The notes under the pieces are model-generated. The model saw nothing but the letters and a program-made list of their open reading frames with translations. It was not told the DNA's origin and did not search any database. From positions 26,089,338-26,153,337 of the forward strand of contig NC_049984.1 of assembly GCF_000003815.2 (NCBI RefSeq): DNA of 64,000 bases. The letters are read 5' to 3'. The position numbers and the translations under genes were made by a program. Below, piece by piece: positions 1 to 64,000 of the stretch; the first letter of the stretch is position 1; the number at the start of each line of letters is the position of its first letter. Source of the stretch: Branchiostoma floridae. Taxonomy: Eukaryota; Chordata; Leptocardii; Amphioxiformes; Branchiostomatidae.

Positions 1-3000
1 GACAAATGCTTGGCTCAGACCATGGACTAAGGCGCCCGTCACATGGGTTTTCAGTCTCCGCTTCTCTTGACTCCTGAAGCCAAATTATGACAATATCCGT
101 ACATGTTTGAAGTTGGTGCGGTGGGGTATTTCTTTCTTGGCCAGTTGTAGACCACCTTGAGCGCTGCCTTGACAGCTTATCGGTTGAGGGAAACCTGGAG
201 TGGAAGATCAGCATAGGAAAACAACTCAAATGAGAAAAAGCAATGAGACATGTGTAAGAAGACATTTTGAGATTTTTGGACATTGAAATGGACAGTACTT
301 ACATTCACTGCCAGTGCCTGGCGAATGCCCCCATTCCCTCAGCGGAAATACAGGCATTTTCCAAGGCCTGTGCCTTTTCGTGTTGTTTTGAATTGTGGTG
401 ATCCCAGATTTTGTCAGTCCTCAGGCTGGTGCTTGGGATACGGCTCCAGATGTACTCGCCGTTTTGCTGGCGCATGTTGTGCCGCTTGCAAACATTGACG
501 GGATAGAGCCAGTCGATCATATCCCACTTCTGGTACCCAAGCATGCATGTGGGTACAGGTTGCTGCAAAGAGCTTTAAAAGCTTTCATACTCAAGCTGCA
601 CGTCCTTAACTCTTTAGCTCTGTGTTAAGGAGTAGTTTCTATTGCTGCCATCCTTCCGTATCTTTCTTCAACTCCTCCACTTGTATGTTGAATTCATGTT
701 TTCCCTGATGTAAATGCTGATCTCACCGTGAGGGTGGTAGTTTGACCCCTCGCCGCGACCCTGGAGCACAATAACAGTCTTCTACAGTGTCTACAGGCAT
801 GGTGTGGCTTCCTTTTGTATGATCTGGCAAGTTGACTGTTAAGTGTGTGGATAATGGTAAACAAGAGTGCAATGGCAAATGTTATGATAATGGCAAAATG
901 GTAACATTTGTAATAATAAAAACCATGAGTCATTTTTTGTTGTGTACGTTTTACTTATCGAAACTTAGGTACCAAGATAAAATAAATCAAAATACAAAGA
1001 AAAAAGACAAGGAAATGTTCGATTAGCAAAGCTGTGACAACAGCAGAACTTTACACTTTGAAATGTCATGACAAAAGGTGGGTTTTGTAGCGGGCCTTGA
1101 ACCCGCGGACAGTGGGAGAGTCTGTGACGTGTCTGGACGGCTGTTACAGAGCCTGGAAGTGTAGAATATGAAGCTGTTTTTGTAATTGGTGGTTCTTTAT
1201 CGAGGAATGTGGGGTTTCCAGGTCCGTTGGGTTCACCTCAACCACCGTTGGGGTTTCCTCCGTTCGGGGTCAAGGCATTGCCCAACGCCGTCATCAAGAA
1301 CATCACGAAGGGAATTTACAATCAATATGTTGGTACATTGGATGCTTCTCGTGTCCATACATTCCTTGTGACAGGGCAACAGCTTTAGAAATGTGGGAAT
1401 AAACGTGTCGCAGGAAATCCGTACTTTGGGGTGCTTTTTGCTTGGCCACAGCAGGGCTGATAGGTGTACTTTCCCACCTTTTATCTGTGCAACGTACTGA
1501 TCTGGCCTTTAATGTAGAGATATAACAGATGTCTTCTGCTCTATCTGGGTCTTGAAATCCCACATGGATGTCATGAATCTGCCATAGACAAAAACAACAG
1601 TTGATACATGTCATAACTGAATGAGAAACAATACATGTATATGTAAAATCCAGCAATAAAAGTTGTAGTTCTACTCCTCACATGTAGCAACACCCAAAAT
1701 GTGTAGAAGGCCAGGCCCCAGCAATTCAGTCCCAATAATTGTAGTTTCCTTGCATCATTCAACCCCTGTCTGCAAGGAGAGGGATGCTCACTTTCCAATA
1801 CAGCTGTATAACTGATGCATTGCTCTTTTTGCATTGTATTTTATTGGAAGGGAGACCTGTACAAATTTAGGGTGTCATGTCCAGAAGGTGTCATTATGTC
1901 TAGTGAATTTCTTAAACATCATTAGACGACTTTCTCTTTATTTCGCTGTCATGTCCCTAAATACTACTAAACTTTTCCCAACATATAAGAATTAATAAAT
2001 TTTTTTTCTTCAACATAACTTTGTTAATCAATAGTACTGACAACATAACAAGTGTAAAAAAAGTACCACTTGTGTCGCATCAATGAGCTTGGTGTATTCA
2101 GGAAAGGCACATCCAGATCTCCGCAATCTGTCCAAATGTTATTACATATCCTCCTATCTGCGTGACTTTGACTTACCTTGACTATGCAAAGATGTACACT
2201 GGATGCCCATTGCCATGTCCTGTGTCCTTTTTCTACTAATTAACATTGTACATAATGTATTATGACACGTGCGGGGAAACAACGAGGCTGTCATCTATAT
2301 GAAGCTGGCCAGTATAGGTCATAAAGGCCACTCGATGTACCTAGAACTTACGCCGTTTGAAGTCTGGACAGTTAGGAAACCAAGAAACATTAACTGCACT
2401 GCGCTACAAGCTGAGCTAGTTTGTCTCCTGCCACCAGACCAAATTCAGGGGCACTGTCGTTGAATGGTTTGTCGATCAAAGACAGTGACAGGAACATGCC
2501 TTCCTTCTCTTTTGCACTTGTTCAGTGTATCCTCCATGATATTTCTCACCACCTCGACCGGTAAGGAGTATCCTTTGAGGAAGTAGTAGTCCCTAGGACC
2601 GACGTCGGACATGGATCTTCATGATAGAACGCCTCTTCACATAGGCTGTAATGACCAAAATATTATCATAACCCCCAACGGATTTCTCGACCGATAAGTA
2701 ATCAACGCAAACGAGCTTGAGTGGGGCGGAAGTCTTGATACTGACTAGTGGTGCCCTTGTCGTGTCGTTCGGTAATTTCCGAAGGCCACAACGCTGGCAG
2801 GTATGGACATATGATAGAGGTCTATGTCTGACTGCATGACCGGATCATCCAACTTGGCCATTTCTTCTGCGAAGGCTGGCCAGGCCGCGTTTTCCTCCTC
2901 CCGCGACCATTCGGCATTTCCTCTGCCTCGTCAACCTGATCAAACATTTAAGTACACGTAAACACCATACAAAGCATTCTCAAACATGTTCAATTTGCAG

Positions 3001-3109
3001 TACAACGTGACAAGATCTTTGAAGGGGACACTGGACTCCAGGAATGATATAAGCCAGCAAGTATTTTCTCACTAGTGCCACATGTGAAACAGGAAAGATA
3101 GCTACATCA
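1..3109. other. Left edge, no supportable gene
   Basis: AT-rich sequence without a gene I can name. An 87-codon open stretch at 305-568 on the minus strand has coding-like composition (many W, C and charged residues) and may be a decayed exon like those further right. 2,460-2,940 reads like degraded minus-strand coding sequence with stops. No splice-consistent model could be built. Confidence 0.4.
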
Positions 3110-3340
3110 TCAATACATGATTCTAGGCTGACTAAATGTGACCCAATCATCCTCCTCATCACCATAATAGATGGTGCGGTCATCACCTTGGAATCCTGCA
3201 GGAGGATCAGCGTTGGCAGGCTGCACATTTCTCCTCACCCATGACCACTTCTGACGATCTCCAATCCCGTGAATGTTAGCGAATGTCTCTCTGTTTTCCA
3301 TTTGCATTAGCTGCTCTGCCCACTTGCTTGGGTTTCTGCC
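3110..3340 (-). pseudogene. Coding-like exon fragment, unknown protein
   Basis: An open minus-strand reading frame runs through this block with motifs such as NPSKWAEQLMQMENRETF and GDRQKWSWVRRN and an acidic stretch GDEEDDW. Composition is typical of a real exon rather than chance. I recognise no family. No matching flanking exons could be phased, so it is listed as an orphan or decayed exon. It is on the same strand as most gene fragments in the first 41 kb. Confidence 0.35.
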
Positions 3341-5469
3341 TCCATCTTTCTAGGTTGGCAGATGGTAACGCCGTGTCTACACATGATTTTTTTTCAATAG
3401 TTTCATTGTTCACAAAGTGGAGGGTGTCTTTCTAGTTGGTCCTGCGGTTCTGCTGATAGGTGCTCAGGATTCACACAGATGGTAAAACTCTCAGTCTCAC
3501 GACGAGGTTGTGTTTTTTTAGCTAATGTGTTACTCTAGGCTTAGGCCACACATACGCTCTGTTACATCCTTCGGCCCGGCACTTGTGCTCAGTAGGTTTC
3601 TGCAATGACAAACCTTGCACAACATGAAGGTCCTACGCAAACACCAGGTCCACGGTTTCAGCTGCCCTGCGGTGTAGCCTGTCACTCCTGTTGTGGAGTG
3701 ATGATCTCCGCTCAGGATCAGGTCCATGGAACGATGGATTCGGGTGGATATCGTATTTTTCTCCCCAAAATCCACTATCTTGTTTAAAATTCCTAGGGCG
3801 CGACCCCCAGCCAGGTACAGGTTTTTGGGTTTCAACAGCTTTCACGGCTTTCAACAGACCATTCGGGCTTGGCCACGACGAAATAAAGCTTGTGATCTGC
3901 TTGTGGTGATTGTAAACGGCTGCGCCGTTAGAGAAGAGAATATATTAAATCCGTTGCCATATGGTTCTTCTCGTCATGGTAATGAAAGGAACATGTAACT
4001 GTGTGTTTGGAAGTAGTGTGGGGCACCTTGCTCCCGTGATCCGTGAAAACAGTACATGCAGTCCTGATCAATCTTGCAGCACTAGGCTCACCCTGCTTTG
4101 CAAATGCCAAGGGATTTTACCCCTGAGATACTGCAATTTTGCATAAGTAATTGCACATCTTTGATAGTTATCTTTTATTTGTCAGCGAATCCCAGTTGTC
4201 TTTTACTGCAGGAAGAAACTCTCTACGCATGTTATCTAGCAGTTGGTTGCATAGTGGGTTTGTCGCACCACGATCAGACATCGTTGTCGTAAATGTTGTG
4301 ACAATCTCGGGAGCACACGAAGGTGACAAAGATTTTTTTCCTTTGCATTTCATTGAGCGACCTGTCCAGATCACAGATCAGAGAGAGCGCAGCGAGATCG
4401 CCGTCCTGTTGAAAATGGGTTGTAAATAATGTGTCACTTCAGCCTATAGCTGGATATAAATTTTCAGATGATCCGATGTATCAATTACAAAGTGTGCACA
4501 TAAATCGCTATAGGAATTGAATTTAATTACTTACATACATATTCATTTACTTATACTTTGGTAATTGCACTGCAAAATGGCAGTGAAGCAAAAAGTGTAC
4601 GACTGAGGCGGACAGTGATTTCATTACCTTCATCAATCCTGTGGCCACTCTCATGTTCAGACTGTCATTGTGATGTTGAGAAGGCACAAGTGCGAGCGCT
4701 CGGCCTTTGGCATGTTTCTCTAAGGTTTCTCTCCTTCCTTTGAACTTACAGTCGGTTACAGGGCACATTACCACTGTACGCGGGCATTCTTGGGCTATGT
4801 TTGTTTGAACCTTGTGTATGTGTATTTAGAGTCTGTGGGGGAGAACTCCTAGCCTTGGTACCCTCTAATTTCTACTGAATGTTACTTAAGCTAGAGAACG
4901 CCATTTTATCAGATGTTGGTCATGTAAGATCAGCATTCAAGTTACTCTGTGAACATTGAAAGTTGATTTACCTCAGATGGTGCATTTTCGTTCACCACCT
5001 CCTGTACAGGTGAATCCTGGATAAGATGAGAATATAAAGTTAAAGATGCAACATTAATTGTATTGGTTGAATGTAATGTACTTAAGCAGTCATGACTTAA
5101 AGGCTGAAATACACTCAAATTCACCAAGAATCTTCCATTTCAGTCCCAGTTGCCCACAGATGACAGACCTGAACTGGCAAGCTAGCTCCCCATTCAGGTG
5201 GTTCTTTACATCATAAGATCATCTCATTAATGCTATTAATGCATACATCATTGATGTAAATAATGGGATGCCCTGACATTGCACATGCTCTAACATAACA
5301 CGGATTTTTAACTGATCTTATAATGCATAAATACGCCACTGACTATGCTGATTAGAACGGTAATACTAGATAAACCAAGTCCATGTGATAGATGCCATCT
5401 GCATTAAGATATACTTTTGTTTGTAGTGTTTTCTGAAGCTGTAAGAAAGAAGTAGGAACAGGAAAAAAC
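3341..5469. other. Unassigned intergenic DNA
   Basis: Only short open frames on both strands, none with a recognised domain or convincing splice pair. A short GC-richer patch at 3,640-3,880 has overlapping frames on both strands but no family resemblance. Confidence 0.4.
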
Positions 5470-5472
5470 AAC

Positions 5473-5552
5473 ATGCCAACACCCAGGATCGAACCCGGGC
5501 CGGCAGATCACAAGGCCAGCAGCGCGAACCACTACGCTACAAAAGGCTGACC
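5473..5552 (-). repeat. tRNA-derived repeat (SINE head or pseudo-tRNA)
   Basis: Read on the minus strand this block contains a tRNA A-box-like TAGCGTAGTGG, an anticodon-arm-like segment around CTTGTGAT and a clean B box and T arm, GGGTTCGATCCTGGG. The acceptor stem does not pair, so this is not an intact tRNA. A tRNA-derived SINE head or a tRNA pseudogene is the best explanation; the anticodon region would be closest to His (GTG). Confidence 0.55.
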
Positions 5553-5693
5553 AGCCAGTTTGCATGGTAGCATGGCGTTACTTAAACCCCCCACTGTTAC
5601 CATACTTCCCCTTTTCTTTTCAAGAGGTTGTGTAAACTTTTGGCAGCGTAGTCAGTGGCAACAAACACAGTATGCTTATGCATAACAAGGTCA

Positions 5694-6805
<1,112 letters not shown>

Positions 6806-7745
6806 GTGGATCTGCGCTTTAATGTAAAAAAATGTTCCATCTTGCACATCCACAAGTCCAGAAGCTCACATGATTTTTTGTATACAATGTTTAACGAACC
6901 ACTCAACTGTAACAGCCAGCATCCGTACCTAGGTGTCATTCTCACCCACAATCTTAGGTGGAAGCCACATATCAATGACATTACAGCCAAAGCCAACAGC
7001 ACCTTGGGGTTTGTCCGACGCAACTTAAGGGGGGTAAGTAAAGAGGTAAGAGCTAAGGCTTACACTTCCATAGTCCGCCCTAAGTTAGAATACTGTTCTT
7101 CAGTCTGGGACCCCCACAAACTAAAACACGCACAAACAAACAGCCTTGAGGAGAAGTTGGAATCAGTCCAGCGTAGGGCTACCAGGTTTGTCACAGGCAA
7201 CTACAAGCAATCCACCAGCAATACATCACTACAACAATCACTTGGATGGGCGACCCTAGCACAGAGAAGACAACAAGCACGACTTACACTAATGTACAAG
7301 GCAGTCAACAACCTCATTGCAATAGCCATCCACACCATACTTACACAAAACAACAACATTACAAGAGGTCACAACCGACGTTTCCACACCTTAACATGCA
7401 AAACCGAAACATACAGGGCAAGTTATTTCCCCCGGACAGTCATAGAGTGGAATGGCCTGCCTGAACATCTGATACATACCACCTCCGTAGAACAGTTCAA
7501 AGCCGGGGTAGCCAAGTATTACGGCTACCCTAGCTCTACCCAGCTGTAAGACCGAACTATGCCCTAGCAACTTGTACAGCACAGCACTGTTATTTTTGTC
7601 TGTTGAATGAATACGTTTTTTTTCACTATTTTTGTCTCACCACCACCGGTTTGCTAGGGCATCCTCACTCCCCTGGGCACAAAGTCCCGCGAGGGGCATT
7701 GCCCAGTATTACGTAGATGTAGATGTAGATGTAGATCTGAATAAA
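6806..7745 (+). mobile_element. 5'-truncated CR1/L2-like LINE, 3' end
   Basis: The 247-codon frame at 6,806-7,549 is the carboxyl end of a non-LTR retrotransposon reverse transcriptase. It begins in LRFNVKKCSILHI, follows with YLGVILTHNLRWKPHI and continues through LEYCSSVWDPH and LESVQRRATRF, all hallmarks of the Jockey/CR1/L2 group. The frame is intact to its stop. A short 3' UTR follows and ends in a (GTAGAT)n tail at about 7,710-7,736. The 5' truncation immediately upstream of 6,806 is the usual result of incomplete reverse transcription. The intact frame suggests a fairly young copy. Confidence 0.88.
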
Positions 7746-8069
7746 GTCAAGTCAAGGGTGTCATAATCTCATCCGTGAACATTCCAGGTCATAAGAACTC
7801 ACCCCACACAGCAGCCCGCTATCTCAAGTGTCCAAAAGTATAATATTTAAACTTTCTGACCAGTGCAACTATTTCTACGGTCAAACCTGCCGCCATCTTG
7901 CTTTTTCATGACGTCATTTTTGGGACTCAGCACTTCAAATTAGGGGTGAGCACAGGCCGAAAAGATGGACCAAAACCTAGTTTTTTGGCCGAATCTGAAC
8001 ATCTGCAACCTACACTGTCTCACCAATATCAAATGTACTTACATTTTCCTGCTAAAAGTCGAAAATAGG
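7746..8069. other. Unassigned spacer
   Basis: No coding, RNA or repeat feature recognised. Confidence 0.4.
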
Positions 8070-8318
8070 CTAAAAAACTCTATGGACTCGTTTTGGGCCT
8101 TCTGCGCCTGCGTCAATTAGGGTCATTGCCCTGTCGTGGCTGTTGGTGGTGGTCAGAAGCTCTTCCGGGTAGGGAGCAGGATGTTGTTTGTGCGGAAACT
8201 TTCCGGGCTGGGGCAGAAACTGTCCTGGCTCTCTAGTATTTTGTCCAATTCTACGTCTTCGTCGGGCTGCCGTATGGGCTGTCTGAAAGTACTGTGCAAG
8301 CGATGATGGACGTATCAT
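8070..8318 (-). pseudogene. Basic coding-like block, unknown
   Basis: An 82-codon minus-strand frame with an arginine run (AARRRRRIGQ), a Pro-rich middle and AMTLIDAGAEGPKRVHRVF at the end. It lies directly downstream of the unknown-family block at 8,543-9,190 and may be its last exon. No family recognised. Confidence 0.25.
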
Positions 8319-8542
8319 TAAAATCCAGACGATTCTAGAATAAATGGCACTTTACTGATATATCTTAAACCGGTTTGAGACATCTTAAGCAATAATGTAG
8401 AATAGAAGGACATATCAATTAGATTTACATGTAAAGCATACATTTGGATTTTATTTTAATAGGCATGAAACGGTTGGCTGGCTCAGTGCTGGGTCGGTGT
8501 AAGCAGGCTGGCTCAGTGATGGGTCGGTGTAGGCAGGCTGGC

Positions 8543-9190
8543 TCAGTGATGGATTGGTGCAGGCTGGCTCAGTGCTGGGTCGGTGGAGGCTGGCTGACTT
8601 GTATATCTTTTTAAGTACGCTTCAAGGTCTCTTTTCCACTCCTTTACAGTTTTGTCATGGTTCAGGCTCATTTGATGTTGTTTTGCGACTGCATTGTTAT
8701 GGTTGGTAGAAATTCCCATCTTGGCTAGCATTTCTAAAGCTGATTTCTTCGTACCGCCATACTGTAAGATGGCATCTGTGACATAGGCCAGGGCAGACAT
8801 CCTAGCATCCTTGCCACGAATGGGAATGGATGCTGCAACACAGGTGTGTATCTGCGAGTCATTCGAGATAGTTGACAGGACCATGTGGAGAAGGGGTATC
8901 TGTTCATTAAGCTCTGTCTCCATGGCTGTTTATGAAAAGTTATGTAGGTCAGACAGGCGTCGTTTTCAAATGATGCTGGGACTGGGAGATGTGGCTAGCA
9001 GGGAGGTTTTCTTTGCCTGTTGTACCAGCTGGTCCCAAATCTTGAGCCTCAGTGTGGGGTGTGTCATGATCTTCTTAGCACATGTATCAAACTTTCCCTT
9101 GGCAAGGTTTTCAGCTATGCCAGCAACATGTTATTCTCTCTTCGATTTTTTGCCGGTGCGTAGCACCGGCTTAGAGGCAAGAGAAGCCGT
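8543..9190 (-). pseudogene. Unknown-family gene copy A, interrupted
   Basis: The minus strand reads as coding from about 9,190: VAGIAENLAKGKFDTCAKK then, after at least two in-frame stops around 8,930-8,965, a clean 126-codon frame with KDARMSALAYVTDAILQYGG and KKSALEMLAKMGIS. The same architecture occurs in the intact 343-aa frame at 35,613-36,644 (LQGIVENLARGRLKTAARL and KTAVYRRLGKMGL), so these are two members of one family about 27 kb apart. The carboxyl end (8,460-8,600) consists of short GGCTGGCTCAGTG-type repeats. An alternative is two separate exons with an intron over the stops. Function unknown. Confidence 0.45.
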
Positions 9191-9197
9191 TGCTTGA

Positions 9198-10009
9198 TAT
9201 TGCCCTTAACTCTTGATAACAGGTACTGCTCTATCTTTAAACTGGTAGAATAAGCAGATACAGAATATCAAAGACCGCAGATTCTCCCGGGCTAGAATAG
9301 GTAGCCCTACTTAGGCCAGGAGGGTTCACCCTTCTACATGTTAGAATACCATAGATGTCTCAAGAAATGAACCAGGAGAAGCAGGTCGGAATGGGAATTG
9401 AGGGAAATGCCAGATAGACATTTTTATTTCCGAGAAACAAGACTGTATAGCACCTGCTTATGCCTGATCGAACTTCAAAACCAGTGGCCAGACAATAAGA
9501 TATGCTTATCATATGTATCATTTGTATCATCATAAAGTCTCAATCACCTAAATAAACTTACAACTAAACACTAGGCAACACTTGACCTGACAAAGTGGGA
9601 AATTATCTATACTTTCTCTATGCCTATGGAAAATAATACTTTCATTATGCCTAGTACTGAAGAGCAGAAAAGCCAAAACCTGTCAATCAACAGAAACTTA
9701 AAGTAATTTTTTTACATAAAACCCCACAATACTAACATTCTTTGCCATTTGTTGAAGGGATGGTGTGAATAAGCAAGGCCTGCTGGTATTCGATTATCCC
9801 GAAGAAGGTTTCTGTGGTGGTGAATCTTGCAAGTCTATAAAAGTGCAATAATTAAGGGTTAATGACCCGCCCATTTTTTTTTTCACTCTGTGATATTTCT
9901 GATATTGCTATACTCGAAATAATGTAGGTAGTGAGCTTTTAATGGAATGAAATCAATGGTATCTAGTATGCTAACTGCGCATTCAATCAAGTTTACCAAT
10001 GCAGCACAA
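9198..10009. other. Unassigned spacer
   Basis: AT-rich DNA without a recognised feature; only short chance frames. Confidence 0.4.
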
Positions 10010-10145
10010 ACTTTGATAATGTCATCTGCCGATAAAACCAGTGTTATGGGGAAAGTACCCTTCAGGATTTTGAAGTCATTCCACCAATTGATATCACGCT
10101 CTACATGAAACCCTATTCCGATCTCAAAAATATCAATCGGGCTGG
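10010..10145 (-). pseudogene. Duplicated exon block, copy 1
   Basis: On the minus strand this reads PIDIFEIGIGFHVERDINWW and onwards to VLSADDIIK after a CCCCAG acceptor-like site. A close copy lies at 28,783-28,930 with the same frame and mostly silent or conservative changes. It sits just downstream of the BEN-domain exon. No domain recognised, but conservation of frame between copies supports past coding function. Confidence 0.45.
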
Positions 10146-10152
10146 GGTTTTG

Positions 10153-10436
10153 TCAGTTGTATATTTGACTTGAATTTTTCACAATGAATAATAATCTAAC
10201 TTGGTCCTTGGGCATTATTAAGGAACTGAACGTATCTACGATAGCCCCAACCTTGTTCTCATCTAGCAGCCCCAGTCCAGGACCCTTCCCCTTGGTGCTG
10301 TTGTGCACCATATCTTCTCGTGAAAAGACGTCATTGCAAATGGCTCTCACCCTATCCAAAAGTTTTTCCCCGAGAGTGCCCGCTTCGTCTGTGTGCATTG
10401 TAAGAATGAAAATGGTCCAATCTTTCAAAATAATGC
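10153..10436 (-). CDS. BEN-domain exon
   Basis: After an acceptor (TTTTTGCCAG|GC) the minus strand encodes about 94 residues to a stop at 10,153. The segment LLDRVRAICNDVFSREDM followed by NSTKGKGPGLG and LLDENKVGAIVDTFSSLI has the pattern of a BEN domain: hydrophobic helix, F-S-R-E, S/T-x-G-K-G, then L-D-x-x-K-V-x-A-I. BEN domains bind DNA or mediate protein contacts in chromatin regulators and occur in some transposon proteins. Neighbouring exon blocks at 10,549-10,866 and 11,143-12,003 are on the same strand and could belong to one gene. Family assignment is from motif memory only. Confidence 0.55.
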
Positions 10437-10548
10437 CTGGCAAAAATTAATTCAGTTAAAATGTGTTTGCATTTTACAGCAAAGGTATTATTTCTGCTGC
10501 AGGATCATACATTGGATAATGCGGCCCACTAACAAACTTTGACATGTT

Positions 10549-10866
10549 TTATTCAAATGCACAGGCTTGCATGATGTCGTGTCGGACATCCTGAATTGTC
10601 CTGAACATCACAAATGGTATCTCCGTAGTGTTGGTGTGGGGTGCTGGTGATGGGGGCGGGCTGGCTGCTGTAGTAACTGTTCGGGGTGTTGAAGGCTCAC
10701 TTTCTCCAAAGATAGTTTTCAACCGAGCACCCACGGTTGTGGATGCTGGTGGCAGGTTGGGTTGTTGGTGGCTCCAGGTGCCTGAGTCATTTAGAAGACC
10801 CAGAAGACTAGTGGATGCGCTGGAGGAGTGGGTGTGCTCAAGCCCCCACTGGTCTCTCTGGTACAT
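10549..10866 (-). CDS. Ser/Thr/Pro-rich block upstream of BEN exon
   Basis: A 105-codon minus-strand frame rich in Ser, Thr and Pro (for example TVTTAASPPPSPAPHTNTTE), ending VMFRTIQDVRHDIMQACAFE. Low-complexity linkers of this kind commonly precede BEN domains. It lies between the hAT-like exons and the BEN exon on the same strand. Splice phasing to either neighbour was not resolved, so membership in one gene is inference. Confidence 0.35.
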   Translation of the reverse strand: MYQRDQWGLEHTHSSSASTSLLGLLNDSGTWSHQQPNLPPASTTVGARLKTIFGESEPSTPRTVTTAASPPPSPAPHTNTTEIPFVMFRTIQDVRHDIMQACAFE

Positions 10867-11142
10867 GTAGTTGGGGCGGGACTGGCTGGCTCCTTTCCGA
10901 TGCTCGGAACGACAATATTTTCCAATTCAGAAACAATGGCTTGCAAATTTATGATGTTAAGGAGAGGCATTGAATATCAATAATTGCAACTGTTTCCATG
11001 ATTCTAGTTCTTTTCTCCTCTGATCTGTATAAGTGATCCCCTGATAGAGGTGGTAATGTTACAGGTTCAGGGATATCTTGCAACTAAATTGGGAACTCTG
11101 GAGTAATCAAAGTCCTAATTTCATAATTAGAATCTTACCTGA

Positions 11143-12003
11143 TCAAAGCAGTTGTCTGCTGGCATTCTTGCCTTCGAAGCAAACTGCATTCCGGATGTGG
11201 TGAATCGCATCAGAGAAGTCATGGTCTTGCTGAATATGTGATGGGATACGGGGATCTTCTGCCTCGGTGACTGGCGTTCCATCATCGCAGACGATCTTTT
11301 TTAACTGTAGCAGATCCTTAATGATTGCCTTATACCTTAAATTGTTGAATTGGTTTTCCTGCTGTAGTTGCTCTGTCTTCTGGCTACCATAGTTATCTGT
11401 TCTATGTACTTGATCATAATGATGTACCCGTTCTCCGAGTGACGAGAAGGAGATGTCCCGACACTGAGACAACCCGGACAGATGGTTTGTTGCATCCAGG
11501 GCATCCGCCTGCAAGTGGAGGAGGGCCACAGGCAGAAAGCTGCTCAGTTGCTGGTGGATGCCGATGGCGCCTGGATCTCCAGCTGTAACACCCCCCTCCC
11601 CAAGTGTACATTGCCAGTGCATTACACTGTGGACAGCCTCCCCCATACTGAGCCACCTGATCGCAAACACATTTTTGAGTTTGATGCGGTCCTCCCCAAG
11701 GATATCCACCTGGAATCATAACATAGAATACAGTGCATTTCTACTGTTATGTGTTGGTCAACCTACTTTGTCTCTGCATATTGAATTTTTTTTTACTTTT
11801 CATATCTTACCAGAGTCTTGAACTCGGCCAGCCTGTTGGGTGACTGCATGATGTAATGGTACACATTCCCAATCAGTAGTCTGGTGTTCTGGATTGGCTG
11901 GATGGTTTTGGCTGCTTGTGAGACAGCCAGGTGCAGTCGGTGGCATACACAGTGGATAGCCACTGTGTTTCTTTTCTCACAGGTCCATCCAGAGTTGTAC
12001 AGC
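11143..12003 (-). CDS. hAT-transposase-derived gene fragment, two exons
   Basis: Exon 1 (12,003-11,811) encodes RLYNSGWTCEKRN and the hAT signature HCVCHRLHLAVSQAAK. It ends CTG|GTAAGA. A 101-bp intron (11,810-11,710) ends in TTCCAG. Exon 2 starts at 11,709 in phase 0 with VDILGEDRIKLK and contains FAIRWLSMGEAVHSV, the R-W-L-S segment conserved in hAT-like host proteins of the ZNF862/C17orf113 type, then a helical region. The exon-2 frame meets TGA nine bases before a good donor (CAG|GTAAGA at about 11,140), whereas another frame crosses it, so either a one-base indel has broken it or the annotated end is real. The acidic DDE-type residues lie outside the block. The phased intron suggests a domesticated gene or its recent pseudogene. 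Confidence 0.6.
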
Positions 12004-13830
12004 CTGCAATATGGCCTAATGGATCTCGACTCGGGTGATCTCTTACTAGTAAGTGTGCTGACTGTATCAAACCCATCAAATTCACTTGTCGTGAGGATAC
12101 CTCAATACCTCCGCCATTCGACAGACACCAGATCCAGTGAGCCTGGATTAGAGGACTGTTTTAAACCCATCGACATAAAATTCCTAAACAAACTATATAC
12201 TCAATTTATCATCACAATTAACATACGAAGCGTTGAGCTCGGATGCAAACTCATAGCTGACCTCCTGACAATACAAGATACAATGCAAAATATAGAGCCC
12301 GATGAATAATACGAATGAAAAAAAGTTACAAAAAGACGGAGACGGACTCTGCTTGGCGAGTACACAAAATACATTATGATTATCGCTGTACGCAAAGTGA
12401 ACATAATGCAGATTCGATCTTACGTGAGCCAGCTCTGCCCAGATCCGCTCCTCAATGTAGAACTCGTCCATCATCTTCTTCCAGCCGGGCATGATGAATG
12501 AAAGAGTAAAAAAGAAAGAGGTATAGCGTTACGTATTTCAGAAAAGTTGCACACCACAGTCTCACACTGAGCGCTCACGAGAGGAATGAAACCACGGAAT
12601 GCCACACACTGATATTTTACGACATTTCCTGTCACCCTCAAAGGTGTTATAAGACACAGGTCTGTACAGGCACTATCTTGTGCTGATTGGATAAAACATG
12701 TAGACAGCATTTCACAATATGCAAATATGCAAAACCATTTGATCTAGAGGGTGTATCATTCAAAGAACTGAGGGCTAATTCAGATCTAAGGAAGACATTT
12801 TTTCAGTAGGAAATTTCTATGCAATTAGATAGTCTATTTCTATACAATTTTGACAGGAAAGTTGAAAATCTAACAAAGTTGATTTTCACAAAACCGCTGA
12901 TAGTATTGCAGATTTTCTACTTGGTGACAATACTATTTGATATTGGATCGTATCTGATAGAGACCTCCTAACTGCTTTGGGTCGTTCTTTTTGGACTGAT
13001 TTTCTTATTGTCTCCAGAAAACCAGTACCGAGTGCTAATCTGGCCCTGGCCTCTGTTCCTAACTTGGAGACAGTCTGGAATGTTTATTAGTTTGGCTGGC
13101 AAAAATCACACAGGCAACACACGGATACACAACCCTCTTTGATATGTCTATCTTTGAAGTTTGAACAAATTCGCCGCAACCAAAAATGCCTTGGATAAAA
13201 GCCGTGGAGAGAGCAACAATAATCGAGTCTACCTTGGCGTCTTTGGTAACCATAAAGCCCGGGTCAAAAAGCGCATACGATTTCTTGCGATGTCAATCCG
13301 ACAACTTGCCCCTTCTTGAGTTTTTCCCTTTCAGTCTCGCACTAAACCAGTTCCAAAACAAGCCGCTAGGACCCAAACCCAAAGCATTTACACATCAAGA
13401 GTTGTCTACCACACAAAATAGTGCAGCATGTCCAGAACCTGAAATATCAAACTCGGAACAATAGAACAAACATTTATTACATCAAATACTTGGAGTGGAG
13501 TGGTCTTGGCAGACATTGTATCCACAGAAAGTACAGCACTATCGGATCTTACGATCAGCCTCCCTCGAGTAGCCGTGGTATAGATAGTATGGCAAATATG
13601 GTGGTGGACTCTTTTCCTGGCGTCAGCTTTGTTCTGTTTCCAGTAGTCAAGACAGAGCCAATCGTCTTCCACCCACTCAGCAGCCTGATTGCTGATCCAC
13701 ATTTATTGCATAATTTTCCATGGGTAAGAAGGCTTATAACAGACCCACTAAGGGAAAAAGAAACCCTCTTCGCAAAATGGGGAGGTTTGTTATTATTCAA
13801 ATGTAATTTTTCATGTATACTGCTAGTCCA
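12004..13830. other. Spacer with short frames only
   Basis: No gene recognised. Open frames of 70-140 codons on both strands lack domain signatures and conserved splice context. AT content is high at 12,700-12,960. Confidence 0.4.
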
Positions 13831-14560
13831 ACCTCCCACTGTTCTATAACGATGTCATGTCCGCTTGGGAAGAACTGATATAGATTTGCTCTCAAATTAT
13901 ATTGAATAACAGATACATTTTAATTGGAACATCATCTGTATACTATAATACATGGGCCAATGCAGGCATTCTATATCTCAACGATTTGTTAAAAAGCGAT
14001 GGAACCTTCTATAGTATGAATGACCTACACAACATATACAGTATTGAAATCAACCCATGTCATGTATTGAAATACAACTCTCTTAAAGCAGCGATATCTC
14101 AGAAATGAAAAGTGTTTAAAAAAGATAGAAGAAAATGCAATCATGAAAACATACATTATATGGCTAAGATAGGCCCTCATACCCTCACATGTAAGAAGAT
14201 ATATGATATTCTAATACAGATACAATTTGTATCACCAGGTCAAGATAACAACATTATACAAAAGATAGGAAGTGGTAACATTGAAAATGCATATACCAAT
14301 GCATTTGCAAAAGACACAAAACTACAATGTTTTCAGTATAAGATTCTACGCCAGTATCTTGCGACAAACAGCTGGCTGCAAAAAGTTAACATCAAACAAA
14401 GCAACAAATGTAATAAATGTAAATGAAGAACATACTATTGAACATTTTTTTCGTTTCACGAAAATGTATTTATGCCTACCTTATCGGCCATTAAACATCA
14501 ACGTAAGACCCATAATCACTCCACGCTATCTTTTGGTGCGAGTACTAGAACTTTAATTGA
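13831..14560 (+). mobile_element. L1/Tx1-like LINE remnant, carboxyl end
   Basis: The plus strand reads as the end of an L1/Tx1-clade polyprotein: LPLFYNDVMSAWEEL at 13,831, then (after a stop) NNRYILIGTSSVYYNTWANA, GILYLNDLLKSDGTFYS, FQYKILRQYLATNSWLQKV and the Cys-Cys-His-Cys end CNKCK...EEHTIEHFF. These match the order of the post-RT region of Tx1/L1 elements. At least two in-frame stops and one frame change (near 14,425) show it is dead. No poly(A) tail was identified. Confidence 0.75.
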
Positions 14561-14734
14561 CTGGCATGAAAAATAAAACATGACAAATACATACTATGTT
14601 CAGATTCGAAATGAAAAAATCATTGCTCAAATTGTTACACCTGGCATATACCATCTTTTCACTCATTTGTTTCTTAAAATATTTTTAACATACTAGAAAT
14701 ATCCTAATCTACAATTTGTCACAATTTTTTCTAC

Positions 14735-15180
14735 CCGCCAGTACAAACGTTCTAGTTATGCGAGGATAGTAATAGTAAGATAACTTGGTAACATTTTGCG
14801 AAATAACCGAGTAAAGGTAGCTTGAAACATCAAAGCTATAACAATAGGAAGTACAAACGTTCTAGTTATACTACAATAACAATGAACTTGGTAAGATCTT
14901 GCGATATAACAGAGTATAGTAGCCTGAACAAAACATCAGCGCTTAATCCCCATAGGAAGTATAAACGTTCTAGTTATACTGCCGTAACAATGGACTTGGT
15001 AAGATCTTGTGATATAGCAGAGTATCGTATCTTGAACAAATTACAACGCTATAACCATAGGAAGTACAAACGTTCTAGTTGTACTGCCTTAACAACAAAC
15101 GTGGTAAGATCTTACAATATAATTGAGTATTGTATCATGAACAAAATTCAACACTGTAACCATATGTAGTTCTAGTTGTA
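14735..15180. repeat. Tandem array, 105-110-bp unit, about four copies
   Basis: The phrase GTACAAACGTTCTAGTT recurs at 14,741, 14,851, 14,959 (one change) and 15,064, so the unit is 110, 108 then 105 bp. Two of the spacings are multiples of three, which leaves a 115-codon frame with three similar peptides; I take that frame as a by-product. The array lies just outside the 3' side of the YR retrotransposon. Confidence 0.8.
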
Positions 15181-15704
15181 CTATCGAACAATGAGCTTGG
15201 TAATACCTTGCGATATAACGGATTATCCTAGTTTGAAACAACAAAACTATGGGCATACATGCCTAATAATCTTCTTTAGTTGAGGTGTATCTAGCAACGA
15301 CTATTTACTAACAGAATATTAAAGTAAATATCCTTATGGCAGGTTCCCATGTTGCAACACATATTGCAATAACCATTAATTATGTAGAACCTACAGGGCA
15401 GCACACCACAGTACTATTACAAAAATAACATAACTTGGGAATTGCCATACAAGGAACTAAGAACTTACTTCGTTATATCTTAACATAGCAAGCAACTCGA
15501 GAAATTAATACACAAGTCGTATTCCTAAGCAAACTTATAGACTAGTGCCACTATCCTTAAAGCAAGCACCTAACATAGCAACACATTTTTGTACATGTCG
15601 GGCATGTAGAAAAAACAGGGCAACTCACCACTGTAATATTAGTCTCGCGTATACCCTAACATCAATCAACGAACTCATACCCAATCGACTCCGCCCTCAT
15701 TCTT

Positions 15705-16589
15705 TTAAATGCGTATATATTTCTTAAACGCATCAGATGACCATCTTCCCAGGCGTTGTATGGTGTCATCGGAAACACCTTGTATTGCAGCTTGAGTTGC
15801 TGCCCCAATACGGAAAGAATGTGACGTATATTTGTGCGGGTCTAGATTGGCTTGTACTACGCAAGCCTTGAGGACTTTGGTAAAGTGATCACTACTGACT
15901 GGAGAACCATTTGAGCTGGTGAAAAGGCATCCCGATTTACCCCCACGCCTCAGGAGAAAACGCTCAAGGCTGCTCACTGGGCAGTACTTACAGCCCGGCT
16001 GTGCTATCATGGAAAGGGTCGCTGGAGTAGACGTCTTGCTATGCTTATATGTCTTGAATTGAACTTTGATATATGATGTTGCTCCACTTTGATCTGGTAC
16101 TGCAGTAATATCATCCAGGTTCAAAGTGTGTTGAGAGGTGTTAGTTATTGTGACTTCTCCTAATCGCGCAAAAGAATAATACATGAACAAAAACATTGCT
16201 TCGAAAAGGCACTGATCATAATCCCTATTCACAATGTGCGGTACAATGTCACTCAATTTCTGGAGGATTGTGGGTGTTATGGGCAGCCTACTATCCGGGA
16301 CATGGTGTTTCTGAATTGAATGCACCAGTTTTCGAATGAGGAACGTCGAAGTAGGATCTGGGAGATTGTGAAGCTTGTGCATGAAGCTTATGGCCGAGAG
16401 CTTAGACGTTATTGAGGATGGAGCGAACCCTTCTTGGTGCAAAAAAGTAGCAAACTGGCCTATAAGCATTTCAGGAATAGGCAAGTGTACCAAATGCTGA
16501 CCATGAACTGATAAGGTGAAACGACGAAAATGTTGCCATGCCAAACGATAAGCAGTTACCGTAGCTGGGGCCAAAGAACAAAACAACAA
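15705..16589 (-). CDS. Tyrosine recombinase of YR retrotransposon
   Basis: An open frame of about 294 codons. The amino half is an alpha-helical core-binding region (TVTAYRLAWQHFRRF, PSSITSKLSAISFMHKL). The catalytic half has the first arginine in YYSFARLGEVTI, then HSFRIGAATQAA (His-x-x-Arg), a GRW segment and the nucleophile tyrosine in FKKYIRI at the very end. This R...HxxR...Y set is the phage-integrase-type active site that inserts the circular cDNA of DIRS-like elements. No ATG sits at a sensible start and the frame overlaps the end of the RT frame (the reading continues upstream through AEQLNHDVNKLL), so translation by frameshift or fusion with RT is likely. Confidence 0.9.
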   Translation of the reverse strand: MLFCSLAPATVTAYRLAWQHFRRFTLSVHGQHLVHLPIPEMLIGQFATFLHQEGFAPSSITSKLSAISFMHKLHNLPDPTSTFLIRKLVHSIQKHHVPDSRLPITPTILQKLSDIVPHIVNRDYDQCLFEAMFLFMYYSFARLGEVTITNTSQHTLNLDDITAVPDQSGATSYIKVQFKTYKHSKTSTPATLSMIAQPGCKYCPVSSLERFLLRRGGKSGCLFTSSNGSPVSSDHFTKVLKACVVQANLDPHKYTSHSFRIGAATQAAIQGVSDDTIQRLGRWSSDAFKKYIRI

Positions 16590-16594
16590 TTTGT

Positions 16595-18165
16595 TTACAT
16601 CATGATTAAGTTGCTCGGCTGTAGAGATGGTGGAATGTGCGTTGGAAACTGATTCATATGTGGGAACCTCCGTCGAAACGTGTCGATCTGAAAACGAGAT
16701 AAACAGTCAGCCATTTCGTTCCTTTTCCCAGGGATATGCACTGCCTTACATAATATGTTCCTTTGCAAGCTGATCAAGACAAAATTGCGTACCAATGGCA
16801 TGATTAAAGGGTTCCTGGAAGTCTGTCTGTTAATGATATACACTAAGGCTTGATTGTCTGTGTGGAGCATGATACTACGATTTGACCATTCTTGTCCCCA
16901 AATATGGAGAGCCAGGACGATGGGATAAAACTCCAAAATAGTAATATTCGTGGATCTCATCTCCTGTGGCCATGCTCCATAAAACCATGCAGTTCCATAC
17001 GTCGCACCATAACCCAACGATCCAGCCGCATCAGTATATAAATTCAAGTTTGTGTCATGTAAAAAATGCTCATCAATGAAAAAAGACTTGCCGTTGAAAT
17101 GTTCTAGGAATTGCTTCCACATCCGTAAATCCTGCCGTACCCCTATGTCAATATTTATCAGAGTGTCTCCAGGCTGCTTTGCTTTAGTTAAATCTATGAG
17201 ACGCCTCAAAAAGGCCCGTCCCGGAGAAACTACCTGGCAAACATGGTTTAGTAATCCTATCAATGATTGAATTTGTTTCAGGGAAGCTGATGAAAAAAGT
17301 AGGAATTCTTGAATGGTAACCTTACATTTCTGCAGTTTGTCAAGGGGTAGACGTGCCTCCATTTTAATTGTGTCTAATTCAATACCCAGAAAGGTCATTG
17401 TTGTATCAGGATGAAAAGTTTTTTCCTCTGCTAAAGGGACCCCAACCTCCTGACACATATTACTGAATAACTCAAGATCCCGTTCGCAGGATGAGTAAGT
17501 GCTATTAGCAAAGAGGAAATCATCTATGATATGAGTGGGATAACGTATATTCAGCTTCCTTACTGCTATCCATTCGAGTGCCGTGCTAACTGCTTCAAAA
17601 ATGGCACAAGATGTAGAACATCCCATTGGCAAACACCTATCGTAGTAATAACCATCGTTAAGGTAAAACCCCAATAGGTGATGATCATTTGGGTGCACAG
17701 GAATTATACGAAAGGCGGATTGAATATCAGTTTTTGCTAGAAAACAACCCGGGCCTAGCGTTTTGATATGTTTGATAGCCGAATCAATGTTAGCATAAGA
17801 AACCGAAGAAAATTCCCTTGGTATTCCCTCATTTACTGCGCTGCCAATCGGGTGAGATAAATCATGTATAATCCGGTACTTACCAGTAGTCTTTTTTGGC
17901 ACCGCATAAATTGGGGATAAGAAAAGGTTATGAAAAGGTGCTGTCTTGAACGGTCCTGCAATTTTTCCTGTCTCCAGTTCAGATTGAATTCTCTCCTGAA
18001 TGATTGGGAATTGTGACGAACTGGGCAAGATTACCTTTTGTTTCGAACGGAATCTTGGACCAAAATAATCTAAGGGAAAACCAACAGAAAAACCGTGAAT
18101 TAAATAGTCTTTCTCCTGTTCTGTATATCCATCTAGAAAAAAGGCTAGTTTGTTAACGTTTACGG
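16595..18165 (-). CDS. Reverse transcriptase-RNase H of YR retrotransposon
   Basis: The frame is open from about 18,165, well upstream of the first candidate start at 18,028. RT motifs in order are FLSPIYAVPKKTTGKYRIIH, the ALAKTD-like CFLAKTDIQSAFRIIPV, LPMGCSTSCAIFE and the catalytic IIDDFLFA box. The RNase H domain follows with LYTDAAGSLGYGA, the glutamate in NITILEFYPIVLAL and HTDNQALVYIIN, the D-E-D set. The 5' end overlaps the zinc-knuckle end of gag in a different frame, suggesting a gag-pol frameshift. The carboxyl end overlaps YR. The frame has no internal stop, so this copy is recent. Confidence 0.92.
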
Positions 18166-19341
18166 GGGTTGGTATTCCTGTTCTGGCTATTACGCGGGCA
18201 GTTGAAGTTTTTGTGTGCTCCTGAGCATGTTGGGCATGCGTGCTTGTATGGGCAACTTGCCGCGAAGCAGTTTGATGCAGCTGAATGGTATCGAAAGCAA
18301 TAGCCCAACGGTAGACTGTTATTGCTTTGCTGTTGATTGGGTTTTGTTGTCAAAGAAGTTGGTTTGACATGACTGAATGCGTCCACATACAGCTGCATGT
18401 TCGGGACATCCCATGGGGTACTTGGGGATGCGTGCCTAAGCTGCCTAAAGAGAGCATCATAACTACTCTATTGTGCGCCCCGCTCTGCCAAGGAGCGAAT
18501 CAAGTGCGCATATGCGATCAGCTGAGGACTTCGCGCTAAGTGCTTTTGAATATATATGTAATGGTATATAGAGAAGGCCATGGACCACTGTGATAAGGTG
18601 AGCGATTGCTTTGCCCTATCTTCCGCACTGTTAGCCAGCGTCAATGTGGGAGGATCCCGCTAGAGTATCAAGGTTAACTGTGAATTGTTGACGAGGTCGT
18701 GAGTTAGGCAACAGCTGTTTGAGCTCAACGAATTTATCCTGCCAGATCTTATCCTTAATTCCATCAGATATACCCGTGTCTAACGGGAGGTGAACACCTG
18801 CTTCTAGTAAGCGGGTACCCATATCCTGATTGGCCAAGAGATCACCCAGTACTGACGCTGACCGAACCTGAGCGGAATTGTTACCTGTATAAGAGCTGAT
18901 ACCTGTACTCATAATGCTAGATGCTAGTGTAGCACCAAGTCCATCAGTCCGTGTAGGCAGGAGGGCTGGTGGCTGCAATCCGAATACAGAGTTTGTTGAG
19001 TATATGGGAATCGTGCTCGACGTAGTGGCTGTTATTGTTGACGTGACTTGTTGTAGTAGTCCTTGATTCGCCGCACTTGTAACGCTGGGTGAGACTGCTG
19101 GTAGCACACCTAGCAGGCCAGTGCTGCTCACTGTTGTTGTTACAGTTGTGCTGACTGCTGATGTGTGAGGGACATTGTCCGCGTCCAGCTTATCTGCTAA
19201 TCTAGTTGTTATCTTCTGTAGGTCATTCAACTGTTGCTGAAGCGACTTCAATGACAGTTTTTGTGGAGGGAGTCTAGGTGGTGCAGGGGGGGGGGGCAGT
19301 CCCACTGTCGGTCGTTGCTCTTGTATTAGGTCTCCTCCCAT
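18153..19341 (-). pseudogene. gag-like ORF of YR retrotransposon, broken
   Basis: A Ser/Thr/Pro-rich amino part begins at about 19,341 (PPPPAPPRLPPQKL, then a coiled segment LQQQLNDLQKIT) and contains IWQDKFVELKQLLP. Near 18,645 the protein continues in another frame (SQWSMAFSIYHYIYIQKHLA, LIAYAHLIRSLAERGAQ) and meets one TAG before resuming as YDALFRQLRHASP. It ends in a Cys/His cluster, YCFRYHSAASNCF then CPYKHACPTCSG, the zinc-knuckle-like end seen in DIRS-type gag proteins. One frameshift and one stop therefore separate this copy from a full gag. Confidence 0.75.
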
Positions 19342-19916
19342 TGTTGTTTCCTGGGTGAGGGTTGTCTGTCACTCCCTGGTTCCCTTTCTTCTTTTTAGAT
19401 CTTTCAGATGGTGGCATCGCTAATACTCCGAGCAGAATAATAATTGATCATTAAAAGAAATGCAAAATATATAGAAATTTCCTTGGACCAAGAGGCCATA
19501 TAACCCATGTATCTCTACAAAAATATGCGCTCGCGATAATATATATCAATAAATTCAATATAAATACTATAATCACATTAATAATAGTATAAATATTTCA
19601 GCTTAAGGTATAAATTGTTGTAAACAATGATCCAGATTAGATGTTAATAATACAAACATAACTTTACTCACTGGAATCCTTAGGCAGCTTACCATCAAGG
19701 ATCCTTTCTGCCTTAGTGGCGGACTCTCAACTCAATTGTGACAAATCAGGGTAAGCACAGAACTACCAAAAAGGAAGTATGCCAACCTTCCTCCATGCAC
19801 TGCAACACCCGAGATCCCTAAAACACTCAACAAGTCCACCCACCTTTGGGTCATGCTTCCTCTTAGGGAATTAAAGTAATGAGAAAGACTGTGCGACAAA
19901 GTCACAACACCAAAAT

Positions 19917-20300
19917 TAACCTGTGTTAACCCTCCTAGCAGGTCTAACAGGTAAAAAATGTATACATAGTCACATCACCAGAATTGACCTGTGTTAACCC
20001 TCCTAGCAGGTCTAACAGGTAAAAAATGTATACAAAGTCACATCACCAGAATTGACCTGTGTTAACCCTCCTAGCGGGTCTAACAGGTAAAAATGTATAC
20101 ATAGTCACATCACCAGCATTAACCTGTGTTAACCCTCCTAGCGGGTCTAACAGGGAAAATATGTAGACATAATCTCATCACCAAAATTAACCTGCGTTAA
20201 CCCTACTAGCGGGTCCAACAGGCAAACTATGTAGACATAATCACATCATAAACAATAACCTGTGTTAACCCTCCTAGCAGGTCTAACAGGTAAATATGTA
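19917..20300. repeat. 68-bp tandem array, about six copies
   Basis: CTGTGTTAACCCTCCTAGC begins at 19,921, 19,989, 20,057, 20,124, about 20,192 (one change) and 20,260, giving a unit of 67-68 bp with few differences. Each unit contains an inverted pair around AACCTG...CAGGT. It lies in the 5' non-coding part of the YR element and may hold its promoter or be a local expansion. Confidence 0.9.
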
Positions 20301-20640
20301 AGATAATGGTCTGTAGATCATACTGTCTCACAGCCAAGGATGTCAAATATCTCTCAAGCAAAATAATAATATTATAACTGTGTCAAATAATCACAGCCAC
20401 CCTCCTATCAAATCATCCATGCCCAATATATCAGATAATAGTCTGTGAATCGCACCGAAATACCGCTAACAAGTCACACCATTGCACAAACTGGATCTAA
20501 TGAACCTGATAAATACAGGGCAGCTTACCACTGTATTCTAAATTATCACGTGCACAAGAAAAATGAATAGATTCAATCCACCGCTTCCCCCTTCTCACAG
20601 GGCGTATCTAAAATACAGGGCAACTTACCACTGTAGTCCA

Positions 20641-21954
20641 AGCGACACCAGATGCCAGCCAGGGAAGGGTGGGAGGGCACAAAAGACACAAATACCAGTA
20701 ATCTTCCTGACCAAACTGTTGTCCAAACTTTGGAGCGCTGTGAACTGGCTGAATTTTCGTATGCCAAGCACATGGTTTTTCAGTGCGTTGATTGGCTAGA
20801 ACGGAAACTTCTGCGAATGCTGATTGGCTGTTCTAAATAAACATTCAGTTTAGTGATTGACCCCTGTATCCCAAATCAGGAAACCCCTTGGGCCCTTACA
20901 AATTATATAAAGCCATACCAAATCCTACCAGGCCGTAACAAAACAAAATGACCGTCACGTCCGGCCTAAATTTTTATTTTTACATTGTCATGTCGAGAAG
21001 TTGTACTTTTCTGGAAACACTTGTGCATGGTGGAAAATCAAAACACAGCAGGACTTGAACATAGAATTAAATTATATACCAAATATCTGAAACATATAGA
21101 GACAACAAGCTTCTACATTGTATCCGTATTGCATGTAATTTACACCTGTTTTTTTAAGGATTCGAAACCAAACTTGAAGTATTTTAAAGCTAAAATTGCC
21201 AATATGCCAATGATAGATATCCCTTAGATACACCTGTTAATTCAATCACAGACCAATGATCAATGGTTGTTACCCCTCTCTCTTTCACCCAGTTTTTTAT
21301 ACCTCATGTTAATGTTATTTCTTCCTTAGTACATGTATGTGCTATTGTGTATCATGCTGAAATACTGAATAACGTTTTATATATTTTAAAAATATATCTT
21401 TAAACTTATTAACAATGTGTGGATCGTTGAAATCCTTCATGTTGGATGGTCCTGTTGGCAGGAGGGAATGTTACATTGATGTCCATTTAGGTGCCGAATA
21501 TGCATTTTGAAAGAAGTCTTAAAGCCAGGATTAATGTTAAACAGCCATCCTCCTATGGCAAACCGTTATTATCATATTCTTACAGTTTGATAATAATAAT
21601 GATGCATACTACCTCGCTACTGGCTTGTTTTCCCCAAGCTAAGGCCTTCCATCATTTTAAGGATCAAATAATCAATAGTTGAACATCTGCACATACTTTT
21701 CTACTACATGTATATAAAATACAAGTGTTTCTACTACATGTATATAAAATACAAGTTTTAGATATAGTGAATGTCATTGAGTGATATCTTTGAAGTAAAG
21801 TATCTTGCTATTACACATTACCTGATGCACCGCCGCAAGTCTGTGTATAACAGCAGGTGGAACAGCAGTCGATGGTTGAACTTGTACTGTTCGTCGTCTA
21901 CCTCCTGCGAGAAGGGACAATATACAGGGCAATTAGTTGCTGACGGAGATTAAA
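20641..21954. other. Unassigned spacer
   Basis: AT-rich. A short duplication of TTTCTACTACATGTATATAAAATACAAG occurs at about 21,698 and 21,728. No gene recognised. Confidence 0.4.
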
Positions 21955-23040
21955 GCTCTTTTTTTTATTATTGCAACAGATAAATACATAACATGATGGC
22001 GACACACTCAAGCTCAACATGCTTATTTTCGTGCCGTCATAAGGAACAAACTGAGAGTACAAAAGAACATTGAAACAAATACAGACAAGCAAAGCATATA
22101 ACAAAAGTAATGTTAAGTAACACCATATAACAAAATCATAGAATATAAGAAAATACATTTGAATATAGGTGGATATTCGGACAGGTACTCCGGGCCAAGC
22201 TGGTAGGATAGAGATTCACTTATTCAAATCTTTTTGTTTCTTTTATGAATGATTGTACATGCTGTAGAAGTTTTGTGTTAATTGAGTTGGATAGAAATGC
22301 AGACCCACGAATCATTAAATGGACTAAATCATTATCCGAGAGATTGTCCATGTTTATAGCAAATCCAACCAGCTTATGCAAGTTGCTGAGGAGGGAGATA
22401 CGGTATTGGGTGTAGTTGGGGCAGTACAAAAAATAATGATGAATACTTTCACAATGATGGCCACAGGCGCTACTAGTAACAAGATTGTGAGAGTACAAGT
22501 TGGAGTTTCTATAAGTACCTAGGCGGAAACGAGGACCTATGCTGAAGTATGGAACAGAGACAGGCCGCACGGATTTGACCATTTTTTTCTTATAGTGAGG
22601 AAGACTTAAGGAACGATCTGCTAGGGTAAGGTTGTTCCAATGATACGTTGCATAGGGAATGAACGATTTCTTACAGCGGGTTGTGGTACATTTTAGTGAC
22701 AGAAAGTCGTTTTTATTACGAAGGTCATAGGAAGCAGAGACTGATACTAAGGGTGGTATCAAATCATTTAAATATTGTCGAGTATGGCCATGAACGATTT
22801 TATAGAATAGGATAAGAGTCTGAATTGTCGGCGGTCGGATAGTTTTTCCCATACCAGTTCAGTAAGTAGAGAAGAGTATGAGGACTCCCTGATGGCACCA
22901 GCTACAATTAAAGAACATTCGTATTGTATACGTTCAATGAGATTCGAGTCTGAAGTAGTGCAACCGTGCCAGACTACGCCGCCATATTCAAGTAGAGGAC
23001 GGATAAACGATTTATATATATAATTATAGCTCATTTGTGT
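21955..23040 (-). mobile_element. LINE 3' end, 5'-truncated (Jockey/CR1-like)
   Basis: The minus strand encodes YIYKSFIRPLLEYGGVVWHG and LIERIQYECSLIVAGAIR at 23,034-22,768, then in another frame LILFYKIVHGHTRQYLNDL, YHWNNLTLADRSL and a terminal Cys/His finger CGHHCESIHHYFLYC at 22,852-22,220. This is the end of a non-LTR RT plus its terminal zinc knuckle. The change of frame near 22,800 means one indel. The 3' end is marked by a poly(A) run (T run at 21,959-21,967 on the plus strand). Confidence 0.82.
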
Positions 23041-23525
23041 TTAATGAATCAAACCCTCTTATTGTCCCACCAATGGATGTAGATACGTGCCAGTGGTTTC
23101 CTGCTTAATGTATCTGTATGCACTCAGCAGTAGCTGATACAGGACTTTGGCAGTTGACTAATGTCAGTGCACGTGTGCCTTTGGGCTCACTGTTTGTGAG
23201 AGGACGGGGTGAGCTTCTAGCGTTTTCCTTCACCCATTTCAGACTTTGTAGTTGGTCTGACTCTGTCTGCCTAATATGCTTGGCTCCACGAACTTTCTTA
23301 CAAGTTGCCTGGTCTCATACGACAACCTACAGATAACAGCAATCCTAATCAATATGATTCAATGATAAACAAAACATAAATGTGCACCATCTCATTCCCA
23401 AGACACATATATGTATATACTTAAAGGCAGATGCACTGTGTGCTTCTATGTCCATGGATATGTATACAGATGTGCAGTTACACAGGGAAACACAGTCATT
23501 CATATGACTTGAAGAAAACAGTTCA
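23041..23525. other. Unassigned spacer
   Basis: No gene or repeat recognised. Confidence 0.4.
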
Positions 23526-24178
23526 CACCTGATGTGGAACACCAGCCACAACTGTCTTCTGCAAACTGCAGTAGAATCCGAATGTTATCTGAAGTCTTTG
23601 CTTCATCCAGATCCAAAACTTCTAAGGGCGTGTATGACGACTTCTTCACTGCAGGGTTGGTCTGTCTGGTGTTGTTGCAAAACTTGTGGAATGCCGGAAA
23701 CGTCGCCACCAGAACCTGCAAAGTCCTTGTGATGAATCTGTCCTTCTGGGCCTGGACGTCATCTTCGCTAGGAAGAATGTCCAGCTCAGTCAGGTCTTGT
23801 CGCTTGCCCTGTATGGACATATTTATATACTTTCATTACATTAATAAGGTGCTATTCATGTATAAAGCAATAGAAATTTTGTCAACATTTAAACCAGCCT
23901 TCAGTATGCTAATTTCATATCTTATACAGCTGTGAGTCACCAATATAATGTATTGTTAATTATGCCAGTGACATGGGCCCCATGATTATGTAAGATTGTA
24001 AAAGCGTTAATGGTCATCAATAAACACTAATATGTAAGAAGCATAGTTTCTGTGTCTCACATGCTCATACCTGAGGTTCTTCTTGGCCTAACTTTTCAGG
24101 AGGGGGGGGGGGGGGGGGGTTCTTCGCTGGAACAATCAATCTCGTCCAATTATGCATTTCAGCATGGCGTTCTGGAGA
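23526..24178 (-). pseudogene. Decayed gene of a repeated family, copy 1
   Basis: Two minus-strand blocks. 24,178-24,075 reads HAEMHNWTRLIVPAKN followed by a Pro run encoded by an 18-19-base poly-C/G tract. 23,820-23,526 reads GKRQDLTELDILPSEDDVQA, TRTLQVLVATFPAFHKF and EAKTSDNIRILLQFAEDS. The order NWTR...ILPSEDD...PxFxKF...NIxIL resembles the amino part of large invertebrate proteins that carry DUF6589-type domains (inference from memory). Related blocks lie at 28,310-28,600 and about 29,220-29,275. The homopolymer and stops in 24,200-24,540 suggest decay. Confidence 0.45.
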
Positions 24179-24702
24179 AGGTACAAGAGGCATAAGTGGC
24201 AAACCCGATGAGGGCATATAAGTTACAGTACATGTGGTTCATCGTGGACCTCTTCTCCTATGTTGTATGACTTAAGTCTTTCCCGGGTGTTCACGACATC
24301 CGGCAACACCTCCTGTCTAAAAGACTGCACCAGCCGATTGAACATTTTCGGACTGGAAGCCCCCCAACAGCCTTAGTATTTTTGAACTCGGCTAACAGTT
24401 CTTTGGACTTCTTGTCTTTGTTATCCGGCGAGCTTACGAGGCTGGCCGTCTTGTTAAGGATAAATCTGAATGCGTTGAGTTGATCACCAGCCTGTAGTGT
24501 AAAACTGAAACGATATCTTCCAACTTATCTGAGGTACACGGCACTATCTTAATGCAACAGATTAAAATACAACAGATATAGGTCTGACAGTAGAGGGGGA
24601 CCGGGGACAAGCTGCACTGAGATTTCTCTAAAGATTTCTTGTTTTTCGCCCGATTCTGTGCTGTTTTCTCGTTGTTTCCTGGACAGTGGACATCTCGCCG
24701 CC
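24179..24702. other. Degraded coding DNA and 5' flank of the next gene
   Basis: 24,200-24,540 looks like stop-ridden minus-strand coding DNA continuing the family copy to its left. 24,560-24,702 is the immediate upstream region of the plus-strand gene. No TATA box stands out. Confidence 0.35.
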
Positions 24703-25635
24703 ATGCCGTACAACTCGGAGTTCAGCTTCAGCGTGTTGGTGGGCGGCCACGCCATTCCCGAGTACGGCACAGGCGGGCAGGTTTTCGTGGAGTCCAACTT
24801 GTACACCCCAGCGTCCTATAAGGAAAAGGAAGAAGTGGTCGTGGACGGACAGACGGAAGTGAACGAGTGGCCGGTGACTCCGTACACGATCGAGATCACG
24901 ACCAAGCACCTCGCGCCACGTGCTCGCTACACCGTCAGCGTCGACGGTTTCGTGGTCACCAAGATTCCGCTCACAGGAGGGAAGACAAGGGTTGTCAAGG
25001 GGTTCCACGATAACGAGAGAGGTGGCCTGGCCGGGTTTGTCTTCTCACTGCCCAGATACACCAAGAACGAGAGTGACGGAGGAAAGCAGAGCCCGGAGGA
25101 CGTGGGAACCATCAGGGTGACGAGCAACGACACCTGGCAGGAGTGGCTGCACCGACCAAGGCCCGTCACTAGGGGGCGCAAGGGCACAGCGTTTGTCCCA
25201 GCCACCAAGAGGGATGCATTCACCGTCACGGGGGGTCAGTACACCATGGTGACCACTCGGATGGGCCGGAACATTCCTACACCTGGTCGCTGGACCAGCT
25301 TCGTGCGCCGGTGGAAGTGGGCCACGGGCGTGAGGCGCGGCGTGCTGGAGGTCAAGTGTCGCACGGGGGACGCCGTCAGGGCGACGGGCTTCCAGATCAA
25401 GCCGTATCCCGTCGTCATGGCAGCAAACAACAACATCTCACCTTATCCCATCGTCTTAGCCGCAAACAACATCTCAGCAGGTATAAGCAGCGAGGAGAAG
25501 GAGGTAAGCGCGGGTGTTGTCTTATACAACAACAACGACAATGACAACAAGTTGGGAGGACCCTTGTCTGCTAGCATTAACATGGAAGAGAAGCAACCAG
25601 GCATTGCAGGTGTCTTATCCAACAACATCAAATGA
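24703..25635 (+). CDS. Intronless 310-aa beta-rich protein, unknown family
   Basis: The start chosen is the ATG at 24,703 because it sits in a perfect Kozak context (GCCGCCATGC); the frame is open a little further upstream but only with non-ATG codons. Residues 8-120 are beta-rich: FSVLVGGHAIPEYGTGG, VFVESN, then YTVSVDGFVVTKIPLTGG and RVVKGF. The pattern of an opening V-x-V-G-G, a central V-D-G and a K-G-F resembles a small beta-sandwich family I associate with some bacterial and large DNA-virus proteins; this is weak recall, not a match. Residues 140-235 are basic, with repeated Trp. From residue 238 Asn-rich units begin. Coding DNA is GC- and CpG-rich while its surroundings are AT-rich, and there is no intron, which suggests acquisition or retrocopy. 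The TGA at 25,633 falls within the repeat tail. Confidence 0.7.
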   Translation: MPYNSEFSFSVLVGGHAIPEYGTGGQVFVESNLYTPASYKEKEEVVVDGQTEVNEWPVTPYTIEITTKHLAPRARYTVSVDGFVVTKIPLTGGKTRVVKGFHDNERGGLAGFVFSLPRYTKNESDGGKQSPEDVGTIRVTSNDTWQEWLHRPRPVTRGRKGTAFVPATKRDAFTVTGGQYTMVTTRMGRNIPTPGRWTSFVRRWKWATGVRRGVLEVKCRTGDAVRATGFQIKPYPVVMAANNNISPYPIVLAANNISAGISSEEKEVSAGVVLYNNNDNDNKLGGPLSASINMEEKQPGIAGVLSNNIK

Positions 25636-26287
25636 CAACAAAATACCGTCAGTCAGCAACAGCCAGGAGGTGAAGCAGTCAAGTATCGGTGGTCTTGAGT
25701 TTCCGCCTTTTGCTGTCATCAAGAATTTGGGAGGACCCCCACCAACAAGCATCAGCAGAGAGGTGGAACCGAGCACCAGTGGTTCAGACGTCCATCCATG
25801 TCTTAACAACAACAACAACAACAACAATTTGGGAGAACCCCCACCAACAGGCATCAACAGAGAGGTGGAGCAGCCGAGCACCAGTGGTTCTGATTTTCCG
25901 CCTTCTCCTGTCAACAACAACAACAACAATTGGGGAGGCCCCCCAACAACAAGCATCACCAGAGGTGGAACCGAGCACCAGTGGTTCAGACGTCCATCGG
26001 TGTTTTCCTACTTTGCTGTATTCTGTCAACAACAACATCAACAACGAAAACAATTTGGAAGAACCCCCAACAAGAAGCATCAGCAGAGAGGTGGAACCGA
26101 GTACCAGTGGTTCAGACGTCCATCCATGTCTTGTCAACAACAACAACAACAATTTGGGAGAACCCCCACCAACAGGCATCAGCAGAGAGCTGGAGCAGCC
26201 GAGCACCAGTGGTTCTGAGTTTCCGCCTTCTGTCTTCGAATTTCGAATTCTACATTTGTTGCTTCTACAACACTCCTTTCATTAACC
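25636..26287 (+). pseudogene. Frame-shifted repeat tail of the 24.7-kb gene
   Basis: The same repeat continues past the stop but in other frames. In frame two (about 25,620-25,955) units read NNNLGEPPPTGINREVEQ followed by PSTSGSDFPPSPV. In frame three (about 25,955-26,287) the same peptides recur (NLEEPPTRSISREVEPSTSG and SRELEQPSTSGSEFPPS) to a stop at 26,285. At DNA level this is a minisatellite of roughly 100-120 bp with CAACAA runs. Either repeat slippage truncated an originally longer protein twice, or small introns join the frames. Confidence 0.6.
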
Positions 26288-27129
26288 ACAAAGTCACTTG
26301 TCTTCATACTAGATTTGCTCATTTTACTGATCTTACAAGGACTCTTCGAACTTTCACTATCGCAAAAGAATTTTCTCTTTGTAGGAGAGAAGCAAATGCC
26401 CTTCTTCACAACATCATCATCTCTTCGCGCCCTCTTTCAGTTCTGAGACATTGTGCACATAGCTACTCATGCCATCTGACGTCTCCATCCTGAGATAACA
26501 AAAAAATAGCCATCAAATTAATATATCAACAAATTCAACATCTCATAAAAATCTACTACCTGCAGGTATAATACAGTATTCACACAATCCAAAAAGGCAT
26601 TTTTAATTATTTTAATAGTTATGTTCTTCACACTTGACAGAAACATATACACAAAAACACTACCAAGAAAAATCTTCACGAAAGTAATTTGAACACATTT
26701 CAACAATCTCTTTTAATAAGATATGCACAAAAGCTACAACTGCAACATCTATCAAGCACTATTTTGCATATATCACTCAATACAACCCAAATAAACATAT
26801 CAAACTTTCTCATATTAACTGTATTATTACAAACTATAGACATACAAATGTACTTTCCATCAAGCAACCTATGTTGGCTATCAATCAAAAACAAAAACTG
26901 CAAATGGAACTTGCCTTAGTGTAATAAACTTAGACTGTCATAGAGTTGCCGTTCATTGTATAATAGATTGACATGGAATTCAAAATTTAAATTCCTCAAA
27001 CACCCTATAGAACTGTATAGTACAGAAATAGTGCTGTTCCATACATCAGTTTGCAATAGGTCCTTACATGAAATCTATGTCCGACGTGTTGCTCCTGGGC
27101 TGTGGACATGTTTTTCCCCCTGATTCGGC
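26288..27129. other. AT-rich spacer
   Basis: Strongly AT-rich, no gene or repeat structure recognised. Confidence 0.45.
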
Positions 27130-27288
27130 TGTGAAGATGTTATTTTTCACCTTGGGTCGGCTGTAGAGATGTTTTGTCCCCCTTGGTCGGATGTGGAGAT
27201 GTTTTGTCCCCCTGGGTTGGCTGTGGAGATGTTTTGCCCCCTGGGTTGGCTATGGAGATGTTTTGTCCCCAGGGTCGGCTATGGTGAT
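27130..27288. repeat. 30-31-bp minisatellite, about five copies
   Basis: Units such as GGAGATGTTTTGTCCCCCTG followed by GGTTGGCTGT repeat from 27,130 to 27,288 with small changes. It abuts the acidic minus-strand exon next to it. Confidence 0.75.
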
Positions 27289-27958
27289 GCTTTCATGGTG
27301 CGAAACACCACTGCCTCGATGGCACGCGTGACACTGTCCGAGGCGTCATCACTTTCGTCATATATACCTGAGTCGTCCGTCACTCCGCCCATCTCCTCCA
27401 TGTCGGAGACGTCACTAACGCCATCTGCGGCAGCGATGTGCTCGTGGTTTTGACCGGGTTCCTTAGACTTTTTGCACTGCACTTTTGAGCCAGACAAAGG
27501 CAGTATTTTTCTGTAAGGAAGATTCAAAACAATTAGTCAAGTTGCATTTGCAATATATGTATTTTCTTAAATTTGCATTTAGGGGGAACGAGTATATCAA
27601 ATGTATCTGATCCCCGTCAAAATGTAGTTGTAAGCATTCAACTGCCAGGTGCATTTAGGTGTTTTGCTCGCATATACACATGTACTCATGCACACATAAA
27701 GACATATCAGATTTCTTGGCATACCATTGCAACTATTTATCTAATTGCTTTGTAAAGTTAGACCGACACGTTGGCATTGTCGAATTCAGGAAACTGTTCG
27801 ATGTGAGAAGAAGGCATCTCTGCACCAGCGGAGGAGGAGGAACTGGAGGATGATGGTGCGTTCAGGAGCCAGGATGCCATGGCATTCCTGCTGCCGCTGA
27901 TTAGTTGTTTGCCCTTCTCCGACGACCTCTGTCTCTCTCTAGATCTGCACTTCTTATA
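27279..27958 (-). CDS. Two coding-like exons, acidic/Ser-rich protein
   Basis: 27,958-27,760 (acceptor-like CTATAAG before it) encodes CRSRERQRSSEKGKQLISGS, then NAMASWLLNAP, a serine run of eight and a stop after FDNANVSV. 27,510-27,279 encodes KILPLSGSKVQCKKSKEPG and an acidic stretch DVSDMEEMGGVTDDSGIYDE. Both have coding composition. Whether they are joined is unclear because a stop ends the first block. No family recognised. Confidence 0.35.
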
Positions 27959-28309
27959 GTGAACTTAATACAAAAACATTGTTGACACTGAGTTAGGGAA
28001 TTATGATACGAGTATGGACTTCTTGTTCGTGTATTGACCAAAAATGTAAACCCACAATGGTCCTAACAGGTCAAACACCCCTGTTAGCTAGCCTGTCGAA
28101 GCCTGCGTTGCACTACTCTCGCTGCCGTGTTCACTTAACAGGGTGCGATTCAAGTGTGTTTTTAATTAAATGTGTGATATCACGTAGTTGTAACTGTTAC
28201 CTTTTATGTAATGGTAACGAGAGATCGCGTGGTGTAGGATCTCGTAACGGCAGCGTGTCTGGTTTAGAACCTAGAGAATCACACTGAAAGCTTTGAACTT
28301 GGACATTAA

Positions 28310-28600
28310 GACTTTATTGACTCCATTTTGAAGCGACTTTTGAGCCATTCTACGTCTTCTTCATTTGGTAAGATGTCCATCTCACTCAAGTCCTGATGCA
28401 AGCCCTGCATGATCACAAAATGCCCTACTGTAGGAAAATCTATGATACATTGTATGTACATGAATTGATGCGTGTGATCTGCGTGTTCTTACTTGAGGGT
28501 CATCTCCAAAATCATCAGGCGGTAAGGATCTCGCCGGCACAACGACCCTTGTCCAATTCAGCATCTCAGCATGATGTTCTGGAAAAGTGTAAGATGCTCG
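28310..28600 (-). pseudogene. Repeated-family gene blocks, copy 2
   Basis: 28,575-28,490 reads HAEMLNWTRVVVPARSLPPD and 28,405-28,310 reads GLHQDLSEMDILPNEEDVEW then KSRFKME. Both are clear relatives of the blocks at 24,178-23,526 (HAEMHNWTRLIVPA; QDLTELDILPSEDDV), in the same order and strand. This shows a duplication of the locus. A third partial copy at about 29,275-29,220 reads EMKNWTSRLTVPLSAEPK. Confidence 0.5.
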
Positions 28601-28782
28601 TATCAATAATACATGAATGTAACATTTTCACCGATTTCGGCCGGATATGTTCCTAGTCAGGGGCTCCGATAGGCAATTGGGGTATAGCGTATAAACAGAA
28701 AATGCAAGCAAGTACTTTAACTTAACTTTATAGTAAAATAACAACAGTACAAAGTTCCTGAGGAGTCTGAGGACATGTAGCA

Positions 28783-28930
28783 CAAACCTTGATAATGTCA
28801 TCTGCTGCTAAAAGCAGTGATATGGGGAACGTACCCTCCAGGATTTCGAAGTCCTTCCACCGATTGATATCACGCTCTACATGAGACCCCATCCCGATCT
28901 CAAAAATATCAATCGGGCTGGGGTTTTGTC
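28783..28930 (-). pseudogene. Duplicated exon block, copy 2
   Basis: Near-identical to 10,010-10,145, reading PIDIFEIGMGSHVERDINRW and continuing to LLLAADDIIK. In both copies the block is preceded by CAAAACCCCAG. An open frame at 29,185-28,877 upstream (for example NFYLSLCGCEIPGCMGYTRL) runs into it and may be a neighbouring exon. Confidence 0.45.
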
Positions 28931-30269
28931 AATTGTAAAAGTTGTAGTTGCAGCTATTACAAATCGTCTACCCTGTAGTCTGGTATATCCCATGCAACCT
29001 GGTATTTCACAGCCACATAAGGAGAGATAGAAATTACATCTCGCTTTGAGAGTCCCCAGGGGGAACATAGGAGTCCTAAGCTCCACAAAGCATTTAACAA
29101 ATTCAACATAAATGCATGTACTAGTATGAACCATGTAAGCAGTCGGTGTGGAATCACTATCATAGGCAGCAGCAAACTCAATCACTGGTCAACAAATTCC
29201 AAAATATCATAAACATACCTTTGGTTCTGCTGACAGTGGAACTGTTAATCGCGACGTCCAATTTTTCATCTCAGAACGGTGACCATTAACAATGGAAGGC
29301 AAATGACAAATATCTTATCATATGCACTGCTTCATGTATTGATGTAAGTATAAGTGGTCATTAACTATTAAAGTGAGACCACACGTGAAATGAAAAGTTT
29401 AGAATTACAACCACTTCTAAACGATTTGCTTGTTATCCATATATGCATTCGCAATACTAATGTATGCAAGAAAAAAGGTGTTGGCATCATGAACCTTGAC
29501 TTGAGCACAGTAGAAACAAGAAGTAAAATAGAAATTTAATAAAGAATAAAATATGCACACCATATAGATACACACGCATGTCTTACAAATATCTTCTACC
29601 TCGCATGATGCTGTGTTCACTATGGTTGTGAATAGAGTATTGAACTTGGGGAATATTACAGTGAAGGGTTTAGATTAGAGAGAATATGTTCAAAATACTA
29701 ATAGTAACAAAATTTATTTGTATTCTGACCGTATACTGCATAAATGACAGCATACCCTGTCTCACTGTTGGACGTTAACCATGATGTTCACATTGCCATA
29801 TGCCCAGATTTTCCCCTTGCTGCTATAGGAGATGCACGTGGTAGCAGCGTTCTCGCTGACGATTCTCCATGTAGTGCGTGATGAAACTCCCATGCCAGCA
29901 TGGTTGAGGATCGCCGAAAGCTAGGCATAATAAAAACATCACAATTAAATTATTACCATATCCTACTCAAACTATGCAACATTCTGCAAGTTGCATATTT
30001 GCAAATCCAACCTTCCTGTTCGGATAGGATTGGTCTTTAACTTAAGAGGCTGAGGGTGGGCCTGGTACCCTCTTAAATATAGTCTTTTAGATAAGTTTGC
30101 ATCTTTTCGTATTAAAGGTCTAGTTCCCGCTTGTACTGTGTGAACATGTCAGGTTACCAGGGAATGGGCCTGGTCTTAAAAGTATTTTCTTCCCAGAGCC
30201 TGAGTCCTCAGATTATATGTACTGTTGCAGGAGGACACGCCGTATAATTGGTGATAAGTCATGAGGACG
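28931..30269. other. Mixed spacer with small exon fragments
   Basis: Contains the 29,185-28,931 minus-strand frame and the third NWT-type fragment near 29,275-29,220. From 29,280 to 30,269 nothing is recognised. Confidence 0.35.
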
Positions 30270-30890
30270 CTAGAATGGTGAAGTATTAAAGCGTGCACTT
30301 GGCTTCTGCCGTGTAGACCAATCAAAGTCCCCAAAGTTGTTCTCACCAATCAGATTCGACTCCCTGGTTTGTTTTGTTTGGAGCCGCAGTTCTTCAGATG
30401 GCGCAGTGCCATGCTTGCCACCTTCCAAGAAGTATGACAGTTGTTTTCTGGTTACGAATAAGCTGCTAGCACAGATTATTTCTAACACTTCATGTGTTAA
30501 GAGTGTTGATTTCATCTGTGCTGGAATAAAGGGCATCGAATGTGGGTGATTGTGTGGGAAGTCAGCGAAGAGGTTACTTCCATCCTGCTGGAGGAGCTGG
30601 CTGGCATTGTCCAACCATGCCTTCGGGTTCTGGTCCAGGATTTGGATGTGCTTGTGCATATCAAGGTGAAACTGTTAATGCTGTACCATGTCCTATATAG
30701 GGCCAGATAGAATAACTTTCTTTGCAATTAGCCTCCATGTACTCTATGAGCTGCACCAGCAACGGATGGTCTGTCTGCTGCCGCATCTCGTCAAACGCAC
30801 CTCTGATGTGCTCGGCCGGCAAGAAGTGCAGGCCATCAGCTCCCGCATTAACTCGTATGCGCCTGCCTTCTCGTAGTAAGCAGGCTGGAG
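30270..30890 (-). CDS. Two coding-like exons, unknown protein
   Basis: 30,890-30,722 encodes RRIRVNAGADGLHFLPAEHI then RGAFDEMRQQTDHPLLVQLI and EYMEANCK. 30,659-30,270 encodes ILDQNPKAWLDNASQLLQQD, FADFPHNHPHSMPFIPAQMK and a 129-codon open frame. The first block, with FLP...AFxEM...PLLxxLxxYxE, resembles the region after the catalytic core in MULE-like transposase-derived proteins; this is a tentative resemblance. Phasing between the two blocks was not settled. Confidence 0.4.
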
Positions 30891-31385
30891 ACCTAAAAGA
30901 CGATAGGAAACAGATTTGCTTGGATTTAACATTCAAAGCACATGTGTATACGTTTAAAACAATAAACATGTTTGCAGTTAAAAAAATTTTTAAACTTTTT
31001 GTTTTGTTTTGTTAAACAATTCGCATGTACAAAGCGATTGTGTACATATTGATCCTCTGTATCTTCCTGTATATGGCAGTCTTTGCTATTGCCTACACTA
31101 ATTCTTAGTAGTAGTATACAATAGATTTAGCTGTCATATAAAATGTTATGTCTTTCCAATATTGGAAAGGTTACTTTTCTGCGACACTTGTGCTCCCAAA
31201 TTTCACATCGAGCCAAAATTTAAATATATTAATCATGAAAAAGTGAACATATATTAGTTGCATCAATTTTATTTTAATTTGAACAAATTCAGTTCAGTTC
31301 ATCCTCTTGGAGGTGACACCTGTGTCTCCACTGAACAAATTAATCCACAGTAAAATTGCTAGTAAGATAGTTAATTACGCAACTT
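30891..31385. other. Spacer
   Basis: AT-rich, no recognised feature. Confidence 0.4.
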
Positions 31386-31775
31386 ATCATGGTGTGGTGT
31401 CTGTATGGTTGCCACAGGAAAAACAAGGTTCACTATCATCCCAGACAACCTCAATACTGTAAGATACAGGGACACCGTTTTTCATTCAGATGCAATGTCT
31501 TACCCCTTCAATATGGGGCCGAATGACATTCTGCAACAAGATTACACCGCCTGACCACGCACAAAGTCTACAATGGTCCTTGCTCTGTGTGGACATGCAT
31601 ATTGTAGTCTTAACACTTGCAGAATTGCATTGAATCCCATATACACGCTGACGAGGTATGGCATTGTGACTGAATGAAAAAACGGTTTCCCTGTATCTCA
31701 CAGTATTGAGGTTGTCTGGGATGATGGTGAACCTTGTTTTGCTGTGGCAGCCATACATACACCACACCATGATAC
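31386..31775. mobile_element. Foldback MITE, 390 bp
   Basis: Arms of about 110-120 bp are inverted copies. The left arm starts TATCATGGTGTGGTGTCTG and the right arm ends CCACACCATGATA. Inside, TCATCCCAGACAACCTCAAT at 31,437 pairs with its complement near 31,722. A short unique centre lies at 31,505-31,650. The target duplication could not be decided. Confidence 0.8.
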
Positions 31776-32225
31776 TGCATCCACCAAGCGCTACGCGCTA
31801 TTACGCTCTATCCGTGCGACAGTCAGCGTGACATTCTCATTGGCGCCTCCGCACCTTAATTTGATCATCCAACTGCCAAACGGGCACATATACTCTACTC
31901 AAATGTTAAAGATAAACTTGGATTTTCTGTATACCAAAGATTATGTGAAAAAGGAAAGACTGAATCATTGACACACGCACCCATACTAGCAGGGCGATAC
32001 AGTGTTGCACACAAAAAGGGAAATTTTGGCACTTTTTGTTTGGTGACCCACTGACGTAAGCATCCCTGGTGCTCGTTCCACGGCTTTATATTCATAAGGA
32101 GCTTTTTACCATATGAAAGGAAATCACACACGCTTTTTATTGATTGAAATTGATGCAGAAACAACGGAAATATGATCAGCCAAAGTTGATATTCCAAACT
32201 TTTTGTTGCGAGTTAAGTTTATACC
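31776..32225. other. Spacer
   Basis: No recognised feature. Confidence 0.35.
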
Positions 32226-32500
32226 TTGCAGGTCCAGACAATACTGTCCATCTCGGCGAGGATTTTCGCCAGACCTGCCGACAGCTTCCCAATGTCTTGT
32301 CGAGCGATTGACTATACAGTCGTGCCGCGCCTGGCATCTGTGACGATGTCGCTTGTCGGTAGGAATGTTGCAGAGGTGCGGCATCCTTACAATGTAGGCA
32401 TCTCTGTCGTACGGGTTGTCGTATTCCCGGAATATATCCATCTCCAACCCCGGGAGTTTCTTACGCTGGAAGGCGTGGTATCTGAAAAATGTAAACCTTG
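32226..32500 (-). pseudogene. HIRAN-like domain exon, frameshifted
   Basis: The minus strand reads YHAFQRKKLPGLEMDIFREY, DNPYDRDAYIVRMPHL and continues. REYDNPYDRDAYIV has the R-E-x-x-N-x-Y-D-x-x-A-x-x-V core of HIRAN-like domains, which bind DNA ends in some helicases and occur alone in many invertebrate proteins. The expected ending, D-I-G-K-L...A-x-I, is present as DIGKLSAGLAKILAEMD but in a different frame, with one stop near it, so an indel separates the two halves. A diverged duplicate of the 5' flank (ACAGATACAATAGG) occurs again at 32,635. Confidence 0.5.
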
Positions 32501-33679
32501 TACATAACAGATACAATAGGGCAACGAGAAACTTATCTGGTTCTCACACAATGTCATATGTACACTAACCTTTGCATTTGTTGGCAAAACACTGGACTGA
32601 AGCCATACAAAGGTAAACCGTGTTCATAATTATAACAGATACAATAGGTCACTGAGAAACTCATATGGTCCTCATCTAGAGCAATCCAGCCAACTCTCGT
32701 CCTGTACTTGACTGTTTTAAGCATGATTGGTATCTCCCATTACATCCAGCTGGACTGCACACCATATGTTTTTTTTAGTGAAGATTTTCCATTGTCTTAG
32801 AACACCAAAATTAGCTTACTTCGAATTTTCAATGCACTTCCGTCGACCTTCTTCAGGAGTGATGATTCAGTTAACCCTGATCACGTGGCTTAGAGACATG
32901 TGATTCGAGTAACGAATCATAAATGCCTGGCAAGCGATATCAGCCCCCGTCTCTGCTCAGATGAGCTTTCATGCTTATGTTTTCTTGTTCATTTACTTCC
33001 ATATCTACTTCATAGTACAGTCCAAAAAAAGCATCTCTGTTGGTTGTGGTGATTTTTGGTTACAACAGAGAGAGCTTCTGCAGATAGTAGAATTGGACAT
33101 CTTCGACCTCAAACTCATTTAGTAGCTTTTTGGTTCTTTAAAATCTTTTTTTTTTTATGTTTAGTGATGTCTTCTTCCCTACACTTCTCATCTTTAGTAA
33201 CATGTACAATGGTCTGCCTGACATCTGAGCGTGGCATTCCTTTTAGCACAACTTCATTGAAAACCAACATTTTGTTTTCACGAGCTTTCGTTTCGAACTT
33301 CATCAGATCTTCTGTAAGTGGTGTACCTGTGTTGGAGGTGTGAGGTGCGTGATTCCTCATCCAGCGTGTTGGACAGGTACTTTTCTGCTCGAAGTCTTGC
33401 CCGCCAGACACTAGCCCCTAGTTGTACGGGTTCCTGTGATGAAGCAGCTGACCTCAAAGAACCGAGCTCTCAGTTGTTGCGGACAAGAAGTGAGATGTCA
33501 CATACATTAAAGATGAAAAACAAACATATACTCCATGCAGATTGATTTTCATTTTTGTTTTAATAGCTTCTAAAACAGACAAGCACACATTACATTTTGA
33601 ACTTTTTTGATATACTTTATTAAGCTCTTGAAATGCCTTAATGCTAACATATCTAAAAAAAGGTCTAGTAATAATGCAG
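32501..33679. other. Spacer, mostly AT-rich
   Basis: A minus-strand frame at 33,411-33,115 has some coding character (TEDLMKFETKARENKMLVFN; GMPRSDVRQTIVHVTKDEK) but no recognised domain. The rest shows no feature. Confidence 0.35.
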
Positions 33680-33731
33680 ATGCAGGTGTTGCTAAGAACA
33701 ACATGATGATATATTGCGTACACACCTTTTG

Positions 33732-34119
33732 TAACACATCCAAATTTCTGAACACCCGAACCCAGTCTTCTGCAAGTGATGCACCTTTATGCCAGGCCTT
33801 CCGTAATACAGGCACAGTATGCTCTAAGCAAATTAAGCATGTATCAGAAAAGAAAGAGCTTTCACTCAAACCGTGCATCCAATGTGGCTGGGAGAAGACC
33901 GTCCACATCAGCTTGCTGTTCCCGAAGCGCATTTTCCCGACCGTCCACATCAGCTTGCTGTTCCCGAAGCGCATTTTCCCCCGGCATGGCGAGCGGCTCG
34001 TCCTGGTAGGGATGGACATAACCTTCTGCAACCAGTTCGTCGCCACTCTCAGAGGCTGTGTCGCTTCTAATTTCGCCATTTTGGCTTTCGAGATCCTCTT
34101 CGTGCTCAGAGTCAGACAT
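33732..34119 (-). CDS. Amino-terminal exon of an acidic protein, unknown family
   Basis: Starts at ATG 34,119 with MSDSEHEEDLESQNGEIRSD and then YVHPYQDEPLAMPGENA. An acidic start followed by a P-Y-x-x-E-P-L motif is a pattern I recall at the start of several transposon-associated invertebrate and fish proteins. A 42-bp unit is exactly duplicated (33,899-33,982), repeating ENALREQQADVDGR. The continuing sequence, in another frame, reads SDTCLICLEHTVPVLRKAW and WVRVFRNLDVLQK up to a donor (AAAAG|GTGTGT near 33,727), so a one-base change may have split the exon. Confidence 0.45.
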
Positions 34120-35612
34120 GACTTTCTTTCACCACAATACTCGGCTTGTGACGCCGGTGCTAATGTGAATATCTTCTCTTCAACATAGGCCAGTAACACT
34201 AACAGTGCTTCACACAAAAGTGAAAATTTATTCACCGGACATAACAACAGCTAACTCCAAATCGCTGTACATTTACCGACAGAAACATGTAAATCTCTAA
34301 TGATACGCCGAGAGCAGATAGGGGAAAGTCGGAACAGTCTGTCACCCGCCCCGAAATGTGGCAAAGGCTCGCCACAGTCTGGAGTTGTTTTGTTTTCGGC
34401 CGTGCTCAAGCCGAAATCGCAGTACAAAAACACGTTCATTGAAATTGGCCTTCACAAACTATCTACAGAAGCATACATGTTCTTGCGTAAACTCACATAT
34501 TTTGTGGTGGAAATTATTCTGAGCTGTATTTCTTATAGCAATCCTGGTAAACTTAACGTAGTTGCCGCTACATTGTGAACATACTGTAAACAACGACCGG
34601 GCCGAAGCTGCAAGCGGAGACGAGGACACAAACTTCTGCGCTTCTGAGTTCTTATTTGTGCAAATATCTTAGATGAATATACAATATGAACTTCATACCT
34701 CAAGGTAATGTATGTTAACTTAGTGATATAGTTGGTATATATCTGAAGCAAATACTGTTAGTCTGCTATTTTCCGCGACAGTATCCATAAGGTAAACATG
34801 AACTTTCTTCCGCTTGCGTTACTCACACCTCGGACTTGCAGCAACTTCAAGGGCCTTTAAATATAATTTAGTGAGGGTGAATACGATTTTTAAAATCAAA
34901 GAAGGCGAAATATGTGATCTTTTCGACAGACCGAGATTTTTCTATGAATTACGCTTTGTTTGTAAGATATGGGTCCCTCAAAATGTACGTTACTCCCATA
35001 GACAGCCATACTAGCAGATAGGGGCTCATCGGAATGACGTCACGGCCTGTTCCTAATTATTCGCATCAAAGAGCACAGAGGTGGCATTTTTAGATCGCCG
35101 TTTTAATAACTTCTCGGACATTTCATCTGAAAATTACATCGATATCTTCAGAAAAGATCAAATATTTATGTGAAAGATAGAGGGAATCCCATTTCACCAG
35201 TTCTTTAATACATGTGTACAATATGGCATATTAAAGATGGTGGCCTGGATATACAATTGTTTTGCTGATTCCAACAGTTATAGATGGTGCTCATGCTATA
35301 AATATATAATAGAGATAACAAAACATAACACAACACAAGTTAGTTGGGATATGAAGTGCCAGCTTACCTCAGTTGATGGCTGGGACATGATGTCGGAGTA
35401 TTGGTGAGGGATGTGGTTGATAACGACAGAGGCGAATGGACGGAATGCTGTGACGTATCTGGTGAGATACTGACATCCAAGGACCACGAAGTCGCTTCGG
35501 AGGGCAGCCCATGTGTCTGGGGTGGGGAGTGAATCGCTAATGTCATACAATGGAAGTGGTTTGATGGGTTGGTCGTCTGGCAGGTGATCGGTAGATACGC
35601 GGTCTTGTACGG
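34120..35612. other. Spacer
   Basis: No gene recognised. 35,296-35,550 has a weak minus-strand frame. Confidence 0.4.
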
Positions 35613-36647
35613 CTATGTGGTTAGTCCAGTGGATTTGTTGGTTCTGAACGTCCTTGGTTCTTCTTGGTTTGAGACTGGTGGTACATGGTGGGTTTGTACA
35701 TTGAAGTTAAGGTTGTCAAAACCATGGGTATACTTTGGTGGTGGTGGGGATGGTGCTTGTAGTGGCTGTGGGTGGGGGGCGGCTCCATCATTCATGGGGT
35801 GGGGGGCGGCTCCATCATTCATGGGGTGGGGGGCGGCTCCATCATTCATGGGGTGGGGGGCGACTCCATCATCCATGGGGTGGGGGGCGGCTCCATCATC
35901 CATGGGGTGGGGGGCGGCTCCATCATCCATGGGGTAGGGGGCGGCTCCGTCATCCATGGGGTGGGGGGCGGCTTCATCCAAGGAAATGTCTAAAAATCCC
36001 ACTTCCAGGTCCTCTATATCTGCATCTATAATAGGACAGCTCATGGCCATGGGCAAAGGCCTATTTGTCTTGCTCTTGTTGGCGTGGTGGTGTTCTATGG
36101 CCTTCTTCAGGGCAAAGAGACCTTCTCCGCATGACTTGGCGATTTCTTCCTGTTTCAACCTGGCATTGCTCTGTGTTGTAGTGAGGCCCATTTTGCCAAG
36201 TCTTCTGTACACAGCTGTCTTAGCACCCCCAGCCTGTAACACACAGTAAGGCTGAAAGTTTGGCGTTTCGGCCACGGAGAGCCACAGCTGCACTGGCGGT
36301 TGAGTGGTGTGTTGAGATTTCTGTGATCGTGTCCAAAACAGAAAGTGCAAATGGGGTAGTCTCTGCAAGTCACTGTGCAGACTTTGAAGGGAGAACTGCT
36401 GTAGGTGATGGGATGTTGACTTGTAAAGGATGGAGTCGCTGTTAGCAGCTGTCAGGTTTTTGCATTCTCTGTTGATCATGTGAAGCATTTGGGATTTCAG
36501 TTCTTCTGATAGACTGTCGCACGTCATCATCAGTCTAGCAGCAGTCTTCAATCGTCCCCTTGCCAGGTTCTCCACGATCCCTTGAAGGCTGTCCTTGCAT
36601 GTGATGATGTCTGGTCTCTCCGGTCGTGACTGATATGTCACCATGAC
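35613..36647 (-). CDS. Unknown-family protein copy B with 9-aa repeat tail
   Basis: After an acceptor (CTTTTCAG|GTC) the minus strand is open for 343 codons from the ATG at 36,644. The amino half contains SLQGIVENLARGRLKTAARL and MLHMINRECKNLTAANSDSI. The middle has GGAKTAVYRRLGKMGLTTTQ and IAKSCGEGLFALKKAIEHHH. Both parts match the broken copy at 8,543-9,190. From about residue 225 eight near-identical units of AAPHPMDDG (27 bp each) form a tail, then a Pro-rich end. The duplicated MQLDWKRR exon upstream (37,192-37,011 and 38,476-38,295) is on the same strand and may be its first exon. Function unknown. Confidence 0.5.
   Translation of the reverse strand, partial: VMVTYQSRPERPDIITCKDSLQGIVENLARGRLKTAARLMMTCDSLSEELKSQMLHMINRECKNLTAANSDSILYKSTSHHLQQFSLQSLHSDLQRLPHLHFLFWTRSQKSQHTTQPPVQLWLSVAETPNFQPYCVLQAGGAKTAVYRRLGKMGLTTTQSNARLKQEEIAKSCGEGLFALKKAIEHHHANKSKTNRPLPMAMSCPIIDADIEDLEVGFLDISLDEAAPHPMDDGAAPYPMDDGAAPHPMDDGAAPHPMDDGVAPHPMNDGAAPHPMNDGAAPHPMNDGAAPHPQPLQAPSPPPPKYTHGFDNLNFNVQTHHVPPVSNQEEPRTFRTNKSTGLTT
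35765..35980. repeat. 27-bp coding minisatellite, eight copies
   Basis: GGCTCCATCAT(T/C)CATGGGG recurs every 27 bp, for example at 35,781 and 35,808. The unit length is a multiple of three and therefore preserves the minus-strand frame. All six frames look open here, so plus-strand Gly-Gly-Gly-type frames are by-products. Confidence 0.9.
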
Positions 36648-37010
36648 CTGAAAAGATAGATGTGTCTCTACATCAATGTCTCAAAATCTATATTATTTGG
36701 GGGTTTGAAATAACAATAAAAAGTGTCACAAATACATTCCCAAGGGTTTAGGTGTGTAGTACATATATATAAGAATGATACATAAAACGATATTAGAAAG
36801 TACTTCCTATACTATACTACATTCTAAAATATAAATCAAGCTTGTTTTGTTGGGCTCCTTTTGGAACAGTCAAACAAAGATTTACAATATTTTCAATAGT
36901 ATAATTCTATATGGTTATACTCTAATACTGTGTAATGCAAAATAAATCCAAGGCACATGTACTTTGTGCAATACTAGTTTGCTGATACAAGTACTAGGAC
37001 AATAACTCCC

Positions 37011-37192
37011 CGCCACTGGGTTATGTAATGAGTTAGTGACGTCACTGCCTTGACTGTCAGGGATCCCATGATCCTCTTCGGTCTCTTCTATCATGGCTGT
37101 ACTTGAGTGAGCATCACGGATTAAACGCCTCTTCCAATCAAGTTGCATCGGCTCCTATGATTCACTATCGCGTCCCCTTGTCAATGTTGGCG
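37011..37192 (-). repeat. 182-bp direct repeat, copy 1 (exon-like)
   Basis: This block and 38,295-38,476 appear identical over 182 bp. On the minus strand it reads as an initiating exon: ATG then QLDWKRRLIRDAHSSTAMIE, EETEEDHGIPDSQGSDV. Identity over a partly non-coding block indicates a very recent duplication or an insertion flanked by it. Confidence 0.85.
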
Positions 37193-38294
37193 TGGTGTGC
37201 AGCGGCTGGGAAACGAAACCCAGGCCCAAACCCGTGCTTTGCGCAGGGGAGATCGCACTCTGAGTGGACGGGAAGCCACTAGCAAATGAGGATGTAGGTA
37301 AACAATGGCGCTATCACATGTGCAGGAGGGGATCTGGTCTTTAATAGCTCCTCGGCGGAGCCCTTGGTCGGAAGTTATGCGTGTCTACACCTCATCCCTG
37401 CGCCAGCTTCGCTGAACAACCCCCAGAGGACTCATAGAAGTCGCAGGGAGTAGTTCTCGGCTTACCTATCCGGCAAAACCCCGAATCTTCCCAGTGTCCC
37501 CCGGCCGTGTGAGTACAACGTCAAAATTCACCAACCGCCATGTTTCTTTCGTTCAACCTTCAACATAACGTTCTACCCGATTTGACGCGGACCGCCCACG
37601 GACTTTCCCACCTACGAACTTCGCTCGACAAACTTCGTCTGATCACCGCTGAACTGTACCAGCTCAGGAGAATATCATCTACACTGAACTGTGTACCAGC
37701 CAAGAGGCACATTATGCTCCAGCCGAGAAGAACATCGCTCACGCTGAACTGTAACTGTTAACACCACCGGCCAAGAGGAGCGTCGCATGTCGCAGAACTT
37801 TGACATTCACGAACTTTGCCCAAACAGAACTCTGCTTAATACCAGTATTTTTTCTTCTTTTTCTGCAGATAATCGATATTGTATTCGTCCCCATTTTATG
37901 TTAGCTAGACATTGTTATCTCACAGAAAAACATTGACAATCTATTTCAGTTCAACTGTTACCTTCATTTGTCCGTAATGTATTCACAATCTGATGTTACA
38001 TCTTATCTCTCATATTGTGTTTAACAAACCTTACCTCATTAGTCAACAATTTTCTTCACGTACTTTGTAATGTTATATCTGTCTTTTCATTAGATCTAGA
38101 TTTCCCAAGTATTGTTATGGGGTTATTTCATGGATTCACTATTATTAATGCACACTCTGCAGATTTATAGTATTTATACCATTTTATTACAAAAAGTAGA
38201 CAACAGGCTCTGTTTTCTGACATTACATTTTTGTTACCACATGATAATTTGGTAAAAAGGAGAAAGAGAGAAATAAGAAGATAAAGAGAAATCA
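37193..38294. other. 1.1-kb segment between identical 182-bp repeats
   Basis: The left half (37,193-37,780) is GC-richer and contains a 73-codon plus-strand frame with repeated CACGCTGAACTGT-like phrases. The right half (37,800-38,290) is AT-rich. No transposase, LINE or TIR signature was found at its edges. Confidence 0.45.
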
Positions 38295-38476
38295 CGCCAC
38301 TGGGTTATGTAATGAGTTAGTGACGTCACTGCCTTGACTGTCAGGGATCCCATGATCCTCTTCGGTCTCTTCTATCATGGCTGTACTTGAGTGAGCATCA
38401 CGGATTAAACGCCTCTTCCAATCAAGTTGCATCGGCTCCTATGATTCACTATCGCGTCCCCTTGTCAATGTTGGCG
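38295..38476 (-). repeat. 182-bp direct repeat, copy 2 (exon-like)
   Basis: Appears identical to 37,011-37,192; see that entry. Flanks differ on both sides, so the duplicated unit is sharply bounded. Confidence 0.85.
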
Positions 38477-39138
38477 CCCATAATTTCAAACAAGTTAGTA
38501 CAGTTTTAAGTCCTCAGAAATATCAGAGCACGGTATCTGTTTTTCACTTTGTCTTCAATCAGAAGTTGCAATTGACACCTTATTAACCAAATCACACCGA
38601 GTTGTGAAATTTTTATGAAAATATTTCCTATCCCATCTGCACGGGAACCATTTACCTTATCATCACGAAAACAAATTGATTCCTGTTCAGAGTATGATAT
38701 GTGTCATAAAACAATCCATAGATGACAGTTTGTTGCTGGATATTTTTTATAGCACAAGTGCATACTACTTTTATTTTTCTCTTGGTCAGTTCTCTTGGTA
38801 TATAACCCACTATTTCTGGTCCTCGCTCTGTGTGCACACGGACTGCCATAGCATTTACATATATAATGTCTACCTTTGGAACTTTAACTGTTCATACATT
38901 CCTACGTAGGCATCACCAAATACCAACTGTCTCCGTTCTTCATACGTAACCCCCAGAACTGAAAAGGGTCCCCTTCCTCATCTTCACACAATGATTCCAC
39001 AGTTTCACATTCAAAAATAGTGTCACTCTCTGTATCTAATAAGTTATATGCTACCTAAGTATCGTAAGAGCTAATAGTTGTCTGGGAAAACTGGAACATG
39101 ATGTCTTCAGAATAATTGTCAGGTAGAGAAAAGTACTC

Positions 39139-40150
39139 TCATTCCCATACAACAAGATATGGTTTGTTTTCAGCTGTAATGGTGCAGGATTTTTGTACTG
39201 TGATGTCAAACGGTGGTGTGTCTAGTAGAATTCTGTGGTCGGAAGCTTTGAACAGGCAAGATGTATGGGAAAGTTGATTTGAGGATAGTGTGCCAGTGAG
39301 AAAGTCAATAGTCATAACAGGAAAACATGGTGGTGTCCACTCTAATGCTGAATACGATAGAGATTTCTGTTGTTGTTTGTTGACTGCGCAAGTTGTATTG
39401 TATCGATATTGCAGATTTGGTGGAGTCAGCATCACTGCTTGATAGGGTCTCAACAAATGTGTAGTCAGTCTGATCTGAAAGTGAGAAAGACAATGCATTG
39501 TCAATAAAATTTGTATAGCATTTGCCAAATGTGACTCCATGAACAACTATATTATTACCGCAGACGTAGTTTAGTTCGTGTTAACGTTTAACATATGCTG
39601 CGAACTTATCGTAGAATGTTTTCAGTTTGGTCATTTTGTGTATCTAGAGTGATAAGATTCAGAAAGGTTCATATTTGGAACATTCAAGTCTGCATCTGTA
39701 TTGGTTTCGGTGAAACAAAGTTACCTTGTTGAAAAGCTTCATTACTACGCTGCCCAAGTCCTTGTTAACAATGGGGTCGTCCCAACCAAACTGTACTTCC
39801 GACAGCAGATGCTTCTAAGAAGCCTACATGAAAGGACGTGAAATTCCGTTTGAACATCGGTTTCGAAGTTTTTTTCGTCAATCACCTGCTCTATAGGGAT
39901 CATAGCTCCTTGAATACATGGAAATGTTGCTTGTCAACTGCACATTTTCAATGTATTTTCTCCTCTCATACCTGTCTGCAGGTGAAAAATCACTCATATT
40001 TACTGCTGTATATGACATGATTTCGTTAGGATCAATTTGCAGTTTTCGATACGGAGATGTGGCACAATCAGATGCAGATATTGCCAGAGTCCGATTCACA
40101 CGAATCTGGAGGCGTTTCCACCATGATTTCCTTGGCCACTGAAATAGCAT
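39139..40150 (-). pseudogene. Coding-like blocks, unknown
   Basis: 39,480-39,139 is open on the minus strand (for example YSALEWTPPCFPVMTIDFLT, FKASDHRILLDTPPFDITVQ, ending KPYLVVWE) after an acceptor-like CACTTTCAG. 40,150-39,878 also reads openly (IDPNEIMSYTAVNMSDFSPA, DRYERRKYIENVQL). Composition suggests decayed exons. No family recognised and no phased model. Confidence 0.3.
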
Positions 40151-40266
40151 CTTCCTTTTCCAGGAGCGTCAAGTGGTTGATCTTTTGACCTGACATCTCC
40201 AAAATAGACTTACTAGTATAGTGTACTTCTTCAAGGCATGGTATCGTTTGACATCGTATTATCAGG

Positions 40267-40740
40267 CTAGAAAGTCTTTTCCTCGACCAGAGGGACTCCT
40301 ACATCTTGATACATATCGGCAAATACCCTAGGATCTCGCTCATAGGAGGAGTAAGAAGTATTTGCAAACAAAAAGTCGTCTAATATGTGAGTTGGATAAC
40401 GAATGTTTAGTTTGTTTAGCGCTATCCATTCAAGGGCAGTACTGACTGCCTCCAGCAATCGCACATGATGTTGAAGATCCTACTGTGGAGCGGATTGTAG
40501 GGCAGGAAGCAGAGTTTTGAGATTGATGAACTTGTTTTGCCAGATCCTTGTTTGAAAAGACAATAAGTCCGTAGGTAACAAGTTCAGAAGCCTTCTGTGT
40601 ACAGCCCTCGAAGTTGTTCTTGGAGCTGCAACATTTGTCCCTGATACCGTGATCTGTGAAAAAAATAGGACTGCTGTCAACAATAAAATCAAGTTTAGTG
40701 CCAGTCGGTATATATCCAATGAAATGAGCGAAGCTCGTAA
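40267..40740 (-). mobile_element. Remnant of a YR (DIRS-order) retrotransposon
   Basis: 40,464-40,267 encodes EAVSTALEWIALNKLNIRYP and ILDDFLFANTSYSSYERD, closely matching the RT catalytic-box region of the element at 16-18 kb. Directly upstream, 40,590-40,480 encodes FQTRIWQNKFINLKTLLP, matching its gag. RT and gag pieces are thus fused by an internal deletion, which makes this a dead copy of a related family. Confidence 0.75.
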
Positions 40741-41019
40741 CACATGCTAAAGGTGGCATAAAGTTCGTAAACAATAAGCTTTAGAAATTTTAGGGGCAAT
40801 AGCTTTCTTGCTTGTAGGTTATCATGCTGAAGAGTAACACTTGCTGCAAAGCTCAGTAGACAATGTACAGGTTTTCCACATCCCGTTAATCATGATTTCA
40901 TATTATTACGTCAATATATGCAGTATCAGATTATAAAGATAGTTGTATCATCAGGTCCATTCCATCAAGAATCCGTTACCTCTGGGTTCTGCTCTTTCTC
41001 CAGCAGGCTTCTTAGGTCA

Positions 41020-41625
41020 TCAGGGACTGCTGACTCCTCGTTATCACAGTTTTGTTCCACGTACTGTGGAAGCTTGGTCAGGACCCATCATGTTCCAACT
41101 TTAGAATATGCTGCCATAGCTGTAGCGCTTTTACCTGATTTCATCATCTAACCTAGATAGTTTTCCCACACGAATTGTTCCTGGTCAGAGTCAAGATAAG
41201 GGAGCCATTTTGGTAGCTGCCCATTTAATAGTTTTTGGGCATCGATGTTTCTACTTTGAAAGGAGACAGGAATAATTTTTGGTATTCCTTTAGCCTGCTA
41301 CATTCTGGCATCATATTAATTAGTTGTTCAGGGGTGTGGGCCTCTTGATGACGTAGTTTGTCGGCCACACGGCTGAACATCTGATCTGCAGACAGAATGA
41401 AATTGAAGTCACTTGATGTTTAAAACTTTACAATGTTATTCTCCATTGTATTAAGTTCACTCTCCTTTTGGCATCAATCTTCAGCCCTGTCTCCAGCTCT
41501 AGCCGGCTGATGTTCTGTAACTTGTCTCAGGCCAGCTCGTAGAAGGTGGCGATGTGGATGGCCATGACGTGCGTCTTCCGTCCATCCAAGTCCATCTCAG
41601 ACAGCTTTATGGACCTCTTTAGCTA
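41020..41625 (-). pseudogene. Decayed gene fragment
   Basis: Minus-strand blocks with coding character and stops. 41,625-41,470 reads KRSIKLSEMDLDGRKTHVMA, IHIATFYELA, TGA, DKLQNISRLELETGLKI. 41,400-41,230 reads DQMFSRVADKLRHQEAHT. 41,149-41,020 reads QNCDNEESAVPDDLRSLLEK. The in-frame TGA replaces what is probably Trp. No family recognised. Confidence 0.4.
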
Positions 41626-41909
41626 CAAGAAAAGAAACAGTCCTGTAAGAAATGGTACTTCTCTCTAATCCCCATGTTATAATAGGAACAGTGTGTCATT
41701 GTGGTTAGAAATTTCCATTACCTTATGGCAAGGCCAATCCTTATAATCCAGTCATAGGTATCAACACAAGCTTTATACATCAAGACACACTGTGGCTTCA
41801 TACAACAAAATATAAAACTGCTTCACTTAGGTTCAGAGGACATACAACCTTGGCTAACAAAACCATTGAAGTCATGACCTGCCAACACAAAGTTCATGAC
41901 TAATAGTGA

Positions 41910-41941
41910 CACGGCACGAAATCTGGTATTTAAGCAAGCTT
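41910..41941 (+). repeat. Left terminal inverted repeat of EnSpm element
   Basis: Begins CACGGCACGAAA. Matches the complement of the right end at 11 of the first 12 positions and through TATTTAAGC. The preceding 3 bp are TGA. Confidence 0.88.
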
Positions 41942-42189
41942 AAACTCAACGTAAACGATACGTTTCTGCACCCTTTCCGCAACTTAACGACATCTATCCG
42001 TGAACGTAAAGATTCCCTTTAATGTAACCTTTACGTTGGCACTTATATGTACTTATATGCACTCCTCACGTGCCTTTCCGCAACTATTAGACGTGTTTAT
42101 TCCGTATTTACGTATCCTTTACGGGCGGAAAGTACGCGTTTCTTAGGACCTTTCCGTAATCTTTCGGCCACCTTTATAATCTATTTCCG

Positions 42190-42870
42190 TAACCATTTCC
42201 CCTACGTTTATGTTCCGTTCACGCAGACTGAAAGGGTAATTAAAGCAAGAACTTTCCGTGGTCGTTCCGTATCCTTTTATCGAGCTTAACGTGCTATCAA
42301 CGTCATCTTTACAATAAGTTTCCGTTCCGTGAATGACTTAAATATCAACTTTACGAACCATTTTCCCTACGTTTATGTTCCGTTCACGCAGACTGAAAGG
42401 GCACTTAAAGCAAGAACTTTCCGTGGTCGTTCCGTATCCTTTTATCGAGCTTAACGTGCTATCAACGTCATCTTTACAATAAGTTTCCGTTCCGTGAATG
42501 ACTTAAATATCAACTTTAAGAACCTTTTCCCCTACGTTTATGTTCCGTTCACGCAGACTGAAAGGTTACTTAAAGCAACAACTTTCCGTGGTCGTTCCGT
42601 ATCCTTTTATCGAGCTTAACGTGCTATCAACGTCATCTTTACAATAAGTTTCCGTTCCGTGAATGACTTAAATATCAACTTTACGAACCATTTTCCCTAC
42701 GTTTATGTTCCGTTCACGCAGACTGAAAGGGCACTTAAAGCAAGAACTTTCCGTGGTCGTTCCGTATCCTTTCATCGAGCTTAACGTGCTATCAACGTCA
42801 TCTTTACAATAAATTTCCGTTCCGTGGATGACTTAAATATCAACTTTACGAACCTTTTACACTAGCTTAA
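42190..42870. repeat. Left subterminal array, 165-bp unit, four copies
   Basis: CCTACGTTTATGTTCCGTTC begins at 42,201, 42,366, 42,531 and 42,696, exactly 165 bp apart; a fifth unit has diverged. Each unit carries several TTTCCG/TTCCGT hexamers. The flanking 41,960-42,190 and 42,870-43,050 contain further single TTTCCG/TTTACG-type motifs. In CACTA elements such subterminal motifs are the binding sites for the accessory transposition protein. Confidence 0.92.
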
Positions 42871-43425
42871 CGTGGTCTTAGTTTATCCTTTACGGTGAAT
42901 TAACGAGCCATGAATGGCTTATATGTCATCATTGCGAATCTTTAAATGACCATTACGTGGTCTAAGATCATCATTTACGTTTACTTAACCTGTCATGAAT
43001 GTCAACTTAAATGTCAACGTTTCTAACCTTAAGAGACCGGTATATGTAAATATGAAGACAACAGAAACAGGTATGCGTTTAGAAAAAAAATGTATTTTTG
43101 GAAACATAATAGTCACTCAACATGATAAGTCACTCAACTGTAATTGTGAGAAAGTATGCGAAAATTAACTTTAAAAAAACATGACACCATTACATTGATA
43201 TTCCTTCCCACATTTTACAACTTAAACACGCATTACTACATTGCTACATCATTGCAATACTATCCAAGCTACATGTATACGTTACTTCACTACACTTGAA
43301 CCACTACAGTGTGCTCCCACCCTAGGCCTATTTAACATTACTGACATAGCGACATCATTAACCCTAACCTTAACCCTTAACACTGACTCTAAACCTAACG
43401 TCACGGTCCATAAGCGTGCCTACAG

Positions 43426-46400
43426 TCACTCGGTCAGACTGTCGTCCAGGTTGGGACCCCTGTCCGCCTGCCGCCTCCGCGTGATTGCCCACGCGGGGGT
43501 GCCTTCGGGTTTGTCCCTATTAGACAGCACTGTCGATTCAACCCGTACAACACCCCTCTGTGGGCAAACCTCATCCAGGGAGTCTTTCAGCTTCCTGAGA
43601 GACTTCGACTCCCAGGCGAGGCGGCGGACGGTGTATCCCTCCTGGTCCTCTTCTCCACTGGACTCAGACGACATGAAATCTTCATGTAGGAACTCCTCCA
43701 CCCTCTTCTTGCTTTTCTCCGTCCAGTCCTGTGCCTTCTCCAGGGCGCGGCTCCTGCGCTCCACTTTCTGTAACAACATGGTTCTATTGTTACCTACTGA
43801 TATGTAACATGCATTGGCATAATACCGGCAGTAAGTCTTGTAACCCTACATGCAACAATAATTATTTCTGAGGTATGCACACTTCAATACATCATTTACA
43901 AAGCATCGATAACAATGCATTCGAAGACAACAAGGCCAAAAGTTTTCAGTATCTTTTTCGGGACAGGCAGCTCGTCGTGGGACGAACACACTGTCACATT
44001 CATTGCCAGATTTATAGCGGTTGTGACGGACAAAAGTTAAATGAAAATTCTTGACAGTATACGTCCGTTTTCTCATGACATTTTGTATGCTCATGCAGGT
44101 TTATGTTTTATGCATTTACTAAGAGAAAAGGAAGGAACAGCAGAGGATGTATAAAAGTACATAGCGACAGTTAATTGTGCCGCGTTTCTTCCTGGCGGTA
44201 TTTTTACCCCCTCCCAACCACGCGCTCGTTCTCCGTGTAATTCCGCGGCGTAATACAATTACAATATTACGCTTTTAGCAGGCCAAGAGTGGCAGAAAAG
44301 TTACACAGAAGAAGTGGCAAGGGTAAGCTATAACAGCAACATGTTCAATCAGTATGGCTAGAGAAATCGTCGTAAACGTGGCGGTATTATGATAATAGAT
44401 GACGAATCCAGTTGCGAAATATTGCTGATGACACATCATTCAAAGTATCAAAGTTGCAACAATGAGTTACGGTTTGCAATATAATCGTATAGATCTACTT
44501 AGAATAAGTAATGTGTCGAATTTATAATGTTTACCTGCACGAGACGCTGTCGCTTCCTAATGGAAGCCCTGTGTGCTGTCATCTTTCCCTTTTCTCGCCG
44601 CACCTTGTCGTCCCGCTGGGACCGAAAGTACCGTACCGCAGCGTCTAAAAAGAATCAATAGAGCCAACATTGTCACAACCAATAGATATTGTCAAAAGCT
44701 ACAGCAAGTTGCCCAACATTATAAAACTTAATCAATTGCAAATATACATTGTAGAGAAGACTTTGATGTATTAAATCCAAGTTGTACCTTAGCAAACCTT
44801 CAAAAACTACATAGTTCGACCTTACAGAAACCAAATGTTTTGAAATGTAGTCTGATTCATGCCACACATGCTAAACGATAGTCTAAACAATAGTTCAAAT
44901 AATCAAACATTCACCTCTCATTTCCTTGGGAGAGAAGGGGCATTTCTCCGCCCCGCCGTAGTCCTTGACCACCTCGGCCCGCAGGGCTGTGATGACGCTG
45001 TCGTTGGTGGGTGAACTCACACTGAAACAAAAAGTAACATGTTATTTTGCGATTCTTTAGACTATATTCATCGATCAAACTTTGATGTTGGGGATAACAA
45101 TATACATATATTCGTATTCCTGGGAATGACATAAGTATACCTAAGCTATCTCAGCATGTTAAGATTCCTTAAAGTAAGGAGGTCTACGCAGTTATTTGCG
45201 CTTCAAACTGAAAACAAAAAAAATCCATTTTACGGCCATTTCTTTATATAGTTAGTTGAATCAAGCCTACCACAATACGGAACACTATTCAAGGCATGTA
45301 AGGAGTCGATATTTTCTCCGTGCGAGCGCGTTTGAAAACCTGGGAATCTGCACGCCCGCGCTGGGTTTCAGCCATTTTGTTTCTTCGCCGACAAAATCCG
45401 AGTAGTCCCGAGTCTGCCCGAGTCTACCCGGAGATTGGTCACGTGGTTCACCGTGACCTTTCACGCACCCGGAACTCACCGGAGATTCCCGACCAATAAC
45501 CGTGGATGATAACTTCTTGTTTGAATTCTCACCAGTGCCTAACTAGGGGGGGTCAACAAGTTACAGCGCGCGTAGGACGAAATGTTTGTAGGCTAATTCT
45601 CTACGTTGCAAACGTGAAATAATGACACAAAAGCGTCAAAAAGTAGTTGTAAATCTGAGATTTCTTAGTTCTAGAATATTTCAAATTTGAGCGCAAAAAA
45701 CTGCGCAGTAGACCTTTAACATCGTGCCGCGAATTTTTCCAGGATCTTTAAATAAACTTGGAGATTGAATACTAATACTGTACAAACAGTTCACCGCCGC
45801 GGTAATTCAAAATGGTAAAAGTAGGAGTGGGTGCCATTTTGTCATTAATATCCGCTTGTTTTGGGCTCTGGTTGGTTCACCTCGAATGACTTAATCCCCA
45901 AGCAGATCCTACGGTAGCATATATAAAGAGTGTGTTTTGCTACCGGGGACCTGCCTAATCTCCAAGCAGATACTACGGTGCCATAAGATAGTATCAAAGC
46001 TGGCCAGGGAGTATAGCCGGCTAAGGGAGTCAAACGGGCACCGGTAAGTTTGATACTATACATTGCGCACCGTGGATCTGGTTGGAGATTAGGACCTGCC
46101 GGCCGCACAGAAACGGGGAGGAGCGTTTCTATTCAACAATGGCAAATACACACCTCTTAGCTGACTACACTCCTTGGCCAGTTTAGTACTATCTTATGCC
46201 ATCGTATGCCATCGTAGGATCTGCTTCGAGATTAGAATGACCTGCACTCTGACAGGCTAATTACTTGTTTTTCGCGCGCATTTTGCAGATTGTTCCTTCG
46301 CTGATCAGAATACTAGTACATGTACTAACCTTGCATAAATTTCGGGACGTTTAAAGAATAATAGTACCTTGCATAAATTCCGTTTGTAACAAAGAGGTAC

Positions 46401-48886
46401 AGAAACCATAGCCTACTTTGCAGGGATACCTTAGCATGTTCAACGTCTTGGACTCGTGTCATATCGTCTATTTGTGCTCGGATGGGTCTTAGCTTTAAAA
46501 ATTAATAACCCAGGCTCCGGCAGCCATGGTATGTCTTCCCGAGGACCTCAGATAAGCACTACGGTGAGGTGTCATACAGGGAGACTTTGCCCGCCTTCTA
46601 CTGACTTTATACCCCCCCCCCCCTTTATTCACAATTTCCCCGTCGTATATCTGGGCAAAGTTTATCCAGTGTCAAAGCAGATATTGAAAGGCAATGATAC
46701 CACCTTGTCTGGGAAAACTGCTAGAGGATGTGCTCGACAGCCAGGGCACCTCTTGTCCAGACCTTAGATAAGCAGGGGAGGTGACTTTGCAGACTCTGGA
46801 ATCCAGTCTACATTCGTGGCTTGGTCCGAACGTAGCTTAGTAGTTTAGACTCTCTACGGGCAAATGCAGTTCTCTACCGCCGAGGTAAGCGTTTTCACCC
46901 GTTCGGATTTTCACGCGGCGGTAGGGCCTAATGGGAGTAATTGTCTGCCTATCAAACAACAATTATCAAACTCTCATCGGGCAACAGTTCCATCGTGAAA
47001 ATCTTACCGGGGCAACGAAACGTTTACCCCGGTGGCAGAGAGCTTCATTTGCCCGTAGAGAGTCTAAACTAGCCACGTTCGGACAAAGCCACGAATATTG
47101 ACTGGATTCCAGGCTACTAGTACTAGTATTCTCTGCAAGTCACCCCCGGGGTGCTTATCTCAGGTCTCGGCAAGGATAGCCTTGGCTGCCGAGCGCATAC
47201 TCTAGCAGTCTTTTTCCCAGACTAGGGGGTCACATTGCATCCAACATCTGCTTGGACACTAGAGATACAGTACCCAGATAGCATACGATATACGGCGGGG
47301 AAATGTAAATGGTAGGGAGGGGGCTTGTAAAGTCAGTAGCCTTATTTGACACCCCCGGAGTGCTTATATGGGGTCCTCGGGAAAACCTGCCTTGGCTGCC
47401 GGACAGATTCTCTGCCAGCCCTGGCCAAAAGTCTGGCTCCCAGGCCAGGCTAGTTTTGGATGCCAAAATGATTCCAGGGCCTGCCCAGGCCGGCTCCTCG
47501 GAAAAATGCCCGCGAATCGACCCCCAGAGATGCCGGTGAAGGAGGCTAGCTTAGTTAACGCAAGGGTCTATTTAAACTCGGACATATGGCAGAATTTCAT
47601 GGGAGCATGTTGACCCTGGAGCCGAGGAGCTAGTCTGTACAGGGCCTCTGGCATCTAGACTAGAACTGGGCTTACTCTCGAAGCAGAGATTGGCATTCCC
47701 TGGGTGCCAGACAGGATCGGGTAGCTAGCGAGTTTTGTTCGGGGTTGCAAGGCAGTCGGCCCGCCGATCTCACATTAGCGCTCCGGGGACTTTAAGCTCT
47801 ACGGAGGTATCGCTACCTCTCGGACTTAAACTCCCCAAGGCGTTAATAGGAGCTCGGCGGGCCTGACTGTCTTGGGCCACCGAACAAACTGTCCTAGCTA
47901 CCCGATCCCGACTGGCACTCAAATACATGCAGCATAATAATTTTCAGGCACGCTAGCCCTATAAAGTTAGATTTACAACAAATTGGACGCATCCCATACC
48001 TTTCAGTCAAGTCAAACCCATCAAAATCGTTCTGGCCATCCACCAAGACTCGGTACATTTTCCGCACATCATCCTAAAATGTTGAATTGAAAAGGCAAAT
48101 TAAATTTGGTAACATGTTCTTGAGTTATTTGCTAAAAGAGAGCTGAACAACACATTTCACTCATATGTAACATATCGAGAGACAAACACAGCCCTTGTTT
48201 CAGTAGCTTTTAGTTTAATTTGTAACATTGCAGTCAACACGTAACTTTTTAGCCTGGGTACCATACCATCGAGGCGCTCGGCGGTGTAGGGGTGGTCGCC
48301 AGTACAGTTCATTGGTACAGGCCGGTGGAGTTCTTACGGGGTTGGGTTTATAAGTCGCGCCCCGACGCGGGCGCGGTAAACTCAAAAGGCCGGCTACAAG
48401 CTCTATCGGCGAAATCTCAAAGGGCAGCTAATCAGACAGGCTAACAGAAGCAGGTCGGTGCCGGGAAAAGCACCCCAAAGCCGACCGCGGAGAATGGTAC
48501 CCAGGCTGGTAACTTTTGTGTGCTATGACTTGACACATTATAAAAAACGAAGTCACTACCAGACAAGCAGCATTTTATAGCTACTATAAGTGGCATTTGG
48601 CATTAGAAGCGGTTCAGACCAAGAATCACGCAGTAAAAGATGTGCTTACCCTGCATTTGTGTGGCACTTTTGACGCAGTCCTCCGTCGGCGTTTGGTGCC
48701 GCGGGGGACGCGCCCATCTCCGCTCTCCGGCCGGCTGCTGTTAGACGGGCCTGCCGCGGCTTCTTGCAGACGCTGACCCTGGAGATTTTGGATCAGTTTG
48801 GACTGGTCTTCCAACTTTTTCATCACCGCCTGAAGAATCAGGGCCATGTTTTCCTGCTGTCCACGCTCCATTGGATTGTCTGCCAT
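43426..48886 (-). CDS. Second gene of EnSpm element (TnpA-like role?), 289 aa
   Basis: Five exons in perfect phase: 48,886-48,650, 48,073-48,000, 45,021-44,915, 44,644-44,535 and 43,767-43,426, each with GT donors and AG acceptors, total 870 nt including TGA. The ATG has an ACCATGG context. Residues 10-42 predict a coiled coil (LILQAVMKKLEDQSKLIQNL); residues 62-69 are a nuclear signal, RGTKRRRR. The central part has ALRAEVVKDYGGAEKCPFS and AAVRYFRSQRDDKVRRE, a basic helical region (ASIRKRQRLVQKVERRSRA), then acidic DFMSSESSGEEDQEG and RRLAWESKSLRKL. No named family recognised. Its position, divergent from the transposase inside the same element, suggests a role like plant TnpA, binding subterminal repeats; that is inference. 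Introns 1 and 2 host nested MITEs without affecting the splice sites. Confidence 0.75.
45891..46234. mobile_element. Foldback MITE, 344 bp, hAT-like duplication
   Basis: Ends TTAATCCCCAAGCAGATCCT and the complement AATCTCGAAGCAGATCC. Flanked by GAATGAC on both sides (45,884-45,890 and 46,235-46,241), a 7-bp or 8-bp (one mismatch) target duplication, close to hAT size. A second palindrome with the same termini (about 45,953-46,095) is nested within it. It lies in intron 2 of the 289-aa gene. Confidence 0.75.
46508..47406. repeat. 0.9-kb imperfect palindrome (large foldback element)
   Basis: Arms of about 370 bp pair across a centre near 46,955. Examples: TTCCCGAGGAC at 46,533 with GTCCTCGGGAA at 47,373; ACTCTCTACGGGCAAATGCA at 46,849 with TGCCCGTAGAGAGT at 47,051; ATTCGTGGCTTGGTCCGAAC at 46,811 with GTTCGGACAAAGCCACGAAT at 47,079. 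This is a large foldback/MITE-like insertion in intron 2 of the 289-aa gene. It encodes nothing recognisable. Confidence 0.85.
47703..47920. mobile_element. Foldback MITE, about 218 bp
   Basis: The left arm GGTGCCAGACAGGATCGGGT pairs with the right arm ACCCGATCCCGACTGGCAC, and pairing continues inward through GGGTAGCTAGC and TTTGTTCGG. The target duplication was not resolved. Confidence 0.75.
48250..48508. mobile_element. MITE, 259 bp, 9-bp target duplication (MULE-like)
   Basis: Terminal inverted repeats AGCCTGGGTACCAT and ATGGTACCCAGGCT. The 9-bp flank GTAACTTTT is repeated exactly at 48,241-48,249 and 48,509-48,517. A 9-bp duplication is typical of Mutator-like elements. It lies in intron 1 of the 289-aa gene. 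Confidence 0.85.
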
Positions 48887-49269
48887 GGTTTAGATGCGAA
48901 GAGAGTCGACCGTTGACTTACTTGTCTTCAAAATAGACGCTGTCAGAATGACGGTTCACTTCTGTCTGCGATTTGAAAATGGTAGTCTTTTCTCTTATTG
49001 GATACCGCCCTATCACATGACTTTGCTTAGTTGCAAGTTCACTTTTACGGATTTGCATGAAAACAATGCATCACTTACCAAATTCATGTTGCAGGATAAA
49101 GCACAATGAAAGCGCGAAACAGACCAGGAAAGGAGTTCGTTGTTTGTTTATTTAGCACGAGGGCGGAAGCTGATTTTGACACCTTTCGTCGGTGCATCTG
49201 AGTGCGGGTAAAACACAAGATTATTGTCTGCTATGTTAGGTGGTAGACATTCTGGCGACGTCTATGCAT

Positions 49270-49480
49270 TATTTTTTTCACTCTGAACAAAATATAATTC
49301 ATAAGAAAAGGATGAAAAATTTTCGCCGACTTTTTTAATGGAGTTTTTGCACGTTATAACAAAGTGTAATTCATAAGAAAAGGATGTAACATTTTGCCGA
49401 CATTTTAGCAAGGAGTTTTTACAAGTTATAACAAAGCGAAATTCATGAGAAAAGGATGTAACATTTTTGCCGCCACACTT
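49270..49480. repeat. 72-bp tandem repeat in the divergent promoter region
   Basis: TTCATAAGAAAAGGATG begins at 49,298 and 49,370 and recurs with one change at 49,442, exactly 72 bp apart, each followed by a TTTGCCG- or TTCGCCG-like phrase. It lies between the start of the 289-aa gene (48,886) and the TATA box of the transposase gene. Position suggests a shared regulatory or transposition-protein binding array. Confidence 0.85.
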
Positions 49481-49506
49481 CAAAGCAAACGACAAACCAA
49501 TGACGT

Positions 49507-49514
49507 TATATAAA
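49507..49514 (+). promoter_or_regulatory. TATA box of transposase gene
   Basis: TATATAAA lies upstream of a likely first non-coding exon (start about 49,538) that ends at CTCACAG|GTATGA (donor at 49,600). The matching acceptor, a pyrimidine-rich tract then CACACATAG at about 50,042, precedes the ATG by 27 bases. Confidence 0.6.
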
Positions 49515-50069
49515 GAGAGTCTACTACATGCGCCTAGTATGCGGAGACGGCGGAAACGCATTGCTAGGCAGAGGGAGTCTCAGTGATCGTCACACTCACA
49601 GGTATGAATTATAAAACTTTTATCTGTTGATGTACTAAATGGAAAGTTTTGCCGAGATTTATATTCTTGGATGAAGATTCAATGAGTTTTCCTTATACCA
49701 TAGTAAAATTCCGTTTAACTAGCTGTTTGGACTATTTACGTATTGTATATATTATGACTTATTATATATTATGACTGGCTGCCAAAGAAAGTATGATGAA
49801 TGAATGAAGACCTTTATTGTACGTTTTTGCTTTCTAACAAAGCACAGGTCAAGGTGAATAGGGTACATTTCCTAGTGACATTTCAAGGCTTATCAAGTAG
49901 CGTGTAGAGTGATACATATACTTTTAAACGAAGGATATTTCCGTTCGATTTTAAGTTACCTGTATAAAAAATGTAAGGCGACTCGCCATTTAGAACTCTA
50001 GGCTAAGCGGTGACCTTATCGTTTTTCTCCTATTCACACATAGGCAAACCCCCCTTGGGCAAACTGAGC

Positions 50070-53000
50070 ATGGATCCCACTACCCCCACTACGACATGGT
50101 TTTGTGGCCACTGCAATCAGAACGTACGCAAACGTACTTTCTTCATCCACAGACAGAAGTACTACAACAAAGCAACTAGAGAATGGAGACAAGAAAATGC
50201 GATGAGAAAGCACCATATGCAGAGCCGCGCCAGGGCAGTGCCAGACCCACTCGGCAACGTCAACAGTGATTCTGACAGTGATACTACTACTTCTAGTGGT
50301 AAGTTGAATATCATTCCAACTTGGGTAATGATTATGGCGTTTCCCGACATACTAATAGCCCCTGTTCTTTCCTCTCAGTGGATAGAGTATCCTAACGTTA
50401 GAAAAATGATGACTTCTTCCAATGCTACCGGCTAGCACGAAGACTTCATATTTTTTATTTATTTTTTTTAGTGAAGGGAATTTCCCGTATCATTCGCCGA
50501 GTGACTTAAAAAATGTAGTCATGTGTACAAGAGAAATATAAGCTTGAAACGAACGGCTGAGTTCATTATTAAAAATGAGTTTAAACATATTGTGCGTTTT
50601 ATTGGCTTCAAGTTGACGCCGTCTGGTTTAGACGTTATTAGATCATATGTCATTTAATATTGATGTACCTGCCAAATCAAGCGAGTTATTCTTAGCAGCA
50701 GATTCGATGTAGAACCTTTAGACACATGTATGAAATTCGAATCCTGTAGTCTTCAATATGACGCTAGTGTTACCTCAGTGGGATATTTGAGATACACGAT
50801 CGCGTAGTGGTAAAATTTTTCTGTGTTTACGCCAATGAATCTCCTGTATCCAATGCCATCTGATATGGTAGGACGTGTATTTTGGATAATCTATTCGCAA
50901 AAGATGTGCTGGTACTACTATCCGCGCAGCAAAACAGTTAGAAGGTAAAAAGCAGTCGTTTTCAATACGTAACGTTGAGCACAGCCAAGGTGGGGAGGGG
51001 GAGGCTTTGGGTACCCCATGGGTCGTGGCCTCACAAGATAGTGTGTATGTGATGTGTAACTCCCTCCCCAACTTTTGCCAATCATGTTCAAAATGCGAGG
51101 GTTAATTTGGCCTTTGAGTTGTTGTCATGACTCCTGTATTTGTGTCTGTGAAAAAAACAAGATGTACCTGACTAATATGTAAACGTTATATTAACTTGTA
51201 TTAACGTTATACCTGCATACCATCTTCAGTCAAGTAACATTCATCAGGTACATAATGTTTTTTATAAAATAAAATGATATTAATAAATATGTAACTTTAC
51301 TTCCTATCACGGAAGCTCATCTGTGTTGGCAATAATCATAGTACAATGCTACACTTTCTTTCAAGTCACAAGTTTTTTCTTAGTTTTTTTTTTTTTTTTT
51401 TAAATTACCACCATCAGAATATTCAAGGCCAAATGCAGAAACCACCTTTTATCTAATCACTAACTTGTAAAATTCTAAACCCTTTCCAATCGTTCCATCT
51501 TTTCTCGATCTTTTTCTCGCTTATTGGTGTTTATACTGATGATGATGATAATGGTATGTATATTGAGTATAATGATGATGTATTTTGTTCCTTGTAAAAT
51601 TACTGCTACTTTATGATGTATTATGTATTGCTGTTGTATAGTCTGATATTCAGTCGAATGAATTGTTTATTGTAATGATTTGTATTTGTATGTACTAGTG
51701 ACAGCCGTTACCAGCTCCGCTGCCTGGCTGTCACGTGTCATGCATTGTAGCATTCCAAATAAATGAAATGAAATGAAATGAAATTTTCAGCGCCTTCCTC
51801 ATATGTAAACCGGAAGGTGGCGTAACTTCGGCATACCCACAAGTTCACAACTTCGGATTAATTTTTAATTGTCTCAATATGCAAAAGTGAGGCATGTCTG
51901 TTTACTTAATGTACAGAGCTGTCGTCTGGATTAAACACGTGTTCAATACTAGTAACCAATTTTTGTGTCACAAAGGAATTTTAGCAAGCAAGGTCATTGA
52001 ACAGTGGTGCCTCTTACGTTCAACTTAACAATCATCATGCAAATTTAATACTAATAGTTTTAGACAAGAGGCATAAACTGTACAAAACACCAAAATTGTG
52101 GGTCTTGGGAGTTTATCTGACAATTAAACTGACCTGAAATTACTAAGTAATCGTTGCGTCAAACGCCCTCCCCCAATTTACCTCACGGTGATCCATTGAC
52201 CGCGGTTCGAAGTGTACCACAACAGTGCGGGCACTCTAATTTGTCGTTCACACATTGTATCCTGGCCACAGTGCCATTTTTTGTTTGTTTTATTTGTTTG
52301 TAGGTGTGTCTTAGTGATTATACCTAACAATTACAATTAAAGTAGACCTGTGAAGTTATTTTCACAATTTGATAGGTTTTCCAAGTATTGTTTGGTTGAA
52401 ACCCTGAAATTTTTCTCATGGTAGATGGAGGTACTAGTACTTGGACAAGTCTTTTTTGTAAATCAAAGTTCCTGGATTGTTACAGCTTGTCATGAAGATG
52501 TGATTGTTAAATTTATGCATTCAATTTGTTTACTGAGGAATTGCTGTAGTCCATGTTCTCCAAATGCAGACAACGTCATCATATATTCTATTTTATTCTG
52601 CACAGAGCCCAGCTCAGAGTGCCCACCGATTGATCTGGACCGCCCTGACACTGACCAGGAATCCAGCAGTACTTCAGAAAGTTTGGTAAGTTGTTTATAC
52701 TTATAAGCTGATTATAATAAGCACAAACTACAGGGATTTTGATGCTTTGAAAGTAGAGGAGATCTCTATTACTAGCTGTCTAGCTATTCTCCAAGCAAAA
52801 GTTGGGTTGCGGAGATAGTAGAGGTCTGGTAAAACTGACCACTACCGTGTCGTCAGCTGTTCACAGTTGCAGCTGTTTCAGGTATCCATTGTGAAGCTGT
52901 GTGGTTGTTTTTATTTGGTGTCGGTCTTTTGATTTGAGACGCTGATTTTGCTTTTGATGCGTACAGAATTGTGTTTTACATTTGGCAGTAATAGGTATGT

Positions 53001-55967
53001 TAGCTTTTAAGGTTTTGGTATAAGACGATGTGATATGTTCTGTATGCTCACTCCCTCAATCACTAGTCGACCCCAGAAGGGGACGGGGTCACACACCACA
53101 GAAAACAACACAACCAACATTAAACATAATTATGTCACAGACTATCATTATGTTACCTATGGTCACTTGGTATTAAACCTTGGGCAAGGACTTGCAAGAG
53201 AAATTTAATTATTTATTATAACGTTTAGCATTTTGGTTGAAAATGATTTACCATTAATAACGCCACCCTTGGCATCTGTTGTTTGTAGGATGAGAGTGGG
53301 TCCTCACAGAGCGACCTCGAGAGTGACGATTCAGTGACAGAAGATGGCGCAGAAGAAAGTGAAGCACCCTCTGAGTCTGACTCAGAGGAAGAGATCTGGG
53401 AAGGCAGTGAAGGTGAGGAACAGCTACTGCGGGACCTGCACACCGCTGCCGTGAATGACTCGACTGAGCCGGTCACCAAAGAAGCAAGAAGTGACCCAGT
53501 CATCACCGTGGTAACCTGGCTGCTGACATTTTTAGTCATATGGCAGGCCCACTATCATGTCAGTAACAATGGGTTGGAGCACCTGATGTCATTTTTATTT
53601 CCTGTCTTAGAGAGTTTGGGAGTAGATTCTAGCTGCCTGCAGGGTTTGTCCTCGTTATATTTGACATGTAAAGTTTTGAGTATTGACAGAGATAATTTTA
53701 CCAAGTACTGTGTGTGCCCCAACCCTAAGTGCTGTAAGTTATATCCTATGGATAAACTGTACGAAGTTGTTAATGGAGTTGAGAGACCCAGACGTTGTGA
53801 TAACAGTAGGAAAGTTAGAAAAAGAAACATAAAATGCAATACCATCATATCCAGGGAAATCATTACTACGGTTTCTAGGAGACGGGTTTATTACCCACTG
53901 AAAGTGTACTGTTTCAAGAGTATCATTGAATCACTTGAATCTTTGGTGAAGAAAGAGGGTTTTGAAGAGAAGTGTGAAGCCTGGAGAGACCGAAATGTGT
54001 CACATATGGGACTGTATGGTGATGTCTTTGAAGGAAAGGTTTGGAAAGATTTTCAACAATGGAACGGAAAGGATTTCCTCTCTGTTCCACGCAACTATGC
54101 ACTCATGATGAATGTTGACTGGTTTCAGCCATTCAAGCGTAGAAATGATTATTCTGTAGGTGTAATATATGTCACTGTAATGAATCTGCCGCGGTCAGAG
54201 AGGTTTAGATTGGAAAATGTCATGTTAGTTGGGGTTATTCCTGCCCTTGCGAATGAGCCTAAGTCACTAAGTACATTTTTAGACCCTATTGTGACAGAGT
54301 TGAAGTTCCTCTGGGAGCAAGGTGTGTCCTTCACCACGCACATGTCTCCATGCTTTCCATTGAAATTCCGAGCTGCACTTTTGTGCTGTGCTGCTGACAT
54401 ACCTGCTGCAAGGAAATTGTGTGGCTTTTTGGGTCATGCAGCCAAATTAGGCTGTTCAAAATGTAAAAAGGAATTCAAACGAGTTGATAATAAAGCCGAC
54501 TACTCTGGTTTTGAACGGGACACCTGGCCCTTGAGGACTGATACAGAACACAGACGGCAGGCTCAGGTAATCAATAGGTGTACGAACAATGCAGAGAGAC
54601 TTAGACTTGAGAAACAGTTTGGCACTCGGTACACTCCTCTTTTAGAGTTACCTTATTATCAGGCTGTTAGATTTTGTGTAATTGATCCTCTCCACAACCT
54701 TTTTTTGGGAACAGCTAAACGTATGTTTAAGACCTGGGTAGATCGGGAGATCTTGACGAAGGCTGATTTAGTTGAAGTAAGTAAACGCATTGAAACTGTT
54801 GTTGTGCCTCCAGGTATGGGACGAATTCCAACAGGAATTTCATCTAATTTTGGTGCATTTACTGCTGAGGAGTGGAAAAATTGGACGCTTTACTATTCAA
54901 GCTATTGTCTGGATGGTCTCCTTCCAAAAGAGCATATGGATTGTTGGCAAATGTTTGTGCTGGCATGCAAAAAGATATGTCAGCCTGTTGTGAGGGAAAG
55001 CGAAATAAACTATGCTGATGCTGCGTTTGTGACCTTTGGCAAAAAAGTTGAACATTCAAATTTGTTTGGAAACTCTTTCGTCACTCCCAACATGCATCTT
55101 CACTGCCACCTAAAGCAATGTGTTCTTGATTATGGGCCAGTGTATGGTTTTTGGCTTTTTAGCTTCGAGCGGTATAATGGCATTCTTGGTTCAGAGTGTA
55201 CCAACAATCGTGGAATTGAAATCCAATTGATGAGAAAATTTCTTGTAAGCGGGTTTGCTCATTCCATCCCTTTACCAACAGATCTATGGGAGAAATTTGG
55301 CGTACTATTTGCAAAATTTTACTCCAAGAGCAGTAATTCAGATATTTCACCCGCTGTTGAAATTGATCTCCAGACGATGGCTACCACTCTCAATGTGTCA
55401 GATATTGATTGGTCTGAAGACCCTGAGACGATTCAACTACCCATCAATTTCACAAGAGTGTCCTTATCAAGAGATGAGAAGCGTTCTCTTGCTAGTGCAT
55501 ATTCCTCAATGTATCCTGAAGATAGCATTTCAAATATGGCTGAAACGGTGAGAAAATATAACACTTGCCAGGTAGGACAAGAATTCTTTGGCTCCAAAGT
55601 GGCCTCTAGGTCAAGAAACTCAGCTTGTATCATGGGCCGATGGGCATCTAATGAAGGTGATGTTGACATAGGTAATGGCTTGAGACCTGGAATGATTCAA
55701 TGTTTCTATAGACATACTGTAGAGATTAATGGAAAGCCAAGTGGCCATGTATTTGCAGTTGTGGAATGGTACAAGGTATCTCCTATGAAAGACAAAATCG
55801 GCCAGGGGAAATGTTGTACCGTATGGAGAAAGGGTTTTGTGAGTCGAGGTGGTGCCTCATTTGTACCTGTACAGCGTATATATAGTAAAACTGTGTGTGC
55901 ACACACTAAGGTAGATGGACAAAAAGTGGTTATTGTCAGCCCTGTTGTCAGAAAAACATATTTATAA
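50070..55967 (+). CDS. EnSpm/CACTA transposase (TNP2-like), 995 aa, three coding exons
   Basis: Exons 50,070-50,298, 52,606-52,685 and 53,289-55,967 join in phase (GTAAG, CACAG, GTAAGT, TTGTAG sites) to 995 codons. The ATG has A at -3 and G at +4. Residues 10-30 form a C-x2-C...H finger (WFCGHCNQNVRKRTFFIHRQ). An acidic Ser/Glu-rich linker follows, then a TNP2/Transposase_21 core: NVDWFQPFKRRNDYSVG, NVMLVGVIPALANEPKSL, CGFLGHAAKLGCSKCKKEF, VIDPLHNLFLGTAKRMFK, FTAEEWKNWTLYYS, TPNMHLHCHLKQCVLDYGPV and FSFERYNGILGSE. Candidate catalytic acids are D380 (NVDW), D569 (IDPLHN) and E730 (SFERYNG). It cuts and joins the element ends in the nucleus. The length is within the usual range and no stop or frameshift is seen. 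It diverges from the 289-aa gene. Confidence 0.93.
51480..51785 (+). mobile_element. LINE 3' UTR tail in intron 2 of the transposase gene
   Basis: A 3' UTR-like stretch with GACAGCCGTTACCAGCTCCG and GCCTGGCTGTCACG, a small hairpin, followed by CCAAATAAATGAAATG and an (AAATG)n tail at about 51,761-51,785. No coding part remains. A poly(T) run at 51,386-51,401 lies just upstream. Intron 1 also holds a possible antisense LINE tail near 49,797. Confidence 0.6.
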
Positions 55968-56119
55968 AGTGTTGAAGAAGCACTGAGTTTTACTGTAGTA
56001 CAGCGTATTATTTTGGCTCGAGATTAGAATGATACTTGATAGTATGCAGCATCCCGCTCTCTGTATATGCTGCTGTTGAAATAAGCAATGCTGAAGCATG
56101 GGGGAATGACTGTATTGAA
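55968..56119. other. Transposase gene 3' flank
   Basis: No clean polyadenylation signal was identified. GGCTCGAGATTAGAATGA near 56,014 resembles the right end of the MITE at 45,891-46,234 and may be a fragment of one. Confidence 0.3.
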
Positions 56120-56545
56120 GATTGTTCCTTAACCTTCACCGTGTAAACAATTAAGTAATGTCTGTAAATATCCTTGTACAAATAGTAGTGCCAAAGCATT
56201 GATTAATGGACTGTGAGCAAGGACTGTAATGTGTGAATTGGTTCTTCAAGATGTAAATGATTAAGTACTGTCCATATGTATTTCTGTAGAAATAGCAGTG
56301 CCAAGGTAACAATGACTGATAAAGTGAACAAGGACTGTAATCTGAAGATTGTTTCTTCACCATGTTAACGATTAAGTACTGTCTGTTTATATATCTGTAC
56401 AAATAGTAGTGCCGAGGTATCAATGACTGATAAAGTGAACAAGGACTGTAATATAAAGATTGTTTCTTCACCATTTTAGTGATTAAATACTGTCTGTTTA
56501 TATATCTGTGAAGTTTGTATTAATGCTAAAATGAACAAGGACTTA
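56120..56545. repeat. Tandem array, 110-115-bp unit, about four copies
   Basis: GATTGTTTCTTCACC-type phrases start at about 56,120, 56,235, 56,348 and 56,458, each followed by ATTAAGTACTGTC, AATAGTAGTGCC and GAACAAGGACTGTAAT. The unit shortens from 115 to 110 bp. It lies in the transposase 3' flank, possibly within the 3' UTR. Confidence 0.85.
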
Positions 56546-56809
56546 CATGAAGATTTTTCTGCAGCACAACATGTACTATATTATAAAAAATAGCAACACA
56601 ATAAAATATCACGTTCTGAAGATGCTGCTTGTTTGTGTTTATAAACTTCAGTTGTCAAGAAAAGAACCACAACATAGCTACGACTACTCTCAAAGCAGAA
56701 TTATTTTGGATATTTTAGACATTTTATGTCAGACGTTCTATTTTGTCAGGTTTTCATTTTTGGCAGCCAGTCAACGTTTTGCGCCTAACGTCTGCTTGGA
56801 GAGTATCTA

Positions 56810-57119
56810 AAGGTGGGTTCACACGTGCGTATATATTTAAGTCCGTATGAGGCGCGCATGGGAGTATTTGCCTCCACCAGGGCCCACAGGTCGCTGGAAA
56901 AATAATAGAAATTGGACAACGTAGACAGATAACATGTCGGACGAGTTAGCCTGGTCGCTAACCATACTTCTCGGTCAGCTAATTCATCTGGCATGTTGTG
57001 TATCTATATTTGTCCAATTTGTACTATTTTCCCCGCGACCTGTGGAGCCTGGTAGAGACTAAGAGCTTCATACGCACCTCAAACGGACTTGAATATACAC
57101 GCATGTGTGAACCCACCTT
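56810..57119. mobile_element. MITE, 310 bp, TA duplication
   Basis: Starts AAGGTGGGTTCACACGTGCG and ends CGCATGTGTGAACCCACCTT, flanked by TA on both sides. Pairing continues inward (CCACAGGTCGC at 56,886 with GCGACCTGTGG at 57,037; AAATTGGACAA with TTGTCCAATTT), so nearly the whole element folds back. It lies between the transposase and kinase genes. Confidence 0.88.
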
Positions 57120-57415
57120 TAGGGCAGCACCCATGGATTGATGACAATACACATCGCAATAGAAGCTACAGTCTTTGATTTATTTACAGTAACAAGACAG
57201 CCTTTGTGGCACAAAACATACCACCATCATGATTTATTTTTAGTCAATAAATCTGACGTGTGCTGTCATAACTTGAAATGAACACTGTTCTAAACAATTC
57301 AGCTAAAGAACGAATATACAGTATGATAGCGTGTACGTACGTCTGATGTATAAGTTTGTTTACATAGATCAGCTGTTAGTCAATAGTGACCAATTACAAC
57401 TTGCAGCAAAACAAA
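57120..57415. other. Spacer, 3' flank of the kinase gene
   Basis: AT-rich, no feature recognised. Confidence 0.4.
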
Positions 57416-58960
57416 CTAGGGCCCCGGTGCCAGAGCAGACACAGCCTGCATTAATGATAGACGCTGGCACTTGTCGACATGAGTACACTCTTTATATACA
57501 GCGTCCAACTCCCCATCAGCAGTCTTTAACTTACGCACAACTTTCTCTATCATCTTTCCAAATGAATAAATGTCAGTCAACACTGAGTGAACACTCAATC
57601 TGTCCCTGTATAGACTAGGATCTATGTGCGGATAATCAACAGCACGCTGTTCCCTCTCCTGTCTACTGAGGTGGTGATATCCATAAGACTTGTGCATTTC
57701 ACAACTCTTTCCAAAGTCTATGATTATTGCAGTATAAGACGCATCTGTCTTCTCTACACAAACATTGTTTAGCTTTAGATCACAATGTAGGAAGCCACAC
57801 TTGTGGATGTGATTGAGCCCTGCAGCTACCTGGCAAAACAAATCTTTCCACTGCATAAGATTTACAAATGACAAGCCTTTGTAGAGCGCTTCTAACAAAG
57901 TTACAGATGTTTCATTGCAGCCATGAAAGGATGTTATTAACAGGAAAGGTGGTCGGTCCATGGCTACACCAACAAGCGCTGGCAATGACTTATGAGTAAA
58001 CATGTTCATTAAAACCTTCGCTTCGTGAACTAAGTCTTGTTTTATTTCACGCTCTGGTCCTACATCCTTAAACTGTTTAACAGCCACATTAGATCCACGG
58101 TATGAGTACAGTTTACATTCACCGAATGTCCCCTCCCCAAGGATAATATCATTACCTAACAATGGGTGACGCACGGGTGTTAACAACGTTCTGTCTACAC
58201 AATACGAGGCTGGTATTGTTCCTGTCCGTCTCACGGGTGGCCTGGCATTCATGATAATCTGTTTTTGTGATTGTTCAATCTTAATCTTATTTCTTAACAT
58301 TACTTGAGTAGCCTTGTAGTCTTGGATTTTGGTGCGTAGTGTTTCGTTTTCCGCCATGAGCTCATGTAACCGTGCCTGCTGACACCCTTGGGCTTGGCTC
58401 GTAGTTGGAGAAAGTGTTCCATTCGGGCTGGCTGAACTCTCGCCGGTTGTAATCTTCCGAATGCCGTAGTAACATTTCCCGTGGTTGTATGACCGCTCTT
58501 TCTTACATCCAGGGAATGCCTTTGTGACTATCGAGCCGGCATTTTGTTGACTGATGTATCCAAATTTACTGCGCAAGACGTCACGGATTTCTTCAACAGG
58601 CACTTTGGATGCATTTTTGCCCCTGCTTGCTCCAACGCGATACGAAGTATCCGATTCGTAGTGTGTCTTCAGCCTGATAATGAAAAAAATTGTTTGCGTT
58701 TTAGTTTCAGGTACATATACAAATCAAGATTCTGAGATTACTTCCGGGTATCTTGAGTGGCCGTTTCCAAAATCAGTTTCCTTGAGTAACTGCTCTTTGG
58801 CCTTATTAATCAAGAAAAACCAAGGAGCTTTTATCAGAAACACGGCATTAAACAATTTTTACTTTCAAGCAACCGTCGTTTCTAATTTCAGAGTAAAGTG
58901 GAAAGAAGCTTACCATCTGGCCTTTTCTTCGAGAGAAGACAGTTGTGTGATCTGCTCCAT
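57416..58960 (-). CDS. RFX-like winged helix-protein kinase fusion, 434 aa
   Basis: Two exons: 58,960-58,914 (MEQITQLSSLEEKAR, ending TG|GTAAGC) and 58,673-57,416 (after ATTATCAG), which rebuild a Trp codon across the intron. Without exon 1 the long frame has no ATG. Residues 16-89 (WLKTHYESD; FPGCKKERSYNHGKCYYGIR) match the RFX-type winged-helix pattern ending in Y-Y-G-I-R. About 115-155 is a coiled coil. The kinase domain follows: glycine loop GEGTFG 195-200, VAVK with K215, E233, catalytic HCDLKLNN with D314 (HRD is HCD here) and N319, DFG 335-337, DIYSFG D383. All core residues for phosphotransfer are present; lack of the HRD Arg suggests independence from activation-loop phosphorylation. 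Ser/Thr or Tyr specificity is open; HCDLKLNN favours Ser/Thr. It is cargo or an accessory gene of the EnSpm element. Confidence 0.85.
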
Positions 58961-59560
58961 ACAGTCTCCACGATGAAATGAATAGCATTACTATAAACAG
59001 CGTCCTGGCTTTGTTGCTTTGCCGAAAGGCACCAGTCTGACGGGTTCTATTCATTAGCATAATTCAACGCCAGCAACGCCTCACAACACAGGACAAAAAG
59101 ATTGAATTTAGCATACAAGTGCAAGCGTCCTAAGTGTCTTGACAAATTCAACTAAAAGAAACAAAGATAAGCACGAGAAACCAGTTTCTATAGCTAAAAA
59201 ACGATAATACTGCCTATATAGCAAATTTAAAAATTCTCGACAAGGCGAAAGCAGACATAGAAATATAAAAAGTAAATGCTTAAAAAAAGGCAGGTGTGTT
59301 TTTACCAGGGTTAACAAAAATTAGATTGGTAAGCATTTTCGGTGGAAAGGTTCCTGTGAAAAGTGTTTTTCCGGCCCTTTTGACGAAAACAGCTTGTTTA
59401 TGGCCCATCGAGTACGTAACAACAATTCATAATCTTCTTAGAATAGCCTGCCTGTCTTACACCTAATAACGGAACTGGTAATATAAGCCAAAAGCATAGG
59501 AAAATCCTGGGATAAATACTACTTATTTTTCCACTACTAGTATAGTATTACATGATTATG
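58961..59560. other. Kinase 5' flank
   Basis: No gene. A weak TATA-like TTTATAGT (minus strand) lies about 35-45 bp upstream of the kinase ATG. The rest is AT-rich. Confidence 0.35.
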
Positions 59561-60830
59561 TAAAGTCAGCTCAAATGAAACGGAATGACATCGGAAAGAT
59601 TGTATCTGTTATATGTAGATTTCACACATAAGAACATTTGCCTTTCTGGGTTAAACTTAACACGCTAACACAGCAGGAGCTATCAAGTTCAAGTTGCTGC
59701 CTTAGTGAAAGTCACATGTGGTATATTGAGCGGAAAATACTTATAATTTGGTAAAAGCAATGCCTCTTGTTCAAATAATGATTAACGCTACCTTTCCGAC
59801 ATCTTTTTTCCACCTATACATAAAAGGGGGGAGGTTTGCTTAAACCTCCCCCCTTCTATGTAAAGTCAGCTCAAATGTAACGGAATGACATCGGAAAGAT
59901 TGTATCTGTTATATGTAGGTTTCACACATAAGAACATTTGCTTTTCTAGGTTAAACGTAAGAACGTAACACGCTAACACAGCAGGAGCTATCAAGTTCAA
60001 GTTGCTGCCTTAGTGAAAGTCGCATGTGGTATATTGAGCGGAAAATACTTATAATTTGGTAAAAGCAATGCCTCTTGTTCAAATAATGATTAACGCTACC
60101 TTTCCGACATCTTTTTTCCACCTATACATAAAAGGGGGGAGGTTTGCTTAAACCTCCCCCCTTCTATGTAAAGTCAGCTCAAATGTAACGGAATGACATC
60201 GGAAAGATTGTATCTGTTATATGTAGGTTTCACACATAAGAACATTTGCTTTTCTAGGTTAAACGTAAGAACGTAACACGCTAACACAGCAGGAGCTATC
60301 AAGTTCAAGTTGCTGCCTTAGTGAAAGTCGCATGTGGTATATTGAGCGGAAAATACTTATAATTTGGTAAAAGCAATGCCTCTTGTTCAAACAATGATTA
60401 ACGCTACCTTTCCGACATCTTTTTTCCACCTATACATAAAAGGGGGGAGGTTTGCTTAAACCTCCCCCCTTCTATGTAAAGTCAGCTCAAATGTAACGGA
60501 ATGACATCGGAAAGATTGTATCTGTTATATGTAGGTTTCACACATAAGAACATTTGCTTTTCTAGGTTAAACGTAAGAACGTAACAAGGTTTGCTTAAAC
60601 CTCCCCCCTTCTATGTAAAGTCAGCTCAAACGTAACGGAATGACATCGGAAAGATTGTTCAAGCCGCTGCCTTTGTGAAAGGCGCATGTGGTATATTGAG
60701 CGGAAAATACTCATAATTTGGTACAAGCAAGGCCTCTTCTTCAAGAATAAAGATAAACGATACCGTTCTGACATCTTTTTTGCACCTATACATAGGGGGA
60801 AGGAGGTCTTAATAGACCTATACTAATAAG
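59556..60830. repeat. Right subterminal array, about 300-308-bp unit
   Basis: TAAAGTCAGCTCAAA begins at 59,561, 59,861, 60,169, 60,477 and 60,616: spacings of 300, 308, 308 and 139 bp (the last internally deleted), then a diverged partial unit. The first unit differs slightly (lacks CGTAAGAA). Each unit contains several CGGAAA hexamers (TTTCCG read from the right end) and a perfect hairpin AGGGGGGAGGTTT-GCTT-AAACCTCCCCCCT. Confidence 0.93.
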
Positions 60831-61189
60831 AGTATGTAAAATGTGATCAAATGTAACAGAAATGCAATGAAAATATATTATCTCCCATGTAATTTTTACC
60901 TTAGAGAACTACGAAAATGAAAAAAGGCGAAGTTCAACTGATTGTATCTGAACGTATAGTCGGTTTAAAGCCTGTAGATAACTTCTGTACATAAGCAATA
61001 CCCGTTTCATCTATACGGCACATATAAGAATGCTTAAAGGTTATGTTTAGATATCACATGTATTTAATTTACCTTAACGAATACGGAAATGTTGCGGAAA
61101 GGTAAAACAATAGTTTCCGTGGTCTTTACGATGCCGTAAACCCTGCGGAAATATTTCCCCACCTTTAGGCTTCATTTAAGTATTTCGGA
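60831..61189. other. Right subterminal region, non-repetitive
   Basis: No gene. It contains scattered CGGAAA motifs, including GATGCCGTAAACCCTGCGG near 61,131, like the single-copy region just inside the left end. Confidence 0.5.
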
Positions 61190-61221
61190 AAGTAGGCTTA
61201 AATATTCGTTTTCGTGCTGTG
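61190..61221 (-). repeat. Right terminal inverted repeat of EnSpm element
   Basis: Ends in TTTCGTGCTGTG, the complement of CACAGCACGAAA. It is followed directly by TGA, the same 3 bp that precede the left end. Confidence 0.88.
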
Positions 61222-61538
61222 TGAGTAGGGGAAGTAGGCAATAAAAAGGAATGACACGTTCTAACATTTGGATTTATGCACCCGAAATCGGTCTTAATAC
61301 CGAAAACAACTTGAAATCTACCGAAAACAACTCGAAACCGTCTAAAACATATCAAAGCAATAATGAACAGCCGATCAGAACTTTAAAACAGCCGGAAAAC
61401 AACTCGTTAACAACTACTTATGTCTATTTTATCTTCATCTACTGGTTACTATCCCTTGAATTATTTAGATTCATATAAATTCTATATATGAATAAAACAA
61501 CTATAGATTCATAGATGGAACTGCTGGACTATAACTTG

Positions 61539-64000
61539 CTAAATTGATGTCAGCTCTTTTCCGTCAATGTTGTGGTGTCTCGACTGTGGGCATGTCGGAA
61601 AAGTGGCATAGCAACACCCAGGAATGATGTCGAATGGGTCCTCCATCTTCAGCTCTTCTACCAGTTGTTCTGTTTCATGTCTGAGATCGGGAACTGTGTG
61701 TTTACCTTTTGCTGTGTATAGGGAGATGTCACTCAAATGTGCAGATGGTTCACTCAACACTCCGAGGCTGTTTCCTTCTCTTGTCACTGTTGCGCCCGTC
61801 ATGTTTGGCCCCAACCGTGTCAGACCATCCTCCGCCTTCTTGTTCAGGATTTCCATAGCAAAATCTTTTGGTATATTCTTGCCAGGCAGTCCATGGGCAT
61901 TGATGGTCTTGTTGTGAAGAATGGCAGCAGAAAGGCGTGGTGTCAGAAGTGAATTATGCTGTGCAATGTACTGGAATGCCAGGTCTTTGTAATGGTTGTT
62001 TGTTTTGGAAGTACTGTTTCCGTCTCCGATTGTTTGACAAGATCAAACAATCCTTCTCTTGCCACTGAACAGTTATACTTGAAATCTTCCTTCCCTTTCT
62101 CCGTTTCAATCTTACTGTTTGGCTGCTGCTTCTCTTCTACTCGGGCTTGTACATCAACAACAACATCCATTTCCTCTTCCACTAAATCTTCTTGCACCTG
62201 TGCTGCCAATCTTTATCATATACATGTATCTCCATGTCTTCTTCAACACAGACCTTGTGTGGCATAGTGCTTTCTAACAGTCCAGCCTGGATAGCCACAG
62301 GCAACTCTTCCCTCAGGTATGACATCATTCAGCACATCATCTGTGTCAAATGTCGGCAGTATGTGTTTGTCTACAACTCTGCCAATGACATTCTTCAAGT
62401 ATTTACATTTTGCTTCCTTTTCAAACACCTCGATACCTCAAGGTGCACTGGCATGTCTCTTTCAAGGTGGCCATTCCAGTTTCCTCAATTACAGCAAGTA
62501 CCAACAGTCCAGATGTTACGAACTGGAAGGACTCTCTATTCGGATGGAAGGAATCATTGACGTGCTTTTTGGCATTCCTCCTGAATTCGAATGAAGTGCA
62601 ATGTTACCATTTCTCTATCGTATCCTGGGCTATAGTATGCGTCGTACACATCCTGGAGAGATTCAGCAGTTACCAGCTCGAGTCCTTCAAGACCGTCAAA
62701 TGGAGCGTAGTTTCACTGGGGAAGTCACCCCGGCGAACAGGCTATCCAAGTTTCGATCAGGCATCAAGCACAGCTGGTGCACTGAAGGCGGGTCGCCCAG
62801 TACTTCAATGTGTCAGCGCCGTGTAACTACTCAAATGCACGAAACCCCCGAGAAATGGATTGGGAACTGGTAAGTGTCCACACAGCAAAGTAAAACCTCT
62901 GGAGCGTCCTGCAATAGCTTTGGTTCAACTGTAAACACGGTGTTTACTGGAGCTCCCGGGATACAACCATCACCGGCACTCGCCATTATTCACAATATGA
63001 CGCCACGGCTCGAGCGTATATATACTGGTGGCGTGGTGGCGACGGGCAGCTGGTGGTTGTGACAGCGGCAGCTGGCGGTGTGGTGGTGGTGACAGCGGCA
63101 GCTGGTGGTGGTGACAGCGGCAGCTGGTGGTGGTGACAGCGGCAGCTGGTGGTGGTGACAGCGGCAGCTGGTGGTTGTGACAGCGGCAGCTGGTGGCGTG
63201 CTGGTGGTGACCGCTGGCGACGTGCTGTATTCCAGCAGCGAGGCAGATGTCATCTTGTAGGCCCACTTACAGAGTAACTTCTCTCTTGGGAGAAATCGCC
63301 CTTTCTTCCACACTTGTTGCTTCCATTAGTGCTCTGCGCGGGGCCTCCAAGCGGTGGTTGCCATCAATTATCTCTATACAGTACTTGTGCAGCTTTCCTT
63401 TGTCAAAGTCCTCCACTATAGGGCAGTCTTCCCTCTTGATCAAACTGATCAATGACTCTGCTGACTGGAAGGGTAAGGCTGCCAGCTGCCAGGAAGCTAC
63501 TTTCTCTTTCATTATCGCAACAAAGTCGTGGCTGGACGTTGACCAACGTACAACTATCTTGTGCCTTCTTTCAACTTCAGTCATTTGCTTGTCCAACTGC
63601 GAAAATGAAGATTGGTAAACAGCCACATCGCTCTCCAACATTATTGAAAGTATCTATTCCTGAACTGTATTTAACTGAAGCAACTTTTTGTCACCTACAC
63701 AGTTTTTGACATGTCTGCTTTTGAGGTGGGTCGCTTTCCAGTATTAATGACATCCTTTTCTCTCTCAGCCCATGACTTGATTTTATCCATGGACACATTT
63801 GCATCAGCAATGACTGCATTTAGCCCTTCTTTGACGACACAGCCAGCTTTTTGTGCACTTAGTTTCTTTTTGACAAGTGCGACTTCAATATCAAGTGTCT
63901 TCTTCCTGCGTGAGTAATGTAAGAGCCTATGTGTCAGCAAGTCTAAACGGCGCGACTCAGTCATTTCTTTGGTAATCCATGTGCAATGTCTAAGGAAGGC
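61539..64000 (-). CDS. DUF6589-like protein, multi-exon, partial
   Basis: Minus-strand blocks in order: from the window edge to about 63,700 (AFLRHCTWITKEMTESRRLD, LLTHRLLHYSRRKK, a coiled-coil stretch); 63,655-63,267 (AVYQSSFSQLDKQMTEVERR, HDFVAIMKEKVASW, AESLISLIKREDCPIVEDFD, LHKYCIEIIDGNHRLEAP); 62,440-62,250 (KYLKNVIGRVVDKHILPTFD); 62,209-61,990 (acidic); 62,010-61,539 (YKDLAFQYIAQHNSLLTPRL, ILHNKTINAHGLPGKNIPKD, LNKKAEDGLTRLGPNMTGAT). The last block has the N-x-x-x-N-x-x-G-x-x-G-x-N-I...E-x-L-N pattern I associate with DUF6589. The first may instead belong to a separate KDZ-like transposase gene. The acidic block and the last block are in different frames, so an intron or an indel lies near 62,000. 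The gene is cut by the window edge. Confidence 0.45.
63030..63212. repeat. 21-bp minisatellite, about seven copies
   Basis: GGTGGTGGTGACAGCGGCAGCT and close variants repeat with a 21-bp period. It lies between coding blocks of the DUF6589-like gene, probably in an intron. Confidence 0.85.

Follow-up and report, generated by a model that had tools for sequence, protein, structure and literature searches.

A 19.3-kb EnSpm/CACTA transposon of Branchiostoma floridae with an unbroken transposase gene and a protein kinase gene

Can a eukaryotic cut-and-paste transposon use a protein kinase of its own on transposition or on its host? This question is raised by a stretch of 64,000 nt from Branchiostoma floridae (GCF_000003815.2, NC_049984.1 26,089,338–26,153,337, forward strand), here called the window, in which a CACTA element of 19,312 bp occupies positions 41910–61221. 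This interval is a single integrated EnSpm/CACTA cut-and-paste DNA transposon whose TGA target was duplicated on insertion; we hold the overall account of the element and its genes given below with a confidence of roughly 0.7. The element begins with CACGGCACGAAA at 41910, and its right end, which finishes at 61221 in TTTCGTGCTGTG, starts with CACAGCACGAAA when reverse-complemented. The left terminal inverted repeat (41910–41941, forward strand) and the right one (61190–61221, reverse strand) are alike at 24 of the first 32 positions, and identical TGA copies flank them at 41907–41909 and 61222–61224, as judged by flank comparison and by empty-site paralogues. A recount of both ends bore out the match and the flanks given in a preliminary description of the locus. 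The range of 41907–61224 proposed there captured a real unit but counted the TGA duplications in, and the true boundary lies 3 bp further in on each side. Within the window, CAC[AG]GCACGAAA was found at the two ends of the element only. The assignment to EnSpm/CACTA, also made earlier, is supported by the CAC...GTG termini, which form short inverted repeats, by the 3-bp target-site duplication, and by a tnp2 domain and DDE/C(2)C/H(3)H motifs (the latter seen by eye) in the transposase described below.

Three lines of evidence fixed the boundary: empty-site paralogues, a genome-wide count of termini and copy-specific 3-bp flanks. The landing site lies within a repeat, and six uninserted paralogues of this repeat bridged the joined flanks directly, five of them with a single TGA and the sixth with TTA. 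When the 513-Mb genome was searched with the left-terminus pattern CACRGCACGAAATYTGRTATTTAAGC at up to three mismatches, we obtained 125 forward and 126 reverse matches, as against 0 + 0 for the reversed control (251 versus none). Among the matches listed, 69 places were exact, this element included. Counting by hand gave three differences between the right end and the pattern, and right ends are therefore included in the 251. We fetched 20 of the places noticed to have two ends, leaving out at least one (C305). CACAGCAC stood at both ends of these copies, the right end of L047 reading CACAGCACAAAA, and 18 of the 20 were flanked by identical 3-bp sequences specific to the copy, the exceptions being L034 and L041; at 1/64 per copy the probability of this outcome by chance is 6e-31. 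Both the empty site reading through a single TGA and the further copies with different duplications that the preliminary description had proposed to look for were thus found, and a CACTA element with exactly these ends is close to certain.

The fetched copies were short and several contained assembly gaps. None of them gave a match to this transposase at E 0.01, nor did any other of the loci L001–L068. Reverse-transcriptase-like frames were seen by eye in L047, and L040 contained large N gaps. One candidate for a second full copy, the best right-end match (on C3), was rejected: it matched the right end at 99% over 297 bp and 98% over 497 bp, beyond which this level of identity was lost, and no matching left end was present in 20 kb. 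In all, six places with a right end besides the 20 copies, C3 itself (20 kb in two stretches) and five others (4.5–4.8 kb), had no left end within these stretches, although for some of them one may be more distant.

It could be argued that two unrelated solo ends face each other by chance with a matching TGA and that no single element exists. The limited likeness of the two ends and the failure to find a second full-length copy of the 19-kb unit speak for such an arrangement. The uninserted paralogues, however, join both flanks directly, which refutes the solo-end explanation short of an assembly error, and in the short copies similar kinds of left and right end occur as pairs, bounded by 3-bp duplications. 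We therefore give this explanation almost no weight.

The integrated transposon also carries repeats near both ends, as is typical of CACTA elements. A left subterminal tandem array (42191–42858, forward strand; 165 bp × 4.1) is rich in TTTCCG/TTTACG motifs, and a right array of 308 bp × 3.4 lies at 59557–60586 (forward strand). The left 1.2 kb contained CTTTCCG 8 times and the right 1.7 kb 10 times, compared with once in the 16.4-kb middle and three times in the 44.7 kb outside. Arrays resembling the 308-bp one were present in end-sharing copies, for example L029, L033, L040 and L047.

The transposase gene (50070–55967, forward strand) was predicted from sequence to consist of three exons (50070–50298, 52606–52685 and 53289–55967) joined across GT-AG introns, encoding 995 amino acids with no internal stop or frameshift. 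Its product matched the tnp2 domain PF02992 (Transposase_21) at E 3.2e-18 (66.1 bits against a cut-off of 28.6), in keeping with the full-length TNP2-like transposase described before. The segments MNVDWF, AADIPAARKLCGFLGHAAKLGCSKC, NMHLHCH and FSFERYNG were picked out by eye in the translation as the putative catalytic DDE motifs, in which the last E is preceded by C(2)C and H(3-4)H. The closest relatives in the genome, on C13, C19 and C5, were each 62% identical, and no other full-length transposase exceeded this value; two 48-residue fragments on C6 reached 83%. The enzyme is probably still functional. A complete transposase frame, with exons as predicted, and intact ends occur together, which makes autonomy plausible, and we infer that the element still has, or had until recently, this autonomy and can mobilise shorter copies sharing its ends. 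In such a scheme the transposase would bind the ends, excise the element and insert it at 3-bp staggered sites. A bounded animal CACTA element with an unbroken transposase, empty sites and many short end-sharing copies therefore offers a directly testable transposase–substrate pair.

A second gene, ORF2 (43426–45021, reverse strand; predicted exons 45021–44915, 44644–44535 and 43767–43426; 185 codons), lies divergently to the transposase and encodes a product rich in lysine and arginine. Its homologues lie divergently to the three closest transposases, on C13, C19 and C5, each match containing one TGA. Since homologues adjoin related transposases, ORF2 looks like a core, standard component of the element. 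In maize, the second gene of EnSpm/CACTA encodes TnpA, an end-binding protein, and the ORF2 product might be an accessory protein of this kind. The three ORF2 exons are clean, but a search for the first (5′) exon returned four rule-based candidates, none convincing, so that the absence of visible mutation claimed for every gene is established for two of the three, the transposase and the kinase, which are complete. Of the two genes previously described beside the transposase, only the kinase is unusual cargo for a known superfamily, whereas ORF2 appears to belong to the standard equipment.

The kinase gene (57416–58960, reverse strand) lies downstream of the transposase on the opposite strand and was predicted to be complete, with 434 codons in two exons (58960–58914 and 58673–57416). 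Its product has a weakly RFX-like N-terminal segment, a coiled coil assigned by eye and a protein kinase domain (PF00069, E 3.8e-21) in which the conserved lysine (VAVK), the catalytic HCDLK and DFG are all present. Against the PDB, a three-sequence profile of the N-terminal segment placed RFX5 first of four hits at a weak E of 0.15, and the single sequence placed it third of three at E 1.7; no Pfam model, RFX included, reached its cut-off in this segment. The nearest PDB sequences to the kinase domain were Src-type kinases (7.7e-10), and PHROGs returned a phage Ser/Thr kinase family (2.4e-18). No relative was found in the viral contigs searched.

Elsewhere in the genome there was no close copy of the kinase. 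Two distant homologues, C9 and C16, have the same three-part layout, the unusual N-terminus and coiled coil included, with an acceptor-like splice site that coincides in position and phase and invariant K, H, D and DFG columns in the alignment. The C16 frame is broken by an assembly gap, and ∼1.9 kb away stands a transposase with 41% identity to that of the element; for a single place, the chance of having at least one of the 53 transposase matches no more than 20 kb away is ∼0.004. At C16 the kinase is upstream of the transposase and in the same orientation, and the gene arrangement is therefore not conserved. Under a strict donor rule no upstream kinase exon was found at either C9 or C16, and around C9 no transposase was detected within ∼96 kb by protein search, or by the Pfam model. 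On C6 a distance of 3.4 kb separates a kinase relic (26036388) from the end of a transposase relic at 26033026. This contig holds 15 of 28 kinase matches (the window's own and two ordinary-looking kinases included) and 22 of 53 transposase matches (own included); the pile-up was set aside as evidence of linkage because the matches depend on one another and C6 is also where the empty-site repeat clusters.

These observations bear on whether the kinase is a passenger, a captured host gene with no role in transposition. Plant CACTA elements are known to capture genes. Such a capture would explain why only one close copy was found among 13 matches, why the elements with the most similar transposases (C13, C19 and C5) have no kinase match nearby, with none found in the 3.2 kb after the transposase of C13, and why position and orientation differ at C16; several matches in the kinase searches also resemble ordinary host kinases. 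On the other hand, frame, splice sites and catalytic motifs are all intact, the nearest homologues differ from ordinary host kinases and have the peculiar layout and acceptor position in common, one of them adjoins another transposase, and decayed relatives are dispersed in a repeat-like manner, mostly on C6. We regard the passenger explanation as a serious but minority possibility. Taken as sequence comparisons, the data lean towards a long-term accessory gene of the transposon lineage rather than a one-off capture.

Alternatively, the kinase and perhaps ORF2 might belong to further, unrelated elements that inserted into the transposon. Inverted-repeat stretches at 46516–47403 and 56807–57122 do look like nested insertions. 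ORF2 homologues, however, keep their divergent layout beside related transposases, and no listed inverted-repeat pair encloses the kinase, a weak test given that ends as imperfect as the element's own fall below the threshold. Such a composite is improbable.

If the kinase is instead an accessory gene of the lineage, its N-terminus could act as a DNA- or protein-binding module, linked by the coiled coil to a kinase domain that would regulate transposition by phosphorylating either proteins of the element or a host factor. That the kinase has a regulatory role is a tentative proposal, which we consider less likely than not. Still more speculative, and on balance unlikely, is the wider idea that an animal CACTA lineage encodes a DNA-binding coiled-coil kinase that recognises either the repeats of the element or its transposase complex, switches transposition by phosphorylation and has been selected across deeply diverged elements. 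If a transposon does carry a kinase for the control of transposition or of its host, signalling genes would join transcription factors among what transposons supply.

Literature searches with RFX-kinase terms returned nothing, nor did exact phrases for a transposon-encoded kinase, the sole precedent found being an alpha-kinase in the available part of PMC12730594. In that part, EnSpm/CMCT elements are described with CAC..GTG ends, 3-bp duplications and C(2)C and H(3-4)H motifs. The amphioxus element resembles EnSpm/CACTA in these features, in its tnp2 domain and in its subterminal repeats; it differs in its ends, CACGG/CACAG instead of CACTA, in its 19.3-kb length and in the protein kinase aboard. 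According to the available portion of PMC1636069, SmTRC1 of Schistosoma and the TRC elements of Aedes and Tribolium are, like it, animal members of the CACTA superfamily with a Transposase_21 domain. Whereas the amphioxus element ends in CAC, duplicates 3 bp and measures 19.3 kb, the TRC elements described there end in CCC, duplicate 2 bp and are 4.7, 5.2 and 9.2 kb long, and the word kinase is absent from the main text of that paper. KolobokP elements, composite-like animal DNA transposons reported also in three Branchiostoma species (PMC9587614, available part), likewise carry an additional enzyme, but it is a homing endonuclease and their internal region lies between long terminal direct repeats. 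The fungal IS3EU transposons (PMC12730594, same part) belong to another transposase superfamily and another host kingdom and encode an alpha-kinase rather than a PF00069 protein kinase; in common with the amphioxus element, they are DNA transposons with a kinase gene opposite in orientation to the transposase.

The 19.3-kb unit in the window, which is placed at C6:26089338-26153337 in a searched genome of 513,431,437 bases and 431 contigs, is an insertion bounded by exactly these ends. The left end, at 41910, reads CACGGCACGAAA, and the right end, at 61221, is the inverse of CACAGCACGAAA, giving an element of 19,312 bp. As the preliminary description had it, the two ends match at 24 of their first 32 positions and carry identical TGA flanks (41907-41909 and 61222-61224). 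Because these triplets lie directly outside 41910 and 61221, the range it had assigned, 41907..61224, takes in the duplicated target; the TGA-flanked unit is real, and the element proper, 41910-61221, begins and ends 3 bp further in.

We joined the 150 bp left of the element (ending in TGA) to the 150 bp on its right and searched the genome with this query. Among 91 rows, from the best 40 of 117 candidates, at least six span the flank junction, all six on C6. One paralogue (C6:27362026) covers query positions 1-204 at 83%, and the other five cover 131-211 at 84-89%. When aligned, five of the six read AATAG or AATGG, then a single TGA, then GTAGGGGAA, and in none of these five is the T of the TGA shared with the preceding G; the sixth, more diverged, has TTA in place of TGA. 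The uninterrupted site that had been proposed as a check, reading through one TGA, is thus present in five of six bridging paralogues. The element therefore inserted into a pre-existing repeat, and its ends are exact.

The same ends recur across the genome, with at least 70 matches to the left 300 bp and at least 40 to the right 300 bp, among the best 40 candidates of each search. The terminal pattern, at up to three mismatches, gave 125 + 126 matches versus 0 + 0 for a reversed control. From at least 21 places noticed with left and right matches ~2.8-9.7 kb apart on one contig, 20 were chosen before their flanks were inspected. All 20 read CACAGCAC at both ends, with the single exception of one right end, CACAGCACAAAA. 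The 3-bp flanks were identical within 18 of the 20 copies and varied between copies, which bears out the expectation of different duplications elsewhere; they were unequal at L034 (TTA/AGG) and L041 (GAA/TAC). Identity to the window's ends is 84-88% on the left and 90-91% on the right, so these copies count as relatives rather than as recent daughters of the window element. No match to the window transposase was found in the fetched loci (L001-L068), and several end-sharing copies contain assembly gaps.

The predicted transposase gene comprises three exons (50070-50298, 52606-52685 and 53289-55967) with GT-AG introns, which join into 995 codons whose sole stop is terminal. Its large exon matches Transposase_21 (3.2e-18), upholding the claim of a full-length TNP2-like transposase. 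Visual inspection shows DDE, C(2)C and H(3)H signatures, of which C(2)C and H(3)H follow the definitions in PMC12730594. Genome matches comprised one at 100% and three full-length sisters at 62% (C5:21352023, C19:6371961 and C13:1222006), each of which lies in an 884-codon open frame; remaining long matches reach at most 41%, and among shorter fragments two on C6 attain 83% over 48 residues. The near-equal scores of the three sisters against the window query, together with near-equal scores of additional ORF2 matches on other contigs, suggest that the sister family was recently active.

ORF2 (minus strand, three exons, 185 codons) has homologues (50%) close to all three 62% transposases, upstream on the opposite strand as in the window. 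Each of these matches contains one TGA and is thus not read as an intact frame. From this arrangement we read ORF2 as a probable core gene of the transposon lineage, and it may correspond to maize TnpA, a function we presume. Of the two further phased genes described previously, the kinase is complete at 434 codons, but the start exon of ORF2 was looked for in the window sequence and not found.

The predicted kinase gene, on the minus strand, consists of exons 58960-58914 and 58673-57416, with GT-AG borders and matching phases. Its kinase domain (3.8e-21) retains VAVK, HCDLK and DFG, and is preceded by an N-terminal segment that ends in CYYGIRK and by a stretch that by eye resembles a coiled coil. 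This layout is shared by an open frame of 481 codons on C9 (L057, C9:1368048-1369490; 24% identity over 449 columns) and by one on C16 (L058) broken by an assembly gap. The C9 and C16 kinases are nearer each other (55% over 130 residues, 36% over 268). An acceptor-like site precedes the N-terminal segment at the identical point in all three; the upstream exon was identified in the window and not found at C9 or C16. Against PDB, a three-sequence profile of the N terminus placed RFX5 first of four rows, but with E 0.15, and the window segment alone placed it third (E 1.7); Pfam gave no RFX match for this segment. An RFX-like N terminus is therefore a lead and not a result.

Whether the kinase belongs to the transposon lineage is most fairly summarized as a repeated association. 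It is enclosed by a unit with proven ends, and the C16 kinase lies ~1.9 kb from a transposase 41% identical to the window's, in a position and strand that nevertheless differ from those in the window; ~14 kb beyond is a weak ORF2 match (41%, E 1.8e-6). On C6 a kinase relic (26036388) sits 3.4 kb from a transposase relic (26032691-26033026). The 62% sisters, in contrast, have no kinase match nearby, and none occurs in the 3.2 kb after the C13 transposase. A weak ORF2 match lies 11 kb from the C9 kinase (30%, E 8.3e-4, one stop; 32% over 68 residues by local comparison), but no transposase match occurs within about 96 kb of that kinase. This C9 frame is a candidate for a gene that a transposon left behind or that was domesticated from one. 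The association could stem from an ancestral gene that was later lost in places, from transfer of the gene between elements, or from two captures.

The window, at 26.09-26.15 Mb, falls within a distal stretch of the chromosome-size contig C6 (~19.5-27.9 Mb) that holds degraded kinase and transposase fragments as well as all six empty-site paralogues. C6 carries 15 of 28 kinase matches, 13 of them in this stretch, and 22 of 53 transposase matches; low recombination or local duplication are ideas for this accumulation. Just outside the element, an open frame (61539-62042, minus strand) matches DUF6589 (5.2e-07). Inside the element, inverted-repeat stretches (46516-47403 and 56807-57122) may be nested short insertions. 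Elsewhere in the window, open frames resemble by eye a DIRS-type recombinase with reverse transcriptase (15705-18349, minus strand) and a LINE reverse-transcriptase end (6800-7549, plus strand).

CTTTCCG is enriched in subterminal arrays, with 8 occurrences at the left end, 10 at the right and 1 in the middle. In the mechanism we propose, the transposase would cut and paste the element, the ORF2 protein would act as a helper binding its ends, and the kinase might regulate the transposase complex or a host factor.

In its ends, target duplication, transposase and subterminal repeats the element has the tested defining features of EnSpm/CACTA transposons; ORF2 may fill the role of their second gene. 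Among the matches listed in open-access full texts, no CACTA element was reported to carry a PF00069 kinase. The window element differs from animal TRC elements, which are described in PMC1636069 as having CCC ends and 2-bp duplications. A precedent for kinase cargo is provided by the fungal IS3EU elements, in which, according to PMC12730594, a gene for an alpha-kinase is oriented oppositely to that for the transposase.
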